Assembly (NCBI GenBank): GCA_022844125.1
Contig: JALHMI010000007.1
Location: 256,896 to 320,895 of the forward strand
Length of the DNA: 64,000 nt
Reading direction: 5' to 3'
From: Pirellulales bacterium
GTDB taxonomy: Bacteria; Planctomycetota; Planctomycetia; Pirellulales; PALSA-1355
Shown: piece by piece, positions 1-64,000 of the stretch
Layout of the letters: each line of letters opens with the position of its first letter
How positions within the stretch are numbered: position 1 is the stretch's first letter
Notes under the pieces: model-generated
The model's database searches: none
What the model saw: only the letters and a program-made list of their open reading frames with translations
What the model was told of the DNA's origin: nothing
Translations under genes and position numbers: made by a program

Positions 1-100
1 CGCCTAATCCTGCGAGCAGGGCCGCGCATGCCCACAGCTGCGAGATCGAGCGCAAGCGTGGGAGCGGAATCGAGGCATCGCGATAGGGATCGTTCGTCAC
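1..100 (-). CDS. N-terminal fragment of a putative membrane protein (runs off the left edge)
   Basis: On the minus strand a GTG codon at 98-100 opens a frame that stays open to the window edge, giving about 33 residues that begin VTNDPYRDASIPLPRLRSI. A hydrophobic stretch (ACAALLAGLG) follows, which looks like the start of a membrane segment. The start is supported by an AGGAGG ribosome binding site at 112-117, about 11 bases upstream. It is divergent from the GT39 glycosyltransferase at 329, leaving about 230 bases for promoters. The family cannot be recognised from so short a fragment. The same frame is also open upstream of the GTG as far as a TAA near 200, but without a standard start codon. 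Confidence 0.5.
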   Translation of the reverse strand, partial: MTNDPYRDASIPLPRLRSISQLWACAALLAGLG

Positions 101-328
101 AGCGAATCGGGCCTCCTGCCAGAAACGGTCACGCGCTTCGGCCGGTCCACCTCCGACACTGCGCGGGGCGAAGAATAGCAGAAACGCGCGGCTCGGTTAA
201 ATGCCGGTTTAGAACGCTGTCACGGCCCTGCGGCGCCAGGGGGAACTGCTGTTGGTGATGCGGCGGCTGGAACCCTACACTTTGGCCACAAACTGGGACC
301 GCCCTCAATCCGCAACGTTGGAGCAAGG

Positions 329-2131
329 ATGCTCTCGAACCTGCGACCGCAACTCGTGCTGGCAGCCGTGGCCAGCCTGGCCTTCTTCGTCAACCTGGGC
401 GGGACCCATCTGTGGGACGTCGACGAAGCGATCTTCTCGCAGGCCGCCAAGGAGATGTACCAGCGCGGCGATGCCGTGACGCCGTACTTCAACGGGCAGG
501 TGTTTCCCGACAAGCCGGGCATGATGTACTGGGCGATGATGCTCGGGTTCGAAATGTTCGGCATCAATGAACTCGCCGCGCGGTTCTTCTCGGCCGTGTT
601 TGGCGTGGGCAGCGTGCTGGTAACGTACCGGATTGGACGGCTGATGTTTTCGCCGAGCGCGGCCTTCTGGGCCGGACTCATACTGGCGACAAGTTTGAAC
701 TTTACGCTGATCGCCCGGGCCGCGACACCGGATTCGTATCTGACGTTTTTCTCCAGCCTGGCGATGCTGGCGTTCGTCGCCGGCACGGCGAAGTCACGAC
801 CGATGTCGGGCGCAGCGAACGAACGCAATGTGCCGTGGGCGGGGCAAACTCGCTTTGAGCCAAGCTGGTTGAGCTGGTGCGGCGTATATGCCGTGATGGG
901 ATTGGGCGTGCTCACCAAGGGGCCCATTGGCGTTGTCCTGCCGACCGCTTCGATCGGACTGTTTCTGCTGGTCGTGCGTGCGAAGGAAGCAACTGCTGTT
1001 CGCGAGCCGGGTGTTCGCGGCGCGCTTCTTGCCGCCGGGAACTGGCTCGCGCGCGTGTTGAATCCAATTCACGTGCTGAAGACGATCTGGAGCATGCGGC
1101 CGCTGACTGCGGTGGCGATGGTGCTTGTGGTGGCCGGTCCCTGGTACACGATGGTTGGCCTGGCAACCGAGGGCGAGTGGCTGGTCGGGTTCTTTGGGGT
1201 GCACAACCTCGGCCGCTTCTCGCATGCGATGGACGATCACAGCGGACCGATTTTTTATTATCTGATTGCGATCGCGGTGGGATTCTTCCCGTGGTCGGTG
1301 TGGGCGTCGCCGACCTTTTTGCAAGTGCGCCGGCACTTTGCCGAGCGGCATCCCTGGCGGCCCGGCTATGTGCTGGTACTGTCATGGATGGCCGTCTGGG
1401 TGGGATTCTTTTCGATCGCCAGCACGAAGCTGCCCAGCTACATCATTCCGGCGTATCCGGCGATTGCGCTGCTGACTGGCGCTTTCGTGGCGAGTTGGAT
1501 TCGCGAACCGGCTGCCCTGCCCCGGCTGCTGTATGGCCTGGCGTGGTCCGTGGTGCTGCTGGTTGGCGCGGGCTTGCTCGTGGGGCTGCCGATTGCCGCG
1601 CACTACTTGCTCGATCGGCAGTGGTATTTGGGCCTGATGGGTCTGATTCCGCTGATTGCCGGTGTGGCAGGTTGGGTCGCCAGTTCGCGCGGACAAACGG
1701 CGATCGCCTGTGGCACGATGGCTGCGGCGGGGCTGGCGATGTGGGTCGTGACGTTCGGCTTCCTGGCGCCGATTGTGGACGAGTATCAGGATGGGCCAGC
1801 GTTTGCGGCGACGATTGCCGCGAGTGGACCCGCAGACCGCGCAGCGGTGTGTTGCTTCCATCATTTTCGGCCGAGCTACGTGTATTACACGGATACGGTC
1901 GTCGAGAAGCTCGCTTCTCCGCAAGAAGTGGGCGAGTTCTTCGCTTCGCAGACTGCCGCGGCGTTCGTGATTACGAATGAGGGGCAGTTCGAAAAACTGC
2001 GCGGGGTGCTGCCGGCAGATGTGGCCGTGCTCGAGCGGCGGCGCCAAGTGGGCCAGGACGAGGATGTCCTGCTGCTGGGAAGGCCTGCCGTCCAGGCGGC
2101 GAAGCCGGGTGCTGCCGACTCGATGCGGTAG
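329..2131 (+). CDS. GT39/ArnT-like membrane glycosyltransferase
   Basis: A 600-residue integral membrane protein of the PMT/ArnT glycosyltransferase superfamily. These enzymes move a sugar from a polyprenyl-phosphate donor to lipid or protein on the outer face of the inner membrane. The family hallmark is the acidic pair after the first membrane helix, here WDVDEA at residues 29-34, followed by the typical GDAVTPYFNG and DKPGMMYW segments of the first periplasmic loop. About ten to twelve hydrophobic helices follow, then a soluble C-terminal domain from about residue 500. The ATG at 329 has GGAGCAAGG just upstream. It appears monocistronic, followed by a weak hairpin. The sugar and acceptor cannot be read from the sequence. 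Confidence 0.87.
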   Translation: MLSNLRPQLVLAAVASLAFFVNLGGTHLWDVDEAIFSQAAKEMYQRGDAVTPYFNGQVFPDKPGMMYWAMMLGFEMFGINELAARFFSAVFGVGSVLVTYRIGRLMFSPSAAFWAGLILATSLNFTLIARAATPDSYLTFFSSLAMLAFVAGTAKSRPMSGAANERNVPWAGQTRFEPSWLSWCGVYAVMGLGVLTKGPIGVVLPTASIGLFLLVVRAKEATAVREPGVRGALLAAGNWLARVLNPIHVLKTIWSMRPLTAVAMVLVVAGPWYTMVGLATEGEWLVGFFGVHNLGRFSHAMDDHSGPIFYYLIAIAVGFFPWSVWASPTFLQVRRHFAERHPWRPGYVLVLSWMAVWVGFFSIASTKLPSYIIPAYPAIALLTGAFVASWIREPAALPRLLYGLAWSVVLLVGAGLLVGLPIAAHYLLDRQWYLGLMGLIPLIAGVAGWVASSRGQTAIACGTMAAAGLAMWVVTFGFLAPIVDEYQDGPAFAATIAASGPADRAAVCCFHHFRPSYVYYTDTVVEKLASPQEVGEFFASQTAAAFVITNEGQFEKLRGVLPADVAVLERRRQVGQDEDVLLLGRPAVQAAKPGAADSMR

Positions 2132-2147
2132 TCCTCGCTCGGCCGGT

Positions 2148-2169
2148 CCAGGGCATGGTATTGCCCTGG
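2148..2169 (+). terminator. weak hairpin terminator after the GT39 gene
   Basis: CCAGGGCA (2148-2155) pairs perfectly with TGCCCTGG (2162-2169) across a 6-base loop, 16 bases after the stop codon. Only a short CTTT follows, so intrinsic termination would be inefficient. Confidence 0.4.
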
Positions 2170-2222
2170 CTTTCAGGGGCATTGGAATTGCCACAGCTTA
2201 CGCGCGCAAATGCTGCTGATTC

Positions 2223-2251
2223 TTGATATTGCGCGCTGGGTGTGATAGTCT
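2223..2251 (+). promoter_or_regulatory. candidate sigma-70-like promoter for the first DUF1501 cluster
   Basis: TTGATA (2223-2228) and TAGTCT (2246-2251) are separated by 17 bases and lie about 55 bases before the DUF1501 start. The -35 matches 5 of 6 consensus bases; the -10 matches only 3 of 6. This is a visual prediction. Confidence 0.3.
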
Positions 2252-2305
2252 CAAGCGAGCTAGCATTGCTCGCTCCCCGCTTCCACCCCGCCGAGTGTCA
2301 CCCCC

Positions 2306-3682
2306 ATGTTGAATGTGACCGGAAAGGGCCAGGCCCACACCTGCGACGGCATCACGCGTCGCGACTTCTTGCAGGTCGGCACGCTGGGAGCCATTGGGCT
2401 CTCGCTACCCGAGCTGATGGCCGCCAAGGCGCAGGGCGCCGTCGCCAAGGATCACGACCAACGCAGCGTGATCATGATCTTCAACCTGGGCGCTCCGAGT
2501 CAGCTCGACCTGTTCGACATGAAGCCGGACGCCTCGGAAGAGATCCGCGGCCCCTTCAAGCCTATCCATACGAACGTCTCGGGGATCGACATCTCGGAGA
2601 TCCTGCCGCTGCACGCCAAGCATGCCGACAAGTTCTCGCTCGTGCGAAGCTGTTTCCACACCGCGGCGGCCGTCCACGACACTGGCCACCAGATGTTGCA
2701 GACAGGGCGGCTCTTTACCGGCGGAATCAACTCGCCGCATGTCGGCTGTGCCTTGGCATATTTGCGCGGACGCAGGAGCGACCTGCCCGCACACGTGATC
2801 CTGCCGGAGCCGATGGGGCCGACGGGCGGCAACCTGCCGCACGGCCAGGACGCGGGCTTCCTGGGCAAGGCCTTCGATCCGTTTGCGCTGATGGCCGATC
2901 CTTCGCAACCGAACTTCAAGGTGCCGGACCTGTTGCCACCCGAACAGATTGGCGAAGCGCGGCTCGAGCGGCGACGCAAGCTGCGAACGATCGTGGACGA
3001 GACCGTGTCGAACTTTGAAGCCAGCGACAACGCCAAGCTGCTGGATAGCAACTTCGAAGCGGCCTTCCGGATGATGACCAGCCCCGAGGCCCGGGCCGCG
3101 TTCGACCTTTCCCAGGAACCGGAGAAGGTCCGCGAGCGTTACGGCAAGAATCGCTTCGGCCAGTGCTGCCTGCTCTCGCGGCGGCTGATCGAGGCGGGCG
3201 TGCGGTTCGTCACCGTGAACACGTTCCTCACCGTGTTCAACGAGATCACGTGGGACATCCACGGTTCGAGCCCGTTCACGTCGATCGAGGGCATGAAGAA
3301 CATTGTGGCTCCGATGTATGACCAGGCTTACTCGGCCCTGCTGGAAGATCTGTCGGAGCGTGGCATGCTGGAAAACACGCTGGTGTGCAACCTGGCCGAG
3401 TTTGGCCGCACGCCACGTGTGAACCCAGCCGGCGGTCGCGATCACTGGCCGCAGTGCTGGACCAGCTACTTTGCCGGCGGTGGTGTGCAAGGGGGCCGAG
3501 TCGTGGGGCGCAGCGATGCGATTGGTGGTGTGCCGGCCGAGCGCCCTGTCGACCCGGGCGAAGTGGTGGCCACGATTTATCACAGCCTGGGCTTGGACTT
3601 GGAAACGAAGCTGCCGGGTCCGCAGGGGCGGCCGTTTACGCTGGTGGACTCGGGTAAGCACGAGATCCACGAGTTGTTTTAG
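2306..3682 (+). CDS. DUF1501 family secreted protein (Tat signal)
   Basis: A 458-residue DUF1501 protein (PF07394, in the alkaline phosphatase/sulfatase-like superfamily), abundant in planctomycetes and of unknown biochemical role. A twin-arginine leader (TRRDFLQVG, residues about 17-25) followed by a hydrophobic stretch indicates Tat export. Conserved segments include LGAPSQLDLFDMKP, the GHQMLQTGR loop, FGQCCLLSRRLIEAGVRFV, LVCNLAEFGRTPRVN and GGRDHWPQCW. The DHW and EFGRTP motifs are the presumed active-site region. It heads a three-gene set with the DUF1549/DUF1553 and cytochrome-WD40-PPC genes. No ribosome binding site precedes the ATG, so the mRNA may be initiated by another mechanism. 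The leader shares a CxGxTRR motif with the two DUF1501 proteins at 40139 and 41671. Confidence 0.93.
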   Translation: MLNVTGKGQAHTCDGITRRDFLQVGTLGAIGLSLPELMAAKAQGAVAKDHDQRSVIMIFNLGAPSQLDLFDMKPDASEEIRGPFKPIHTNVSGIDISEILPLHAKHADKFSLVRSCFHTAAAVHDTGHQMLQTGRLFTGGINSPHVGCALAYLRGRRSDLPAHVILPEPMGPTGGNLPHGQDAGFLGKAFDPFALMADPSQPNFKVPDLLPPEQIGEARLERRRKLRTIVDETVSNFEASDNAKLLDSNFEAAFRMMTSPEARAAFDLSQEPEKVRERYGKNRFGQCCLLSRRLIEAGVRFVTVNTFLTVFNEITWDIHGSSPFTSIEGMKNIVAPMYDQAYSALLEDLSERGMLENTLVCNLAEFGRTPRVNPAGGRDHWPQCWTSYFAGGGVQGGRVVGRSDAIGGVPAERPVDPGEVVATIYHSLGLDLETKLPGPQGRPFTLVDSGKHEIHELF

Positions 3683-3714
3683 AAACACGAGTTTTCCCTC
3701 CCACACAGATGCGA

Positions 3715-3734
3715 CCCCCGGGCAAAGCCGGGGG
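3715..3734 (+). terminator. GC-rich intercistronic hairpin
   Basis: CCCCCGG (3715-3721) pairs with CCGGGGG (3728-3734) around a GCAAAG loop, 33 bases after the DUF1501 stop. No T-run follows, so it may stabilise or pause the transcript rather than end it. Confidence 0.4.
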
Positions 3735-3750
3735 CTTGATCACCACGACG

Positions 3751-3766
3751 CTCCGACATGTCGGAG
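3751..3766. promoter_or_regulatory. perfect 16-bp palindrome before the DUF1549 gene
   Basis: CTCCGACATGTCGGAG is its own reverse complement. It lies 22 bases upstream of the DUF1549/DUF1553 start. Both an operator site for a dimeric regulator and an RNA element are possible; no regulator gene is adjacent. Confidence 0.35.
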
Positions 3767-3788
3767 TCACTTCGCGGAGCAAAGTTAA

Positions 3789-6224
3789 ATGATGCGCGTA
3801 GTGCGAATCGTGATTCTCAGCTCGACGATCGTCGCCGCCTGGCTTTCGTTGGCGCGGGCCAATGAAGAAACGCTGCGACTGTTGCCGGGCGACTTCACGC
3901 TCACGGGACCCAAAGCGCGGCAATCGCTGCTCGCGGAGAATTTCCGCGGCGACCAGGCGACCGGCCACGCGACCGAGGGCCTGACACTGGAATCCAGCGA
4001 TCCGGCGGTTGTGAGGATCGAGAACGGCGTGGCGATTCCTGCGGCAGACGGAACCGCGACGCTTACGGCCAAGGTGGGCGATCGCAGCGCGAGCGTTAAG
4101 GTGATGGTCGCCGACTTTGCGAAAGACTTCACCTGGAGCTTCCGCAATCACGTCGAATCGGTCTTCTCGAAGGCCAGTTGCAATGGCGGCGCTTGCCATG
4201 GCGCGCTGGCCGGCAAGAAGGGCTTTAAGCTTTCGCTCGGCGCGTTCGATCCGCAGGCGGATTATTTCTACGTGACGCGTCAGGCGCGGGCTCGACGCGT
4301 CGTGCTGAGCGATCCGGGGCGCAGCCTGCTACTGGAAAAGCCGACCGGCGCAGTGCCGCACAAGGGCGGCATTCGCTTTGCCGTCGATTCGCCCGAGTAT
4401 CAAGTGATTGCCGAGTGGATTGCCGCGGGAGCGCCCGGTCCGCAGGACAGCGATGCCCGGCTCACGAAGCTGGAGATGCTACCTGAGGCGGCGGTGCTCG
4501 CGGCCGACAGCAAGCAGCCATTGATCGTGCGGGCGCACTTCAGCGACGGTCACACCGAGGACGTCACGCGCTGGGCCAAGTTCACCAGCACCGACGAATC
4601 GGTTGCATCCGTGGACGATGGGGGGCTGGTAACAGTCAGCGGTCAGGGCGAGGCCGCGATCAAGGCCTGGTACTTGAGCTGGAACGTGATCGGCACCGTC
4701 AGCGTCCCTTACCAGCAGGAAGTCGACCCGTCGCTCTTCGCCAGCGCCCCGCGTGTGAACTTCATCGACGAACTTGCGCTCGAGAAGCTCGCGGGCCTGA
4801 ATCTACCCCCTTCGCCGCCGGCCACAGATGCCGAGTTCTTGCGAAGGGTGTACCTCGATACGATTGGCACGCTGCCGACCGCGGACGAGGCCAAGGCCTA
4901 CCTGGCGGAAGCTTCTCCCGACAAACGCGCGCGGCTGATCGATGACTTGTTGGCTCGGCCGGAGTTCGTCGATTACTGGGCGTATAAGTGGAGCGACCTC
5001 TTGCTGGTGAACAGCGAGAAGCTGGCGCCGCCGGCCATGTGGTCGTACTACCGCTGGATTCGCAACCAGGTGGCGGCGAACACGCCGTGGAACGAGTTTG
5101 CCCGGCAGATTGTCACGGCGACCGGCAGTACGCTGGAGAATGGCGCCGCGAACTTTTTCGTGCTGCATCAGGATCCGCCCGACCTGGCCGAGACGACGTC
5201 CGTTGCGTTCCTGGGGATGTCGATCAACTGCGCGAAGTGCCACAACCACCCGCTCGAGAAGTGGACCAACGACCAATACTATGGCATGGCCAGCTTGTTC
5301 GCCCGGGTGCGATCGAAAGAGGCCAACGGGACCGGCAACCGGGTGGTCTATCCGGTCACCAGTGGTGAGTGGATGCAGCCCCGGACCGGCAAGCCGCAAC
5401 CGCCCACGCCGCTGGATGGCGAGTCGGTCGCCTTCGACGCCGAGGCCGATCGCCGGGCGCATCTGGCCAAGTGGCTTACCTCGCCCGAGAACCCCTACTT
5501 CACGCGGGCGATTACAAATCGTGTATGGGCCAACTTCTTCGGCGTGGGGCTGGTTGAAAGCGTCGACGACTTGCGACTCACGAATCCGCCGAGCAATGAG
5601 AAGCTGCTGGCGGCGGCGGCCGATTATCTCGTCGAGCAGAAGTACGATCTCAAGTCGCTGATGCGAGCGATCCTCCAGTCGAACACCTATGCCCGGAGCA
5701 GTCAGCCGCTGCCCGGAAACATGGCCGATACGCGGTTCTACTCACGGTACTATCCGCGGCGAATGATGGCCGAAGTGCTGCTCGACGCGCTCTCGCAAGC
5801 GACTGGCTCGGAGACGAAGTTCAGCGGATACGCCCCGGGCACCAGGGCGATCGAACTGCCTGACGTCAACGTGGCCTCGTACTTCCTGCAGTCGTTCGGC
5901 CGGCCCGAGCGCGAGTTGACGTGCGAATGCGAGCGGACAGCCGAGCCGAGCATGGTGCAGGTTCTGCACCTGTCGAACGGTGACACGCTGAATCAGAAGC
6001 TGGAGGCGAAGGACAACGGCCTGTCGAAGCTGCTCGACGCGAATCGCTCGGACGCCGAGATCATCGACGAAGCTTACCTGGCGGCTCTGGCACGCTATCC
6101 CACGGAAGTCGAGAAGTCGCGGCTGGTGGCGGCGCTTGCCGAAGTGGGGGCGGATCGGCGGCTGCTGATTGAGGATCTGTACTGGAGCGTGCTCAGCAGC
6201 AAAGAGTTCTTGTTCAACCACTAA
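3789..6224 (+). CDS. DUF1549/DUF1553 (PSCyt2/PSD1) protein with Ig-like domains
   Basis: An 811-residue planctomycete protein. A signal peptide (residues 1-24) is followed by an Ig-like segment and a short cytochrome-like module with CNGGACH (C131, C136, H137). A second bacterial Ig-like (BIG2-type) segment lies around residues 245-310, then the DUF1549 domain from about 320. DUF1549 carries a standard CAKCH heme-type motif (C481, C484, H485). The C-terminal DUF1553 domain contains the conserved CECERT segment. The protein is expected to be extracytoplasmic and may bind heme. DUF1501 and DUF1549/DUF1553 genes are habitual neighbours in planctomycetes, which suggests one complex. A paralogue with the same layout is at 46359. 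The biochemical role of the family is not established. Confidence 0.93.
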   Translation: MMRVVRIVILSSTIVAAWLSLARANEETLRLLPGDFTLTGPKARQSLLAENFRGDQATGHATEGLTLESSDPAVVRIENGVAIPAADGTATLTAKVGDRSASVKVMVADFAKDFTWSFRNHVESVFSKASCNGGACHGALAGKKGFKLSLGAFDPQADYFYVTRQARARRVVLSDPGRSLLLEKPTGAVPHKGGIRFAVDSPEYQVIAEWIAAGAPGPQDSDARLTKLEMLPEAAVLAADSKQPLIVRAHFSDGHTEDVTRWAKFTSTDESVASVDDGGLVTVSGQGEAAIKAWYLSWNVIGTVSVPYQQEVDPSLFASAPRVNFIDELALEKLAGLNLPPSPPATDAEFLRRVYLDTIGTLPTADEAKAYLAEASPDKRARLIDDLLARPEFVDYWAYKWSDLLLVNSEKLAPPAMWSYYRWIRNQVAANTPWNEFARQIVTATGSTLENGAANFFVLHQDPPDLAETTSVAFLGMSINCAKCHNHPLEKWTNDQYYGMASLFARVRSKEANGTGNRVVYPVTSGEWMQPRTGKPQPPTPLDGESVAFDAEADRRAHLAKWLTSPENPYFTRAITNRVWANFFGVGLVESVDDLRLTNPPSNEKLLAAAADYLVEQKYDLKSLMRAILQSNTYARSSQPLPGNMADTRFYSRYYPRRMMAEVLLDALSQATGSETKFSGYAPGTRAIELPDVNVASYFLQSFGRPERELTCECERTAEPSMVQVLHLSNGDTLNQKLEAKDNGLSKLLDANRSDAEIIDEAYLAALARYPTEVEKSRLVAALAEVGADRRLLIEDLYWSVLSSKEFLFNH

Positions 6225-6272
6225 GCTTTGCCAGCCGGTGTTCGAATGTCGAAAGCTCGGGCGGAGAATCTG

Positions 6273-9200
6273 ATGAAGCGGTTACTCTTGAGCATAGCCT
6301 GTTTGTGCCTGTTCGCCAGCGCGGCGAGCGCTGTGGAGGCTCCGGCTGCGCAAGTTGACTACTCGACGCATGCGGCGCCGCTGCTTGCGAAATACTGCGC
6401 AGGCTGCCACAACGAGACCGAGCGCGAAGGCGAACTCGTGCTCCAGACGTTTGAGCACATCGTTGGCGAGGCGCCCAGCGGGCCGCTACTGGTACCCGGC
6501 AAGTCGGCCGAGAGCCGATTGATCAAGGTGCTTACCGGGCAGGAAGAGCCGGCGATGCCGCCGGACGATAACCCGCGTCCCAGCCCGGAAGAGATTGCGA
6601 AGCTGGCCGCCTGGATTGACGCGGGCGCCAAGAAGCCGAGCGGCGAAGCGCCGGACCCGACCGTGATCAACGTGCCGAAGATCGCGCCCCGCGGTGAAGT
6701 GAACGAAGCGCTTTCGGCGTTGGCCTACTCGCCTGACGGTAAGCTGCTGGCGGCGGCGCGGTTTAACTCCGTTGAATTGATCTCGCTGCCGGAGCGCAAG
6801 GTTGTCAAGTCGCTGGGTCCGCATCGCGGGCGGATCAACAGCGTGCGCTATTCAGCCGATGGAACGCTTGTGGTCGTTGGTGCGGGCGAACCGGGCGTCG
6901 TTGGCGAGGCACGCATCTGGCGAGTTGCCGATGACGAACCGGTCGCAACGTTCGCGGGACATGCAGACAGCGTGTACGCCGCTGCGCTCAGTCCCGACGG
7001 CAAGCTGCTGGCAACAGGTAGCTACGACCAGCACATCAAGCTGTGGGACGCAGCCTCGGGCAAAGAGCTGCGGACGCTCACCGGGCACAACGACGCGGTG
7101 TTCGATCTGGCGTTTCGCCCGGACGGCAAGATTCTGGCCAGTGCGAGCGGTGATCGGACGGTGAAGCTATGGGACGTGGCCAGTGGAGAGCGGCTCGACA
7201 CGCTGGGCCAACCGACCAAAGAGCAGTATTGCGTGGCATTCAGCCCGGACGGGAAGCGGGTGGCGGCCGGTGGCGCCGACAATCGAATTCGCGTCTGGCA
7301 GGTGAGCGACGAGGCCAAGGAAAACACGAATCCGATGCTCTATGCGCGGTTCGCCCACGAAGGGCCGGTCGTGAACGTGGTGTATTCGACGGATGGCTCG
7401 ACGCTGGTCTCGGCCGGCGAGGACCGGACGGTAAAGATCTGGGATGCCGTGGCGCTGAACGAGCGGCTGCTGCTGGAGAAGCAGAGCGACTGGGCGCCGG
7501 CGCTGGCCGTGGCGCCGGATGCGAAGTCGATTGCCGTGGGACGGCTTGACGGCAGCCTGGCGTTCTATGACGCACAGAGCGGCGATCTGATTCCGCCTCC
7601 CCCGCCACCGAAGCCGGAACTGGCGGCGCTGCCGGTTCGCGGCGTGCAAAAGGGAGTTGTCACGCGTGTTTCACTCAGCGGAAAGCATCTGGTGGATGCA
7701 ACGGCGGTGAAGGCCAGTCATGATGGAATTCAAGTGACGATCATCGGAGATCGGGCTGACGAGGCCTTGCAGGTGGACGTTCAACCGGCGGCCAATGTGC
7801 CGCGCGGGAAGTACGAGTTGTGGGTCGTCTCACCGGCCGGTGAGAGTGACCGGCGGCCTCTGTACGTGGATGAACTCCAGCAGCTTGCCGAAAGCGAGCC
7901 GAACGACGCGCTCGGCGAGGCCGACGTCACACCGCTTGAGGCAGGCGTGTGGGGCGTGCTTGCAGCGCAAGGGGATGTCGACCGCTTTAAGTTCAGCGCG
8001 AAGGCAGGCCAGAGCCTGGTCTTTGAGATCGCGGCGGCGTCGATCGGCTCCAAGGCTAACGTCGTGCTGACCGTGGCCGACGCCACGGGACGGGTGCTGG
8101 CGGATAACAACGATTTCGGCGGAACGAGCGATCCGCTGCTCGCGTTCCAGCCGCCAGTTGACGGCGAGTACATCGTCACGGTGAGCGACCTGATGCGCGA
8201 AGGAGGCGGCGCGCACTCGTATCGCTTGTCGCTCGGTGAACTTGCCGTGCCGACGGCCGTGTTCCCGCTCAGTGTGCCCGCAGACAATGAGAGCGAGGTC
8301 CTGGTCAGCGGTTACAACCTGCCGGCAGACTTGAAGGTAACGATTCCCGCGAGTCAGGCGGGCGAAGTCGAGGTGCCTCTGGATAGACAGCAGTTTCGTA
8401 TTCGCCAGCCGCTGAAAGTACTGGTGGGAACGCTCACCGAATCGCTGGAAGTGGAGCCGAACGATGTACCCGAGTCGGCCACCGTGCTCGCCGTTCCAGG
8501 TACGGTGAATGGCCGCAGCTTGTCGGCAGTCGGCGCGGGAGACGACGACTACTTCCGCTTCAAGAGCAAGGCGGGCGAAACCTGGATCGTCGAGACTGAC
8601 GCTCAGCGGCGCGGCGCGCCGACCGACACGGTGATCGAAGTGCTCGATGCGGAGGGTAAGCCGATCGAGCGGGTGCTGCTGCAAGCGGTACGCGATTCGA
8701 ACGTCACGTTCCGAGGAATCGACAGCGTCACGCGCGATTGCCGGTTGGTGAATTGGGAGGAGATGCAGCTCAATCAGTATCTCTATATCAACGGCGAGGT
8801 GGTGCGGCTGTTCCGCGCACCGCGCGGGCCGGACTCCGGCTTCTTGTTCTATGAGGGAGACGGCGGCAAGCGGTTGCTGTACTACGACACCAGTCCGACG
8901 GTCCACGCCGTGGAGACGCCGGCGTTCATCGTTGAAGCGCATCCGCCGGGAACGAAGTTAATCTCGACGGGCCTGCCGGTGTTCCCCGTTTACTACACGA
9001 ACGACGACTGTGCGCAGCGAAGGATCGGTAGCGACTCGCGTCTGACGTTCACCGCCCCGGGCGATGGCGAGTACCTGGTGCGGGTACGTGATTCGCGCGG
9101 CGCGAGCGGCGAAGAATACGGCTATCGACTCACGGTGCGACAACCTGCCCCCGGGTTCAATGTGAATGTTGGCGGCGGCGATAAGCCGGCAGCGGGTAGC

Positions 9201-9815
9201 GGCGATGAGTTCTCGGTGTCGGTCGAGCGGATCGACGGATTCGATGACGCGGTGACGGTTGAGATTTCAAACTTGCCGGAAGGCTTTACGGTCTCTTCGC
9301 CCGTGGTGATCCAGCCGGGGCACCGCGAAGCGCAGGGTGTGTTGTTCGCCGCGGCGGATGCGAAACAGCCGGCGGACGAACAGCTCAAGCAGATCAAGGT
9401 GCAGGCCAAGGCGATGATCGGTGACTCCGAGGTCGTTCAGGATGTGAAGGCCTTTGGTGGACTTAAACTGGCGGAAAAGCCGAAGCTGCTGGTGCGGCTG
9501 GAACCGGTGGAATTGACGATTGCGCCGGGTTCGACCGTGACGGCCACGATCAAGGTGGAGCGACACGGCTATGACGACCTGATCAAGTTCGAGGTGCAAA
9601 ACCTGCCGCACGGGATCATCGTGGACAACATCGGGTTGAGCGGAGTGATGATGCCCAAGGGCGAGAACGAGCGACGGATCTTCTTGACCGCCGAGGCCTG
9701 GGTGCCCGAAACCGATCGGTTGTGCTTTGCGGTGGAACAGCAGGCGGGTGGACAATGTTCCGCGCCGGTGATGGTGCACGTCTGGAAGCCGAGCACGCTG
9801 GCGGAAGCGAAGTGA
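6273..9815 (+). CDS. fused planctomycete cytochrome c, WD40 and PPC-domain protein
   Basis: A 1180-residue secreted protein, third gene of the cluster. The ATG at 6273 is preferred over an upstream TTG because it is followed at once by a signal peptide (MKRLLLSIACLCLFASAASA). Next is a planctomycete-type cytochrome c module with CAGCH (C42, C45, H46). WD40 repeats follow over about residues 145-440 (repeated VKLWD, VKIWD and LSPDGKLLA units), forming a beta-propeller. Two pre-peptidase C-terminal-like (PPC) domains begin at the ESEPNDALGEAD and EVEPNDVPESAT motifs; the second is interrupted by about 100 extra residues. Ig-like sandwich segments complete the protein. In the cluster at 40 kb the same parts are split between two genes. 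Likely part of an extracytoplasmic complex with the two upstream products. Confidence 0.9.
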   Translation: MKRLLLSIACLCLFASAASAVEAPAAQVDYSTHAAPLLAKYCAGCHNETEREGELVLQTFEHIVGEAPSGPLLVPGKSAESRLIKVLTGQEEPAMPPDDNPRPSPEEIAKLAAWIDAGAKKPSGEAPDPTVINVPKIAPRGEVNEALSALAYSPDGKLLAAARFNSVELISLPERKVVKSLGPHRGRINSVRYSADGTLVVVGAGEPGVVGEARIWRVADDEPVATFAGHADSVYAAALSPDGKLLATGSYDQHIKLWDAASGKELRTLTGHNDAVFDLAFRPDGKILASASGDRTVKLWDVASGERLDTLGQPTKEQYCVAFSPDGKRVAAGGADNRIRVWQVSDEAKENTNPMLYARFAHEGPVVNVVYSTDGSTLVSAGEDRTVKIWDAVALNERLLLEKQSDWAPALAVAPDAKSIAVGRLDGSLAFYDAQSGDLIPPPPPPKPELAALPVRGVQKGVVTRVSLSGKHLVDATAVKASHDGIQVTIIGDRADEALQVDVQPAANVPRGKYELWVVSPAGESDRRPLYVDELQQLAESEPNDALGEADVTPLEAGVWGVLAAQGDVDRFKFSAKAGQSLVFEIAAASIGSKANVVLTVADATGRVLADNNDFGGTSDPLLAFQPPVDGEYIVTVSDLMREGGGAHSYRLSLGELAVPTAVFPLSVPADNESEVLVSGYNLPADLKVTIPASQAGEVEVPLDRQQFRIRQPLKVLVGTLTESLEVEPNDVPESATVLAVPGTVNGRSLSAVGAGDDDYFRFKSKAGETWIVETDAQRRGAPTDTVIEVLDAEGKPIERVLLQAVRDSNVTFRGIDSVTRDCRLVNWEEMQLNQYLYINGEVVRLFRAPRGPDSGFLFYEGDGGKRLLYYDTSPTVHAVETPAFIVEAHPPGTKLISTGLPVFPVYYTNDDCAQRRIGSDSRLTFTAPGDGEYLVRVRDSRGASGEEYGYRLTVRQPAPGFNVNVGGGDKPAAGSGDEFSVSVERIDGFDDAVTVEISNLPEGFTVSSPVVIQPGHREAQGVLFAAADAKQPADEQLKQIKVQAKAMIGDSEVVQDVKAFGGLKLAEKPKLLVRLEPVELTIAPGSTVTATIKVERHGYDDLIKFEVQNLPHGIIVDNIGLSGVMMPKGENERRIFLTAEAWVPETDRLCFAVEQQAGGQCSAPVMVHVWKPSTLAEAK

Positions 9816-9828
9816 ACCAAACGCCCGC

Positions 9829-10113
9829 ATGAACAGCACCGCGCTCAAACTTGCCTTGTTCGTCGGCCTGCACCTGTTGTATGGCGGACTCGTGGTCTCG
9901 CTGTATAACGACCACACTTCGCGCTACGTACTGCTTTGGCTGTTGCCTCCGCTGGTCGCTTTTGGCCTGGGAGTGTGGATTCTGTATCACACGTTTCCCG
10001 CCGAATGGGACTGGGCAGCACGCTGGAGCGCCAGCGTGGGAACGGCAATTCTCTGTGCGGGCGTGACCTTCAACGTGGCGATTGCTCTGGCCGGATTTGT
10101 CCACGGCGCGTGA
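9829..10113 (+). CDS. small hypothetical membrane protein
   Basis: A 94-residue protein with three predicted membrane helices, at about residues 5-25, 33-52 and 68-90. It is not assigned to any family. The ATG lies 13 bases after the preceding stop codon, so it is probably co-transcribed with the cytochrome-WD40-PPC gene, although its job there is unknown. It ends 142 bases before the Mo hydroxylase operon. Coding bias resembles the neighbours, which supports a real gene. Confidence 0.68.
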   Translation: MNSTALKLALFVGLHLLYGGLVVSLYNDHTSRYVLLWLLPPLVAFGLGVWILYHTFPAEWDWAARWSASVGTAILCAGVTFNVAIALAGFVHGA

Positions 10114-10255
10114 TTGAGCCGAAGGGTAACCGGCAATTGCGTCGTACCTCCAGCGGCGTCGCTTGACAGTTCCTCTCCACGGGCTGCATATTGATTGCTG
10201 CTTTAGACTTGCGGCAGTAGACTCTTTCGACCGTGGCCCTGGCGGGGAAGTAAGC

Positions 10256-11146
10256 GTGAATGACTTCGAGTTTCAGACGGCCACCACGGTGGACGAAGCG
10301 GTGAGCCTGCTGGCGGCCAAGGGGGATCGTGCCCGGGTGCTCACCGGTGGCACCGACCTGATCGTGCAGTTGCGCGAGAATCTGCGCGAAGCCGACCTGG
10401 TCGTCGACGTGAAGAAGATTCCCGAACTCATCCAGTACAGTCTCACGGAGAAGGGGCTGCGGCTGGGAGCCGGCGTGCCGTGCTATCGAATCTACGGTGA
10501 CGAGGCGATTCGCAAGGCTTACCCGGGCCTGGTGGATTCCGCGCGGATTATCGGGGGCTGGCAGATTCAGAGCCGAGCCAGCATCGGCGGGAACCTTTGT
10601 AACTCGTCGCCCGCGGCCGATTCGATTCCGACGCTGATTGCGTACAACGTGATTTGTCATATCGCCGGCCCCGAGGGGCGGCGCACTGTGCCGGTGGCCG
10701 AGTTTTGCACGGCGCCGGGGCGGAACGTGCTCAAACGGGGCGAACTGCTGACGGAGCTCGAGTTTCCCGCCGCGGCCAGGCACAGCGGGGGAGCCTACCT
10801 GAGATTCATTCCGCGGAATGAAATGGACATCGCGGTGGTAGGCGCCGGGGCGTGGGTGCAGCTCGACGCCAAGGGTGAAACGATCGAGCGAGCCCGGCTG
10901 GCGCTGGCGGCCGTGGCGCCGACGCCGCTGTTTCTGGCGGATGCTTCGGCCGCGCTGGCGGGCAAGCCTGCGACGGAGGCAACATTCAAAGAGGCTGCCG
11001 CTGCTGCGAGCGCGATCGCCAGACCGATCAACGACAAACGCGGCACACTCGAGTATCGCAAACATCTGGCGGGCGTGCTCATCGAGCGATCCCTGGTCGG
11101 CGCGGTGCGACGAGCCCGCGGTGAGAAATGGGATCCGCACGTGTAA
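10256..11146 (+). CDS. molybdenum hydroxylase FAD-binding subunit
   Basis: A 296-residue FAD-binding subunit of a xanthine dehydrogenase-type molybdenum hydroxylase (CoxM/HcrB/NdhF-like). The GTG at 10256 is chosen because it follows a GGGGAAG ribosome binding site and starts exactly at the conserved FEFQTATTVDEAV segment. FAD-contacting motifs are LTGGTDLIVQ near residue 28 and SIGGNLCNSSPAADSIPTL near residue 105. A C-terminal CO dehydrogenase flavoprotein-type domain ends the protein. It passes electrons from the 2Fe-2S subunit encoded next to the final acceptor. Gene order FAD, 2Fe-2S, Mo matches the coxMSL-type arrangement. The substrate of the complex is unknown. Confidence 0.92.
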   Translation: MNDFEFQTATTVDEAVSLLAAKGDRARVLTGGTDLIVQLRENLREADLVVDVKKIPELIQYSLTEKGLRLGAGVPCYRIYGDEAIRKAYPGLVDSARIIGGWQIQSRASIGGNLCNSSPAADSIPTLIAYNVICHIAGPEGRRTVPVAEFCTAPGRNVLKRGELLTELEFPAAARHSGGAYLRFIPRNEMDIAVVGAGAWVQLDAKGETIERARLALAAVAPTPLFLADASAALAGKPATEATFKEAAAAASAIARPINDKRGTLEYRKHLAGVLIERSLVGAVRRARGEKWDPHV

Positions 11147-11211
11147 CCCGTTGCCTTCATCCTTGGTAGCACATTCTCGAGCGTCAGCTCAAAGCCAAAA
11201 GGGTTCAATTC

Positions 11212-11697
11212 GTGGTTCGAAAAACACACGTCGCGACGACGATTAACGGCGAGCCGGTCGAGTTTCTGTGTGAAGCCCGGCAGAGCCTGCTGGAAGTGCT
11301 GCGCGAAACGCTTGGCCTGACCGGTTCGAAGGAAGGCTGCAACAACGGCAACTGCGGCGCGTGCACCGTGCTGCTCGACGGCCAGCCGGTGGATAGCTGC
11401 CTGGTGCTCGCGGTCGAGGTGGAAGGCGCCCAGATCACGACGATCGAGGGGCTCTCTAAAGATTCGCGTCTGCATCCGATCCAGCAATGCTTCCTGGAAG
11501 ACGCGGCCCTGCAATGCGGCATCTGCACGCCGGGCTTCATCATGTCGGCCAAGGCCCTGCTCGATCGCGACCCCAATCCCAGCGAGCACGCGATTCGCTT
11601 TCAACTGGCGGGGAACCTCTGCCGCTGCACGGGTTACGACAAGATCATCCGGGCGGTGCAGGATTCGGCGAAAAGGATGGCGGGGCAGAACAAGTAA
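11212..11697 (+). CDS. molybdenum hydroxylase 2Fe-2S subunit
   Basis: A 161-residue ferredoxin-type subunit of a xanthine dehydrogenase-family enzyme. The N-terminal plant-type 2Fe-2S cluster is bound by C43, C48, C51 and C63. The second cluster in the helical C-terminal domain uses C102, C105, C137 and C139 (CGICTPGF and CRCTG). All eight ligands are present and the length is normal. It carries electrons from the molybdenum site to the FAD subunit. The start is a GTG at 11212, directly before a typical VRKTHVATTINGEPVEF sequence. It lies 65 bases after the FAD gene and 47 bases before the Mo subunit gene. It has no Tat leader, so the complex is probably cytoplasmic. Confidence 0.94.
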   Translation: MVRKTHVATTINGEPVEFLCEARQSLLEVLRETLGLTGSKEGCNNGNCGACTVLLDGQPVDSCLVLAVEVEGAQITTIEGLSKDSRLHPIQQCFLEDAALQCGICTPGFIMSAKALLDRDPNPSEHAIRFQLAGNLCRCTGYDKIIRAVQDSAKRMAGQNK

Positions 11698-11744
11698 GAG
11701 GCAGTACCAGCGGCGGTTCACCAAGAACAACGGGGTAAGCGGCG

Positions 11745-14009
11745 ATGACACCCAAGTCAGAGCGGAAAAAGTACAAAGTTATCGGCACTCGGCCAATCCG
11801 GCACGACGGAGCCGACAAGGTGACCGGCCGCGCGGTCTATGGGGCCGACCTGAGGCTGGCGGGGATCGTGCACGGCAAAATCCTGCGCAGTCCGCATGCT
11901 CATGCCAAGGTGAAGTCGATCGACACTTCCGCGGCCGAGAAGCACCCCGGAGTGCTGGCCGTGGTGACGCGGGCGGATATGCCGAATCTGAAGAACAAAA
12001 TCGCCGACCTGGGCGAAGGCTCGGTAAACCTTGCGCACCTGGGCGCGAACGTGCTTGCGCACGACAAGGTTCTGTACAAGGGGCACGCCGTGGCAGCCTT
12101 GGCCGCGGTCAATCCACACGTGGCCGAAGAAGCCCTGAAGCTGATCAAAGTCGACTACGAAGTGCTGCCGTCGGTCACCTGGGTGATGGACGCGATGCAG
12201 GACGACGCGCCGCTGTTGCACAACGACGTGTTCACCAAGAGCATGGGTAAGAGGGCGTCCAAGCCCAGCAATGTGCCGACGCACATCCACTTCGAGAAAG
12301 GCAACATCGAAGAAGGTTTTCAAGCGGCGGACGTGATTGTTGAGCGCGAATTCAAGACCGCCAGCGTGCACCAGGGGTACATCGAGCCGCACGTTTCAAC
12401 GGCCCTCTGGAATCAGGACGGGCACGTCACTGTTTGGACTTCCACGCAGGGCGCGTTCACTGCACGCGCCCAAACGGCCGAGCTTTTGCAGATTCCGGTT
12501 TCGCAGGTAACGGTCGTGCCTTGTGAGATCGGCGGCGGATTTGGCGGCAAGATCGCCGTGTATCTGGAGCCGGTCGCGGCCCTGCTCAGCCGCAAATGCG
12601 GCCGCCCAGTGAAGATGGTCATGACTCGCGAAGACGTGTTCGAAGGAACCGGTCCCACGCCAGGTTCATTCATGCGGGTCAAGCTGGGCGCGACGAAGGA
12701 CGGCAAGCTGGTGGCCGGCGAAGCCTGGCTGGCTTACGACGCCGGTGCCTTTCCCGGTGGCGTGATTGGTCCTGGCGCAATGTGCGTATTCAGTTGTTAT
12801 GAGCTGCCGCATGCGAAGGTCGACGGTTATGACGTGCTCGACAACAAGCCCAAGACTCAGGCGTACCGAGCGCCGGGCGCGACCCAGGCGGCATTTGCTT
12901 GCGAGACGGTGATCGACGAGCTGGCCGAGAAGCTCAAAATCGATCCGCTCGAGTTCCGGCTGAAGAACGCAGCCAAAGAAGGGACCCGGCGCGTCGACGG
13001 CCCGGTTTATCCGCGCGTGGGACTGGTCGAAACGCTCGAAGCTGCGAAAAACAGCCCGCACTGGAAGAGCAAGCTGGAAGGCAAGCACCGCGGCCGCGGG
13101 ATCGCCAGCGGATACTGGTTCAACATCGGCCTTAAGAGCAGTGTCGCGGCGAACGTGAACAACGACGGCACGGTCAGCCTGATCGAAGGCTCGACCGACA
13201 TCGGCGGCACGCGCACGAGCATCGCCATGCAATTTGCCGAGACGCTGGGCATCACGGCCGAAGCCGTGCACCCGCGGGTTGGCGATACCGACAGCGTGGG
13301 CTACACCGACGTGACCGGCGGAAGCCGCACGACGTTTGCCACGGGGCTGGCGGCGCATGAGGTGGCACTCGACATCCAGCGGCAGATGCGCGAGCGGGCG
13401 GCGATTCTGTGGGAATGCGAGGCGTCGCAGGTGCAAGTCGAGGACGGCGCCTATTGCCACAAGGACAAGAAGCTCACGTTCGCCGAACTGGCCGGACAGC
13501 TTGGCCACACGGGCGGTCCGGTAGTGGGCCGCGCGACCGTGAGTCCCGAAGGAGCTTCCAACGGTTTCGGCACGCACCTGGTCGACGTCGAAGTGGATCC
13601 CGACACGGCGAAAGTTACGATCCTCCGCTACACGGCGATTCAAGATGCCGGCCGGGCGATTCACCCCAGCTATGTCGAAGGGCAGATGCAAGGCGGCGCG
13701 GTACAGGGCATCGGCTGGGCTCTGAACGAGGAGTACGTCTACAGCGACCAGGGGCGGATGGAAAACGCCAGTTACCTCGACTATCGGATGCCGACGGCGC
13801 TGGACGTGCCGGCGATCGAAACGATCATCGTCGAAGTCCCCAATCCCGCGCATCCGTATGGCGTCCGCGGAGTGGGCGAAACGCCGATCGTCGCTCCGCC
13901 GGCCGCGATTGCCAACGCGATTTATGCCGCCACCGGCGTGCGGATGACCGAGTTGCCGATGTCGCCGCCGCGGTTATGGGCGGCGATGAGCACCGGCAAA
14001 AAGAGCTAG
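11745..14009 (+). CDS. xanthine dehydrogenase-family molybdopterin-binding subunit
   Basis: A 754-residue catalytic subunit. The N-terminal a/b hammerhead domain (KVTGRAVYGADLRL) is followed by the molybdopterin-binding domains. Visible motifs are GGGFGGK near residue 263, QAYRAPGATQ near residue 375 in the active-site loop, and GVRGVGE near the C-terminus, where E712 matches the catalytic glutamate of the family. The active-site loop is neither the AYxCSFR of form I CO dehydrogenase nor the AYRGAGR of form II, so this is not an aerobic CO dehydrogenase. Xanthine, aldehyde or N-heterocycle oxidation are open options. The next gene encodes a ThiS/MoaD-like protein. Confidence 0.92.
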   Translation: MTPKSERKKYKVIGTRPIRHDGADKVTGRAVYGADLRLAGIVHGKILRSPHAHAKVKSIDTSAAEKHPGVLAVVTRADMPNLKNKIADLGEGSVNLAHLGANVLAHDKVLYKGHAVAALAAVNPHVAEEALKLIKVDYEVLPSVTWVMDAMQDDAPLLHNDVFTKSMGKRASKPSNVPTHIHFEKGNIEEGFQAADVIVEREFKTASVHQGYIEPHVSTALWNQDGHVTVWTSTQGAFTARAQTAELLQIPVSQVTVVPCEIGGGFGGKIAVYLEPVAALLSRKCGRPVKMVMTREDVFEGTGPTPGSFMRVKLGATKDGKLVAGEAWLAYDAGAFPGGVIGPGAMCVFSCYELPHAKVDGYDVLDNKPKTQAYRAPGATQAAFACETVIDELAEKLKIDPLEFRLKNAAKEGTRRVDGPVYPRVGLVETLEAAKNSPHWKSKLEGKHRGRGIASGYWFNIGLKSSVAANVNNDGTVSLIEGSTDIGGTRTSIAMQFAETLGITAEAVHPRVGDTDSVGYTDVTGGSRTTFATGLAAHEVALDIQRQMRERAAILWECEASQVQVEDGAYCHKDKKLTFAELAGQLGHTGGPVVGRATVSPEGASNGFGTHLVDVEVDPDTAKVTILRYTAIQDAGRAIHPSYVEGQMQGGAVQGIGWALNEEYVYSDQGRMENASYLDYRMPTALDVPAIETIIVEVPNPAHPYGVRGVGETPIVAPPAAIANAIYAATGVRMTELPMSPPRLWAAMSTGKKS

Positions 14010-14021
14010 CGCGGTGAGCCG

Positions 14022-14285
14022 ATGGCCATGGTCTACATTCCCAGCCAATGGCGCGACTTGACCGGCGCGGTCGATCGGCTGGAACTCCCGGGACGCAACC
14101 TGCGTGAGATCTCGCGGGCGCTCGAAGCGCGCTTTCCAGGTATTGCCGAGCGCCTGGTCGAAGGTGATGCGATTGCCGCGGGGCTGGCAGCTTCGATTGA
14201 TGGCGCAATCGCATCGCGGGGCATGTATTCGCCGGTCGGACCGACGAGCGAGGTTCATTTTTTGCCGGCGATTGGCGGCGGCTAG
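14022..14285 (+). CDS. MoaD/ThiS-family sulfur carrier-like protein
   Basis: An 87-residue protein with the beta-grasp pattern of MoaD/ThiS: an N-terminal strand (MVYIPSQWRDLTG), the LREISRALEARFPGIAERL helix and a C-terminal HFLPAIGGG tail. MoaD and ThiS end in GG, which is adenylated and thiocarboxylated to deliver sulfur for molybdopterin or thiazole synthesis. Here there is one extra glycine. It starts 12 bases after the Mo subunit gene, so it is almost certainly in the same operon. This suggests a dedicated sulfur donor for cofactor maturation or sulfido-ligand insertion, but no MoaE or MoeB partner is nearby. It converges with the minus-strand gene ending at 14287, only 1 base away. Confidence 0.8.
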   Translation: MAMVYIPSQWRDLTGAVDRLELPGRNLREISRALEARFPGIAERLVEGDAIAAGLAASIDGAIASRGMYSPVGPTSEVHFLPAIGGG

Positions 14286-14286
14286 A

Positions 14287-14862
14287 TTATTCCTGCGGCG
14301 GTTCGAATCCAGCCTGCTGCGCTTCACCGCGTGCGGCGCCTTGCTCGGCAGACGCGGCGATTTCCTCGGGATCGGGACCGGCCGCCCGGGCAGCCAGTGC
14401 GGACGCAACGGCCGATTGCAGCGCCGGACCAAAGGTCTTCAGCAGCGACGCGCCCACGGATTGAAGCATGCTGCCGTGGCGAGGCCGCGTTTCCTCTTCG
14501 GAAGCGATTTGTTTGATCCGTTCGGCGATCTGTTCGTCGGCGAGGAGGCGTTCCAGGAGAGCGGGTTCGGTATCCTCTGAAGTACGACGCTTCGGCAGGA
14601 TCGCCGTGGCCACCAGGAATCCGGCCGCGGCCGAGGCCCCGACGGTAGCCCAAGGATACCGCTCCGTCCAGGCGCGAATGTCCGCGCCATCCTTGAGCGT
14701 CTCGCGCATCCGGCCGAGCGTGTCTTCGATTGCCTGCCGCGCGGCGGTCGCTTCGTCAGCGAGGAACTGCGCTTCGGACCTTGAATTTTCAGACTTGCCG
14801 CCGGCTGCGCGCGCGCTCGTCGTGTCCGTAGCGTGCTCGCTGGGCCTGGTGTCGACGTTCAT
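14287..14862 (-). CDS. membrane-anchored protein with a DUF883-like anchor
   Basis: A 191-residue protein, last in a three-gene minus-strand set. An acidic helical N-terminus (residues 1-65) leads to RYPWATVGASAAAGFLVATAILP near residue 70. That resembles the single membrane anchor of DUF883/YqjD-type proteins, with an aromatic-proline-rich entry and a glycine-spaced helix. A soluble helical C-terminal part of about 100 residues follows, ending in an Ala/Glu-rich tail. The ATG at 14862 lies inside the preceding gene, giving a 74-base out-of-frame overlap, with no strong ribosome binding site. Function unknown; the neighbours suggest an envelope-stress or ribosome-tethering role by analogy with YqjD. 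Confidence 0.7.
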   Translation of the reverse strand: MNVDTRPSEHATDTTSARAAGGKSENSRSEAQFLADEATAARQAIEDTLGRMRETLKDGADIRAWTERYPWATVGASAAAGFLVATAILPKRRTSEDTEPALLERLLADEQIAERIKQIASEEETRPRHGSMLQSVGASLLKTFGPALQSAVASALAARAAGPDPEEIAASAEQGAARGEAQQAGFEPPQE

Positions 14863-15304
14863 ATTTCTGCACCGTTTGCTTGCGAAAGCGGGATTGTAGC
14901 CATGTGAGGGCGACCAGCATGCCGATTGCGAGCAGCAGGAGCAGCCCACCACCGGTGATGAGGTAGCCCGCCCAGGGGAGGTCGCCGAGCGCCTCACCGA
15001 TCAGTTGGGCGAGACCGAGGAGTGCGAAGACAGTCGCCGTGACCACGATCGAGACGGCAATCGCCGCGGCTACCGCGCCGATGACCATCCATAACGCGGC
15101 GCGCCGCACGGAGGAAGTCAGTGCATCCTTCTTGGCCGACGCGTAGAGTCGGGCATGGTCGCTCAACTCTTCGAGTTGCGACTGGAGCCGACGAAAGGCC
15201 TCGGGACCTTTGGCGGTTCCATTCTCATGCTCAGGATCATCGCTGCCGAATGCGCTGTACGCGGCATCGCCAAAGTTCGTCCTGTCAAAGCGACCTGCGG
15301 GCAT
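14789..15304 (-). CDS. YqjE-like (phage holin family / DUF1469) membrane protein
   Basis: A 171-residue protein with an N-terminal helical segment (LQSQLEELSDHARLYASAKKDAL) followed by two long membrane helices (about residues 65-92 and 100-125) and a very basic cytoplasmic tail. This is the pattern of the holin-superfamily DUF1469/YqjE proteins, which are not true phage holins. The ATG at 15304 is chosen because it sits 6 bases after GGAGG, although an earlier in-frame ATG exists. In enterobacteria yqjE follows yqjD (DUF883) as here. The basic C-terminus is encoded in the 74 bases that also encode the start of the next gene. Confidence 0.75.
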   Translation of the reverse strand: MPAGRFDRTNFGDAAYSAFGSDDPEHENGTAKGPEAFRRLQSQLEELSDHARLYASAKKDALTSSVRRAALWMVIGAVAAAIAVSIVVTATVFALLGLAQLIGEALGDLPWAGYLITGGGLLLLLAIGMLVALTWLQSRFRKQTVQKYERRHQAQRARYGHDERARSRRQV

Positions 15305-15382
15305 CATTCGCCTCCGGGCGGAGTCTGCACGGCGCATCTTACCTGTGCGCCTGTGAAAAGTCCGGCTTCGAATTTCTTGCAA

Positions 15383-15637
15383 TTAGCGACGAAAGAAGAA
15401 TCCCAGCAGCATACCCGCTCCCGCCGCGATCAGCACGGATTTGAGCGGGTTGCGGGTGATTCGACCTTCGATGTCGCCCTGGAAATCTGTAACGTACTGT
15501 CGGGCGGATTCGCCCAGGTCCTGCACACGCTGCTGGGCTTTCTCGCCGAGTGCTTGGGCCTCGAGTTGCAACTCATGGACGGCGTTCCGCGTATGACTGC
15601 CGATCTGGTTGCCAACACGATTCTTGTGGTTCGGCAT
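15383..15637 (-). CDS. DUF883/YqjD-type membrane-anchored protein
   Basis: An 84-residue protein with an amphipathic helical N-terminus (NAVHELQLEAQALGEKAQQR) and a C-terminal anchor (SVLIAAGAGMLLGFFFRR) typical of DUF883 proteins. E. coli YqjD/ElaB are tail-anchored in the inner membrane and bind ribosomes in stationary phase. That is established for those proteins and inferred here. It is the first gene of a minus-strand set with the YqjE-like gene 78 bases downstream. GAGG lies about 10 bases before the ATG. Confidence 0.8.
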   Translation of the reverse strand: MPNHKNRVGNQIGSHTRNAVHELQLEAQALGEKAQQRVQDLGESARQYVTDFQGDIEGRITRNPLKSVLIAAGAGMLLGFFFRR

Positions 15638-16018
15638 GGCGAGAGATCCTCAAAAGTTCGGTTTTAGCTACGCTTGGCAGCCAGAAGGTCAGGATGGTCG
15701 CCCCGTGAGCGCGGCAAAAGACCGGCTTCGTTGGACCTGTGGAAGGTTAGCATGCCTGCCCCTGGCGATTGCCGGGGGTCCCCTAGTCGCCGCCGGTCGA
15801 GGTATCAGCTTGCAAAACCCGCGCCGAATGCGGCAATCGCGACACTGATGACGCCTGATTCGCCCGAGTCTGACGGTACTGCGGTCTGGGCCGGCGCGGG
15901 GTGGGAGAGTTCGGGAATCTTCGCGGCTGGGCGCTTGAGGAGTGGGGCTTTGGTCTAGTAAGTTTGGATCAACCTCAGGAATTGCATCGAAACTTCGCTA
16001 GCGCTCTCCCCCCCTGTT
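15638..16018. other. 381-base intergenic stretch without a convincing gene
   Basis: This separates the minus-strand yqjDE-like set from the plus-strand HExxH protein gene, so it should contain promoters for both. I see a modest imperfect hairpin (CCCCTGGC pairing with GCCGGGG, about 15770-15787) but no clear promoter pair, RNA gene or repeat. Short open frames across it lack ribosome binding sites and coding-like composition. Confidence 0.5.
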
Positions 16019-16999
16019 TTGAACCGCATCCGCCTCTTAATCCTGTTGCTCGGCCCGCTGCCGATCGTCGGCTCTTCGTGGGCCGTCTCGGCGTGGTTCA
16101 AATCGGAACCTCGGGCGGTCGTGATGCGCAACAGCTTGCTTCCCGGACAGATTGGCGAGTGGGCACTGCAGAGCGCGACGACCTCGGCGCCGCTCGATCC
16201 GAGCGGACTCCTGGAGCGAGAGTGCCAGCGACGGGCGGATCAGTGGTCGGCGCAACTGGGAGCCGACTGTTCGGTACTGGTGCGCGCGCCGTTCGTTTTG
16301 GCCGGTGACTTTGCAGAAGCGGAACTCGAGGAACTGCACCAGCAGACGATTCAGCCGGCGATGCAGGCGATGCACCGCTCGTACTTCGACATCGAGCCGA
16401 GCGAACCGGTGAGCGTACTGGTATTTCGCGGTGAGTCGAGCTACGAACAGAACTGCGAACACCTGTTCGGCGAGCGCGGAATTTCGATCTACGGCTACTA
16501 CAAGCCAAAGCAGCGGACACTCGTGCTCAATCTGGGCACAGGCAAGGGAACGCTACTGCACGAGTTGACGCACGCGCTGGCCGACTTCGATTTCCAGGAG
16601 ATGCCGGAGTGGCTCAACGAAGGGTTGGCCAGCCTGCACGAGCAATCGCGGTTTCGCGACTCGGGGGACGGCCCCTGGATCGAGGGCCTCGTGAACTGGC
16701 GGCTCAAGGGGCTGCAGGAAGTCGCCGCAGCGGAGCAACTCGGTTCGCTGCGAGAACTGGTTGAGAACCCGCAGTTCCGCGGTCATGGCGAGGGCACGAA
16801 TTACGCCCAGGCTCGCTACTTCTGCCTGTACATGCAGGAGCAAGGCGTGCTGGAAGCTTTCTATCGGGCGTTTCGCGATCGATACACGGACGATCCTCGC
16901 GGCATGCGGGCACTGGCCGAGGCGTTTCCTGCCACGGACCTCGACGCACTGAACCACCAATTTACGCAGTGGATGCTGGAGCTGCAGGCGACTGAGTAG
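16019..16999 (+). CDS. secreted HExxH metallopeptidase-like protein (DUF1570/peptidase MA type)
   Basis: A 326-residue protein with a hydrophobic signal/anchor (RLLILLLGPLPIVGSSWAV) and a zinc-protease signature: HELTH at residues 181-185 and the likely third ligand E201 in WLNEGLASL. HExxH plus a downstream NEG-type glutamate is the gluzincin arrangement, as in the DUF1570/peptidase MA-like proteins common in planctomycetes. The start is a TTG, chosen because the signal peptide begins there; no ribosome binding site is visible. It is a single gene, with substrate unknown. The architecture suggests a cell-surface or periplasmic peptidase, but activity is inferred only from motifs. Confidence 0.75.
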   Translation: MNRIRLLILLLGPLPIVGSSWAVSAWFKSEPRAVVMRNSLLPGQIGEWALQSATTSAPLDPSGLLERECQRRADQWSAQLGADCSVLVRAPFVLAGDFAEAELEELHQQTIQPAMQAMHRSYFDIEPSEPVSVLVFRGESSYEQNCEHLFGERGISIYGYYKPKQRTLVLNLGTGKGTLLHELTHALADFDFQEMPEWLNEGLASLHEQSRFRDSGDGPWIEGLVNWRLKGLQEVAAAEQLGSLRELVENPQFRGHGEGTNYAQARYFCLYMQEQGVLEAFYRAFRDRYTDDPRGMRALAEAFPATDLDALNHQFTQWMLELQATE

Positions 17000-17028
17000 G
17001 CCGACGGCACGCCAGCTTCTGCCACGGC

Positions 17029-17217
17029 TCAGTTGCCGTCTTTGGTCGCCGTGGTTTCGGTCCAGCTCGGCGGGTCGCTGGCCGGGAACGACTCGTCCGA
17101 GGCTTCGTTTACGGGGTCGTCGAAGTCGCGGGTGTCGGCGGGCGCTTTGGCGGGGTCAGGCGTCGGCGTCTGCGACTGGGATGCCGGCTTAGGTGGCTGG
17201 CTTTTCTTGCTGGTCAT
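17029..17217 (-). CDS. small SFPASDPPSW-motif protein
   Basis: A 62-residue, Lys/Pro/Thr-rich, probably disordered protein ending in the segment VNEASDESFPASDPPSWTET. I recognise [DE]ESFPASDPP[AS]W as a motif recurring in short hypothetical proteins of several phyla, with no known function. The ATG at 17217 follows GGGAG at a good distance, which supports a real start over an upstream in-frame ATG. It is convergent with the HExxH protein gene and overlaps no supported gene. It is probably cytoplasmic. Confidence 0.65.
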   Translation of the reverse strand: MTSKKSQPPKPASQSQTPTPDPAKAPADTRDFDDPVNEASDESFPASDPPSWTETTATKDGN

Positions 17218-17378
17218 GGTTCCAACTCCCTTCGCGTGATGGATTCGCGGACTCGCTTCGAATGGCACCGAGGGGAATCGTAGGAGGTCGACCCAACCGG
17301 GGCAAACTTTTCGAGGCCGGGCTGCTATACTTCGCTCGCTCGAAGGTGACTCGCTGCCAGGACTTTCGGATCGAGGGC

Positions 17379-18188
17379 GTGCCGTTGCTCGGGGACTATT
17401 TGTTGTTGTGCGGAGCGGCGCTCCTGGCCGGTGCGGTCAACGCCGTGGCCGGTGGTGGAACGCTGCTCACCTTTCCGGCGCTCTACGCCGCGCTGGGAGC
17501 GACGAGCGAGGTCGCCGTCGTGGCCAATGCCACCAGCACCGTGGCGCTCGTGCCGGGAGCCATCGCAGCGCTATTCGGCTATCGCGAAGAGATCGTCCAC
17601 CAACGCCGCTGGGCTCTAATCCTGCTTGGGCCGAGCCTGGCCGGCGGACTGCTCGGCTCGCTGCTTTTGGTGTGGCTGCCAAGCAAGACATTTGCGACGT
17701 TGGTGCCGTGGTTGATTCTGACCGCGGCGCTGCTGTTTGCCCTGCAGCCAACAATCTCACGGTGGGTGGGAATCGGCACGGCACACGTCGGCGGGGCAGA
17801 CCCGAAGCAGCGGCACTCCCCTGCCCTGTTCGCAGGTATGCTCGGCTTTCAGTTTCTGGTGGCGGTGTACGGCGGATACTTTGGCGCGGGGATCGGAATC
17901 TTGATGCTCAGCGCGCTCGCGCTGATGGGGCTCGAAGACATCCACCAGATGAACGCCGTAAAGACCCTGCTGAATTTGGTGATCAACGGGACGAGTGTGG
18001 TGGTGTTCGTGGCCAGCGGCCTGGTTGAGTGGCGCTTCGCGATCGCGATGGCGGCCAGTTCCATCGCCGGCGGCTACCTGGCGGCGCGAACCGTGCGGCA
18101 GGTAAACAAGCGACTGGTTCGGCTGGTGATCGTGGGGATCGGCTTTGCACTGGCGGGCTACTATTTCTATCGCGAACGGTTGGCGTAA
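17379..18188 (+). CDS. TSUP (TauE/SafE) family permease
   Basis: A 269-residue protein with about eight membrane helices, matching the TSUP family, which moves sulfite, sulfonates or other small organic anions. The family signature GAVNAVAGGGTLLTFPALYAALG lies in the first helix region and is repeated as the GYFGAGIGILMLSALALMG segment in the second half. The GTG at 17379 is chosen because it places a short leader directly before helix 1, although GAGG is rather close to it. The reading frame is open further upstream without hydrophobic character. It stands alone, so the substrate cannot be inferred. Confidence 0.86.
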   Translation: MPLLGDYLLLCGAALLAGAVNAVAGGGTLLTFPALYAALGATSEVAVVANATSTVALVPGAIAALFGYREEIVHQRRWALILLGPSLAGGLLGSLLLVWLPSKTFATLVPWLILTAALLFALQPTISRWVGIGTAHVGGADPKQRHSPALFAGMLGFQFLVAVYGGYFGAGIGILMLSALALMGLEDIHQMNAVKTLLNLVINGTSVVVFVASGLVEWRFAIAMAASSIAGGYLAARTVRQVNKRLVRLVIVGIGFALAGYYFYRERLA

Positions 18189-18211
18189 GCGCGAAACTCA
18201 GCGCCGAGCGG

Positions 18212-19366
18212 TTAGACAGCGAATCGCTCGAGCAGTCCTTTGGCGATGATCAGCCGTTGCAGTTCGTTGGTTCCACCGCCGATGATCAGCAGCGGCGCGT
18301 CGCGATAGTAGCGCTCGACGTTGAGGTCTTTGGCGTAGCCGGCGCCGCCGTGGATGCGCAGGGCTTCGAGCACGACCTCTTGCGCGGTTTCGGTGGCGAA
18401 GAGCTTGGCCATCCCCGCTTCCAGATCGCAGCGCTCGCCGCGGTCTTTCTTTTCGGCGGCAGACCGCACCAGCAGCCGCGCCGCCTCGATTCTGGTGGCC
18501 ATATCGGCCAGTTTGTTCTGGATCGTCTGGTGCTGACAGATCGGCTTGCCAAAGGTGTGCCGCTCCTGGGAATAGCGAATTGCGTCTTCAAAAGCTGCGC
18601 GGGCGAGCCCCACCCCGCGGGCCGCAACGTTCAGTCGCTCGCTTTCGAGTCCAGCCATGATCTGTTTGAAGCCACGGCCCCCGACGCCGCCGATCAGGTT
18701 GGCCTCGGGGACGAAGAAATCGTCGAAGTGGAGCTCGCAGGTTTCGACGCCACGGTAGCCGAGCTTGTCGATCTCGCGGCCGACGGTGAAGCCGGGGGCG
18801 CCCTTCTCGATGATGAACGCAGAGATGCCGGTATGCGGCGGGTCTGCCTGTGGGTCGGTTTTGGCGGCGAGCACAAAGGTGTTGCCGTGCCGACCGTTGG
18901 TGATCCACATCTTTGAGCCGCGGATCAGGTAGCCACCGTCGGTGCGCGCGGCCGTGGTGCGGATGCGCTGGACGTCGGTGCCGGCGTCTGATTCCGAAAG
19001 CGCCAGTCCCCCGCGACGGACTCCACTGGCCAGGTCGGGCAGATACTTTTGCCGCTGCGGCTCGGTTCCGAAGCGGTGGATGATGTCGCAGATCACCGAG
19101 TGCGTGCCCAGCGGTCCGACAAGGCTCATCCAGCCGCGCGCGAGTTCCTCAATAACGAGTGCGAAGGTGATCGTATCAAGGCCGAGCCCGTCGTATTTCG
19201 TCGGCACATTGCAACCGAACAAGCCGAGGTCGCGCATCTGATCGACAAGCGCATGCGGGTATTCATCGGCGTGTTCGAGCCTGGCCGCAACGGGCAGCAC
19301 CTCGCGTTCGACGAACTGCCGGATACCGCGCACGATCTCTCGCTGCATCTGATCATTGACGTTCAT
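18212..19366 (-). CDS. acyl-CoA dehydrogenase
   Basis: A 384-residue FAD-dependent acyl-CoA dehydrogenase with the three usual domains: an N-terminal helical domain, a beta domain (LALSESDAGTDVQRI and MWITNGRHG) and a C-terminal helical domain (RIHGGAGYAKDLNVERYYRDA). At the position of the MCAD catalytic glutamate (the YEGT motif) this protein has IGGGTNELQ, that is, Gly. In isovaleryl- and long-chain-type enzymes the base instead lies on an earlier helix, for which LESERLN is a candidate here. No other fatty-acid or amino-acid catabolic gene is adjacent. It is divergent from the PEP-CTERM gene, with 141 bases between. Confidence 0.92.
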   Translation of the reverse strand: MNVNDQMQREIVRGIRQFVEREVLPVAARLEHADEYPHALVDQMRDLGLFGCNVPTKYDGLGLDTITFALVIEELARGWMSLVGPLGTHSVICDIIHRFGTEPQRQKYLPDLASGVRRGGLALSESDAGTDVQRIRTTAARTDGGYLIRGSKMWITNGRHGNTFVLAAKTDPQADPPHTGISAFIIEKGAPGFTVGREIDKLGYRGVETCELHFDDFFVPEANLIGGVGGRGFKQIMAGLESERLNVAARGVGLARAAFEDAIRYSQERHTFGKPICQHQTIQNKLADMATRIEAARLLVRSAAEKKDRGERCDLEAGMAKLFATETAQEVVLEALRIHGGAGYAKDLNVERYYRDAPLLIIGGGTNELQRLIIAKGLLERFAV

Positions 19367-19438
19367 GCGCGACCCCCCGTGTGACTAGACGTTCGAAGCC
19401 CTCACGAAATCGAAACGATATCCTAATGCAAAATCGGG

Positions 19439-19469
19439 TTGAAGGACTGCACAGAGGGCCGTACTGTGC
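19439..19469 (+). promoter_or_regulatory. candidate promoter overlapped by an inverted repeat
   Basis: TTGAAG (19439-19444) and TACTGT (19462-19467) are spaced by 17 bases, in front of the PEP-CTERM gene. An inverted repeat, GCACAG (19449-19454) and CTGTGC (19464-19469), covers the spacer and the -10, as an operator would. Neither hexamer is strong. Confidence 0.28.
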
Positions 19470-19507
19470 TTGCTTTCACACAAATCTAATCGACGGGGAG
19501 CCGGCCG

Positions 19508-20491
19508 GTGAGTCAAGCACGCACGGTGGGTTGGGCAATGGCACTTTTAGCGATTGCCCTTTCGGGGACGGCCGCCGCGTCAGTTATTGTTGGAGCGCCG
19601 GTGCAGATCGGCACAACCACCTCACCGCTGTTGGTCGAGACTTCCGGTCTGGCGGGGAGCAGAGCCTTTCCCGGCGTGCTCTGGATGCACGGGGACTCGG
19701 GAGACAGCCCGCGGTTTAGCGCCGTGGCTTCCAACGGATCCGTGCTGGGCCAGTTCTTTCTCGATGGCGCCACGAATCGCGACTGGGAGGATATGGCAAT
19801 CGGTCCCAAGCCGGGTGGCGGAAGCTATTTGTACTTCGGCGACATCGGCGACAATAACCGAGTTCGATCCAGCTTGCAGATCTATCGCACAACGGAACCC
19901 ACTTCGCTCAGTGGCGCCGTAATTCCAGCATCCGGTTACGACGTATTCAACTTGAAGTACCCCGGATTTCCGAACAACGCGGAGTCCTTGATGGTCGACC
20001 CACTGAGCGGCGACGTGCTGGTGGTTACGCGTTTTCCCAATGGGCAAGTTTATCGGGCTGACTCCAGCCTGTTCGATACGCCGGGCGGAACGACAGTGAT
20101 GGACTTCATGGGGACGATTCCCGTGCCCGATGCCAGGGCGGCGGATATTTCGCCGGATGGACGGTTTATCATCGTTCGCAACAAGACGACGACGGCGATG
20201 CTTTGGGAACGGTCGCCGGACGAGACTGTGTGGGACGCGCTGCAGGGGACGCCGCTGCCGGTCACGCTGGCAGTTGAGCCCCAAGGGGAAGCGATTGGTT
20301 GGGCCGCCGATGGCTCGGGGTTCTATACCGTGAGTGAATGGGATGACGAAGGTCCTCGCCCGATCTACTTCTACACGTTCAGCGTGCCGGAGCCGGGAAC
20401 GATGTCCCTGGCGGTGTGCGGGGTGGGAGGGCTGATGACGCTGCTAAACCGCAAGCGGACGCAGCGCCGGCGCCAGCTCTCGCACGTGTAG
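19508..20491 (+). CDS. PEP-CTERM sorted beta-propeller-like secreted protein
   Basis: A 327-residue exported protein. It has a signal peptide (residues 1-25), a body with beta-propeller-like strands (SGLAGSRAFPGVLWMHGDSG, NRDWEDMAIG, YFGDIGDNNR), and a C-terminal PEP-CTERM tripartite signal: VPEPGTMSL, a hydrophobic helix and an RKRTQRRR tail. PEP-CTERM tails are recognised by exosortases, which in other bacteria couple sorting to exopolysaccharide production; none is encoded in this window. The start is GTG with GGGGAG upstream. It is convergent with the DUF1598 gene, 16 bases apart. The body resembles a family of unassigned propeller proteins, and no enzymatic residues can be named. Confidence 0.85.
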   Translation: MSQARTVGWAMALLAIALSGTAAASVIVGAPVQIGTTTSPLLVETSGLAGSRAFPGVLWMHGDSGDSPRFSAVASNGSVLGQFFLDGATNRDWEDMAIGPKPGGGSYLYFGDIGDNNRVRSSLQIYRTTEPTSLSGAVIPASGYDVFNLKYPGFPNNAESLMVDPLSGDVLVVTRFPNGQVYRADSSLFDTPGGTTVMDFMGTIPVPDARAADISPDGRFIIVRNKTTTAMLWERSPDETVWDALQGTPLPVTLAVEPQGEAIGWAADGSGFYTVSEWDDEGPRPIYFYTFSVPEPGTMSLAVCGVGGLMTLLNRKRTQRRRQLSHV

Positions 20492-20507
20492 CAAATAGAG
20501 AGAACGG

Positions 20508-21854
20508 CTAGTTCCAGTACCAGCCGCTCGCCGGGGCGGCCGCACGGTCGCGAATGGCCGCCAACTCGGCACCGGTTTCAAACGTCGCCAGCGGAGCGAA
20601 CGGGTTGATCAGCACGCCGCCCGAGACGCTGAGGACCCAGGCGCCTTTGTGGCGCAGGGCGCTGGCCTGCGAATCGACCTGCTGCGGGGCGTGGTAGGCC
20701 TCGACTGGGACTTCGTCGCTCACGAGCAGCGACATGTTCCAGCCCGACTTTTCGGCCAGGTTTTCTTTGGCGATCAAGGCCGCGAGGACGGCCATGTCGA
20801 TACAGTTGCGAAGCTGGCCAAAGATGGCGTCCTGCTGCGACAGTTCCTGGTAGTTGGCGGTCATCAAGTCCGACCACTTGCGGGCGAGCGTGTCGTGCTT
20901 GCCCGAGGCTTGGCGCTGGCCATTGGCATCGAGGAACTGATCCTCGGTCATGGCCTTGACGCCGATCTCGCGGAATTCGAAGGCCAGTCCATCGGCGTCG
21001 GCGACGATCGCGTCGAACTTGGGTTCCAGCCACCAACGCGGGTGCATATTCACGCCGCGCGCGCTCTTGATCATGCTCAGGTAGCTCGGGAGCTGACGAA
21101 TCGGCGATTGCTCGAAGCCCATCGCGATGCGTTTCATGCGGTAATCGGCGGCGACCAGCACGCGAGCAAAGTGGCTTGTGGTGGGGACGCCCTTGACGGT
21201 GATCGTCTGCGGGCCGACGGCTTGTTCAAGCTGATCGAGGATCGGCTGGATGTTGTCGCCAGGATTGGTGAGGCGCTTGATGAGCGCGGCCGAGCGGGCC
21301 AATCCTTCATTCGAGGGATCAATCGAGCACGAGATTCCGGTCGCTTGAGCGGCATTCGTCGATCGCAGGGCGACCAGTAAATCGTCGAGCAACAGCACAG
21401 GCTGATCGGTGGTGACGCCGACGACTTCGCCGAGCGCGTTGAGCCTCCAGCCTTCGGCCGGTCCGGCGATTACAATGTCGCCGCGATCGGGATAAACGAA
21501 AACGTATTGAATGCGCTGCAGGCCACCGAGATAGCGAATCTCGTCAGTCAGCGGCGTGCCATTTTTCTGATGCTCGGCGATCGCGGCTTCGAGGCCCCGG
21601 AGCGAGATCTTGCGGAGGCTCTTATCTTTCAAAGCGCCTGGCACGCCGGCGAAGTTGTCCTGGCGGAATTGCTTGAGTGCGTTGAGCTGGTCGGTCTGGA
21701 TGGTCGAGAGGATACCGTTGGCGTCAATCGAAACGCCACCGACCTGCTGATTGACGAACTGAGCGCGGGCCGACGAGGCCGCGAGCGCCAAGACAACCGC
21801 GGTAAGGGCCAGGAGTTTGGCAACGGGCGACGACAAGTGACGGCGGAACGACAT
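20508..21854 (-). CDS. DUF1598 family secreted protein
   Basis: A 448-residue planctomycete protein of unknown function (DUF1598). A signal peptide (residues 1-31, ending SSARA) is followed by VGGVSIDANGILS, a motif typical of the N-terminal domain, then FVYPDRGDIVIAGPAEGW and a C-terminal half rich in charged helices. The ATG at 21854 is preferred over an upstream in-frame ATG because it has AGGGG at the proper distance and starts the signal peptide. It appears monocistronic, with a candidate promoter at 22013-22041. It is probably periplasmic; no catalytic motif is visible. Confidence 0.82.
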   Translation of the reverse strand: MSFRRHLSSPVAKLLALTAVVLALAASSARAQFVNQQVGGVSIDANGILSTIQTDQLNALKQFRQDNFAGVPGALKDKSLRKISLRGLEAAIAEHQKNGTPLTDEIRYLGGLQRIQYVFVYPDRGDIVIAGPAEGWRLNALGEVVGVTTDQPVLLLDDLLVALRSTNAAQATGISCSIDPSNEGLARSAALIKRLTNPGDNIQPILDQLEQAVGPQTITVKGVPTTSHFARVLVAADYRMKRIAMGFEQSPIRQLPSYLSMIKSARGVNMHPRWWLEPKFDAIVADADGLAFEFREIGVKAMTEDQFLDANGQRQASGKHDTLARKWSDLMTANYQELSQQDAIFGQLRNCIDMAVLAALIAKENLAEKSGWNMSLLVSDEVPVEAYHAPQQVDSQASALRHKGAWVLSVSGGVLINPFAPLATFETGAELAAIRDRAAAPASGWYWN

Positions 21855-22012
21855 GGATGATCCCCTGGAAATGCCACGCGACGTCGAACGACATGCGCTG
21901 GCGCCTGCTCTCTTTTCCCGAATCTCGCTTTTCTGCCAGCGAATTGCACGGCGAGTGCCGCCCGAAAGCAGGCGGGCGAGCGTCGCCCTAAACTGCTTGC
22001 TGGATAACAAAT

Positions 22013-22041
22013 AGGATAATTCGGAAGTCTGGGTCGGGCAA
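22013..22041 (-). promoter_or_regulatory. candidate promoter for the DUF1598 gene
   Basis: On the minus strand, TTGCCC (22036-22041) and TATCCT (22013-22018) are separated by exactly 17 bases. Each matches 4 of 6 consensus bases. The leader to the ATG would be about 150 bases. Confidence 0.3.
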
Positions 22042-22103
22042 GCAAAATCCACTTGAACGACAGCGCCGGTCGCCGTGCAAAGACCGAATTTTCCCGGTGT
22101 TTT

Positions 22104-22895
22104 TCAGGCGTGAGAGTAGTGATACAGCAGGATTCCCGCGGCGATGGCGACGTTCAGCGAATCGGTCCCCGGCCGCATCGGGATCGTAATGCGGCGATCC
22201 GCAAATCGCTGCCACTCGGCCGACAGCCCGTGACCCTCGCAGCCGAGCAGGAGGGCGAGCTTTTCGGGGCGGGGCGAGGCGTCGAACGGCGACGCCTCTG
22301 GAACCGTCACCGTTGCCCAGACTTGCAGGCCGTCGGACTCCCGAAGAAATGCCAGATCGGCTGTCAGATCGGTGCAGCGGGCGACTGGAACTTTGAAGGC
22401 CGCTCCCATCGAAACACGCAGTACACGGCGGCTGAACGGATCGCAGCAGCCAACGCCCAGGGCCACGCCGGCCGCGCCGAATGCTGCCGAAAGCCGCAGG
22501 ATGGTCCCAAGATTTTCGGGGTTGTGCACTTCGGGGGTTACGACCACAAGCACAGGGCCGGGCCGGCTGCAGATCGACGCCAGATCGGCCGATGGCGGCC
22601 GGCTGCCGTATGCCAGCACGCCGCGATGGAAACTGAAGCCGACGATCTGCTCGATCAGCGCGTCGGCCACGACAAGCAGGGAAACCTCCGGACCAACGAG
22701 CGGGCGGAACTCGTCGACGTAACGCTCCGTCAGCAGCAGAGACCGGACTTGTAGCCCGCTTTCAATCAGCCGGTGAGCGAGTTTGTCCCCCTCGGCAACG
22801 AGGGTGTCGGACCAACGCGTTTCATTCGTCGCTTTGAGGTCTCGAAACGGCGCCAGCCGCGGGTCGAGAGGGTCGGAGATGAAATCCAGCGACAT
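22104..22895 (-). CDS. SpoU/TrmH-family RNA 2'-O-methyltransferase
   Basis: A 263-residue SPOUT-superfamily enzyme that methylates the 2'-hydroxyl of tRNA or rRNA using S-adenosylmethionine. An N-terminal substrate-binding region is followed by the knotted catalytic domain with all three motifs: NPENLGTILRL (motif 1), LLLGCEGHGLS (motif 2) and IPMRPGTDSLNVAIAAGILLY (motif 3, here with RPGTD where MxGxx is common). The ATG at 22895 is preferred to an upstream one because conserved sequence begins there. Divergent from the export operon at 23132. The target nucleotide is unknown; TrmH- and RlmB-type are both possible. Confidence 0.9.
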   Translation of the reverse strand: MSLDFISDPLDPRLAPFRDLKATNETRWSDTLVAEGDKLAHRLIESGLQVRSLLLTERYVDEFRPLVGPEVSLLVVADALIEQIVGFSFHRGVLAYGSRPPSADLASICSRPGPVLVVVTPEVHNPENLGTILRLSAAFGAAGVALGVGCCDPFSRRVLRVSMGAAFKVPVARCTDLTADLAFLRESDGLQVWATVTVPEASPFDASPRPEKLALLLGCEGHGLSAEWQRFADRRITIPMRPGTDSLNVAIAAGILLYHYSHA

Positions 22896-23131
22896 GGTTC
22901 GCCTGCGACCGGTTCGTGGCACTTCGGATGGGGTGATTGGGATGACTGGGAGTCGTCGCTGGTCGAGGAAGGTCACTTTATCGGTAGGGCTCGCGCAATC
23001 GTTAAAGTCAGCCTGTTTTATTGGCCGACCCTACTCAACGAAGCGCGGTGGAGTCGCACTGCGCTCGGGGCAGCTACGCACGTCCTGACCACTGTAACCC
23101 CTGGACGACTGGGCGGCAAAACGTGCATTCG

Positions 23132-26086
23132 ATGAACGGAACGACGAACCGAAGCCTGCGAACGATCTGCTATCTGGGCGTGCTGGCATGTCTGTTGGGC
23201 ACGCTGTCTGGCTGCAGCCGGCAGTTGTTCAGGCTGCGCGCGGACAAGGAAGTCAAGTATCTCATCACGCAGAAGTCAAACGACCCGCGCTGGCAGTATC
23301 TCAACTACACGATCGGGATGGATCCGCGTTCGCGCTATTTCGATCCGACCGATCCGGACTGTCCGCCGATGCCGTACGACGATCCGGCATCGAACCGCTA
23401 CATGCATTGCGTGGCTGGACGCAAACAGTGGCCTTGCTGGGACATGAATGGGCACTGGTACTACCTGGAAAACCCGCGTTGGAAGGACCTGCTCACCCAG
23501 TACAACGAAGTGACCGAGGACGGGGCGATCAAGCTCACCATGAACGGCGCGGTGTGCCTAGCGCAGGTGCATTCGCCGCAGTATCGGCAGGAGATCGAAA
23601 CGATCTATTTGTCGGCACTTGACGTCAGTACGGAACGGTTCCGGTTCGACGTGCAGTTCTTCGGAAACTCCGACACAATCTTCGACCATCAAGGGCAACT
23701 GCGCAACCCGGGACTTGGCGAACAGAACACGCTCACCCAGGTTTCCGAGTTTAACGTGAACCGCGAGTTCTCGGCGGGTGGTGAACTCGTGGTAGGCATT
23801 GCGAACTCGATCGTCTGGCAGTTTGCCGGGCCGGACACCAACAACAGCAGCTCGCTCATCAATCTCGGCTTTATTCAACCGCTGCTGCGCAATGGCGGTC
23901 GTGCGTTCGTCATGGAACGCTTGACAATCGTCGAGCGTGCACTGCTTGCGAACCTGCGAGCGATGCAGTTTTACCGCCAAGGTTTCTATACCGAGGTCAC
24001 GATTGGCGCGAATGCCGGTTCAGGCCCGCAGCGCCAGGGTGGTTTCTTCGGCGGCACGGGCCTGACCGGGTTTAGCGGTCAAGGCGCCAGTGGCTTTGGC
24101 GGCGTCGGCGGCGGCACGTTCGGTATCCAAGGCGGTGGTGGTGGTGGCGGCGGCGGGGCCCAGGCCGGCGCCGGCTTCGTAGGCGGTGGCGCCGGCACGG
24201 TGGGCGGATTCGTCGGGCTGCTTCAGCAGAAACAACAGATCGCCAATCTGCAGCTCAACCTGAATTCGCTGCTCAGCACGCTCGGCCTCCTGGAAGCGAA
24301 TCTCGATGCGGGGTTGATTGATATCGTGCAGGTCGACCAGTTCCGCCAGAACATCGAGTCGACTCGCGCCACCCTGCTACAGGCCCAGGTCGGATACCAG
24401 AACAACCTGGATGCGTTCAAGGCCGGCACGCTTGGCTTGGCGCCGGATACCAAGATTGCGCTGGACGACACGATGCTCGGTCAGTTCCAGTTCCTGGATC
24501 CGGATACGGTCGGCGTCCAACGAATGATCGATGAGTTCGTGCGCATCGTCGGCGAGTTGCCCGAAGAACCGAACCAGGGGGATCTTCTGAAGGCCGGTGA
24601 GACCCTCGCGGAGCTTCGCACTCGACTGGCCGCGCAGTTTGAATCGGCCCGGAGCGACATGCAGAAGCTTGAAGCCGCGGTGCCCGAGCGCGAAAAGACC
24701 ATGAATGATTCGGAGCGGCGCGGTTTCGAGGACGAACGCCGCAAGCTCGAAGATAGCATGGCGGACGTCGAGAACCGCTTTGCCGACACCGAGGGCGCGC
24801 TGCAGAACGTCCAGGCTAGCCTCGCTTCAGGGGCGGGTGACCAGGTGATCGATGAAATCGTGGCGCTCGGTGTGGGCCTCTCCGGATTGACGCAGGAGCT
24901 GGCGCTGATCAAAGCCCGCGCTCGATTGGAAACGGTCACGATCCCAAGCGTCGAGCTGGACGGGGAGCGAGCGCTCAACATCGCCCGAGCGAACCGGCTC
25001 GACTGGATGAACAACCGGGCGAGCCTGGTAGATCAGTGGCGTTTGATCACGTTTAATGCGAACCTCCTTAAGGCGGGCCTCGACCTGACGTTCGATGGCG
25101 ACATTGGCACGGTAGGCAACAATGGCGTGGCATTCAACGGTCAGGACGGCAGCTTGCGCGTCGGCGTGGCTTTCGACGCGCCGTTCACTCGCCGCTTGCA
25201 GCGAAACGACTATCGCTCGGCCTTGATCTTCTATCAGCAGCAGCGGCGGGCACTGTACCAGTATCAGGATGGCGTCAATCTCTCACTGCGATCGATCCTC
25301 CGGCAGCTTGACCAGTTGGAAACGAACATGGAGATTCAGCGGCGGGCCGTGGTGATCGCCGTTCGCCGGGTGGATAAGACGCGGGAGGACCTGAATAAGC
25401 CGCCGGCACCGGTTCAGCCGGGAATGCCGGTCGAAGCACTTGGTCCCACGGTTGGTCAGAACCTGATCTTTGCCCTGAACGACCTGACAAATGCGCAGAA
25501 CAATCTGATGAGCGTGGTGTTGAATTACTATGAGACCCGGATGTTGCTGTATCGCAACCTGGGGATCATGGAGCTTGACGACTGCGGGATGTGGATCGAG
25601 CGGCCGATCGAGGACTCGGAAGCACTTACGGAGGCCGAATGTCCGCTGCCGCCGGGAGTTCCGGGCGAGTGGTTCGACGAAGCTGGCGTGGACCCGCGCG
25701 AAGCAGGTCCTGCCGACGGTGAGTCGGACGGCGGGCTGATCGAGGGTCGGACAGCCGAGGGCATGGCGCCGATTCGGCAGGTTCGGGCGAATGCGGCCCG
25801 AGGCCACTTTGCCGGGTTAATTCCGAGCACAGCCGTCCAGAGTGAAGTTTCTCGGACGGAGCCTGTCCAGCAAGGTCCCGCCGCGCGTCAGCCATCACCG
25901 GGAGTGCCGCTGCTGTGGACCGTTCGCCAGGCATCGCATGACGAGCCAGAAAACGACCAATCACCCATTGACGAGCGAGGTCTGTCGCCGCGTGGAACGC
26001 TCACTCCAACTGACGAACCCTCGCCGGAGTCCGCCTCAGGCGGAGTTCCGGGGGCCAGAATTGGGCCTGTACAACTGCGTCGCTAG
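23132..26086 (+). CDS. TolC-like outer membrane efflux lipoprotein
   Basis: A 984-residue protein, first of a four-gene export operon. The ATG at 23132 starts a lipoprotein signal peptide ending in the lipobox LSGCS. The body has TolC-type helical hairpin regions with long coiled coils (about residues 390-640) and the C-terminal repeat with LQLNQ-like helices (residues 640-830). At 984 residues it is about twice the usual TolC length. One reason is a glycine-rich, low-complexity insert at about residues 296-360; another is an acidic, proline-rich C-terminal tail after about residue 830. It is expected to form the outer-membrane channel for the adaptor and ABC components encoded downstream. 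Confidence 0.85.
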   Translation: MNGTTNRSLRTICYLGVLACLLGTLSGCSRQLFRLRADKEVKYLITQKSNDPRWQYLNYTIGMDPRSRYFDPTDPDCPPMPYDDPASNRYMHCVAGRKQWPCWDMNGHWYYLENPRWKDLLTQYNEVTEDGAIKLTMNGAVCLAQVHSPQYRQEIETIYLSALDVSTERFRFDVQFFGNSDTIFDHQGQLRNPGLGEQNTLTQVSEFNVNREFSAGGELVVGIANSIVWQFAGPDTNNSSSLINLGFIQPLLRNGGRAFVMERLTIVERALLANLRAMQFYRQGFYTEVTIGANAGSGPQRQGGFFGGTGLTGFSGQGASGFGGVGGGTFGIQGGGGGGGGGAQAGAGFVGGGAGTVGGFVGLLQQKQQIANLQLNLNSLLSTLGLLEANLDAGLIDIVQVDQFRQNIESTRATLLQAQVGYQNNLDAFKAGTLGLAPDTKIALDDTMLGQFQFLDPDTVGVQRMIDEFVRIVGELPEEPNQGDLLKAGETLAELRTRLAAQFESARSDMQKLEAAVPEREKTMNDSERRGFEDERRKLEDSMADVENRFADTEGALQNVQASLASGAGDQVIDEIVALGVGLSGLTQELALIKARARLETVTIPSVELDGERALNIARANRLDWMNNRASLVDQWRLITFNANLLKAGLDLTFDGDIGTVGNNGVAFNGQDGSLRVGVAFDAPFTRRLQRNDYRSALIFYQQQRRALYQYQDGVNLSLRSILRQLDQLETNMEIQRRAVVIAVRRVDKTREDLNKPPAPVQPGMPVEALGPTVGQNLIFALNDLTNAQNNLMSVVLNYYETRMLLYRNLGIMELDDCGMWIERPIEDSEALTEAECPLPPGVPGEWFDEAGVDPREAGPADGESDGGLIEGRTAEGMAPIRQVRANAARGHFAGLIPSTAVQSEVSRTEPVQQGPAARQPSPGVPLLWTVRQASHDEPENDQSPIDERGLSPRGTLTPTDEPSPESASGGVPGARIGPVQLRR
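24016..24213 (+). repeat. glycine-rich low-complexity coding insert
   Basis: This in-frame GGC/GGT-rich stretch in the TolC-like gene encodes alternating Gly, Ala, Phe and Thr, including nine consecutive glycines (codons near 24131-24160). It lies between two helical segments and does not break the frame. Such runs are prone to slippage and length variation. Confidence 0.78.
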
Positions 26087-26269
26087 AGCCTGCGGGCAGG
26101 TGGAAACTCGGCGTAAGTCGAGAAGCTGGCTTGAATTCGATCCTGCAAGCAGCGACAATGATGGGGCGGCGCAATCCCTCGCGCCGAGCGTCTCCCACCT
26201 GACGACTTCCCGCCCCGACCGCGTCCGCCGACAAACGGACCGGCAAGGCCCCAAACCCGAGGCTCGACG

Positions 26270-27991
26270 ATGAGCACTACCACCCGGGAAGATCAGCAGC
26301 ATTCCTCGAAGTTTGCTGCGATCGTGCAAAGCGTGGCGAATGGAAATAGCTCCCCGCCCCCGCCGCCCAAGCGCCGGAAGTTGCGCATTCCCCGTTGGAT
26401 GTGGGTGGGAAGTCTCGCTGCGGTGGCCGCGGTGGTGGCCTTCATGACGCTGGGAACCAGTCTGCTGTCGAGTTCCACGCCGACCGGCCGGGTGCTGACA
26501 GAACGTGCTCGGCGGATGGACATGGTTGTCTCGATTGCCGAGGATGGCACGCTGCAAAGTTCGCACAACGTGGACATCAAGTGCGAAGTGCAAGGGGGCA
26601 GCACGATTCTGTGGATCATTCCAGACGGCACTGAGGTCCGCAAGGGCGAGGAATTGGTGCGGCTCGATACGGCTGCGATTCAAGAGAAGATCGACCTGCA
26701 GCGGATCGCCTACGAAAAGGCGAAAGCGATCAAGATCGAGGCCGAAAAGACCTATGAGTCGGCGAAGATCTCCGTGCAGGAATACATCGAAGGCATGTTC
26801 GTCCAGAACTTGCAGACATTGCAAGTCGCGGCCACGGTGGCCAAAGAGAACCTGGAAAGCGCGCGAAACTCTTTGCTGTTCACGAACCGGATGCATCGCA
26901 AGGGATATGTGACCACCCTGCAGCGCGACGCCCAGGCGTTCGCCGTGCAGCGGGCCCAGCTCGACTTGGACGTGGCCGAGAAGGCCATCGAAGTGCTGGA
27001 GAAATTCACCAAGCCCAAGACCGTCGTAGGCCTGGAAAGCGTGCGCGACGCGGCGGAAGCCAAGATGGCTTCGGAAGAAGCCGCCTTCAAACTCGAGGAG
27101 GATCGGCTCAAGCGATTGGAAGTTGAGCTCGAAAAGTGCGTCATCAAGGCCCCGGCCGACGGCATGGTGGTATACGCCAATCAGAGCGAGGGCCGCCGCA
27201 ATTCAGAATCGACGGGCATCGAAGAAGGCGCGCTGGTTCGCGAACGACAGACGCTCATTCAGCTTCCCGATCTGAACCATATGCAGGTCAAGTGCACCGT
27301 CCACGAATCCAAGGTCGACAGCCTGCAACGCGGACTGCGGGCCCGCATCAAGGTGCAAGACCGCGAGTTCCAAGGCATCGTCATCGCGGTCGCCAACCAG
27401 CCGGAGCCCAGCCAATGGTTCTCGGGCAATGTCAAGGAATATGCCTGCCTGGTTGCCATTGAAAGCGACCCCGCGGGTCTGCGTCCCGGACTTACTTCGG
27501 CGGTGGAAATTCTGGTGGCAAATCTCAGCAACGTGCTAAGCGTGCCCGTGCAGTCGGTGGTCGAGAAGAAGGGGCAGTACCTGTGCTGGGTCAGCGGTCC
27601 CTCGGGTATCGAAAAGCGCGAAGTGCAGTTGGGCATGAGCAACAACACGCGGATCGAGATCAAGCAGGGCATCAGCGACGGTGAACTGGTGCTGCTGAAC
27701 CCTCGGCTCTCGATTGCCGAAGCGAAAGAGGATGACCACTCGGAAGACGAGTACAACGTCAAGGATCGCTTTGGCGGAGACTCCCCGGCGAAACTTCCCC
27801 CGGTTGGTCCGGATCGTTCGAATCCGGGCGGCAAAGGCAAACGAGGCCCCCGAGGCGGCGAAGGTGGTGAGGGCGGCGCACCTCGCGGCGAGGGTGGTGC
27901 AGTTGGGGGCGAACGCGCTCCCGGCGGAGACCGGCCCTCTGGCGGTCCTCCTCGTGGTGGTGACGGTGGCGGAACTGCCACGGCGACGTAA
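26270..27991 (+). CDS. HlyD/MacA-family periplasmic adaptor subunit
   Basis: A 573-residue membrane-fusion protein. A cytoplasmic N-terminus of about 40 residues precedes one membrane helix (about 42-65). Then come a lipoyl-like half-motif (DGTLQSSHNVDIKCEVQGGSTILWI), a long alpha-hairpin (residues 125-285), the second lipoyl half (VIKAPADGMVVY), the beta-barrel domain and the membrane-proximal domain (LSVPVQSVVEKKGQYLCWV). It bridges the inner-membrane transporter and the TolC-like channel. After about residue 490 there is an unusual charged tail that turns into a Gly/Arg/Pro-rich low-complexity segment. It lies 183 bases after the TolC-like gene and 75 bases before the permease. Confidence 0.9.
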   Translation: MSTTTREDQQHSSKFAAIVQSVANGNSSPPPPPKRRKLRIPRWMWVGSLAAVAAVVAFMTLGTSLLSSSTPTGRVLTERARRMDMVVSIAEDGTLQSSHNVDIKCEVQGGSTILWIIPDGTEVRKGEELVRLDTAAIQEKIDLQRIAYEKAKAIKIEAEKTYESAKISVQEYIEGMFVQNLQTLQVAATVAKENLESARNSLLFTNRMHRKGYVTTLQRDAQAFAVQRAQLDLDVAEKAIEVLEKFTKPKTVVGLESVRDAAEAKMASEEAAFKLEEDRLKRLEVELEKCVIKAPADGMVVYANQSEGRRNSESTGIEEGALVRERQTLIQLPDLNHMQVKCTVHESKVDSLQRGLRARIKVQDREFQGIVIAVANQPEPSQWFSGNVKEYACLVAIESDPAGLRPGLTSAVEILVANLSNVLSVPVQSVVEKKGQYLCWVSGPSGIEKREVQLGMSNNTRIEIKQGISDGELVLLNPRLSIAEAKEDDHSEDEYNVKDRFGGDSPAKLPPVGPDRSNPGGKGKRGPRGGEGGEGGAPRGEGGAVGGERAPGGDRPSGGPPRGGDGGGTATAT

Positions 27992-28066
27992 AGCGCAACT
28001 GCACCCCTGGCTGTACCTCTCACTGGCACAATTCGCAGTCCTGCAACTGCGCTCACGGGTTCCAAG

Positions 28067-29380
28067 ATGTGGCAAATACTAAGCGTCGGTCTGAAGAGCT
28101 TGCTGCTGCATAAGCTCCGTTCGGCGCTCGCCATTCTGGGCATCCTCATCGGCGTGACCGCGGTCATCTGGCTGGTGGCGATGGGGGAAGGTGTGAGCTA
28201 CCAGGCCCAGCAACAGATCAAGGACCTGGGCGCGAACAACATCATTATTCGCAGCACGAAGCCCCCGGCCGAGGCCCTCCGCGGCGGTGGGTTCATCATC
28301 GCCTACGGACTGCTGCGGGCGGACTTCGAACGTATCGTGACGAACGTGCCGACGCTGTCTCAGGCCGTGCCGATGCGCGAGATTACGCGCGAGGCGCGGT
28401 ACCTGGACAATGTGACCGACGTTCGCCTGGTCGGCTGCACCTCAAAGTACCTGGAGATGAACAACCTGCGACTTGCGCGGGGACGTTTTATCAGCGACAA
28501 GGATCTGGAATCAGCCGAGAACGTGTGCATCATCGGAGCCGACACGGCGCGAATCCTGTTTCCGTACCAGGATCCGATTGGCCAGTTCCTGCAGGTTGAA
28601 GACGCGTTTTACGTCGTCGTCGGACAGACCGAGTCGAAGACCCCTTCGGCGGGCATCGGCGGCAGCATGTCGGCCCAGGACTTTAATCTCGACGTTTACA
28701 TTCCGCTGGCGACACTCCGGGCGCGCATTGGCGACATGGTCGTGACTTCACGAGCTGGCAGCCGCGAGGGCGAGCAAGTCGAGTTGAGCCAGATTACGGT
28801 CACCGTGCGCGACCTGGAACAAGTCGACGAGACGGCGGACATCATTCGTGCCCTGCTCGGCAGGTTCCATCCGGTTCAGGACTATGCGATCGTGGTTCCC
28901 AAGGAACTTTTGCAGCAGGCCCAGGTGCTGCAAATGATGTTCAACTTGCTGTTAGTGCTGATCGCGGGCATCGCGCTGTTGGTCGGCGGTATCGGGATCA
29001 TGAATATCATGCTGGCCACGGTGACGGAGCGAACTCGCGAGATCGGCATCCGGCGCGCGCTCGGCGCCAAGCAACGGGATATCGTCTCGCAGTTCTTAAG
29101 CGAGACCATCGTGCTTTCTGCCACGGGCGGACTGCTCGGCGTGTTCATTGGCTTTTTGTGCCGACCGGCAATCGTGGGCACCCGATCCCTGGTAGGAAGT
29201 CTGTTTCCGGACGTGATCTCGTCGCTGCCGCCGAACATTCAGCAGCTCGAGCCGCGTCTGGCCTGGTGGTCGATCATCGCGGCATTTTTGATCTCGGTCG
29301 GCGTAGGCGTGCTATTCGGGTTGTATCCGGCCCAACGTGCGGCCCGGATGGACCCGATCGAAGCATTGCGGCACGAATGA
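28067..29380 (+). CDS. MacB-like ABC transporter permease
   Basis: A 437-residue permease with the MacB layout: an N-terminal membrane helix (about 20-42), a large periplasmic domain (MacB_PCD, residues 45-270) and three C-terminal helices of the FtsX domain (about 285-310, 335-360 and 400-425). The segment ATVTERTREIGIRRALGAKQRDI is the characteristic coupling region of MacB/LolC-type permeases, and ARMDPIEALRHE is the usual C-terminus. MacB proteins couple ATP hydrolysis in the cytoplasm to movement in the periplasm (mechanotransmission) rather than transport across the inner membrane. The ATPase is a separate gene downstream, unlike the fused E. coli MacB. Confidence 0.93.
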   Translation: MWQILSVGLKSLLLHKLRSALAILGILIGVTAVIWLVAMGEGVSYQAQQQIKDLGANNIIIRSTKPPAEALRGGGFIIAYGLLRADFERIVTNVPTLSQAVPMREITREARYLDNVTDVRLVGCTSKYLEMNNLRLARGRFISDKDLESAENVCIIGADTARILFPYQDPIGQFLQVEDAFYVVVGQTESKTPSAGIGGSMSAQDFNLDVYIPLATLRARIGDMVVTSRAGSREGEQVELSQITVTVRDLEQVDETADIIRALLGRFHPVQDYAIVVPKELLQQAQVLQMMFNLLLVLIAGIALLVGGIGIMNIMLATVTERTREIGIRRALGAKQRDIVSQFLSETIVLSATGGLLGVFIGFLCRPAIVGTRSLVGSLFPDVISSLPPNIQQLEPRLAWWSIIAAFLISVGVGVLFGLYPAQRAARMDPIEALRHE

Positions 29381-29441
29381 GATTACACTGGTAGCAGCAG
29401 CTTGTGCCGTATGCCGATGGGCGTGTAAGAGGCGATCTAGC

Positions 29442-30149
29442 GTGGCCGAAATCAAGATGGCAGCCCAGGTGATCGACGTCCACAAGGACTATGTCCTGAA
29501 GGGCGGAATTACCGTGCGCGCTTTGCGCGGGGTGTCCATCGACTTTCCCGAAGGGGACTTCGTGGCCATCATGGGCACGTCGGGTTCGGGTAAGAGTACG
29601 CTGCTCAACTTGCTCGGCTGCCTGGACCGTTGCAGCAGCGGCAAATACATCCTGGCCGGGCAGGACGTCTCACAGCTCAGCGACGATGAACTTTCCGAGA
29701 TTCGCTGCCGATACCTGGGCTTCATCTTCCAATCGTACAACCTGATTGCGCAGCTCACGGTGGTCGAGAACATCGAGCTGCCGCTGTACTATCAGGGAAA
29801 CACTTCAAAAGAAGCCAAAGAGCACTGCCTGGCACTCGCCGAGATGGTGGGGCTCAAGGAGCGGCTCGACCACCGACCATTCCAGCTCTCCGGCGGGCAG
29901 CAGCAGCGTGTGGCCATCGCCAGGGCCCTGGTGAACAACCCGCGCGTGATCCTGGCGGACGAACCGACCGGTAACCTCGACTCGGCGACTGGCGAGGAGA
30001 TTATGCAACTGCTGGAAGCACTGAACGCCGCCGGCAAGACGATCATCATGGTCACGCACGAACCGGACATCGCGGCCCGGGCGCACCGCACGTTGCGAAT
30101 GCGCGACGGCAAGCTCGAACAGCACACACCGACGGGCGCGTTGGCGTAG
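29442..30149 (+). CDS. MacB/LolD-type ABC transporter ATPase
   Basis: A 235-residue ABC ATPase with Walker [11 protein letters not shown]-loop IFQSYNL, signature [15 protein letters not shown], Walker [13 protein letters not shown] and the switch histidine in VTHEPDIA. It powers the permease encoded immediately upstream. The GTG at 29442 is preferred because AAGAGG lies about 10 bases upstream, although an ATG at 29457 is also possible. Last gene of the plus-strand export operon, it converges with the sialidase-like gene 8 bases away. The substrate could be a lipid, peptide or drug. Confidence 0.94.
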
Positions 30150-30157
30150 CAGCTGGC

Positions 30158-31213
30158 TTACTGCGGCCAGACGCCGCCTTCGATCGGTTCGAGCGTGAGC
30201 TTGGCCGGATCGATTTCAACGTGCTTGATTTTCTCGCGCTTCCAGGTGTAAGTGATGTGCGCGTGACCGTCGGGCGTGCAGATCACCGCGGGATAGGAGT
30301 ACTCGCCAGGCTCGGTTTCGAGCTTGAGGGCGGCTTGCCAATGCTTGCCGTCCTCAGAAATGGCGAGGTTCAGCGGCGAGCGGCCGCGCGACGTGTGGTT
30401 GTAAATCAGGATAAAGCGGCCGTCTTTCAGGTTGGCCCCATCGAGGCCGCTGTTGTTATTCGGCAGCTCGGTGGCGGCGAGATTCGTCCAACTCTTGCCG
30501 TTGTCGTCGGACCAGGATTCGACAATCTTTCGCTGCTGACAGCGGAACAGCATCTGCAGCTTGCCCGCGGGATGGACGAGGATCGTGGGCTGAATCGTGC
30601 CGAAGGTCTTGGCGTCTTCGAGTGATTTCGTCTTGGTCCACGTCTTGCCACCGTCGGAAGTGAACTCCACGTGCGAGCGCCAGAGGTCGTGCTCCGTGCT
30701 CGAGGGACACATGAGCACATCCTTGGACAGGATCGGCTTGTTCTTGATCGGTCCGAGAATTCCCTCGGGCAGCCGCTCGGGCTTCGACCAAGTTCGGCCC
30801 GCGTCGTCGGAACGAATCAGCATGCCCCACCAGTCGCGTGGCGTCGGACCGACTTTGTAAAACAGCAGCAGTTGGCCACCGGGCATCTGGAACAGGACGG
30901 GGTTCCAGCTTGGGTAGCGCTTTGCCGCGGACTGGACGCCGTTGGCCACTTCGACGGGCGCACTCCACTTCTCGCCGTCGTGGCGGGAGACCCAGATGCC
31001 GACGTCGGGCTCGCCTTCGTCGGTTCCACCAAACCAAGCGGCGACGAGGCCATCGGGCGTCTGCTCGATGGTCGAGGCGTGGCACGAGGGAAACGACGCT
31101 TTCTCGTAGATGAACTCGTCGGCGAGCACCGCAGGCGATTTCTCGGCGGCGGCGAGCGTGTTGGTAGGCAGGGTTACGGCGAGCAGAACGAAAAATGCAA
31201 AGCTGCGGAACAT
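30158..31213 (-). CDS. secreted sialidase-like (BNR/Asp-box) beta-propeller protein
   Basis: A 351-residue exported protein. Signal peptide at residues 1-22 (MFRSFAFFVLLAVTLPTNTLA). Several Asp-box repeats of the S-x-D-x-G-x-[TS]-W type are visible: SDDAGRTWSK, TSDGGKTWTK and SDDNGKSWTN. They form a six-bladed propeller as in sialidases and BNR glycosidases. The N-terminal FPSCHASTIEQTPDGLVAAWFGG segment is typical of the exo-alpha-sialidase-like family in planctomycetes. The classical RIP arginine motif is not evident, so true sialidase activity is uncertain. The ATG at 31213 follows TTTGAGG. Last gene of a four-gene minus-strand set. Confidence 0.82.
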   Translation of the reverse strand: MFRSFAFFVLLAVTLPTNTLAAAEKSPAVLADEFIYEKASFPSCHASTIEQTPDGLVAAWFGGTDEGEPDVGIWVSRHDGEKWSAPVEVANGVQSAAKRYPSWNPVLFQMPGGQLLLFYKVGPTPRDWWGMLIRSDDAGRTWSKPERLPEGILGPIKNKPILSKDVLMCPSSTEHDLWRSHVEFTSDGGKTWTKTKSLEDAKTFGTIQPTILVHPAGKLQMLFRCQQRKIVESWSDDNGKSWTNLAATELPNNNSGLDGANLKDGRFILIYNHTSRGRSPLNLAISEDGKHWQAALKLETEPGEYSYPAVICTPDGHAHITYTWKREKIKHVEIDPAKLTLEPIEGGVWPQ

Positions 31214-31290
31214 GCTGTGCGACCTCAAACGAGCGTGAATGGCAGGCGGAATTGGAGGTTATTAGAACCAGCCCCGCGGCGCGCGGCAAG

Positions 31291-31473
31291 CTATTCGTGC
31301 TCGCTTTCCACGCGCGCATCGCCATCGTCGTCGAGTTCGACGTGGATCACGTTGGGATGGCAGCAGACGGGGCAATCCTCGACGAACTCCTGCACGCCGC
31401 CTGCGGAGAAGTCGAGCGGAATCACGATCTCCTCGCCGCAGGAGTCGCAGACGTAACTGATCTCATCGCGCAT
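31291..31473 (-). CDS. CPXCG motif-containing cysteine-rich protein
   Basis: A 60-residue protein with two cysteine pairs, CDSC (residues 9-12) and CPVCC (residues 34-38), and an acidic C-terminus. The spacing and the EDCPVCCHPNVIHVEL segment match the small CPXCG family, thought to bind zinc in a rubredoxin-like knuckle. The G of the name is replaced by C here, as I recall for many members. It lies 29 bases downstream of the TIM-barrel gene on the same strand and 77 bases before the sialidase-like gene. Function unknown, probably cytoplasmic. Confidence 0.85.
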   Translation of the reverse strand: MRDEISYVCDSCGEEIVIPLDFSAGGVQEFVEDCPVCCHPNVIHVELDDDGDARVESEHE

Positions 31474-31502
31474 GGGTCTTCCCTGCCCTTTTCTCTAATC
31501 GA

Positions 31503-32453
31503 CTAACTCAAGGCCTTGAGGACGGCTTCGCGGGTTTTCTCGAAACCGGCCCGGGCGATGTACAGCGCATCCTGATTCCAATATTCGCGGTTGAACACCT
31601 CGAGCGAGAGCATGCCGCGAAAGCCGATGTCGCGCAGCGTGCGGAATAGCAGGTCGAGCGGAGCGACGCCATCGCCCGGAAAAACGCGGTGGGCGTCGGT
31701 GATCTCGTCGCGCGGCGGTTCGCCGGGATAGTCGTTGATGTGGAACACGAACATCGCGGCGCCGTTCAGCAGCCGCAGGTTTTCGTAGGGTGTGCCGCCT
31801 TTGTAGAGATGGTACGAGTCGGCCAGAATGCAGGCGTCCGGATGGTCGGCCCCAATCGCCACATAGCTGACTTCGCTGAGCTTGCTCAAGAGCGGCGAGA
31901 AGCCCCACAACTCGAGCATCGGCACGACACCGGCCTGCTGGCCAACGTCGAGCAGTGCCCGATAGCGGTTGGCCATCGTCGGCAGATCGGGACGATCTTC
32001 ATCGCCGATGCCGGAAGCCGGCGCCGCGATTCGCTTACCGCCAATCTGGGCGGTGATATCCATCACGCGCTTGGCGTCTTCAAGACCGGCGGCGCGCTTG
32101 GTGTCGTCGTTCACGACCCAGGGTGAAAAGCCGATGACGCTTGCGACCGAAAGGCCCAGGTCCGCGATTCGTTTGCGGAGGTCGGCGAGCGACCCGCCGG
32201 TCTTGGTGTACTCATCGAGCTCGGCCACCCAGGGTTCGACACCTTTGAAGCCGGCTCGGGCGGCGATCTCGAGCTCTTCGACCAGCGAGAGCTTCTGGCC
32301 GCGGATCGTACTGGTGTTGAAGCAGTAGCCGAACGGTTCGCGTGGAGCGGGTTCGGCTGCAGCGGCCGTGGCGGATTGGCTCAGCAGGGTTCCGGCGGCT
32401 GCGGCGGTGAGCGATTGGCTGAGCATCTGGCGGCGGGTCGTTGGTTCGGGCAT
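31503..32453 (-). CDS. Tat-exported sugar phosphate isomerase/epimerase-like TIM-barrel protein
   Basis: A 316-residue AP-endonuclease-2/xylose isomerase-like TIM barrel. The N-terminus carries a twin-arginine leader (TTRRQMLSQSLTAAAAGTLL), so it is probably exported. Candidate metal ligands are the Glu of MLELWG, the Asp of ILADSYHL, the His of FHINDYPG and the Glu of LSLEVFN, all at the ends of barrel strands as expected. The family isomerises or epimerises sugars; the actual substrate is unknown. In planctomycetes many paralogues accompany secreted carbohydrate-processing genes, consistent with the sialidase-like neighbour. Confidence 0.88.
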   Translation of the reverse strand: MPEPTTRRQMLSQSLTAAAAGTLLSQSATAAAAEPAPREPFGYCFNTSTIRGQKLSLVEELEIAARAGFKGVEPWVAELDEYTKTGGSLADLRKRIADLGLSVASVIGFSPWVVNDDTKRAAGLEDAKRVMDITAQIGGKRIAAPASGIGDEDRPDLPTMANRYRALLDVGQQAGVVPMLELWGFSPLLSKLSEVSYVAIGADHPDACILADSYHLYKGGTPYENLRLLNGAAMFVFHINDYPGEPPRDEITDAHRVFPGDGVAPLDLLFRTLRDIGFRGMLSLEVFNREYWNQDALYIARAGFEKTREAVLKALS

Positions 32454-32501
32454 GGATCCAGCGTGGCGGGGTCGGCTTGGGTAGGTCCGGTTTCGATGCG
32501 A

Positions 32502-32900
32502 TTAGTTTACCTCCTCGGCGGGCGGAGTGGGATCGAGCTGGCGCTTATAACCGGTGGATTCGCCGGGCCGCATGGGCGGATCGTCGGTCTGCCAGGCGAT
32601 AATGTAGTGCAAAAGCTCGTCGCGCCGGGCTGGGTCGGTCGAAGCCGTCACGTATTTGTCTACCAGTCGCCAGCCCAGTTCGAGGTACTGGTTCAGAATG
32701 CCTGGATCGGTCAGCGCGACCACTTGCCGGGTGTCTTCCAGCCGCTGCATGCTGGCCAGCACGTACTTTACCGTGGCCGGGGCGTCGGGCGTGGCGTCGA
32801 CGACGTACTGGTTGATCAATCGCCAGCCGAAGCGCAGGTATTGATTGGCCGTTTCCTGGCAGGTGGTTTCCATTACGCGCCGCGCGCCGTCGATATTCAT
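32502..32900 (-). CDS. hypothetical protein with an internal duplication
   Basis: A 132-residue protein I do not recognise. It contains two copies of a roughly 34-residue unit, at about 19-52 (NQYLRFGWRLINQYV) and 70-103 (NQYLELGWRLVDKYV), about 51 residues apart, each continuing into a predicted helix. The conserved NQYLxxGWRLxxxYV core suggests a small helical repeat. There is no signal peptide or membrane segment, and the C-terminus is proline-rich. The ATG at 32900 starts the first gene of the minus-strand set, 48 bases before the TIM-barrel gene. Divergent from the Fe-type dehydrogenase. Confidence 0.7.
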   Translation of the reverse strand: MNIDGARRVMETTCQETANQYLRFGWRLINQYVVDATPDAPATVKYVLASMQRLEDTRQVVALTDPGILNQYLELGWRLVDKYVTASTDPARRDELLHYIIAWQTDDPPMRPGESTGYKRQLDPTPPAEEVN

Positions 32901-32964
32901 GGGGTTTCCAGATCGAGTTTCGTAGCAAGTTGCGCCTGTGAGCCGGCCGCCCTGCGTAGCTCGG

Positions 32965-32992
32965 TTGCCAGCGCACGGCTTAAAACGATAAT
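32965..32992 (+). promoter_or_regulatory. candidate sigma-70-like promoter for the Fe-ADH gene
   Basis: TTGCCA (32965-32970) and GATAAT (32987-32992) are spaced 16 bases apart; each matches 5 of 6 consensus bases. The predicted transcript starts about 45 bases before the ATG at 33042. Confidence 0.42.
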
Positions 32993-33041
32993 ACGTACCA
33001 GCCTGAAAAACGAAAACCGGCAGTCCAACCTTGTCCTTCGC

Positions 33042-34226
33042 ATGCCTGACGAACTTACAAGTTACGACTTCCTCACCCCGCAGCGAATCGTGTTCGGCTG
33101 GGGGCGCTGGCGCGAAGTCGGGCCTCTGGTTGCGGAACTTGGCCGCAGAGCCTGGATCGTGTCGGGCTCGCGGTCGCTGGAGTCGGCCGGCGTGGTGGCG
33201 GAGCTGCACGAGACGCTGCGAGAACACGGTGTGGAACCGCTTTCGCTGGCGATCTCCGAGGGGGAGCCAACCGTTCCCGTGGTCGACGCGGCGGCTGCGC
33301 GGCTACGGGCCTTGGGCGTCCATCCGGGCGACATGGTCGTGGCAATCGGCGGCGGTTCGGCGGTCGATTTGGGGAAAGCGATCGCGGCGCTGGCGACCAA
33401 CGATCGGGGCGATTCGGTGCGCGATTATCTGGAAGGCGTGGGCAGCGGTCTCAAGCTCACGGCCCAGCCGCTTCCCCTGGTGGCGATTCCCACGACGTCC
33501 GGCACGGGCAGTGAGGCCACGAAGAACGCCGTCATTTCGGTCACGAACCCGGACGTCAAGAAAAGCTTGCGAGCGGACGGTCTCGTGCCGCGGCTGGTGG
33601 TGGTGGATCCCGAACTTACGAAGTCGTTGTCGCCACAGCTGACAGCGCAAACCGGGATGGATGCGATCACGCAATTGATCGAGAGCTACATTTCGCGGCG
33701 TGGGAAGCCGATTCCCCAGGCGCTGGCGCTGCAAGGATTAAGCCTCGCGCTGCCGGCCATCGTCGAGGCAGTGGAGCACGGCGAGTCGCGCTGGGCGCGC
33801 GAGGCGATGTCGCACGCGGCCCTGCTGTCGGGGATGGCGCTGGCCAACTCGGGGTTGGGCCTGGCACATGGCGTGGCCGCGGCACTTGGCGTGCATTGTG
33901 GAGTGTCGCACGGTCAGGCCTGTGCCGTGATGTTGCCGGTCGCGCTGGCGGCGAATCGCAACGTTGCGGAGCGACAGCTCGCGGAGCTCGCACGTGCGGC
34001 TGAAGTGTCAAGCGATGAGGATGATAGCCTGGCGGCCGAAGCACTTTTGGCCGCGATCGATGCCATCAGCCGACGAATTGGAATTCCCCGACGGCTCAGC
34101 GATGTGGGCGTGACGGCCGATCAAATCCCGGCGCTGGTGCGCGACTCGCGCGGGAACAGCATGGACGGAAATCCGCGAACGATTGACGACGCGGAGCTCA
34201 CGCGACTGCTCGAGGAGCGGCTATGA
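33042..34226 (+). CDS. iron-containing (group III) alcohol dehydrogenase-family protein
   Basis: A 394-residue member of the Fe-dependent alcohol dehydrogenase family. The N-terminal Rossmann-like domain has the NAD(P)-binding GGGSAVDLGKAIA motif, and the C-terminal helical domain has the metal site. By comparison with FucO-type enzymes the ligands should be Asp, His, His, His. Here D207, H276 (AHGVAAALG) and H290 (SHGQACAV) are present, but the His of the DxxxH motif is Gln (DAITQ, Q211). Some members use only three protein ligands, so activity is still likely. A PfkB kinase gene starts 43 bases downstream; the pair may act on the same small sugar or polyol. Confidence 0.89.
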   Translation: MPDELTSYDFLTPQRIVFGWGRWREVGPLVAELGRRAWIVSGSRSLESAGVVAELHETLREHGVEPLSLAISEGEPTVPVVDAAAARLRALGVHPGDMVVAIGGGSAVDLGKAIAALATNDRGDSVRDYLEGVGSGLKLTAQPLPLVAIPTTSGTGSEATKNAVISVTNPDVKKSLRADGLVPRLVVVDPELTKSLSPQLTAQTGMDAITQLIESYISRRGKPIPQALALQGLSLALPAIVEAVEHGESRWAREAMSHAALLSGMALANSGLGLAHGVAAALGVHCGVSHGQACAVMLPVALAANRNVAERQLAELARAAEVSSDEDDSLAAEALLAAIDAISRRIGIPRRLSDVGVTADQIPALVRDSRGNSMDGNPRTIDDAELTRLLEERL

Positions 34227-34269
34227 TTCGCGCCGCAGGAACGATGGTGCGCCTGGTCGAGGAACGACG

Positions 34270-35193
34270 ATGATCCTGGTCGCCGGACTTTCGCCCGCCT
34301 GGCAGCAAATCATGCGCTTCGAGGCCCTGCGATCCGGCGAAGTGAACCGCGCCGCCGAAGTTACCTGGTGCGCGTCGGGCAAGGCGATCAACGTGGCCTG
34401 GGCGCTGTGCACTTTAGGCGCGAACGTGAAACTCGTGTCGACGGCGGGTGGATTCACCGGGGACGCCCTGCGACGCGATGTCGATGGGGCAGGGATTTCA
34501 GCCCAGTGGACTTACACTTCGGCGCCGACACGTGTGTGCACCACGGTGCTTGACGCCGCCGGGACAGGAATCACCGAACTCGTAGAGAATGCGCCGGCGG
34601 TGACCGCGGAGGAACTCGACGCATTTCGGCAAGCCTACTTCGCGCTTGTGCTGAATGCTCAGCTCGTGGTGCTCACGGGGTCGCTGCCGGCCGGCGCGCC
34701 GACGAGCTTTTATCGTGAACTTTTGGAGCGCACGCCCTGCCCCGCGATTCTTGACTTTCGCGGGCAAGAGCTGAGAGAGACGTTATCGCTGAAGCCGCTG
34801 CTGGTGAAGCCGAACCGAGAAGAGCTGGGGCATACCGTGGGCCGCGTCCTGGCGGATGAAGCGGACGTTTTGGCCGCGGTGGAGGAGCTGCACGCGCGCG
34901 GCGCACAGTGGGTCACAATTACGGACGGCCCGCGGCCGATGCTGGTGAGTGGCCCGGGAACACGCCTGCGGGTCACGCCGCCGCGGGTCGAAGTGGTGAA
35001 TGCGATAGCGGCCGGCGATTGCCTGGCGGCGGGCATCGCCTGGGCTGTCATGGCGGGAAAGCCGGTTGAGCAGGCGTTGCGACTGGGTGTCGCCGCCGCG
35101 GCTTGGAACGTGACGCAGCTAATGCCCGCTCGGATGGAAGCGAAAGAAGTTGAACGGCTGGCCGCGGAGGTGGCTATCCAGCATCTATACTAG
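34270..35193 (+). CDS. PfkB-family hexose/1-phosphofructokinase-type kinase
   Basis: A 307-residue ribokinase-fold kinase most like the LacC/FruK branch (1-phosphofructokinase, tagatose-6-phosphate kinase). Motifs are LSPAWQQIMRF at the N-terminus, the substrate-binding ASGKAINVAWALCTLG, and the anion-hole/base motif NAIAAGDCLAAG, with the catalytic Asp intact (AAGD instead of the usual GAGD). GAGG sits 8 bases before the ATG at 34270. It follows the Fe-type dehydrogenase gene closely, so one transcript is likely. Substrate unknown; the enzyme would phosphorylate a sugar or sugar phosphate in the cytoplasm. Confidence 0.88.
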   Translation: MILVAGLSPAWQQIMRFEALRSGEVNRAAEVTWCASGKAINVAWALCTLGANVKLVSTAGGFTGDALRRDVDGAGISAQWTYTSAPTRVCTTVLDAAGTGITELVENAPAVTAEELDAFRQAYFALVLNAQLVVLTGSLPAGAPTSFYRELLERTPCPAILDFRGQELRETLSLKPLLVKPNREELGHTVGRVLADEADVLAAVEELHARGAQWVTITDGPRPMLVSGPGTRLRVTPPRVEVVNAIAAGDCLAAGIAWAVMAGKPVEQALRLGVAAAAWNVTQLMPARMEAKEVERLAAEVAIQHLY

Positions 35194-35253
35194 TGAATGT
35201 CACCTAGCGTGAGTTGACCTTTTCGCAACCTTATTGGGCGCTCGTAAAATCGC

Positions 35254-37188
35254 ATGGCGAATGCGACCAATCAATCCGGTGACGAGGCGGCCAGGCTGCC
35301 CGCGGATTTGCCGCTGGAGGCTGAGGCCGCGCGCGAGCTACTAAACCATCTCTCGGCCGGCGTCATCAAGGTTTCGCGTGATGGCCACCTGCTCTATATC
35401 AATCCGCGTGCGCGCCGGATCCTGGAGTCGAACCAGATTCCGATCGCCAGCAGTTCCTTGCGCGATTTTGAAGCGTATACGATCTGGCCGGATGGGCGAC
35501 CGTGTCCGTATGAAGAATTCCCACCGATCAAGTGCCTGCGGACCGGAGAGCGGCAGAGGGGAGAAGTGATCGGAATTCGCTTGCCAAGCGATCGGGTGCT
35601 CTGGGTGGGAGTCACGGCCGAGCCGATTCTGGACCCACGCACCGGACTGGCCGAAGCGGCCGTGGCGACAATTATCGAGAGCCCGGAGCCTCAGCACGTC
35701 GAGGCGGCGCTGCGGCATAGCGAAGAGCGTTATCGGAGATTGATCGAGAACGCTCCCGACTCGATCGTCGTCCACCACGGCGGCACGATCGTGTTTATTA
35801 ACGAGGCGGGCATCCGCTTGTGGGCGGGCCGTTCGCGCGAAGATTTTATCGGCCGCAATGTCCTTAGTTTCATTCACCCCGCGGACCGAGCAGAGGCCGC
35901 CAACCGCATCCACGTGGCGATGAGTGGCCGGGTGACGCCGCTGATTGTGCAAAAACACAGGCGGCTCGACGGCCGCTCGATCTACGTCGAAGTGACGGGG
36001 ACTTCGTGTATCTACGACGGCCGGCCGTGCGTCCAGGTCATTTTCCGCGATGTCACCAAACGTCGTCGCACGGAGCGGCTGGTGCGCAGGCAGCGGGAGA
36101 TTCTGCGGGTGTTCTTCCAGCGGATCCCGGTGATTGTTGGGATCTTCGACGCGCAAGGGAACACGAAGGCGGTCAACAGAGAATGGAAACGTGTGATTGG
36201 CTGGGGCGCCGAGCACAGCATGGCCGAACTGGCCGATCGGATCTATCCGGACTCGGCCGACGCCCGGCACGCGCTCGACTACGCCCTGGAAGCTGCCCCG
36301 GGCTGGCGGTTGTTTCATTCGCGCGTGCGCGGGGGCGGCACTCGCGAGCTGATGTGGGCAAACATCAAGCTCTCGAGCGGCGATGTGATTGGCATGGCGC
36401 TGGACGTTACGGAGCAGCGCGCCGCCGAAGCGGCGCTGGTAACTGCCAAGGAGCAGCTTGAAGAGCGCGTGCGGCAGCGCACCGAGGAACTTACGCGCAA
36501 GAACCACGAACTGCGGCAGCGGCAGCGATTTCTCGAACGAACGCTTGCCGTCCAGGAGCGGGACCGGAAACTAGTGGCGTACGAAATCCACGACACGATC
36601 CTGCAGGAAGTCATCGGCGCGCTGATGTACGTCGACACGTTGCACGACAGCGATGAGCCTGACCTGGATGTGCGCCGCGTGAAGCTTTTGCAAGTGCGGC
36701 AGCTTCTGCGCCGCTGCATCGAAGAGGCGCGGCAGATGATCAGCGGTTTGCGCCCGCCAATCATCGACGAGCAAGGGGTATCCGGCGCCGTCGACTACCT
36801 CGTAAGCGAAATGAATTCACGAGGGATGAACGTCCGATTCCAGCATGAGATGAGCGGTGAAAGGCTGGAGCCCGATCTCGAAGCGGCAATTTTTCGGATC
36901 GTCCAGGAAGCGCTCACCAACGTCGAGCGCCATAGCCACTCGAAACGTGCGGAAGTCAGCCTCACGCGCCGCGGCGACAGGATCGTGGTGTCGGTGCGCG
37001 ACTTCGGAGTTGGTTTCGATTCGAACGCGGTCCACGAGCGGCATTTCGGCCTGGAGGGGATCCGTGAACGGGCGAAGCTACTGGGGGGCGAGGCCAAGAT
37101 CAACAGCCGGCCTGGCGAGGGCACGGAAGTCCGCGTGGATTTGCCGCTGACCCTGCCCAAACCCGCTGATTCAGAGGGGGTGGAGTGA
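35254..37188 (+). CDS. multi-PAS sensor histidine kinase (NarL-type, HisKA_3)
   Basis: A 644-residue soluble kinase with no membrane helix. PAS domains lie at about residues 25-145, 160-275 and 285-400. A coiled coil (about 395-430) then leads into the HisKA_3 dimerisation domain, with the phosphoacceptor H446 in YEIHDTILQ. The ATPase domain follows, with N box EALTNVERH and G box DFGVGFD. HisKA_3 kinases normally pair with NarL/FixJ-type response regulators, but none is encoded in the window, so this is an orphan. The three PAS domains suggest sensing of a small ligand, redox or oxygen in the cytoplasm. No heme ligand can be assigned by eye. Confidence 0.92.
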   Translation: MANATNQSGDEAARLPADLPLEAEAARELLNHLSAGVIKVSRDGHLLYINPRARRILESNQIPIASSSLRDFEAYTIWPDGRPCPYEEFPPIKCLRTGERQRGEVIGIRLPSDRVLWVGVTAEPILDPRTGLAEAAVATIIESPEPQHVEAALRHSEERYRRLIENAPDSIVVHHGGTIVFINEAGIRLWAGRSREDFIGRNVLSFIHPADRAEAANRIHVAMSGRVTPLIVQKHRRLDGRSIYVEVTGTSCIYDGRPCVQVIFRDVTKRRRTERLVRRQREILRVFFQRIPVIVGIFDAQGNTKAVNREWKRVIGWGAEHSMAELADRIYPDSADARHALDYALEAAPGWRLFHSRVRGGGTRELMWANIKLSSGDVIGMALDVTEQRAAEAALVTAKEQLEERVRQRTEELTRKNHELRQRQRFLERTLAVQERDRKLVAYEIHDTILQEVIGALMYVDTLHDSDEPDLDVRRVKLLQVRQLLRRCIEEARQMISGLRPPIIDEQGVSGAVDYLVSEMNSRGMNVRFQHEMSGERLEPDLEAAIFRIVQEALTNVERHSHSKRAEVSLTRRGDRIVVSVRDFGVGFDSNAVHERHFGLEGIRERAKLLGGEAKINSRPGEGTEVRVDLPLTLPKPADSEGVE

Positions 37189-37322
37189 CCTTAAGCACGC
37201 GTTTCCGGCTTATTTCGCGGGCATTTCTTGCCTCCCTATCGGGTGACAGGTAAAGTGAAAGGCAGGCGAATAAGGTTGGCCAGGGTGAATGGGCTGGCTT
37301 TGCGGCTTGCCTGGGAGCTTCG

Positions 37323-37811
37323 ATGATGATCTCACGAACGATTCCAATCGGGTTGATGTGCTCCGCCCTGGTGTTCGCCGTTGGCGTGCATTCGGCGGGC
37401 GCACAGGCAATCAATACACCCAACACACCCAACTTGCCAACGGATCCTCGTGGCTCGAATGGTGTGGCAAACGAGCAGCTTCAGAAGCTCGCTTGGTTGC
37501 GCTACATGCAGGGTCGTTCCGGTAGCGGCGGCGGAGGTGGCGTGAAGCGCGGCGTGCCGCAGTTCATCCCCTTTGGCGGCGGGATGCCGTTCGGCAATAT
37601 GATGAATCAAGGGGCGATGGCGCCCGCACAGGGCCAGGCCGGCGGCGGAGCTGCTGATCCCGCTGCCGAACCAGCGAAAAGGTCGGCCGCCGAGAAGAAG
37701 GCCGAGTACGAGGCGGCTCGCGAGGCGAAAAAGCAGAAGGCCAAGGAGCGGGCTGAAAAACGCAAGGCGGAACTCGCCGAGCGCCGAGCGAAGGCTGCGG
37801 CCGGAAAGTAA
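37323..37811 (+). CDS. hypothetical secreted protein with a charged coiled-coil tail
   Basis: A 162-residue protein with a signal peptide (residues 1-28, ending SAGA). A Pro/Asn/Thr-rich spacer and a glycine-rich segment (GRSGSGGGGG) follow, and the last 50 residues are almost purely Lys, Glu, Ala and Arg (KKAEYEAAREAKKQKAKERA), predicted to be one long helix. No family is recognised. Gly/Met-rich followed by KE-rich sequence is compatible with a surface or structural protein. The ATG at 37323 follows GGGAGC. It stands alone, convergent with the aldehyde dehydrogenase gene. Confidence 0.65.
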   Translation: MMISRTIPIGLMCSALVFAVGVHSAGAQAINTPNTPNLPTDPRGSNGVANEQLQKLAWLRYMQGRSGSGGGGGVKRGVPQFIPFGGGMPFGNMMNQGAMAPAQGQAGGGAADPAAEPAKRSAAEKKAEYEAAREAKKQKAKERAEKRKAELAERRAKAAAGK

Positions 37812-37828
37812 ACCGTACGCCGTCGGAA

Positions 37829-39415
37829 TCAGCTACCGCTGGCGATGTCGGCCTGCGTCCAATTGCCGTCGACGAATCGCCATCGTCCGCGCGGATTCTG
37901 GTTGCGCAGTACCTCGGGAAGTCGTTCACCCTGTACGTTGTCGTAGCAGTCGAGCGCCGTGAAACGCCGCAGCGCCGCGGGCATGCCGACGGCGGTAAAG
38001 CCTGGGTGCCCCGTGGAAGGATATGGCCCGCCGTGGTTCATCGCCGGGCTGACAGCGACGCCGGTGGGCATCTTGTCGTTGAGCAAGCGGCCCACTTTCT
38101 GGCGCAGCAGCGGTTCGAACAGTCGATAAAGATTGTCGTCGCCGCCGTCCGCATCGGAATAGATACAGCCGGTCAGGTTGCCTTCCAGCGAACTCAAGAC
38201 GCGCACTACCTCGTCCGGCGACTGGGCGATGACCAGCAGAGACGCGTTGCCAAAGGCTTCGATCTGAAACTTCTCGGGCTCGGCGATAAACTTTGCAGCG
38301 CTGACCGAGAGCAGCGTATTCGCGAAGCTGTAGCCGCTACCGCCGCCGGGCGTTCCGCCCGCAAGCACTTTCGCGCCCGCGGCCTGCAGGGCCGACACGC
38401 TGGATGCGAGCGACTGGGCGACTCCGCGCGATAGCAGTGTTCCGACCGGGGCGGCCTTGAAACGCTCGATGAGCGCGGCGACAAAGGCATCGGTCGCCGG
38501 GCCCGCGAGCAGGATGACGAGGCCGGGATTGGTGCAGAACTGCCCGCTGCCCAGCAGGCAGCTTCCGGTGAACTCTTCGGCGATCGCTGCTCCGCGGGCT
38601 GCAATTGTTGCCGGCAGCATGAGCATGGGATTAATGCTCGACAGCTCCAGATAAATCGGCTTGCCGGCGGCGTCGGCGGCGGACTTCAGTTTCAATCCAG
38701 CATGGCGGCTACCGGTGTAGCCGGTGGCGCCGGTGCGCGGATCGGACACGGCGCGAGCGCCGTCCGCGTGACTGGTGCGGTAGAGGAGCTGGATGCTGCC
38801 AGGAGGCAGGCCGGCAGCCTTGGCCGCGTCGTGCGCGCACACGGCGAGCAGCCGTGTGGTGCCGGGGTGCGAGGTATTGGCCTTGGCAAGCACGGGGCAA
38901 CCTGTCGCGATGGCCGCGGCAAAGTCGCCACCTGCGATGCTATTGAACGCGAACGGGAAATTGTTGGGGCCGAACACCAGCACCGGGCCAAGCGGCGCGT
39001 GACAGGAGCGAATATTCAGTTGGGTATCGATCGTTGGGAGCCGCCAGCTTTCCGCGCGCGCCGCGCGAGCGGCGGAGCGAAGTTGATTGACCGTCCGCGG
39101 AAGTTCCACATCGGCCAGCCGCGGCTTGCGCGGGAGTGCCGTTTCAAGATGCGCCATTTCGACCAGCACGTCGCGGTCGCGCTCGAGGTGTGCCGCGAGC
39201 CGCTCGAGGAAATCGGCGATCACCTCGGGTGGTGTCGTGCGCAAGACGGCGGCGGCGGCGGTTGCGGCTTCAAGCGCGGCATCGATATCTTCCCAACTGC
39301 TGATCGGATATTCTTCTGCGAGTGGTGTTTGCGTGGCCGGGTTTTCGGCACGGAAACTGCCGCTGGATTGGGCCGCTCGCCACTGGCCGGCAATGAGCAC
39401 GGGTTGCATCGTCAT
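37829..39415 (-). CDS. aldehyde dehydrogenase, 2-oxoglutarate semialdehyde dehydrogenase type
   Basis: A 528-residue NAD(P)-dependent aldehyde dehydrogenase. Catalytic features are the Asn of FGPNNFPFAF, the general base Glu of LELSSINP, and the nucleophile Cys of GSGQFCTNPG. The SSINP motif, the TSHPGTTRL segment and the length distinguish the 2-oxoglutarate semialdehyde dehydrogenase branch, which completes pentose and sugar-acid oxidation to 2-oxoglutarate. No partner dehydratase is adjacent, although an enolase-superfamily sugar-acid dehydratase lies at 50262. Starts at 39415 or at the second ATG at 39409. The gene is 1 transcription unit on the minus strand. Confidence 0.92.
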   Translation of the reverse strand: MTMQPVLIAGQWRAAQSSGSFRAENPATQTPLAEEYPISSWEDIDAALEAATAAAAVLRTTPPEVIADFLERLAAHLERDRDVLVEMAHLETALPRKPRLADVELPRTVNQLRSAARAARAESWRLPTIDTQLNIRSCHAPLGPVLVFGPNNFPFAFNSIAGGDFAAAIATGCPVLAKANTSHPGTTRLLAVCAHDAAKAAGLPPGSIQLLYRTSHADGARAVSDPRTGATGYTGSRHAGLKLKSAADAAGKPIYLELSSINPMLMLPATIAARGAAIAEEFTGSCLLGSGQFCTNPGLVILLAGPATDAFVAALIERFKAAPVGTLLSRGVAQSLASSVSALQAAGAKVLAGGTPGGGSGYSFANTLLSVSAAKFIAEPEKFQIEAFGNASLLVIAQSPDEVVRVLSSLEGNLTGCIYSDADGGDDNLYRLFEPLLRQKVGRLLNDKMPTGVAVSPAMNHGGPYPSTGHPGFTAVGMPAALRRFTALDCYDNVQGERLPEVLRNQNPRGRWRFVDGNWTQADIASGS

Positions 39416-39540
39416 CGGAACGGTTTCTCAAAAGGTATGTCGGTGAACCGCCAATTGTGACCGATTGCGGGCGGGTGGCAACCTTTGATGTAGAATCACT
39501 GAGCATTCGTGGAAGGCAAGGTAGGAGGAGCTAGCGAGCT

Positions 39541-39978
39541 GTGGAAATCCTGAATTCTGCACTCCACTGGTTGGGCGAGAACGCGGGCCTGACCGGCGCG
39601 CTGCTGGCCGTATCCATGTTGCTGTTGGTTGGCAGCCTCTGGTTGGGGCACTACTATCTGACCACGATCCCGCACGACTACTTCGTGCGACCGCATCTTC
39701 CGTTTGAGAAGTTGCGGGGCCGCAGTCCAGCACTTTGGTGGGCGCTGATGATTGCCAAGAACGTGGCCGGCGTGCTGTTTATTCTGGCCGGACTGATCAT
39801 GTTCGTCACGCCGGGGCAAGGCATGCTGACGCTGATCATGGGCCTTGCGCTCGTGAACTTTCCCGGAAAGCAGCGACTGGAGCGCGCCATTCTGAATCAA
39901 CCCGTCGTGCGAATTGCAGTCAACCGGATGCGCGCCCGGGCCCACCGTCCGCCGCTGGTGCTTACTCCCCTGGAATGA
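39541..39978 (+). CDS. PGPGW-like small membrane protein
   Basis: A 145-residue protein with membrane helices at about residues 12-35 and 68-105. The second hydrophobic region contains VTPGQGMLTLIMGLALVNFPGK, which resembles the PGPGW motif of a family of putative membrane proteins; the motif reads PGQGM here. The C-terminus is basic and helical. The start is GTG, preceded by a strong AGGAGGAGC ribosome binding site at some distance. Function unknown. It is divergent from the aldehyde dehydrogenase gene and followed by the second DUF1501 cluster. Confidence 0.75.
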   Translation: MEILNSALHWLGENAGLTGALLAVSMLLLVGSLWLGHYYLTTIPHDYFVRPHLPFEKLRGRSPALWWALMIAKNVAGVLFILAGLIMFVTPGQGMLTLIMGLALVNFPGKQRLERAILNQPVVRIAVNRMRARAHRPPLVLTPLE

Positions 39979-40138
39979 CGACCGCCGCGCCAGCTAGGCA
40001 AACACCGGGAATGCTGTTAACATATTGGCGACGATTGATGCTTTGCCAGATCGGTGCGAAGGATCGCGTCCGCGCAGGCGAAGGCACTCAATCGCCTGAA
40101 TCAAGCTCGGTCCGTCAGTCGCCCTGGAGTGTCCGGCG

Positions 40139-41647
40139 ATGCTTAGTGTTCTCGGTTCGGCGCGCAAGCTTTGCGGCGGCATGACGCGGCGCGATTTATT
40201 GCGGATCGGCGGGCTGGGCATAGCAGGCATGAGCCTCGCCGATCTGGCCAACTGGCAGGCCCTGGCCAAGGCCGACGATCAGCCCCGGCCGAAGTCGTTC
40301 GGTCGCGCCAAGTCGATCATCCTGATCCACCTCTACGGCGCACCGAGCCAGATCGAGTTTGTCGATCCGAAGCCAGACGCGCCGGTTGAGATTCGCGGCG
40401 AGCTGGGTTCGATTCCCTCGAGCCTGCCCGGCTGCGACGTCTGTGAGTTGCTGCCGACATTTGCCAAGGTGATGGATCGCACCACGGTGCTGCGGTCGCT
40501 GACTCACCCTTATCCGCTACATGGCGTGGCGTATGCGCTGACAGGCGTACCCACGCTGGACCTGCCCGCTGAGCTCAATCCGCGCGATCCGCGAAACTGG
40601 CCGTTCTTCGGCTCGGTGGTCGACTACGTTGAAGCCGAGCGGGTGGCTAGCGGACAATCGCCGCGGCGCGAAATTCCGACGAACATCGCCCTCCCGTTCA
40701 AGTTCTCCAGCCGGCGCGTGGGCGAAGTTCCCCGCGCGGGTCCGTACGCGACGTTCCTAGGCGCGGAGTACGATCCGGTGTGGACGGACTACGTCGGAAC
40801 AGCCACGAAGGGACTCGCCAAGACGCTCGGCGATAAGCGGTTCGACGATAATGACCCGTACATCGGTCTGAGCGAAGGCAGTCACTTCTATGTACCGGCG
40901 GCGACGAACCTGGTCGATGACGTGACGCTCGATCGGCTGGAGCGGCGGAAATCTCTGGTTGCGCAGATCGACTCCGCCCGAGCGCACCTGGCGACGAGTT
41001 CGCGCGGCAAGCAGCTCGACCGTTACCGTCAGATGACATACGAATTGCTCGAATCGGACAAGCTGCGCAACGCGCTTGATCTGCGCAAAGAAGACACGAA
41101 GATCCGCGAGCTGTACGGTCACACGCTGTTCGGTCAGTCGTGCCTGGCGGCGCGGAGGCTGGTCGAAGCAGGCGGCCGCGTGATCAGCGTGTTCTGGGAT
41201 GAGTACGGCCTGGCCGGCAGCGGCTGGGACACGCACTACAATCACTATCCGCGGATGCGCCAGGAGCTTTGCCCAGGCCTGGACCAGGCTTGGTACGGCC
41301 TGATCACCGATCTCGATCAGCGCGGACTGTTGGACGACACGCTCGTGGTTTGCACGAGCGAGCACGGTCGAACCCCCACGATCACAACCGGGCAAGGCGG
41401 CGGTCGCGATCACTGGTCGCGCGTGTACGCCTCGCTGCTGGCCGGTGGCGGAACGAAGCGGGGGCACGTCGTAGGCGCTTCGGACAAGCAAGGGGGCGAC
41501 GTGCTCGATCGCCCGATCAGCCCCAAGGATCTGCTGGCGACGATGTATTACCTGCTGGGTATCGATCATCACCAGATCGTGCACGACAACCTGAGTCGGC
41601 CGCTGCCGCTGGTCGATGGCGAAGTGATCTGGGAAGCGCTCGCGTAA
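40139..41647 (+). CDS. DUF1501 family secreted protein
   Basis: A 502-residue DUF1501 protein that opens the second surface/cytochrome cluster. Tat leader (MTRRDLLRIGGLG) preceded by a Cys-Gly pair (LCGGMTRR). Conserved segments are YGAPSQIEFVDPKP, FGQSCLAARRLVEAGGRVI, LDDTLVVCTSEHGRTPTI and GGRDHWSRVY, the same order as in the protein at 2306. GGAG lies 10 bases before the ATG. It is followed after 23 bases by a second DUF1501 gene, so the pair is probably translated from one mRNA. Exported, role unknown. Confidence 0.93.
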   Translation: MLSVLGSARKLCGGMTRRDLLRIGGLGIAGMSLADLANWQALAKADDQPRPKSFGRAKSIILIHLYGAPSQIEFVDPKPDAPVEIRGELGSIPSSLPGCDVCELLPTFAKVMDRTTVLRSLTHPYPLHGVAYALTGVPTLDLPAELNPRDPRNWPFFGSVVDYVEAERVASGQSPRREIPTNIALPFKFSSRRVGEVPRAGPYATFLGAEYDPVWTDYVGTATKGLAKTLGDKRFDDNDPYIGLSEGSHFYVPAATNLVDDVTLDRLERRKSLVAQIDSARAHLATSSRGKQLDRYRQMTYELLESDKLRNALDLRKEDTKIRELYGHTLFGQSCLAARRLVEAGGRVISVFWDEYGLAGSGWDTHYNHYPRMRQELCPGLDQAWYGLITDLDQRGLLDDTLVVCTSEHGRTPTITTGQGGGRDHWSRVYASLLAGGGTKRGHVVGASDKQGGDVLDRPISPKDLLATMYYLLGIDHHQIVHDNLSRPLPLVDGEVIWEALA

Positions 41648-41670
41648 CCACTTCGGCGGGAGCCGGCTGA

Positions 41671-43128
41671 ATGCTCAACGTGCCTGGCAACCCGCGACGC
41701 GTGTGCAGCGGCTGGACGCGGCGCCAGGTGCTTGAAGCCGGCGGAGCCGGCCTGTTGGGTCTGACACTGCCGAAAGTGCTCGCCGCCGAGACAGTCGCGG
41801 GCGCCGCGGTCCCTCGCGCGAAGAGTGTCATTTTTTTGTTTCTGTTTGGCGGACCAAGCCAGCTGGAAACTTTCGACATGAAGCCCGACGGGCCGAGCGC
41901 GATTCGCGGGCCGTTTAAGCCCATCCCGTCGCGAACGCCCGACCTGCGAATCTGCGAGCTAATGCCGCGGATGGCGGCCATCTCAGACAAGTACTGCGTC
42001 ATTCGAACGATGACGCATCCGTACAACGATCACTCGGGCGGGGCGCATTACATTCAAACGGGCCGGCCGTGGCACATTCCGATCGGCGGCGGATTCAATG
42101 CCACCGAGAAGGACTGGCCCGCGCACGGCTCGGTCGTCGACATGCTTGACTCGCGGGCGAGCAGCAACGTTGTTGATCGTGGCGCGGCGCGGGGCATGCC
42201 GAGCTTCGTTTATCTGCCCAACCGCCTCGGTCATTTGCAGGTGTTTTCAGCGAAGCTCGACCGGCCGGGGCAATATGCCGGCTGGCTGGGGCGCGGCTAC
42301 GATCCGCTGGCCACGGCGATCCGCCGGCGAGACGACAACGACAATCCATATTTCCGCGAGTGCACGGACGAGGACCTGAACTTTCAGATACAAGGTCTGG
42401 CGCTCACCGAGGGGTTGTCGCTCGACCGGCTCGAGGGGCGGCGCTCGCTGGTCGAGGAATTTGACGCCGCGCGGCGGCAGTTGGATCGCAGCGGGGCCGA
42501 GGCTTCGTACGATCAGTTTCGAAGGCGTGCGCTCGCGCTTGTCAGCTCCGAGAAAGTGCGCGAGGCGCTTGACGTTCGCAGAGAATCTGCAAGGACGCGG
42601 GATGCGTATGGCCGGCACTTGTTCGGGCAGTCGACGTTGGTCGCGCGGCGGCTGGTCGAAGCGGGCACCCGTTTTGTCACGGTCTGCTGGGATGCTCCGG
42701 ACGGCTATAGCTGGGATTCGCACACATCGAGCACCGATGTGAAACAGCATCTGGTGCCGGGGCTCGACCAGGCTCTCTCGGCTCTGCTGAGCGATCTCGG
42801 CGAGCGCGGACTGCTTGAGGAGACGCTGGTCGTGGCACTGGGTGAGATGGGACGTTCGCCGAAGGCCAATGCCAACTGGGGCCGCGATCACTGGAGCACG
42901 TTGTTTCCTGCGGTACTAGCCGGCGCCGGAGTGCACGGCGGGATGGTGCATGGCACCAGCGATCGCGATGCGGCTTATGCGCTCGATCACCCGACCAGCC
43001 CTGAAGATCTGGCGGCCACGATCTTCGAGCGGTTGGGAATCGATCCGGAGTTGCGGATCCTCGATCAACAGGCGCGTCCGGTGCCGCTGGTGGACGGCGG
43101 CCGCGTGATCCACGAGATCCTCGGTTAG
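41671..43128 (+). CDS. second tandem DUF1501 family secreted protein
   Basis: A 485-residue DUF1501 protein following the first at 23 bases. Its leader reads VCSGWTRRQVLEAGGAGLLGL, a Tat signal with the same CxGxTRR motif as the other two. Body motifs are FLFGGPSQLETFDMKP, FGQSTLVARRLVEAGTRFV, LVVALGEMGRSPKANANWGRDHW (EMGRSP where others have EFGRTP or EHGRTP) and a C-terminal PVPLVDGGRVI. Sequence divergence from its neighbour suggests an old duplication with distinct roles rather than recent copying. GGGAG precedes the ATG. Confidence 0.93.
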   Translation: MLNVPGNPRRVCSGWTRRQVLEAGGAGLLGLTLPKVLAAETVAGAAVPRAKSVIFLFLFGGPSQLETFDMKPDGPSAIRGPFKPIPSRTPDLRICELMPRMAAISDKYCVIRTMTHPYNDHSGGAHYIQTGRPWHIPIGGGFNATEKDWPAHGSVVDMLDSRASSNVVDRGAARGMPSFVYLPNRLGHLQVFSAKLDRPGQYAGWLGRGYDPLATAIRRRDDNDNPYFRECTDEDLNFQIQGLALTEGLSLDRLEGRRSLVEEFDAARRQLDRSGAEASYDQFRRRALALVSSEKVREALDVRRESARTRDAYGRHLFGQSTLVARRLVEAGTRFVTVCWDAPDGYSWDSHTSSTDVKQHLVPGLDQALSALLSDLGERGLLEETLVVALGEMGRSPKANANWGRDHWSTLFPAVLAGAGVHGGMVHGTSDRDAAYALDHPTSPEDLAATIFERLGIDPELRILDQQARPVPLVDGGRVIHEILG

Positions 43129-43298
43129 CCGATCCGCCGCACCGCCAGGATAGCTACGTAAATGTTCGAACTGTCAGAAGTTAGAAGTCGCCGCTCGGGA
43201 CCATTCCGCACGTTGTAAGTGACCACGCCAGAGATTAGGATGGTGCGTGGTTCGCTCCCGCCAGTTCCTGCCTCCCTCCCGCCCTACCTGAGCCTGCC

Positions 43299-46200
43299 AT
43301 GAAGCCATCGCTTGTTGCGGCGCTGCTGTTGGTCGCTGTGTTCGCGACGCTGGCTACGGGTCAGCCGCCGGCTGCCAGTCATTTGCTTCCCGGTGCCGTT
43401 CGACCCGGTGCGACGACCGACGTCGTGATTCATGGCGCGAATCTGGCCAGCCCCACGGGCATCTGGAGCGATGCGCCACTCACGTCGGAGCTGACGCCCG
43501 GCATTGAGGGCAATGGCACTAAGCCAGAGAGCGTGAGCTACCGCGTGACGGTTCCCTCGGAAGTCCCGCTGGGAGTGATCGGATTGCGGGTGGCCACGGG
43601 GCAAGGCATTTCGAATCTGAAGCTGCTGCTGGTCGATGACCTGCCGAGCGTGGCCGATGCGAACAGCAATCGCACGCCCGATGTGGCCCAGGTCGTGACG
43701 CTGCCGGTAGCGATCGACGGCTATTGCGATGGCGAGACGAGCGACTTCTATCGCTTTACGGCTGCGGCCGGCCAGCGCGTGGCCGTGGAGGTGTTTGCCC
43801 GTCGGCTTGGTACGCCGCTCGACCCAATGATTCGCCTGCTGACTCTGGATGGCCGAGAATTGGCGTTCAGCGATGATGATCCTTCGACCGGCGCGGACGG
43901 TCGCTTTGCCCATACGTTTGCCGAGGCTGGCGACTTCCTGCTGGAGATTCGCGACATTCGCTACCAGGGTGGCGGCAACTTCCGCTATCGTCTGCGGCTG
44001 GGCGATTTCCCGTTGGTCTCCGTGCCTTATCCGCTGGCCGTGCAGAAGGGGCAAAGTGCGAGCGTTCAGCTCGTGGGCCCAGAAGGAGTGCTCGCTCAAC
44101 CGGCAACCGTGGAGGTGCCGGCCGATTTTGCCGCGAAGCAGATTCGCGTGGCAACTCCCTCCACGCAGACCGCGAGTTGGGTCAGCGTCGTCGCCAGCGA
44201 TGTGGCCGAGCAGCTCGAAACAGAGCCGAACGACTCACCCGATACCGCGACCAGCGTGACACTCCCCGGCGCGATCAACGGCAAACTGGAGATAGCGGCG
44301 GACAACGACTGGTATCAGTTCACGGCCAAGGCGGGGCAGCGGCTGGTGTTCTCAGGCGAGACGAGAAGTTTCGGTTCGCCCTGCGATCTGTTCATGCGCT
44401 TGTACAACGCCGAGGGAGGCGTGCTGGCCGAGGCCGAGGACAATGGAAATGCCGAGGGGGCACTGAACTACACGTTCCCGGCGGATGGCAATTTTCGCCT
44501 GCGCGTGGAAGACACGAATCGCCGCGGCGGACCGGATATGGTCTATCGCGTGCTGGCAAGTTCTTATCAGCCAGGCTTCGACCTGGCGGCCGAGGCCGAA
44601 AAGCTCGATGCGCCGCAGAACGGCGTGTTCGTGGTCAAGGTGACGGCCGCACGGCGCGACTACAACGGTCCGATCACGCTCGCAGTCGAAGGGGCCGGCG
44701 ATTGCAAGCTCTCGAACAATATCATTCCCGAAGGCAAGCCAGAGACGACCGTCCATGTGACGGTGGGGCCATCGCTCACGCCGGGGCAATTGGGCACGAT
44801 CAAGATTCTTGGAACCGCGAAGGTGGGCGAAGCGGACTTCACGACGATAGCGAGCACGCAAGGCGCCCTGCGCACATGGCTGGCGGGGCTGCCCTATCCG
44901 CCGGCCGCATTCGACAGCGTGATCGGTTTGGGGATCGGTCCGGTGTTCCCGCAGTTCTTCACGGTTGCATCTCCCGCGCCGGTCGCTTCGCTGGTCAAAG
45001 CCGGTGCGACGGCGGCGATCAAGGTCAGCGTGGCTCGCACGAATGGTTTTGACGAAGCGGTGGCGATTGCCGTGGCCGACCTGCCGGCCGGAGTGACGGC
45101 GAAGCCGGCCACGGTTGCCAAGGGGCAAAGCGAAGTCGCCGTGGAGTTGGTCAGCGAGAAGACGATTCCGCCGGGCAAGTTTCCGGTGAAACTGGTCGGC
45201 AGCGCGAGCTTCCAGAATCAACCGCAATCGTTCACCTTCGACCAGGCCGCAATCGTGGGGCCGCCGCTGGCCGTGGCCTTTGCACCCGCGGGCACAGTGC
45301 CGGTCGGCGGCAAGCAAAAGGGGACCCTTACATTCACGGGCGACGTGGCCCCGGTGCCCGCACTGGCCGCCTATCAAGGTGGCGTGACCCGCGGTGCTGA
45401 CGGCCCTCGCGCGGCGGAGTTCGCCGGGTTTGCGGCGGACAACAAAGCGGCCGCGCTGTCGGGGGTGGACAAAGCGCCCGGTGATGACCGGCTGACGGCG
45501 GAGCTGCCCCTCGCGACGGGATCTGATTACAGCGTTGAGTTCTGGTTTTACAACACCCGCGACTTGAGCCAGCCGAATGCACCGGCGGTGTCCGGCTATC
45601 TGTTCAGTCGCGCTGGAAATGCCGACGCGGTGAACGCTCAGCCCGGCGATCATCTCGCGATCGGTGGCGTCGAGAGCTCGCCGCGTGACAAGCTGTTCTT
45701 CTATGACGGGCAGAACTTGCTGTCCGGCCGTACGCAACTCGCGCTGAATACCTGGCATCACGTGGCCCTGGTGCGAACTGGCGATCAGGTGCACGTGTAT
45801 CTGAACGGCGACGTGGCGAATCTCGAGATTCAAGGCGTTTCAGTCCCGCGGGCGACAAGCAACCAGATCGTGCTGGGCACGCGAATAGACGGGTATGCCC
45901 CATTCCAGGGGCGGCTTGACGAAGCGGCCGTGTTTGCGAAGGCGCTCGCGCCCGAGCAGGTGCAGGCGCACTTCGCCGCGGCCAAGGGGATGACGCCCGC
46001 GCGTGACGTGGTGCTGAAGGACGCACCGCTGGCCTACTGGCCGTTCGAGGAACTTGAAGGCGGCGTGGCTGCGAGCCTTGCGCCGCCGCAGCAGCGGTTG
46101 GTGAAGCTCGCCTGGCAGAACCTGGCGGCGGGGATCAGCGCTCCGAGTGAGATTGTGCTTGCTGGTGGCGCAACGGCGGCTGACGTTGAGTTGGCGGCAG

Positions 46201-46319
46201 CAGATTCCGTGGCGCCCGTGAAGATTGAAAACGTGATTGTGGCCGGCACGACGCGGGTCGCAGACGGCCCATTTACGGCCGAGTCGATGCCCGTGGCCGT
46301 GGAAGTGATTAAGCCCTGA
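43299..46319 (+). CDS. secreted multi-domain PPC and LamG protein
   Basis: A 1006-residue exported protein. The signal peptide ends about residue 24. An Ig-like segment precedes two PPC (pre-peptidase C-terminal) domains, at about residues 120-245 (YCDGETSDFYRFTAAAGQRVAVEVFA) and 305-420 (EPNDSPDTATSVTLPGAING). Ig-like or sandwich segments follow, then a concanavalin/LamG-type domain at about 710-900 (YSVEFWFYNTRDLSQ, LNTWHHVALVRTGDQVHVYLNG). No catalytic residues are seen. It lies between the DUF1501 pair and the DUF1549/DUF1553 gene. Its PPC portion corresponds to the C-terminal half of the fused protein at 6273. Likely a surface adhesin or carbohydrate-binding scaffold. Confidence 0.86.
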   Translation: MKPSLVAALLLVAVFATLATGQPPAASHLLPGAVRPGATTDVVIHGANLASPTGIWSDAPLTSELTPGIEGNGTKPESVSYRVTVPSEVPLGVIGLRVATGQGISNLKLLLVDDLPSVADANSNRTPDVAQVVTLPVAIDGYCDGETSDFYRFTAAAGQRVAVEVFARRLGTPLDPMIRLLTLDGRELAFSDDDPSTGADGRFAHTFAEAGDFLLEIRDIRYQGGGNFRYRLRLGDFPLVSVPYPLAVQKGQSASVQLVGPEGVLAQPATVEVPADFAAKQIRVATPSTQTASWVSVVASDVAEQLETEPNDSPDTATSVTLPGAINGKLEIAADNDWYQFTAKAGQRLVFSGETRSFGSPCDLFMRLYNAEGGVLAEAEDNGNAEGALNYTFPADGNFRLRVEDTNRRGGPDMVYRVLASSYQPGFDLAAEAEKLDAPQNGVFVVKVTAARRDYNGPITLAVEGAGDCKLSNNIIPEGKPETTVHVTVGPSLTPGQLGTIKILGTAKVGEADFTTIASTQGALRTWLAGLPYPPAAFDSVIGLGIGPVFPQFFTVASPAPVASLVKAGATAAIKVSVARTNGFDEAVAIAVADLPAGVTAKPATVAKGQSEVAVELVSEKTIPPGKFPVKLVGSASFQNQPQSFTFDQAAIVGPPLAVAFAPAGTVPVGGKQKGTLTFTGDVAPVPALAAYQGGVTRGADGPRAAEFAGFAADNKAAALSGVDKAPGDDRLTAELPLATGSDYSVEFWFYNTRDLSQPNAPAVSGYLFSRAGNADAVNAQPGDHLAIGGVESSPRDKLFFYDGQNLLSGRTQLALNTWHHVALVRTGDQVHVYLNGDVANLEIQGVSVPRATSNQIVLGTRIDGYAPFQGRLDEAAVFAKALAPEQVQAHFAAAKGMTPARDVVLKDAPLAYWPFEELEGGVAASLAPPQQRLVKLAWQNLAAGISAPSEIVLAGGATAADVELAAADSVAPVKIENVIVAGTTRVADGPFTAESMPVAVEVIKP

Positions 46320-46358
46320 GAAGACCAAGCCCCCGGAACGAAGCAAAGGGAGAGATCG

Positions 46359-48836
46359 ATGAACTGGAATTTGTCGAAGCCATGCGCGGCCGCACTTGCG
46401 CTCTGCTTGCTCGCGATATCGGGACTCGTTCGAGCCGAAGTGCCCGCGGCAGAGGCGATCGAACCGATCGTGGTCGGAACTCCCGAGCGGCTTGAAGTCT
46501 TTCCCGCGAAGATCAAGTTGGACGCGCAGAGCCGCGAATCGCACCTGGCAGTGACTGGCTTTTACGCCGACGGCTCGATGCAGGATTTGACGCGGGCGTG
46601 CGAAATCATTCCGGCCAGCGGCGAAGTTGTCCGCAGTGAAGGCGCTGTCGTTTACCCCGTGGCGAATGGCTCGACGGAAGTGACGGTCAAGGTGGGCGGA
46701 TGGGAAATCAAGGTGCCAACCGAGGTCGTCGATCAGGAGCAGCCGAATCAGATCTCGTTCGAGTATGGTGCGCTGGTCGCCCTCTCGAAACATGGCTGCA
46801 ACCAGGGCGCCTGTCACGGCTCACCCAGCGGCAAGGGAGGCTTCCGCTTGTCACTGAGAGCCTACGACCCAGTGCTTGATATCGAGACGCTCGTCCGTGA
46901 AGCGTTTAATCGCCGTACGAACCTGCTCGAGCCGGAGAAGAGCCTGCTGTTGCAGAAGCCGCTGATGGAAGTGGCGCATGGCGGCGGCCGGCGGCTGAAG
47001 AAAGGCGACATCGGCTACACCGTGCTGCGCGATTGGATCGAGCAGGGTTGTCAACTCGACCCGGCTGGCGCGCCAAAGTGCGTGAAGCTGGACATCTATC
47101 CGCGGGAGCGCGTGCTGATGCGGCCGGCGCACACGCAGCAGATGATCGCGCTGGCCCACTTTTCCGACGGCTCGGTGCGCGATGTAACGCGCTTGGCGTG
47201 CTACTCCAGCTCGGATGAGGCGATTGCCACGGTTGACGAAAATGGCCTGGTGGTTGCGCACGACCGGGGCGAGGCCGCGATTCTGGTCCGCTTCCTGGAT
47301 CATCTCGAAAGCTCGACGATGATGTTCCTCAAGCAGGTGCCGGGCTTCGAGTGGAACTCACCGACCGAGAACAACTTCGTCGATCATCACGTGTTCAAGA
47401 AGCTCGAACAGCTGCAGATTCTGCCCTCGGAGCTGTGCAGCGACGAGGAGTTCGTCCGTCGCGTGTACCTCGACGTGATTGGCATTCTGCCGACGGGCGA
47501 GGAAGCCCGCAGCTTCCTGGCGAGCACGGAACCGGACAAGCGGGCCAGGCTCGTCGATCAGCTTTTGGAGCGGCCCGAGTTCGCGGAGTTCTGGGCCTTG
47601 AAGTGGGGCGATCTGCTGCGGATTCGCAATGCCAAGGTTTCGAATCCCGGCGTGCACAAGTTCCATCGCTGGCTGGTGGCGGCGTTCCGCGATAGCATGC
47701 CGTACGATCAGTTCGCCCGCGAGCTGCTGACGGCAGATGGCAGCACGTTCGTCAATCCGCCGGCGAACTACTTCCGCACGGCGGCCGACACCAATGACTG
47801 CACCGAGACCACCTCGCAACTGTTCTTGGGCATTCGCATCCAGTGCGCGAAGTGTCACAACCATCCTTTCGAGCGCTGGTCACAGGATAACTATTACGGG
47901 ATTGGAGCGTTCTTCAACCGCGTGCAGCGCAAGCCGGGCGCCAACGCCGATGAACAAGTCGTCTGGGTGGCCCGCGGCGGCGAAGTGACGCAGCCGCGCA
48001 CGGGCAAGCAGATGCAGCCGTGGCTGCCGCTGGAGGGGGAAGCGGAGCTTTCCGGTGAAGACGATCGCCGCGATAAGCTCGTCGAGTGGCTGGTGAAGCA
48101 GAATAATCCGTTCTTTGCCAAGGTCGAAGTGAACCGTATCTGGGGGCATCTGCTCGGACGCGGCATCGTCGAACCGGTCGATGACTTCCGCGACTCGAAT
48201 CCTCCGGCGAGCGCCTCGCTGCTGGCAGCCCTGGCCGACGACTTCGCAGCCAACGGGTATGATCGCAAGCGCGTGATGCGGAACATTCTGGGCAGCCGCA
48301 CCTACCAGCTCAGTTCGCGCAAGAACGAGTTCAACGCGGCCGACGTGAAGTACTTCTCGCATGCCACGACACGGTTGCTCTCGGCCGAGCAATTGCTCGA
48401 CGCGATCTGTCGAGTGACCAGCGTGCCCGAAAAGTTCGCGGGTCTGCCCGCCGGCACGCGGGCCACTTCGCTGCCGAGCCCTGACGTGGAAAGCGACTTC
48501 CTGAAGGTGTTCGGACAGCCGGCGCGCGAGACGGCCTGCCAGTGTGAACGTTCGACGGACTCAAACCTCTCGCAGGCGCTGCAGATGATTAACGGCCCGC
48601 TTGTGCACTCGAAGGTTCGCGACGAGAAGAACCGCTTGCGACAGCTTGCGGGCGAAGGCAAGTCCGACGCCGAGATCGTCACCGAGCTGTACATGGCGGG
48701 GCTCTGCCGGCCGCCGAGCGAGCCCGAACTGTCCGCCGCGACGAAGCACATTTCCGGGGCGGGCGATCGTGTCCGCGGCTTGGAGGACGTGTGCTGGGCG
48801 ATTCTGAACGCCAACGAGTTCCTATTCCAACACTAA
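46359..48836 (+). CDS. DUF1549/DUF1553 (PSCyt2/PSD1) protein with Ig-like domains
   Basis: An 825-residue paralogue of the protein at 3789, with the same architecture: signal peptide (residues 1-27), Ig-like segment, short module with CNQGACH (C147, C152, H153), BIG2-like segment (SSDEAIATVDENGLVVA), DUF1549 with CAKCH (C496, C499, H500), and DUF1553 with CQCERS near the C-terminus. CAKCHNHPFERW and the W-K-W-G-D-L-L segment are highly conserved between the two. It starts 39 bases after the PPC/LamG gene, with GGGAGA before the ATG. Probably exported and possibly heme-binding. Confidence 0.93.
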   Translation: MNWNLSKPCAAALALCLLAISGLVRAEVPAAEAIEPIVVGTPERLEVFPAKIKLDAQSRESHLAVTGFYADGSMQDLTRACEIIPASGEVVRSEGAVVYPVANGSTEVTVKVGGWEIKVPTEVVDQEQPNQISFEYGALVALSKHGCNQGACHGSPSGKGGFRLSLRAYDPVLDIETLVREAFNRRTNLLEPEKSLLLQKPLMEVAHGGGRRLKKGDIGYTVLRDWIEQGCQLDPAGAPKCVKLDIYPRERVLMRPAHTQQMIALAHFSDGSVRDVTRLACYSSSDEAIATVDENGLVVAHDRGEAAILVRFLDHLESSTMMFLKQVPGFEWNSPTENNFVDHHVFKKLEQLQILPSELCSDEEFVRRVYLDVIGILPTGEEARSFLASTEPDKRARLVDQLLERPEFAEFWALKWGDLLRIRNAKVSNPGVHKFHRWLVAAFRDSMPYDQFARELLTADGSTFVNPPANYFRTAADTNDCTETTSQLFLGIRIQCAKCHNHPFERWSQDNYYGIGAFFNRVQRKPGANADEQVVWVARGGEVTQPRTGKQMQPWLPLEGEAELSGEDDRRDKLVEWLVKQNNPFFAKVEVNRIWGHLLGRGIVEPVDDFRDSNPPASASLLAALADDFAANGYDRKRVMRNILGSRTYQLSSRKNEFNAADVKYFSHATTRLLSAEQLLDAICRVTSVPEKFAGLPAGTRATSLPSPDVESDFLKVFGQPARETACQCERSTDSNLSQALQMINGPLVHSKVRDEKNRLRQLAGEGKSDAEIVTELYMAGLCRPPSEPELSAATKHISGAGDRVRGLEDVCWAILNANEFLFQH

Positions 48837-48861
48837 TCGCTGATTAGGCGGAGATCGTCCA

Positions 48862-50232
48862 GTGCTTCAACTACGAACAGTCGTCAACTTCGCGTGCGGC
48901 CTGGCAGCGCTGATCTCGTTTGGCGCTGCGAGCGCGGATGAGATGCCAGTCAGCTTCTCGAAGGACATCGCGCCAATCCTGGCCAAGAACTGCGGGGCTT
49001 GCCACAGTGCGGCCGAGGCCAACGGCGGTTACCAGGTGGGCAACTTCAATCTGGTGTTGAAGGCGGGCGACAGTGAAGCTCCGGCTGTGACTGCCGGCAA
49101 GCCCGAGGAGAGCGAACTGCTCACGCGCATCGCAACGGACGACGAAGGCCTGCGGATGCCGCAGGAAGCCGATCCACTTCCGGCAGAGCAAGTGGCGCTC
49201 GTCAAGCGGTGGATCGCCGAGGGCGCCAAGTACGATTCGGCCGACCCCGCGTCGCCGCTGGCCGATATCATTCCCAAGAGCGGTCAGCCGGATCCGCCGG
49301 AGAGTTATCGCCGGCCGATTCCGATCGCCGCCGTGGCCTTTAGCGCCAGCGGCGAAGAAGTTGCGGCCAGCGGTTATCACGAAGTCACGATCTGGAATGT
49401 CGCCAGCGGCACGCTCGCACGGCGGATCAAGAATGTGCCGCAGCGCGTGCAAGGGCTGGATTACAGTGCCGACGGTACGTTGCTGGCCGTCGTCGGTGGA
49501 ACGCCTGGCAGCTTCGGCGAGGTGAAACTCTTCAATCCGGCCGATGGCACGCTCGTAAAAGACCTCGGCTCGATGGCGGACGTGGCTTTTTGTGTGGCCT
49601 TCAATCCCCCTGGAACCAAGCTGGCCGTGGGGGGCGCCGACCGCACGATCCGGATCTACGACGTCGCCAGCGGCAAGCAGGAGATCCTGATCGAGGATCA
49701 CGCCGATTGGGTGGCTGGGCTGGCCTGGAGCGCGGACGGCAAGCGACTTGCCTCGGCCAGCCGCGACAAGACCTCCAAGCTCTTCAATGCCGAGAATGGC
49801 GAATCGCTGGTCACGTATTCTGGCCTCGGCGAGCCGGCCTTCGGCGTGGCGTTCAGCGGCGACGGCAAGCTCGTCTTCTCGGCTGGCACCAGCAAGGCAA
49901 TTCACGCCTGGAATCCGGACGACGGCGCTAAGAAACACCAGATCGGCGGCTTCTCGGGCGACGTGCTCTCGCTGCAAGCCCATGAGGACAAAGTGTTCAG
50001 CGGATCGGCCGATAAGACCGCTCAGCAGCATCGTGGCGCCGAGTTGAAGCACTTCAAGACGTATGCCGGGCTGGGCGACGCGGTCTACGCAATCGATTTT
50101 CACGCCGGTACGGGACGGATTGCGGCCGCGACTTTTGGCGGTGAAGTTCGCATCTGGAACGCAGAGGACGGTGCTCAGGTGACGAGCTTCGTCGCCGCTC
50201 CGGGATACACTCCGCCGATTGCAGCCAAGTAG
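48862..50232 (+). CDS. planctomycete cytochrome c plus WD40 protein
   Basis: A 456-residue protein closing the second cluster. Signal peptide (residues 1-25), then a planctomycete-type cytochrome c module with CGACH (C44, C47, H48), then a WD40 propeller over about residues 155-450 (VTIWNVASGT, IRIYDVASGK, VRIWNAEDGA). The GTG at 48862 has GGAG about 8 bases upstream and gives the signal peptide a normal start. It equals the N-terminal half of the 1180-residue protein at 6273 but stands alone here. It converges with the enolase-superfamily gene, 29 bases away. Confidence 0.91.
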   Translation: MLQLRTVVNFACGLAALISFGAASADEMPVSFSKDIAPILAKNCGACHSAAEANGGYQVGNFNLVLKAGDSEAPAVTAGKPEESELLTRIATDDEGLRMPQEADPLPAEQVALVKRWIAEGAKYDSADPASPLADIIPKSGQPDPPESYRRPIPIAAVAFSASGEEVAASGYHEVTIWNVASGTLARRIKNVPQRVQGLDYSADGTLLAVVGGTPGSFGEVKLFNPADGTLVKDLGSMADVAFCVAFNPPGTKLAVGGADRTIRIYDVASGKQEILIEDHADWVAGLAWSADGKRLASASRDKTSKLFNAENGESLVTYSGLGEPAFGVAFSGDGKLVFSAGTSKAIHAWNPDDGAKKHQIGGFSGDVLSLQAHEDKVFSGSADKTAQQHRGAELKHFKTYAGLGDAVYAIDFHAGTGRIAAATFGGEVRIWNAEDGAQVTSFVAAPGYTPPIAAK

Positions 50233-50261
50233 CCGTCGCTTCGAAAACGCGGTCTGCGGCT

Positions 50262-51440
50262 CTACCAGTCGCCGACGGCGCCATCGGCGTAGAACTCCCG
50301 CAGCACGACTTCCTGCTGGAAGGGATGTTTCTTGACCTCCGCTTCGTTGATCTCGATGCCCAGGCCCGGCCGCGCGCTGGGGCGGACGATGCGGCCCTTG
50401 GTCTCGACGGTGAATCCCTCGCTGACGACGTCGCTGCGCCAGGGAACGTCGAGGTGCACCGTTTCGCAGATGATGTAGCTGGGCGTGGCGAAGCCGAATT
50501 CAAGCGAAGCGGCCGTGCTCACGGGCCCCTGAGGATTGTGCGGGGCGAGCGCTACGCGATAGGCCTCGGCCATGGCGGCAAGGCGGCGGGCTTCGCTTAG
50601 CCCGCCGCAGTGTGTGATATCCGGCTGCAAAACGCTGCACGCTCGCTTCTCGAGCACATCGACAAACGCGTGCTGGCTGATCAGCCGTTCGCCGGTGGCG
50701 ATGGGGGTCGTCACCGCCCGCTGGATCTCGGCCAGTCCGGCGACGCTTTCCGGCCAGCAAGGTTCCTCAAACCAGTAGAGCCCAAAGGGCTCGGCAGCTT
50801 TGGCCAGGATCAGTCCCATCCTCGGTGAGTGCCGGGCATGGCAGTCGACCATGATGTCGATATTGTCCCCCACCGCGTCGCGCATGGCGGCCAGGCAGGC
50901 TTCCAGGTAGCGGACCGGGCGAAGGCCCTCGATCGGCATCGTGGGTGGCGAGGCCATGCACTTGAACGCCGTAAAGCCGTCCTCAACCGCCTTGGATGCT
51001 AGTTCGGCAAAGCGGGGGGCATCCGCGGGATCGACGGTGTAGAAGTCTTCCATCCGGCCGCCACCCAAGTGGCAGTACAGCCGGACGTAGTCCCGCACCG
51101 GCCCGCCCCACAGTCGATGGCAAGGCACGCCGTGCACTTTGCCCAGGATGTCCCACAGGGCCAGGTCGACGCCGCTGAGGGCTGTCGCGCGGATGATTCC
51201 GTTGGCATGCCAAAAGTGCTGGCGATACATCATCTGCCAGAGATACTCGACGCGGGTGGGATCCTCACCCACGAGCAGCGTGGCAATGTCCTCGATCGCG
51301 CCGACGACCGCGCGTGTATGCCATTCGAGCGTGGCTTCGCCCCAACCCCAGAGCCCCGGCTGATCGGTGAGAACTTTGACGAACACCCAGTTCCTCATGC
51401 GGGCGTGGCAGACGTGGATTTCAATGGCGGTAATTTTCAT
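50262..51440 (-). CDS. enolase-superfamily sugar-acid dehydratase (galactonate dehydratase-like)
   Basis: A 392-residue mandelate racemase/muconate lactonizing enzyme family protein. The capping domain starts [20 protein letters not shown]. Metal ligands are probably the Asp of MVDCH, the Glu of WFEEPC and the Glu of TGERL. The DCHAR motif (Asp-x-His) in place of the KxK pair and the His of LAPHNPQGP match D-galactonate dehydratase and related acid-sugar dehydratases. These enzymes dehydrate an aldonic acid to a 2-keto-3-deoxy sugar acid. The ATG at 51440 is chosen because conserved sequence starts there. The 2-oxoglutarate semialdehyde-type dehydrogenase at 37829 could act later in such a pathway, but the genes are 11 kb apart. 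Confidence 0.88.
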
Positions 51441-51632
51441 GCGCGGCTGCGAGGCGGAGTTGATAGAGGAGTTGCGGACGGCAACGTCGCCGGCCAAGAT
51501 TCTGCTAAATTCACCGAAAACCCCGTAGCTCGCAAGGGCGCTCGGCCCAGGCTGGCTGTGCCCCTTGGCAGTTGGCCGATAGAATGACACGGCGTTTTTG
51601 CACGGATCGGAAGGCGGACGTAGTCTCTCTCG

Positions 51633-53192
51633 ATGGGCTGGAATCGAAAACTCTCGCTGATTTTTTTTCTCGTGGCGGTCGCCGCGGCGGGGTATTTCCT
51701 GCGCTCGCTGGTCCCCACCGTGCTCGCAGAGTACCGCACGGCGGCCGAGTTCAGCCCGACCTGGGGCTATGTGTATCTGGCCATCGCCGGCGCCGGCGCG
51801 GCGGCATTTCTGACCTTGGCCGTCTGGACGATCTGGTCGCTCACTTCGAACACACGATCGAAGGCTCATCGCCGCGCGGCGCAAGCACGCACGCCGAACC
51901 AGATGTCCGAGGGGGAGAAGCAGGCTGAGATCGACACACACCTGGCGGCCGGTCGCCAGTGGACCGAGGACGGTTCGCTTACGCCCGAGGCTCGCGAGAA
52001 GATTCGCCGCTCACTGGACGAAGTCGAGACCAAGCGCGAACGCCAGAAGCTGGAGATCGTGGCCTTTGGCACAATCTCCAGCGGCAAGTCGTCGCTGCTC
52101 AATGCTCTCGCCGGGCGCGACGTGTTCAAAACCGAAGTTCGCGGCGGAACGACCGTCACGAGGAACGAGATTCCCTGGCCCGGCAAAGACCAGGTCACAC
52201 TGGTTGATACGCCGGGGCTGGGCGAAGTCCATGGAGCCGATCGCGAAGAGCTGGCCAAGCAGTCTGCCCGCGACGCTGACCTGGTGCTGCTGGTGACCGA
52301 CGGACCTGTGCGCGACTTCGAAATGGGACTGCTGGAAATCCTGGCGGCCATGCAAAAGCCGATCCTGGTGTGCCTGAACAAAGAAGACTGGTTTCGGCCG
52401 GGCGATCGCGACCTGCTGCTCGAGCAGATTGCCGGCCAGGTCTCCCGGTTTGTCTCGCGCGAGAATGTCGTTTCGCTGCGGGCGAAGCCGACCTCCCGCG
52501 TGCGTACCCGAGTGCTGGCCGACGGCACGCAGTGTGACGAAGAGGTTGAAGTTCCGCCGGATATCAGTTTGCTCGCTCGACGGATGCAGCAAGTCGTGGA
52601 ACACGACGGCCGTGATATGCTGTTGGCGAACCTGCTGCTGCAAGCTCGCGGGTTGGCCGCCGAGGCGAAGGCCGAAGTGCAAACCGAGCTCGACACGCGG
52701 GCCAGGCAGATCGTCGATCGCTCGATGTGGCAGGCGGGCGCGGCGGCGGCGCTGAGCCCGTTTCCAGTGGTCGACGTGGCGGCCGGCCTGGGAATCACGT
52801 CGCACATGGTGGTACAGCTGGCCAGGGTCTATCAGCAGAAGATCGACCTCGATACGGCGAGCCGGCTAATATCCGAGCTTGGCAAGCAACTGGTCTCGGT
52901 GGCGGGCGCCAATCTAGCTGCGCCGCTGGCGGCGAGCGGAATCGCGTCCATGCTGAAGACTGTGCCGGTGGCGGGAACGATCAGCGGGGGAGTGCTGCAA
53001 GGCTTGGTGCAGGTGCTGGTTACCCGCTGGATTGGAGGCGTGTTTATCGAATACTACCGCAACGAGATGCGCGAGGAAGCGACCGATTGGGCCAGTCTGG
53101 CCCGCTCGCAATGGGCCAAGGTAACGCAGCGCGAGGAGCTTACCCGACTGGTCACGACCGGGATCGCCCGGCTGGGAGGCCGCAAGTCATGA
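51633..53192 (+). CDS. membrane-anchored GTPase with a DUF697-like C-terminal domain
   Basis: A 519-residue protein. Two N-terminal membrane helices (about residues 6-28 and 45-72), a charged linker, then a GTPase domain: G1 GTISSGKSS (about 147-155), G2 threonine in GGTTVT, G3 DTPGLGE and G4 NKED. After the G domain, hydrophobic segments ([17 protein letters not shown] and the C-terminal [21 protein letters not shown]) resemble DUF697. It is coupled to the next gene by an ATGA overlap. Paired membrane GTPases in bacteria act in membrane remodelling or stress responses, but this one is uncharacterised. It is not Era, Der or FeoB, as no KH domain or transporter part follows. Confidence 0.87.
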
Positions 53193-54559
53193 CGGAACAC
53201 GAGCAGGCCATCCCCGGCGAGGACGCAGTCGATCGCCACCATCGGCAATATACCGAAGCCATGGCCGGCGTCCGAAATGCCATTGCGCAGTTCGACGGCT
53301 GCAGCGAGGCCGAGAAGGCCAACCTGACGCGGGTGATCGCCGAGCTGGAATCCATCTCGGAGAAGCTCGAGCTGGGGCACGTCGAGATCGTGATCTTTGG
53401 CGAAATCGATACTGGCAAGAGCGCGTTGATTAATGCCCTGGTTGGTCGAGCCGTGGCCGAAGTGGATGTCCGCGGCGGTTGGACGAAGGAAGCCTGGCGC
53501 GCGGCCTGGAACGGCAGCGGTTACGTGGTGCCGGGGTTTGAGAAGTCTGAAGTGGTGCTGGTCGATACGCCTGGCATCAACGAGGTGGATGGGGCGGAGC
53601 GGGCCACGATTGCGCACGATGCAGCGGCGCGGGCCGATCTGATCCTGTTCGTAACCGATTCGGATCTGAATCACACCGAGTACCTGGCGCTGCGGCAACT
53701 GGCCTCCGGAAGCAAGCCTATCCTGCTGGTGCTCAACAAGGCGGACATCTACACGGCGGAGCAGCGCAAGCAACTGCGCGACGTGCTGGCCACGCGGCTA
53801 CGGAACATCGTGGAACCGGACGACATCGTGGAGACGGCAGCTCATCCCCTGCCCCGCGAGTACGTGATCGAAGCTGCCGACGGATCGGTGCGCACCGAGG
53901 TGCGCGATCCTCCGCCGCAGGTTGAGGCGCTCAAGGCGCGGATTTTGGAAGTTCTTGCCCGCGACGGCAAGGCGCTCGTGGCCCTGAACGCCGCGATGTA
54001 CGCCGCCGATCGGAGCGACCGGATCGGCGCGATGAAGGTTCGGATGCGCGACGAACAGGCGACCACCGTGATCTGGAGTTATGCCACGATCAAGTCGATC
54101 GGCGTGGCGCTGAATCCCGTGCCCGTAGCCGACGTGTTGGGTGGCAGCGCTGTCGACGTGACGATGGTCGTGACGCTGGCCCACATCTACGGGATTTCAC
54201 TTACCTGGAACAATGCGCGGCAGCTGATTGAGTCGATCCTCAAGGCCGCAGGCTGGGTCATGCTGGGGGAAATGGCCACGCACCTGGCGGCCACCCTCTT
54301 CAAGGGGCTCACGCTCGGCGCCGGCACGGTGCTCACCGCCGTGCCACAAGGAGCGGCGGCCGGGTACGGCTCGTATATTGTCGGGCAGGCGGCGAAGTAC
54401 TACTTTGAGCACGGCGCGTCCTGGGGCGGTGAAGCGCCGAAAGCTGTCGTGGCACGCATCCTGGACGCCACCGACAAGCAGTCTGTGCTCGAGCGGCTCA
54501 AGACCGAGATCAACGCCAAGCTGCGGTTGAACAAGTACGCCAAGGACGTGCGGTCTTAG
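53189..54559 (+). CDS. partner GTPase without the N-terminal membrane anchor
   Basis: A 456-residue GTPase overlapping the preceding gene by 4 bases (ATGA), with GGGAGG just upstream of the ATG at 53189. Motifs: G1 GEIDTGKSA (about 71-79), a conserved DVRGG segment like the upstream protein, G3 DTPGINE and G4 NKAD. A helical leader of about 65 residues replaces the membrane anchor. The C-terminal part has DUF697-like hydrophobic segments (LNPVPVADVLGG, VTMVVTLAHIYGISL) that may dip into the membrane. Both proteins share the DxRGG-to-DTPG layout, indicating a duplicated pair that probably hetero-oligomerises. Function unknown. Confidence 0.87.
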   Translation: MTEHEQAIPGEDAVDRHHRQYTEAMAGVRNAIAQFDGCSEAEKANLTRVIAELESISEKLELGHVEIVIFGEIDTGKSALINALVGRAVAEVDVRGGWTKEAWRAAWNGSGYVVPGFEKSEVVLVDTPGINEVDGAERATIAHDAAARADLILFVTDSDLNHTEYLALRQLASGSKPILLVLNKADIYTAEQRKQLRDVLATRLRNIVEPDDIVETAAHPLPREYVIEAADGSVRTEVRDPPPQVEALKARILEVLARDGKALVALNAAMYAADRSDRIGAMKVRMRDEQATTVIWSYATIKSIGVALNPVPVADVLGGSAVDVTMVVTLAHIYGISLTWNNARQLIESILKAAGWVMLGEMATHLAATLFKGLTLGAGTVLTAVPQGAAAGYGSYIVGQAAKYYFEHGASWGGEAPKAVVARILDATDKQSVLERLKTEINAKLRLNKYAKDVRS

Positions 54560-54588
54560 GCAGCGATGGTCGCAGCGATTTTCTTCTG

Positions 54589-54924
54589 CTAGTAGCGCGG
54601 CACGCTCGGATCGATCTCTTGCGACCACTGGTCGATACCGCCGGCCATACTCTGTGCGTGTGGAAAGCCTTGCTCACGCAGCCAATGCGCCACGCGCAGG
54701 CTGCGGCCGCCGTGATGGCAATGGATAATCACGCGCCGTTGGCGGTGCTCGTCGAGTTCGGTCAGCCGTTGGGGCAGCTCACCCATCGGTATCAGTGTTG
54801 CGCCGGCGATCTTGGCGGTGGCGTATTCTTCCGGCTGGCGGCAATCGAGCAGCAGCACGTCGCCGTGCTTCAGTTCGGCCGCGGTGCTCTGGCAGTCGAT
54901 TTCTAGGGGATGTTCAGCGGTCAT
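54589..54924 (-). CDS. single-domain rhodanese-like protein
   Basis: A 111-residue rhodanese-domain protein (119 if the upstream ATG at 54948 is used). Visible features are LLLDCRQPEEYATAKIAGATLIPMGEL and VIIHCHHGGRSLRVAHWL. The catalytic Cys is in HCHHGGRS, a CxxxxRS-type active-site loop, so sulfur-transfer activity is plausible. Convergent with the GTPase pair, 29 bases away, and downstream of the DUF1559 gene on the same strand. The intrinsic terminator of that gene ends right at the alternative start codon and its stem contains the only good GGAG. Substrate or acceptor unknown. Confidence 0.85.
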   Translation of the reverse strand: MTAEHPLEIDCQSTAAELKHGDVLLLDCRQPEEYATAKIAGATLIPMGELPQRLTELDEHRQRRVIIHCHHGGRSLRVAHWLREQGFPHAQSMAGGIDQWSQEIDPSVPRY

Positions 54925-54949
54925 GATCAGCGGCTCAAACGGGGACATG

Positions 54950-54986
54950 AAAAAAGGCTGCTCCGGAGAAATTCTCCGGAGCAGCC
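54950..54986 (-). terminator. strong intrinsic terminator after DUF1559
   Basis: A perfect 15-bp stem (54956-54970 with 54972-54986, GGCTGCTCCGGAGAA and its complement) with a minimal loop is followed on the minus strand by six T residues (54950-54955). It begins about 40 bases after the DUF1559 stop. The T-run abuts an ATG at 54948 of the rhodanese gene. Confidence 0.85.
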
Positions 54987-55025
54987 CAGTTTAGAACTAA
55001 CCAAACCCGAGGCCCAGGGGGGCGA

Positions 55026-56378
55026 TTAGCCATCCTGGTTCGGATCGGCCGCAGGCTCACGTCCAGCCCGGGTGACCAGGTGAACGTAGAGCGCAGCATC
55101 GATGTCCTCGTTGAGACCCGAAACGTGCGAGTCGGCCCAGCAGTGCAGGACGACGCCGCCCGAGTGATCGCTGCTCGGACCCCATTCAGCCGCCGACTGG
55201 CCGTTACCCATGCCAACCAGAGTGTTCCGGGCAAACACCTTGGCGGTATCATTGGGCCTAGGACCATAGTTCAATCCCGAGACCGGAGCATTGGCAGGGT
55301 CGTTGGCGAACGTATAGAACGGAGGCATGCCCGTGGCACTGACAGTCTGGGGCTTGACGGGTTGCGGGGGCTGATTGTTTGCGCCCTGAAAGTTCGTCAG
55401 GTTGGCAGCGGTCCGAGTCCCCGGCGGAATGGCCACGAGCCAAGCCGTCGAACCATCGTACCAAGACGAGACGTTCTGCTCCTTGGACTCGGCCAGCAGG
55501 ATCGTCTTCGAGGTGCCGTCCGTTATCGAGCGGATGCCATTACCCTGCGACGAGGGATTGCGCGGAGGAACGATGGCGCCGTTAGGCAACTCCTGAACGA
55601 AAAAACCTCCCGAAGGCGCGCCATAACCGGCGGCGCTGGGGTTCGTCATGCAAGCCATGTGCGTGGCGCACATCGCCTTGTAGTTGGTTACGACAACGCC
55701 CCAGGATTCCGGTTGGGGATTCCACGAGCCCTTTTCAGGCATGTTGTCCGACTTCCATGGATCGTAGCGAGTCCAAGCCGAGACAGCGTCACCAGCGAAG
55801 CTGGGGCAGCGAATCTCATCCAAGTCGAGACAGGCATAGTGCCGCCACCAGGTACGATTCGCAGGACCGCCACTGTTGTAGCGGAGACCAATGCCTTGGG
55901 GAGCGCCGCCGTTGGGATCGGAGAAGCCACCGGTGATGAGCATCGCAGGGAAAGCGAATTTGTTCGAGATCTGGCTCATGTTGTTGTAAGCCGGACCCTG
56001 TTCGATGAACGGCAGCAAGCGGACCATCCAGCTATAACCGGCTTGCGTCTGGTTGCTGTTGCTCGTCCAGGAAGTTCCCGATCCAACGGCGGCATTCCAC
56101 AGAAAAGGTGTCGTCGTTGCCGGAACGGCGCCGCCCGGGAACGTGCCGTTCGCCGAGGGGTTGATGAACGTGGCCAGCGGGAAGTTCTTCTGGGCGTCGT
56201 GATGATTCTGGAACGCGATGCCCAACTGCTTCAGCTTGTTCTGGCACGAGTTGCGGCGGGCCGCTTCGCGAGCCGCCTGAATCGCCGGCAAAAGTAGCGC
56301 GACGAGCACGCCGATGATGGCGATTACCACCAGCAGCTCGACGAGGGTGAAACCTCGCTTCTTCGACCTGGTGACCAT
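55026..56378 (-). CDS. DUF1559 prepilin-like secreted protein
   Basis: A 450-residue DUF1559 (SBP_bac_10) protein, a family hugely expanded in planctomycetes. A type IV prepilin/pseudopilin N-terminus ([26 protein letters not shown]) has the cleavage site after G9 and Glu at position 5 of the mature protein. The conserved segment [21 protein letters not shown] follows. The family C-terminal H-to-DG motif reads [13 protein letters not shown], so the usual G is S. Probably a pilus- or secretion-associated surface protein; its role is not established. The ATG follows AGGAGGTGA, a near-perfect ribosome binding site, which with the promoter and terminator suggests high expression as a single-gene transcript. 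Confidence 0.94.
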
Positions 56379-56700
56379 GCGTCACCTCCTGAAATAGAAA
56401 TAGGAAAGAATGAGGAAATGAGGAGCCTCTTCGCCGCGACCAGAAGAAATATGGCCGCATGCTTAGACAGGCTTAAATTTAGTGGGTAGCGCAGGGTGTG
56501 TCAAACAGGAAGTGCCGGTTTTCTGCGGAAACCAGTGGTTTGCGCGACCGCGCGAGCCTGTCAGTTCGGTGTCTTAATTGCCGCGCACTTTGCATCGCGG
56601 GCGATCAACCGATATAGTAGGCATTTGTCCACTGCACGCCGGCCTCGCTTGGTGCCCGCTGGGTGCCACTTTCCCAGCCCCGCTCGCAAGGAACGCGACC
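56379..56700. other. 322-base divergent intergenic region (DUF1559 / addB-like)
   Basis: It contains the DUF1559 promoter and an approximately 90-base leader that is locally AT-rich. The half nearer the AddB-like gene shows no clear promoter, RNA gene or repeat. An in-frame upstream extension of the AddB-like gene to 56578 lacks a ribosome binding site and is not favoured. Confidence 0.5.
56476..56504 (-). promoter_or_regulatory. sigma-70-type promoter of the DUF1559 gene
   Basis: On the minus strand, TTGACA (56499-56504, perfect) and TAAATT (56476-56481, 4 of 6) are separated by exactly 17 bases. The predicted start is near 56469, leaving a leader of about 90 bases before the ATG at 56378. 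Confidence 0.6.
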
Positions 56701-59700
56701 ATGCCAGCCCCTTTGCTCGTCATCGGCGGACCTGCAAGGTCGGGCAAAACGACCCGACTGCTCGGCGAGTACCGTCGGACACTGGAAGCGGGCCCACTCG
56801 GTGCGGCGATGTGGATCAGCCCACACCACCGAGCCGCAGCCGCGGTAGGCCAGCGCTTGCTCGACGAGGGCTTTGCCGGCTGCTTCAGCCCCAATCTGCT
56901 GACCTTCGAGCGGCTGTCTGAACACCTGCTGGCCAGCACACGCCGGCCGCTGCGGCCTCTCTCACGCGGGATGATGCGGCTGGCAGTGCGGCAGGTCATC
57001 GACCGTTGTCTTGCCGCGGAACGCTTACCCTACTTTCAACCGATTGCCCACACGCCTGGGTTCCTTGACCTGCTGATTGGGTTCATTCGCGAATTCAAAC
57101 GGCTGGAGATCTGGCCAGAAGAACTTGCCAAAGCACAAGGTTTGCAGGCCACTCCGCGAGATCGCGAGCTGTGCTTTGTCTACCAGGCGTATCAGGCCTT
57201 GCTGAACCAACACAATCTGTACGACGACCAGGGGCGTTTCTGGACCGCCCGCGAGGAGCTGCGGAATGGCAACTGGGGACCGTTCAAAAATGTGCGCTCG
57301 GTATTTGTCGACGGTTTTAGCGACTTTACGCGTACCGAGCTGGACGTGCTGGAGTTTCTCGCGACGCGTGTCGAGCGAGTGACGATCTCTCTGACGCTGG
57401 AGCGAGAGACATCCCGGCAGGAATTGTTCGCGCGGGCAGTTCAGACGCTCGAGGCCCTTCGCAAGCGAATGCCGGCTCTGAAGGTGGAGCACCTCGAGCG
57501 TCGAAAGATCGAACCGCCGGCGCTGGCACATGTGGAGCAGAAGCTGTTTGGCGACCCGCGGAGCGTCACGCTGCCGAACGACGTTGGCGGCATCGAGATT
57601 CTGGCGGCTGCGGGCGTGACTCACGAAGTGGAGTTGGTGGCAGCGAGAATCAAGACTTTGCTGACCGTCGGAGATCAGTACGGCCGGGTGTGGGCGAGTG
57701 ACGTGCTGGTGGTGTTTCGCTCACTCGGAGAGACGGGCAGCCTGGTTCGAGATGTTTTTGCGCGCTACGGTGTGCCCGTGGCGGTTGCCGCTCCGCCGGC
57801 ACTCGGTTCTGCGCCGCTGCTGGCAGCGCTATTGAACTGGCTGCGGCTGGATGCTGAAGACTGGCCGTTTCGTGGGCTGGCAAGCGCGGTCGGCAGCACT
57901 TACTTTCAGCCTGCGTGGACCGAGTATCAGTCGGGCCGCGCCGCGTCGGCACTGATGCAGCTGGCGCGGGAGCTCGCGCTACCGTCCGGTAGAGCTGCCT
58001 TTCTGGCGAGCGTGGATTGGCTCGAGGCGAAAGCCGCCGAGCGGCTGGCGGAGAAACGGCGGCTCTCGGCGAAATTGCTGGCGGCACAGGCCTGCGGACC
58101 GCTGGCGCGGCGAATGGCAGCGGCATTCGTTCGTTTGCCGCGACAGGCCACGCCCACGGAGTGGTGGCGGGCGCTGCGGGCTTTTGCCACGGATCTGGGG
58201 ATGCTGCGAGCTGCGGCGTCCAGTCCGCTGGGCGAGGCGCAGGCCGCCGCCGACGGCGCCGCCTGGGAACGCATCGAGTTGTCGCTGGCCGAAGTCGAGC
58301 GGTTGGCGCGCTGGAATGAAGAGTCCGCCCCACGGTGGAATCGCACGGAACTTCTCGCACACCTCGAGGACGTGTGCCGCAGCGAGTCCCTGAGCGTGGC
58401 ATCGGACGAACAAGGAGCGGTGCGCGTGTTGGCGGCGGAAACGGTTCGCGGGTTGAGCGCTCCGTATGTGTTTCTGTGCGGGCTCTCGGAGAAGGCCTTT
58501 CCCCCGCCGCACAGGGAAGACTGTCTCTACACCGATGCCGATGCGCGGCGGTGGGGCAACAGCGGTTTGCCGTTGCCATCGAACGCCGACCGCGGCCGGT
58601 TCGAAATGCTGCTGTTCTACGAAGTCGTAACGCGGGCCACGCGGCACCTGGTGTTGAGTTACCCCGCGCTCGACGCGCAGGCACAGGCCCTGGTGCCGAG
58701 CCCGTTCCTGCGCGAGGTCGAGCACGTTTGCGGAGCGGCACGGATTCCGCGTAACGCGCAGCCGCATTTGGACTGCATCCCGCCGACGGACGAGGTGGTC
58801 TCGGTTCGCGACTTTCGCATCCGGGCCGTGTCCGAAGCGCTGGCCGGGCGCGAGCAGCTATTCGAACAGCTATGCGCGCATCCGGCGACCAGCAGCGTGG
58901 CGCGATCGATCGTCGCCGGCCTGACGATGACCGAAGCCCGCGATGAGCAGGCTTTCGGGCCGTTCGAGGGCATGTTTACGACCGACGCGGCTCGACGCAA
59001 GCTGTCTGAGCGGTTTGGTCCGGACCATTGCTGGAGTGCCAGCAAGCTGGAGGTTTATGCGAACTGTCCGCACGAGTTTTTTTTAAGGAACGTCCTGCGT
59101 GTTCGCCCCCTGGACGAGCCGGAACTGGCGACCGACTTCATGGGACGCGGGCAGATGTTGCATTGGCTGCTGGCGCGGGCGCATCGCGCACTGAATGACT
59201 GCCAGGGTGCCCCGAGCACCCCGTGCGGCAAGACGCTCAGCGACTTTACCCGGGCCGTCGAGCAACTATCCGCGGAACTGCGGCGTCAAGGCGGCGCCGG
59301 CACGCTGGCTGGCGGCATGGTTGAGATCAACGTGCGGCAGGTGCTGGCCTGGCTCGAGAGGTATCAGGATCACCACGAGGCGTATGACCGGCTATTCTCC
59401 GATTGGAAGCAGCCGCTGCGGCCGGCCCACTTCGAAGTGTCGTTCGGTCCTCAGCGTGAAGACGATGCTGACGACGAGTGGAGCGATTCGCGCGATCCGT
59501 TGTCGCGCGACGAGCCGTTCACCTTGGAATGCGCCGGCGAGATGGTTCAGTTCAACGGCCGGATCGACCGAATCGACGTGGGACGTTATGGCAGTCAGGC
59601 CGCTTTCACGGTGGTCGACTACAAGAGCGGGAAACTGAAACCGCGCACCAAGCTGGCAGCCGTGTTGGCTGGCAACTCGCTGCAACTTCCGCTGTATGCA

Positions 59701-60036
59701 CTTGCCGCCGAGCAATTATTGGCCGAGACCGGAGCCGTGCCATTTCGCGCGGCATACTGGCATCTTTCAGGCGCGGGGTACGAGGATCAGGAGGCACTCA
59801 AGTTTCACCTCACCGAGGATGGCCGGCTCGAGCTTTCCGATGACTGGTCGGCGCTGGAGGACGCACTGAAGTCGCGCGTGGCCGCGCTGGTGCGCGGGGT
59901 TCGCGCAGGCGAGTTTCCCATGTTCAGTACCGACGAAAAATGCACGGGACGCTGCGACTTTGCCACGGTCTGCCGGGTAAACCAGGCCCGCTCGCGAGAA
60001 AAGTTCTGGCAACCGCCGCCGGGAGACCCGTCATGA
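56701..60036 (+). CDS. addB: AddB-like helicase-nuclease subunit (PD-(D/E)XK, 4Fe-4S type)
   Basis: A 1111-residue protein of the AddB/RexB type, partner of the AddA-like helicase encoded next. AddAB resects double-strand breaks and hands single-stranded DNA to RecA. Walker A-like GGPARSGKTT lies near residues 9-18, helicase-like domains fill the middle, and the C-terminal nuclease domain has VVDYKSGK (D973, K975). Four cysteines fit the AddB iron-sulfur cluster: C789 (NCPHEFF) and C1081, C1085, C1091, with C-x3-C-x5-C spacing where B. subtilis AddB has C-x2-C-x5-C. The ATG at 56701 has AAGGAA upstream. The next gene overlaps by 4 bases. Confidence 0.88.
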   Translation: MPAPLLVIGGPARSGKTTRLLGEYRRTLEAGPLGAAMWISPHHRAAAAVGQRLLDEGFAGCFSPNLLTFERLSEHLLASTRRPLRPLSRGMMRLAVRQVIDRCLAAERLPYFQPIAHTPGFLDLLIGFIREFKRLEIWPEELAKAQGLQATPRDRELCFVYQAYQALLNQHNLYDDQGRFWTAREELRNGNWGPFKNVRSVFVDGFSDFTRTELDVLEFLATRVERVTISLTLERETSRQELFARAVQTLEALRKRMPALKVEHLERRKIEPPALAHVEQKLFGDPRSVTLPNDVGGIEILAAAGVTHEVELVAARIKTLLTVGDQYGRVWASDVLVVFRSLGETGSLVRDVFARYGVPVAVAAPPALGSAPLLAALLNWLRLDAEDWPFRGLASAVGSTYFQPAWTEYQSGRAASALMQLARELALPSGRAAFLASVDWLEAKAAERLAEKRRLSAKLLAAQACGPLARRMAAAFVRLPRQATPTEWWRALRAFATDLGMLRAAASSPLGEAQAAADGAAWERIELSLAEVERLARWNEESAPRWNRTELLAHLEDVCRSESLSVASDEQGAVRVLAAETVRGLSAPYVFLCGLSEKAFPPPHREDCLYTDADARRWGNSGLPLPSNADRGRFEMLLFYEVVTRATRHLVLSYPALDAQAQALVPSPFLREVEHVCGAARIPRNAQPHLDCIPPTDEVVSVRDFRIRAVSEALAGREQLFEQLCAHPATSSVARSIVAGLTMTEARDEQAFGPFEGMFTTDAARRKLSERFGPDHCWSASKLEVYANCPHEFFLRNVLRVRPLDEPELATDFMGRGQMLHWLLARAHRALNDCQGAPSTPCGKTLSDFTRAVEQLSAELRRQGGAGTLAGGMVEINVRQVLAWLERYQDHHEAYDRLFSDWKQPLRPAHFEVSFGPQREDDADDEWSDSRDPLSRDEPFTLECAGEMVQFNGRIDRIDVGRYGSQAAFTVVDYKSGKLKPRTKLAAVLAGNSLQLPLYALAAEQLLAETGAVPFRAAYWHLSGAGYEDQEALKFHLTEDGRLELSDDWSALEDALKSRVAALVRGVRAGEFPMFSTDEKCTGRCDFATVCRVNQARSREKFWQPPPGDPS

Positions 60037-63000
60037 CGACCTCGGCGAAGCACGCGCCCAAGTATACAGAGCAGCAAGAGAAAGCCATCGAGACACGCAA
60101 GGTGTCCGTTTCACTTTCGGCTGGAGCTGGCTGCGGCAAAACCTTTGTGCTGACTGAACGCTACCTGTCGCATCTCGATCCGCGCGTGCCAGGCGCTCTG
60201 CTGCCGGACCAGATCGGACAGCTTGTGGCGATCACCTTTACCGATCGGGCCGCGCGCGAGATGCGCGACCGGATTCGGCGCCGCTGTTATGAGCGTCTGC
60301 AAACCTGCGACGAAGCGGATGCCGGCTATTGGGCCACGCTACTGCGCACGCTCGACAATGCCCGGATCAACACGATTCACGGATTTTGCGCATCGCTGCT
60401 GAGGTCTCGGGCGGTGGAAGCGGGGCTCGATCCACAGTTCACCGTGCTGGAACAGGCACAGTCGGAATCGCTGCTGAGCGAATCGCTGGACGACGTGCTG
60501 CGAAGACTGATCGCTGCCGCGGACGAGACGACGCTTGCGCTGGCCGCGCAATTCGATCTCGACGGCATGCGCGGGATGCTCCGGGGTCTGGTGCTGGACA
60601 GCACGCCGCAGCTAATTTCCAGGTGGCGAGATGCGACGCCGGAGCAAGTTGTTGAGAGCTGGCAGCAGGAGTTCGAACTGCTGCGGCCACAGGTCGCGGC
60701 GTACGTATTGGGTTCGAATCTGACCAAATGCATTGAGTCCATCCTTCAGGAGCACGTGCCGGCGCATGCAGAGATGGCCGCACGCCGCGAGGCAGTGCTC
60801 GAGGCATTGGAAGGATTGCGGCGCGAGGAAGGCGCCGGTCCGCTGGGCCAGCAGTTGCGCCAGATTCAAGTTAATGCCAAAGTTCAGGGGGGCGGCGGCG
60901 CGCGAGTCTGGCCGGATGCCGAAGCCTATGCCCGGTTTCGCGACTCAGCGACCGAGCTGCGTGGAATACTAACGCCTCTCATCTCGCTTGCCGATTTCAA
61001 CATTGCGGATGCCCGGGAGGCGGCGGAGCTCGGAACGAAGTTGCTCGGCCTGGCTGTTCAGGTCTATGAGAGCTACCAGCAACGAAAGCGGGAGCTGCGA
61101 GTGCTGGACTTCAACGACTTGCTGGTGCGCGCGCGAGCACTGCTGGTTGAAGGAGACGGCGCCGAGCTGGCCAAGCAACTCAGCTCCGGCATTACGTTGT
61201 TGCTGGTGGATGAATTTCAGGACACCGATCCGCAACAAGTCGATCTGGTAAAGGCCTTGTGTGGCGACGGATTGAGTCGGGGGCGGCTGTTTTTCGTGGG
61301 GGATTTCAAACAGTCGATTTACCGCTTTCGCGGCGCGAAACCGCACGTGTTCCGCGACCTGCGCAGCGAAACACCGGCGGCCGGCCGGCTGTCCCTTTCC
61401 CGGAACTTTCGCAGCCAGCCGGCAATCCTGAACTTTGTGAACGCGCTGTTCGCCGAGGAACTTGGCGCGGAGTATGAACCGCTGGTGGCCGTGCGGCCGC
61501 AGGTGAGTGATGAGCCGGCCGTCGAGTTTCTGTGGGCGCCGACGGTCGCGGACAAGGAATCGGTGGAGGAAATGCGCGCTCGCGAGGCCGATTGGGTGGC
61601 CAGGCGGCTGCGCGAGATCATCGACAGCGGCCAGCCAATCGTTCGCACGGAAACTGACGGGAAGCCGAAGGCCCGTCCAGTAACGCCGGGCGACGTCGCG
61701 ATTCTGATGCGGGCGCTAACGGATGTCGAGGCTTACGAAGCGGCACTGCGCAGGTATGAACTCGATTACTACCTCGTGGGAGGACACGCGTTCTACGCTC
61801 AGCAGGAAGTGTTTGACCTCTTGAACTTGCTGCGTGCTGTCGACAACCGGGAGGATGTCGTGAGCCTGGCGGGCGTGCTGCGGAGCCCGTTCTTTGGACT
61901 GACAGACGAGACCTTGTTCTGGTTGGCCCAGGACCCGGCGGGTCTGGGAAGCGCAATCGTCAGCCAGACGCTGCCGGAGGAAATCAGCGCGCAGCAGCGG
62001 CAGCAAGTGCGAGCGGCGCGAGAGACGCTCATCGATCTGAGGGCTTGCAAGGATCGGCTGCGAGTTTCCGAGCTGATTGAGCGCGCGCTGGACCGGACGG
62101 GGTATGACGCCACGCTGCTCCGAGAGTTTCTTGGTGCGCGAAAACTGGCGAATCTCGAGAAGCTACAGGAGCAGGCGCGTAGTTTTCAACGTGGTGATTT
62201 TCTGGGGCTCGCCGACTTCATTGTGCGGCTGAGTGATTTTGTCGCGCGGCAGCCAGACGAGGCCCTGGCCGCGACGCATTCGGAAGCGACCGACGTCGTG
62301 CGGCTGATGACGGTGCATCAGTCGAAGGGACTCGAGTTTCCGCTGGTTGTCGTGCCGGACATGAATCGGAGACCGTTCAACGGCGCGGACAGTACCCACC
62401 TTCACGAACGGCTGGGTCCGCTGGCACGTACTTCGGCCGAGGAAGACGGTTCGCGGGCAGTGAGTGGTTATGATTTGTGGCGGTTTGCGGAGAAAGCAGA
62501 AGAGGAAGCGGAGTCGAGCCGTTTGCTCTACGTTGCCACGACGCGAGCGGCCGATTACCTGATACTCTCGGCCAGTGTCAAGAACATTGGAGATGGTAGC
62601 TCTCCGTGGATGAAGCTTCTGGCCAGACGGTTCGATCTGGTCAGCGGCGAGTTTCGCGGTCGCGACTTACCCTTCGATCAGCGTCCCCAGGTGCGGGTGA
62701 CAAGCGAGCCACCGCCGGAGTTTAAAGCACGCGGGAAATCGCGCCGCGCGGAGATTGCCAAGCTGGCGAAGTATCTTGACCCAACTGGCAGACGCGACGC
62801 AACGTTGCTGGCCGTCGATTCGGTGGCGCGAGATTCGGCGGCCAGTCGGCAATTCTCCTTCTCGCGGCTCTCGGGGAAGCTGCACCGGAAGTTCGAGCAC
62901 TTGGACGAAGCGTCCGCTCAACTCGAAGGTCCGGACCCCCGGCAGCTCGGCACGCTCGTGCACGCCGTGCTGGGGGCGTGGGACTTCACGAGATCCGGCG

Positions 63001-63521
63001 ACGTCGCTCAGCTTGTCGAACGCTTTGCCGAGCAGCACCTGCCTGACTCGCCGGGAGAGATTGCCGAGGCGCGGAGCATGATCGAGCGATTCGCCAGTTC
63101 GCCGCGCGCCCAGCAGTTGAAGTCCGCCACGAGCGCGCACGCGGAAGTCGAGTTTCTGCTGCCGTGGAGCATCGACGGCAGCGGTGCCCGTGGGGTCGCG
63201 TTACGGGGGTACTTGGACCAGTTGTATCAGGATGCGTCGGGTGCCTGGCACATCCTGGATTTTAAGACAAATCGGTTTGGCCCAGGTGGCGCCCAAAATG
63301 CGGCCGCGGAGTACGAGATGCAGATGTACGTGTATGGGCTGGCTGCGGAAAGAATTCTGCACTCGGCCCCCGCCGAGTTGACGCTGCATTTTCTGCGTAC
63401 GGGGGACGAAGTGTCTTTTGCCTGGAATGACGACGCCCGCCGGCGCGTGGTTCGCATGGTGCACGACGCGATTCGGCTGGCCTTGTCCGAATCGGCTGTG
63501 CATGCGGTTGCGGGAAATTGA
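60033..63521 (+). CDS. addA: AddA-like UvrD-family helicase-nuclease
   Basis: A 1162-residue superfamily 1A helicase with a C-terminal nuclease. Walker A SAGAGCGKT near residue 30, motif Ia ITFTDRAAREM, motif II VDEFQDTDPQQ near residue 393, motif III FVGDFKQSIYRFRGA, motif V VHQSKGLEFPLVVV, motif VI LLYVATTRA. The C-terminal nuclease domain carries ILDFKTNR (D1076, K1078), as in AddA and RecB. Starts at the ATG inside the ATGA overlap with the AddB-like gene, after GGGAG. Together they form an AddAB-type recombination complex. Length and motif order match the AddA family. Confidence 0.93.
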   Translation: MTTSAKHAPKYTEQQEKAIETRKVSVSLSAGAGCGKTFVLTERYLSHLDPRVPGALLPDQIGQLVAITFTDRAAREMRDRIRRRCYERLQTCDEADAGYWATLLRTLDNARINTIHGFCASLLRSRAVEAGLDPQFTVLEQAQSESLLSESLDDVLRRLIAAADETTLALAAQFDLDGMRGMLRGLVLDSTPQLISRWRDATPEQVVESWQQEFELLRPQVAAYVLGSNLTKCIESILQEHVPAHAEMAARREAVLEALEGLRREEGAGPLGQQLRQIQVNAKVQGGGGARVWPDAEAYARFRDSATELRGILTPLISLADFNIADAREAAELGTKLLGLAVQVYESYQQRKRELRVLDFNDLLVRARALLVEGDGAELAKQLSSGITLLLVDEFQDTDPQQVDLVKALCGDGLSRGRLFFVGDFKQSIYRFRGAKPHVFRDLRSETPAAGRLSLSRNFRSQPAILNFVNALFAEELGAEYEPLVAVRPQVSDEPAVEFLWAPTVADKESVEEMRAREADWVARRLREIIDSGQPIVRTETDGKPKARPVTPGDVAILMRALTDVEAYEAALRRYELDYYLVGGHAFYAQQEVFDLLNLLRAVDNREDVVSLAGVLRSPFFGLTDETLFWLAQDPAGLGSAIVSQTLPEEISAQQRQQVRAARETLIDLRACKDRLRVSELIERALDRTGYDATLLREFLGARKLANLEKLQEQARSFQRGDFLGLADFIVRLSDFVARQPDEALAATHSEATDVVRLMTVHQSKGLEFPLVVVPDMNRRPFNGADSTHLHERLGPLARTSAEEDGSRAVSGYDLWRFAEKAEEEAESSRLLYVATTRAADYLILSASVKNIGDGSSPWMKLLARRFDLVSGEFRGRDLPFDQRPQVRVTSEPPPEFKARGKSRRAEIAKLAKYLDPTGRRDATLLAVDSVARDSAASRQFSFSRLSGKLHRKFEHLDEASAQLEGPDPRQLGTLVHAVLGAWDFTRSGDVAQLVERFAEQHLPDSPGEIAEARSMIERFASSPRAQQLKSATSAHAEVEFLLPWSIDGSGARGVALRGYLDQLYQDASGAWHILDFKTNRFGPGGAQNAAAEYEMQMYVYGLAAERILHSAPAELTLHFLRTGDEVSFAWNDDARRRVVRMVHDAIRLALSESAVHAVAGN

Positions 63522-63572
63522 CGTTTCGCACCCGGTCCGGCATCGCGGTCTATCGCATCTTGCAGGCAGACC

Positions 63573-63578
63573 TATAAT
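63573..63578 (+). promoter_or_regulatory. consensus -10 element before the CCA-adding enzyme gene
   Basis: TATAAT (63573-63578) is a perfect -10 hexamer, 45 bases before the ATG at 63623. No good -35 is found at 16-18 bases upstream, so any promoter here would be weak or activator-dependent. Confidence 0.3.
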
Positions 63579-63622
63579 CGAGCCGGTAATGAACCTGATC
63601 ACTTCTCGCGAGAGGCCGCTTG

Positions 63623-64000
63623 ATGCCGCTCGATCCAGACAAGCAGCGGAAGTTCGCGGTCGACGTGGTTCGCACGCTGCGCAGTCATGGCTACGAAGCC
63701 TATTGGGCCGGCGGCTGCGTGCGCGATCGGCTGCTTGGCAGACTGCCGAAAGACTACGACGTGGCCACGACGGCCCGTCCGGACGAGATTCGGGAGGTGT
63801 TTTCCCACAAGCGAACGGTGCCGATAGGCGCGCAGTTCGGCGTGATCACGGTCGTCGGTCCGAAACCCGCTGGGCAGATCGAGGTGGCCACTTTTCGCGA
63901 GGACGCGACCTACTCCGATGGACGGCGGCCGGATTCGGTGGAGTTCAGCACGCCGGAGGCCGATGCGCACCGCCGAGACTTCACGATCAACGGCCTGTTT
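63623..64000 (+). CDS. CCA tRNA nucleotidyltransferase / poly(A) polymerase family, N-terminal part (cut by the right edge)
   Basis: The first 126 codons of a class II nucleotidyltransferase. The polymerase head domain has AGGCVRDRLLGRLPKDYDVAT, containing the GG-x-VRD motif and the DxD metal-binding pair (D-Y-D). It is followed by TFREDATYSDGRRPDSVEF and RRDFTINGLF, the flexible-loop motif. The family either adds the 3' CCA of tRNA or polyadenylates RNA; the N-terminal part alone does not separate the two. The ATG follows GAGAGG by about 9 bases. The 3' end lies outside the window. Confidence 0.93.
   Translation, partial: MPLDPDKQRKFAVDVVRTLRSHGYEAYWAGGCVRDRLLGRLPKDYDVATTARPDEIREVFSHKRTVPIGAQFGVITVVGPKPAGQIEVATFREDATYSDGRRPDSVEFSTPEADAHRRDFTINGLF

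Follow-up and report, generated by a model that had tools for sequence, protein, structure and literature searches.

The window (the whole stretch of 64,000 nucleotides of Pirellulales DNA that was analysed) contains two gene clusters that share the same domains, joined within one protein in the first cluster and carried by separate proteins in the second. Do such clusters encode one exported assembly and, if so, how do its parts go together and what could they do? The PSCyt, DUF1501, DUF1549 and DUF1553 families were described from Rhodopirellula, as domains of Rhodopirellula baltica. Few exported planctomycete proteins are as numerous, and no tested function for them was found in the literature searched. 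The families and their clustering are already published. A canonical pair of a PSCyt1-PSCyt2-PSD1 (DUF1549/DUF1553) protein and DUF1501 is known from Planctomycetes and Verrucomicrobia (architecture groups I-III in PMC5615132), the same paper lists Big_2 and WD40 domains in PSCyt genes, and DUF1501 clusters are attributed to Kamneva 2012 where PMC4452313 cites that work. We rate as new the evidence on how the parts go together.

Gene content of the two clusters

Pfam and genome profile searches confirmed the gene orders proposed in the first-pass annotation (Table 1). The cluster at 2306-9815 encodes DUF1501, DUF1549/DUF1553 and a cytochrome-WD40-PPC fusion, in that order; the cluster at 40139-50232 encodes two DUF1501 proteins, a PPC/LamG protein, a DUF1549/DUF1553 protein and a separate cytochrome-WD40 protein. 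The Pfam matches of the three DUF1501 genes have E-values of about 1e-78 to 4e-106, and those of DUF1549 and DUF1553 in both proteins (about 1e-45 to 1e-51) are far above the cut-offs. On the frame at 6228-9815 Pfam detects WD40, and the PSCyt1 and PPC assignments come from the genome profile searches. The length of 1180 residues given earlier for the fused protein is exact from an in-frame ATG preceded by GGAG. The first two genes of the left cluster are separated by 106 bp on the same strand, and the right cluster is a single same-strand run with gaps of 23-170 bp. Scans for sigma-70 promoters and terminators gave matches at chance level, and NCBIfam added nothing useful.

Table 1. Features of the two clusters, in window coordinates
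Feature	Position	Strand	Evidence and remarks
DUF1501 protein, left module	2306..3682	+	Pfam E 4e-106; TRRDFLQ twin-arginine signal; predicted alkaline-phosphatase-superfamily fold
Left DUF1549/DUF1553 protein: Ig - divergent PSCyt1 (CNGGACH, CX4CH) - Big_2 - PSCyt2 (CAKCH) - PSD1	3789..6224	+	Pfam, profile-profile; predicted diheme cytochrome; AF2 pLDDT 91.5
Fused PSCyt1 (CAGCH) - WD40 propeller - TIG/PPC/PPC protein, 1180 aa	6273..9815	+	ATG 6273; ORF opens with TTG 6228
DUF1501 protein 1, right module	40139..41647	+	Pfam E 1e-78 to 1e-79; TRRDLLR twin-arginine signal; EHGR replacing EFGR (rare)
DUF1501 protein 2, right module	41671..43128	+	Pfam E 1.5e-91; TRRQVLE twin-arginine signal
TIG/PPC/PPC + LamG-like (concanavalin-like) protein, Sec signal	43299..46319	+	Homologue of the tail of the left fused protein
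Right DUF1549/DUF1553 protein: Ig - divergent PSCyt1 (CNQGACH) - Big_2 - PSCyt2 (CAKCH) - PSD1	46359..48836	+	Predicted diheme cytochrome
Separate PSCyt1 (CGACH) - WD40 propeller protein, Sec signal	48862..50232	+	Pfam PSCyt1 E 1.8e-12, WD40

The earlier observation that the same parts are fused in one cluster and split in the other reflects true homology. Residues 15-366 of the fused protein align with the separate cytochrome-WD40 protein (35% over 366 columns, E = 1e-49), and residues 473-810 with the separate PPC protein (28% over 352 columns, E = 2e-30); the tail of the fused protein is of the TIG/PPC kind and lacks LamG. The two DUF1549/DUF1553 proteins share 41% identity over 787 columns. 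In a tree of 175 sequences the two clusters fall in different well-supported old paralogous clades, each with its own stable gene order, and we reject the idea that they are one cluster before and after a fusion event. Each is a copy of the same conserved set of four exported proteins: by prediction, one resembles phosphatases and sulfatases, one is a cytochrome with two hemes, one is a beta-propeller protein with a single heme, and one binds sugar or is adhesive.

The DUF1549/DUF1553 protein is a predicted diheme cytochrome

Both DUF1549/DUF1553 proteins carry two heme motifs of their own, the first in a divergent PSCyt1 domain and the second in PSCyt2, and each contains two bacterial Ig domains; neither feature was noted in the first-pass annotation. 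Pfam does not detect PSCyt1 on these proteins, and the homology of the divergent domain to PSCyt1 is seen by profile-profile comparison (hhalign 99%, E = 4e-18; reversed control 0.7%). Its CX4CH motif is present in 95 of 98 and 79 of 80 domains in two counts, His191 is invariant across 66 sequences, and the CXXCH of PSCyt2 is kept in every readable copy. The DUF1549 protein is thus itself a predicted diheme cytochrome, so that both central proteins of the module would be redox-active and not the separate cytochrome alone. The proposal of an exported, possibly redox-active assembly is in line with these motifs and had underestimated its redox parts; a non-heme DUF1549 protein, with the separate cytochrome as the sole redox component, is rejected on the two motifs.

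The window modules share with the canonical pair the PSCyt2-PSD1 core with its CXXCH and the DUF1501 neighbour. They differ from it in the divergent PSCyt1 with its conserved histidine, the two additional Ig domains, the presence of a PSCyt1-WD40 protein (separate or fused) and a TIG/PPC protein, and the position of DUF1501, which is usually upstream rather than downstream.

A search of the PDB with the whole diheme AF2 model matched only the Ig domains (among others, to leptospiral Lig and S-layer proteins) and picked out no substrate-oxidising part; by sequence, the only solved homologues concerned the Ig domain, in teneurin-like proteins. There is a loose likeness to quinohemoprotein amine dehydrogenase, which has a beta-propeller subunit distinct from its diheme/Ig alpha subunit and appears in the structure lists (1jmx, 1jju), but the matches cover only about 85 residues of an Ig domain, the modules have no quinone-cofactor subunit, and we claim no kinship.

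Fusion and linkage across genomes

Genomes across Planctomycetota show both gene orders again; the fused one extends to Verrucomicrobiota. The first-pass annotation had taken fusion in one cluster and separation in the other as a sign of interacting parts. Homology, recurrence of both arrangements and linkage above chance bear this out, but the contrast within the window connects only the cytochrome-WD40 part with PPC, and leaves out DUF1549 and DUF1501. DUF1549 is tied in by other genomes. There, cytochrome-WD40-PPC fusions (17 and 19 ORFs in two counts) are accompanied by 19 ORFs that join cytochrome-WD40 to DUF1549, four that join PPC to DUF1549, and three that join a cytochrome to the DUF1549 type with divergent PSCyt1; the PPC and DUF1549/DUF1553 genes form a single gene in the relatives L055, L056 and L227. 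Since each of the three pairs among cytochrome-WD40, PPC and DUF1549/DUF1553 is fused in some genome, these proteins very probably work as one redox assembly, and we infer physical interaction between the module parts.

Linkage points in the same direction. Among 106 cytochrome-WD40 genes, 89 are tied to this DUF1549 type, 20 within the same ORF and 69 on the same strand within 7 kb. No DUF1549 partner lies near the remaining 17, which shows that the two need not be closely linked. Co-occurrence with DUF1549 is not at the level of chance: across 148 genomes, both genes are present in 42, only cytochrome-WD40 in one, only this DUF1549 type in 13 and neither in 92 (Fisher p = 3e-24, which is not a true probability since the genomes are related). 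Seven of the 148 genomes encode a protein closely related to the right DUF1549 protein; all seven also retain a near relative of the cytochrome-WD40 partner, in four of them at a distant location.

The source genome holds 39 PSCyt2 genes (26 canonical, 13 divergent) and 63-64 DUF1501 genes. With families so numerous, and with PPC and WD40 being common fusion partners generally, the clusters could reflect shared inheritance and amplification of abundant planctomycete domains without a working complex. We regard this as highly improbable: a same-strand DUF1501 gene lies within 6.5 kb of 37 of the 39 PSCyt2 genes, against a mean of 2.8 and a maximum of 8 in 2000 random placements; gene order is stable within old clades that reach several phyla; several separate fusion events unite the same three parts; and partners are retained in the four genomes where they are unlinked. 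Two of the five window-type modules in the source genome have no DUF1501 nearby.

Predicted fold and export of DUF1501

Sequence searches gave no useful solved homologue of DUF1501. The AF2 model of the left protein (pLDDT 84) aligns with nucleotide pyrophosphatases/phosphodiesterases (VIA-align Z 19.9, rmsd 3.3 over 249 residues), and 475 chains reach Z of at least 8. Profile searches of PDB sequences matched sulfatases and LtaS, aligning GEFGRTP with GDHGR. We therefore predict that DUF1501 folds like the alkaline phosphatase superfamily and has a changed metal motif. Seven positions are invariant in 57 diverse sequences (D71, H124, D317, H319, D379, H380 and T/S133), and the conserved D, DxH and DH positions agree with the superfamily, as the T/S position may. 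T/S133, present in 57/57 and followed by an invariant glycine, is a candidate for the Ser/Thr (or formylglycine) nucleophile expected after the first metal Asp. In contrast to the superfamily, most DUF1501 proteins have E-F in place of the D-H metal motif after the core strand (E-F in 147 of 172, D-H in two, E-H in one), and a large helical insert occupies approximately residues 215-300. Because of this replacement, DUF1501 may be non-catalytic or perform other chemistry.

A twin-arginine motif precedes a hydrophobic stretch in all DUF1501 proteins of two counts (113/113 and 54/54), including the three window copies, as compared with 8 of 323 other module parts. DUF1501 was never found fused (0/116 and 0/57 in two counts).

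A probable remote link to DUF1800

DUF1501 is also known as the neighbour of DUF1800, in a gene pair located, for example, beside chitin synthase genes (PMC5122149); it adjoins DUF1800 in all 30 DUF1800 loci studied here. The DUF1549/DUF1553 profile aligns collinearly with DUF1800 over 366 columns (hhalign 89%, E = 2.5e-6; reversed control 0.2%), and so does the canonical PSCyt2-PSD1 profile (70%, E = 4e-5). When 13,081 ORFs were searched with a DUF1800 profile, all ten matches lay within DUF1553. The similarity is remote, with the strongest signal in about 70 columns, and the Pfam model PF08811 gave one sub-threshold match in the source genome (E = 5e-4), in an ORF containing DUF1553. DUF1549/DUF1553 and DUF1800, the other partner of DUF1501, are probably distant relatives, of which the former bears heme. 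In both systems a twin-arginine DUF1501 adjoins its partner, and the two partners have their C-terminal core in common; DUF1800 differs in lacking CXXCH (0/31) and any Ig or cytochrome domain, and WD40/PPC genes are absent within the short flanks read.

At slightly below even odds, we suggest that DUF1549/DUF1553 is the heme-bearing branch of DUF1800, and that the many PSCyt/DUF1501 clusters in Planctomycetota and Verrucomicrobiota represent one widespread pair of DUF1501 and a DUF1800-like protein, upgraded for redox work, to which the window type would add the bis-His-like CX4CH heme, the cytochrome-propeller subunit and the PPC subunit. The absence of DUF1501 fusions would be explained by export, since the Tat route takes proteins that are already folded, and c-type hemes are added to chains that Sec has threaded across unfolded.

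Possible function

As computed, the core of each module is a Sec-exported protein with the heme-attachment sites of divergent PSCyt1 and PSCyt2 held between Ig domains and followed by DUF1553; its companions are a Sec-exported PSCyt1-WD40 protein with one heme site, a TIG/PPC(/LamG) protein and a Tat-exported DUF1501. We propose, with a probability of roughly 0.5 for the assembly and its mechanism jointly, that the proteins of each cluster form a single exported redox assembly, of a type spread through the Planctomycetota-Verrucomicrobiota group. The PPC, LamG and Ig parts would anchor it to glycan or the cell surface. DUF1501 would be folded and loaded with metal in the cytoplasm and then exported. 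We infer the substrate and the direction of electron flow as follows: DUF1501 would bind or cleave a phosphate or sulfate ester (or related group) of a substrate; the diheme protein would accept an electron from the bound substrate or product and give it to the PSCyt1-WD40 protein, which would dock through its propeller and pass the electron on to the respiratory chain. The ancestral form would have had two proteins and would be represented by the DUF1800-DUF1501 pair of other bacteria, which lacks heme.

The same components allow other roles. The module might degrade or modify (sulfated) polysaccharide, with DUF1501 acting as a hydrolase of the sulfatase or phosphodiesterase kind while the cytochromes oxidise the sugar. 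PSCyt genes of freshwater Verrucomicrobia do have sulfatase neighbours and CBM and LamG domains (PMC5615132), LamG is present in the right module, and the top sequence-profile matches of DUF1501 are sulfatases. We nevertheless find this reading doubtful, as neither cluster has a glycoside hydrolase, lyase or classical sulfatase, densities of PSCyt and GH genes are inversely correlated (PMC5615132), and LamG was seen only on the PPC protein of the window (by a single-seed profile), which does not support it as a general part. It seems to us unlikely that the assembly is structural or adhesive and not catalytic, with PPC, LamG, Ig and WD40 forming a scaffold at the surface, a degenerate DUF1501 site, and hemes that serve only for electron storage or to stabilise folds. 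Such a scaffold would fit the preponderance of adhesion or scaffold domains, the Ig matches to Lig and S-layer proteins and the frequent E-F motif, but the other predicted active-site positions of DUF1501 are invariant across the 57 sequences, and both DUF1549 heme motifs persist in nearly every copy, which would be odd for decoration.

For the redox assembly proposed here, the triangle of fusions names three proteins for co-expression and purification. With its predicted fold, DUF1501, so far an uncharacterised domain, can be tested as a metallohydrolase-like protein. The link to DUF1800, if it holds, connects an oddity of the PVC bacteria with a gene pair of Caulobacter, Deinobacterium, Dickeya and others, some of which are genetically manipulable.

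Organization of the two window modules

The source genome of the window comprises 6.44 Mb in 27 contigs; its gene families and the relatives matched in the searches mark it as planctomycete. Every domain named in the first-pass annotation was recovered by Pfam. Its claim that the same parts are fused in the left module and split in the right one holds as homology, beyond domain names, as alignments of the fused left protein bear out: its N-terminal part matches the separate PSCyt1-WD40 protein at 35% over 366 columns (E 1e-49), its C-terminal part the separate PPC protein at 28% over 352 columns (E 2e-30). The successive intergenic gaps of the right module are 23, 170, 39 and 25 bases. The Big_2 domain of the left DUF1549/DUF1553 protein (residues 224-306) resembles the repeated N-terminal domains of the solved teneurin-like 9ifo and 9pt5 (E 3e-23 over four repeats).

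Features of the two modules and of other genes of the window
Feature	Position	Strand	Remark
DUF1501	2306-3682	+	left module, Pfam
DUF1549/DUF1553	3789-6224	+	left module, Pfam
PSCyt1-WD40-PPC protein, 1180 aa	ATG 6273 to 9815	+	left module
DUF1501, DUF1501, PPC/LamG, DUF1549/DUF1553, PSCyt1-WD40	40139-50232	+ (all)	right module in gene order, Pfam
1021-residue ORF	23021-26086		no Pfam match at 1e-5; upstream of the export gene set
HlyD/MacB-type export gene set	26270-29380
Two consecutive dynamin-like GTPase genes with DUF697	51633-54559		directly past right module
AddB-like and UvrD/AddA-like genes, overlapping	56578-63521		recombination nuclease-helicase pair

Gene orders and fusions across genomes

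Used as the query against 148 genomes, the separate PSCyt1-WD40 protein gave 107 matches in 43 of them, and all ORFs of the fetched neighbourhoods were scanned with profiles made from the window proteins. The order DUF1501, PPC, DUF1549, PSCyt1-WD40 occurs in 26 exact copies; the right type of the window has the same order with an extra DUF1501. The left type (DUF1501, DUF1549, PSCyt1-WD40-PPC) is found in 12 copies, and the order DUF1549, PPC, PSCyt1-WD40 in seven. In 17 copies, DUF1501 follows a single PSCyt1-WD40-DUF1549/1553 protein of about 1700 residues, a fusion not visible in the window. PPC is joined ahead of DUF1549 in one protein at loci L055, L056 and L098; L055 and L056 are the loci most closely related to the right module, and in the window these parts are two adjoining genes. 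Each of the three pairs of PSCyt1-WD40, PPC and DUF1549/1553 is fused somewhere in the surveyed loci. A separate scan of named genomes yielded 80 further loci with the same gene orders, which extend to Verrucomicrobiota and to MAGs with the labels Omnitrophota and Hydrogenedentota; its counts are reported apart, since the two genome sets may overlap.

Cytochrome-WD40-PPC fusion genes at L112, L113, L129 and L130 are solitary, with no DUF1549 or DUF1501 in the fetched flanks. At three verrucomicrobial loci (L215, L220, L229), PSCyt1 without WD40 is fused ahead of the CX4CH-type DUF1549 protein, and a divergent PSCyt1-WD40 gene lies nearby on the opposite strand.

Linkage and phylogeny

The PSCyt1-WD40 gene is in one ORF with a CX4CH-type DUF1549, or at most 7 kb from it on the same strand, in 89 of 106 cases. 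The first-pass annotation had proposed a survey of fused and split forms against DUF1549: among the 148 genomes, 42 of the 43 with PSCyt1-WD40 also have CX4CH-type DUF1549, 13 have the latter only, one the former only and 92 neither, counts that are descriptive and do not test independence, because the candidates scored in each genome were limited in number and the genomes are related. The right DUF1549 protein has close relatives in seven genomes, and its PSCyt1-WD40 partner likewise has one in each of them (7/7); in four of the seven both genes are far apart.

Right-module orthologues are dispersed in four genomes of one family (L051-L054 vs L153-L156), where PPC and DUF1549 are together and the cytochrome-WD40 gene is solitary, far off or on another contig. 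The search reports one in-frame TAG inside the match for the cytochrome-WD40 orthologues G078:C1:6656216-6657472 and G089:C4:1543569-1544885 (genome, contig, positions).

In a FastTree tree of 175 DUF1549/1553 segments, sequences cluster according to gene order. The left type belongs to a clade of 40 (support 99) and the right type to one of 19 (support 100). Another clade, of 31 (support 100), contains the PSCyt1-WD40-DUF1549 fusion as well as split relatives, among them own-genome locus L005. The separate left and right clades indicate that the window modules are old paralogues, and the positions of L055/L056/L227 and L098 apart in the tree point to at least two origins of the PPC-DUF1549 fusion.

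Modules in the source genome

The source genome (G000) has 39 PSCyt2 matches and 63-64 DUF1501 matches. A same-strand DUF1501 lies within 6.5 kb of 37 of the 39 PSCyt2 (random placement: mean 2.8, maximum 8 in 2000 draws). The 39 comprise 26 canonical and 13 divergent proteins, five of the latter adjoined by a PSCyt1 or PSCyt1-WD40 gene: the two window modules, L001, L002 and L005. Locus L001 has the right-module order DUF1501, PPC, DUF1549, PSCyt1-WD40. Roughly one in three DUF1501 genes, at 22 loci (e.g. C26:29150-30361, C1:49639-50913), lacks a neighbouring PSCyt2, and just one of these loci adjoins DUF1800 (C4:205332-208313).

Heme motifs of the DUF1549/DUF1553 proteins

The first-pass annotation needs correcting on hemes, since the DUF1549/DUF1553 proteins carry motifs of their own. 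C-N-x-G-A-C-H (CX4CH) occurs at about residue 131 of both window proteins, and their PSCyt2 contains CAKCH. In the two sets of surveyed relatives, 95 of 98 copies and 79 of 80 copies keep CX4CH, and all readable copies except one with ambiguous bases keep the CXXCH of PSCyt2. Profile-profile comparison identifies the CX4CH region as a divergent PSCyt1 (99%, E 4e-18; reversed control 0.7%). In this comparison the MPP motif of PSCyt1 has its Met near the invariant His of the CX4CH domain (His191, n=66 aligned sequences); the heme there would have His-His ligation in place of the His-Met ligation of PSCyt1. Heme binding by the module proteins is likely.

Export signal and predicted fold of DUF1501

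No fusion of DUF1501 to PSCyt1-WD40, PPC or DUF1549/1553 was found in 116 and 57 copies. A twin-arginine motif, previously noted as a Tat signal (PMC5122149), precedes the domain in 113/113 and 54/54; a comparable regular expression matches 8 of 323 other parts. Given what is established about the two export pathways, this pattern is most simply explained if fusion is open to the three proteins exported by Sec, while DUF1501, sent folded through Tat, would not be joinable to partners needing periplasmic heme attachment.

The AF2 model of DUF1501 (pLDDT 84) matches the alkaline phosphatase superfamily: VIA-align gives Z 19.9 to nucleotide pyrophosphatases and 475 chains in all at Z of at least 8, and the Foldseek matches include LtaS and sulfatases. 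The DUF1501 profile gave 19 weak matches to PDB sequences, almost all sulfatases or LtaS, in which GEFGRTP aligns to GDHGR. The invariant residues include D71, H124, D317, H319, D379 and H380, and Thr or Ser occupies position 133. The D-H pair of the superfamily is E-F in 147 of 172 DUF1501 sequences, from which we read the metal site as altered.

Probable relationship to DUF1800

DUF1501 is paired with DUF1800 in other bacteria (PMC5122149). It stands beside DUF1800 in all 30 planctomycete DUF1800 loci read, and both match in the same two of 14 control genomes. The DUF1800 alignment matches the PSCyt2-PSD1 alignment (89%, E 2.5e-6, 366 columns; reversed control 0.2%), and over 13,081 ORFs all 10 DUF1800 profile matches fall at a single place in DUF1553. 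The heme motif is found in none of 31 DUF1800 sequences, whereas the PSCyt2 motif is present in 33/33 and 80/80. Taken together, these comparisons make it probable that DUF1549/1553 and DUF1800 are distantly related and that the former is the heme-bearing one, a kinship for which no statement was found in the literature searched, itself partially covered.

Possible function of the module

The families, the DUF1501 neighbourhood, and Big_2, WD40 and LamG in PSCyt genes have been published (PMC5615132, PMC4452313, PMC5587647), and the window clusters themselves belong to this known kind. New within the literature searched are the full fusion triangle of PSCyt1-WD40, PPC and DUF1549/1553, the recognition of the CX4CH domain as a PSCyt1, the strictly Tat-signalled and unfused state of DUF1501, and the link of DUF1800 to DUF1549/1553.

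As read from sequence and the modelled fold, the module combines exported parts, three heme-attachment motifs, the DUF1501 superfamily fold, binding-type domains and repeated fusion. We consider that its parts work in association (probability about 0.85), and they may form an assembly at the surface or in the periplasm. Much more tentatively, and rather doubtfully in its details, DUF1501 would act on an ester-bearing substrate, and the diheme protein would hand electrons to the PSCyt1-WD40 protein, from which they would enter respiration.
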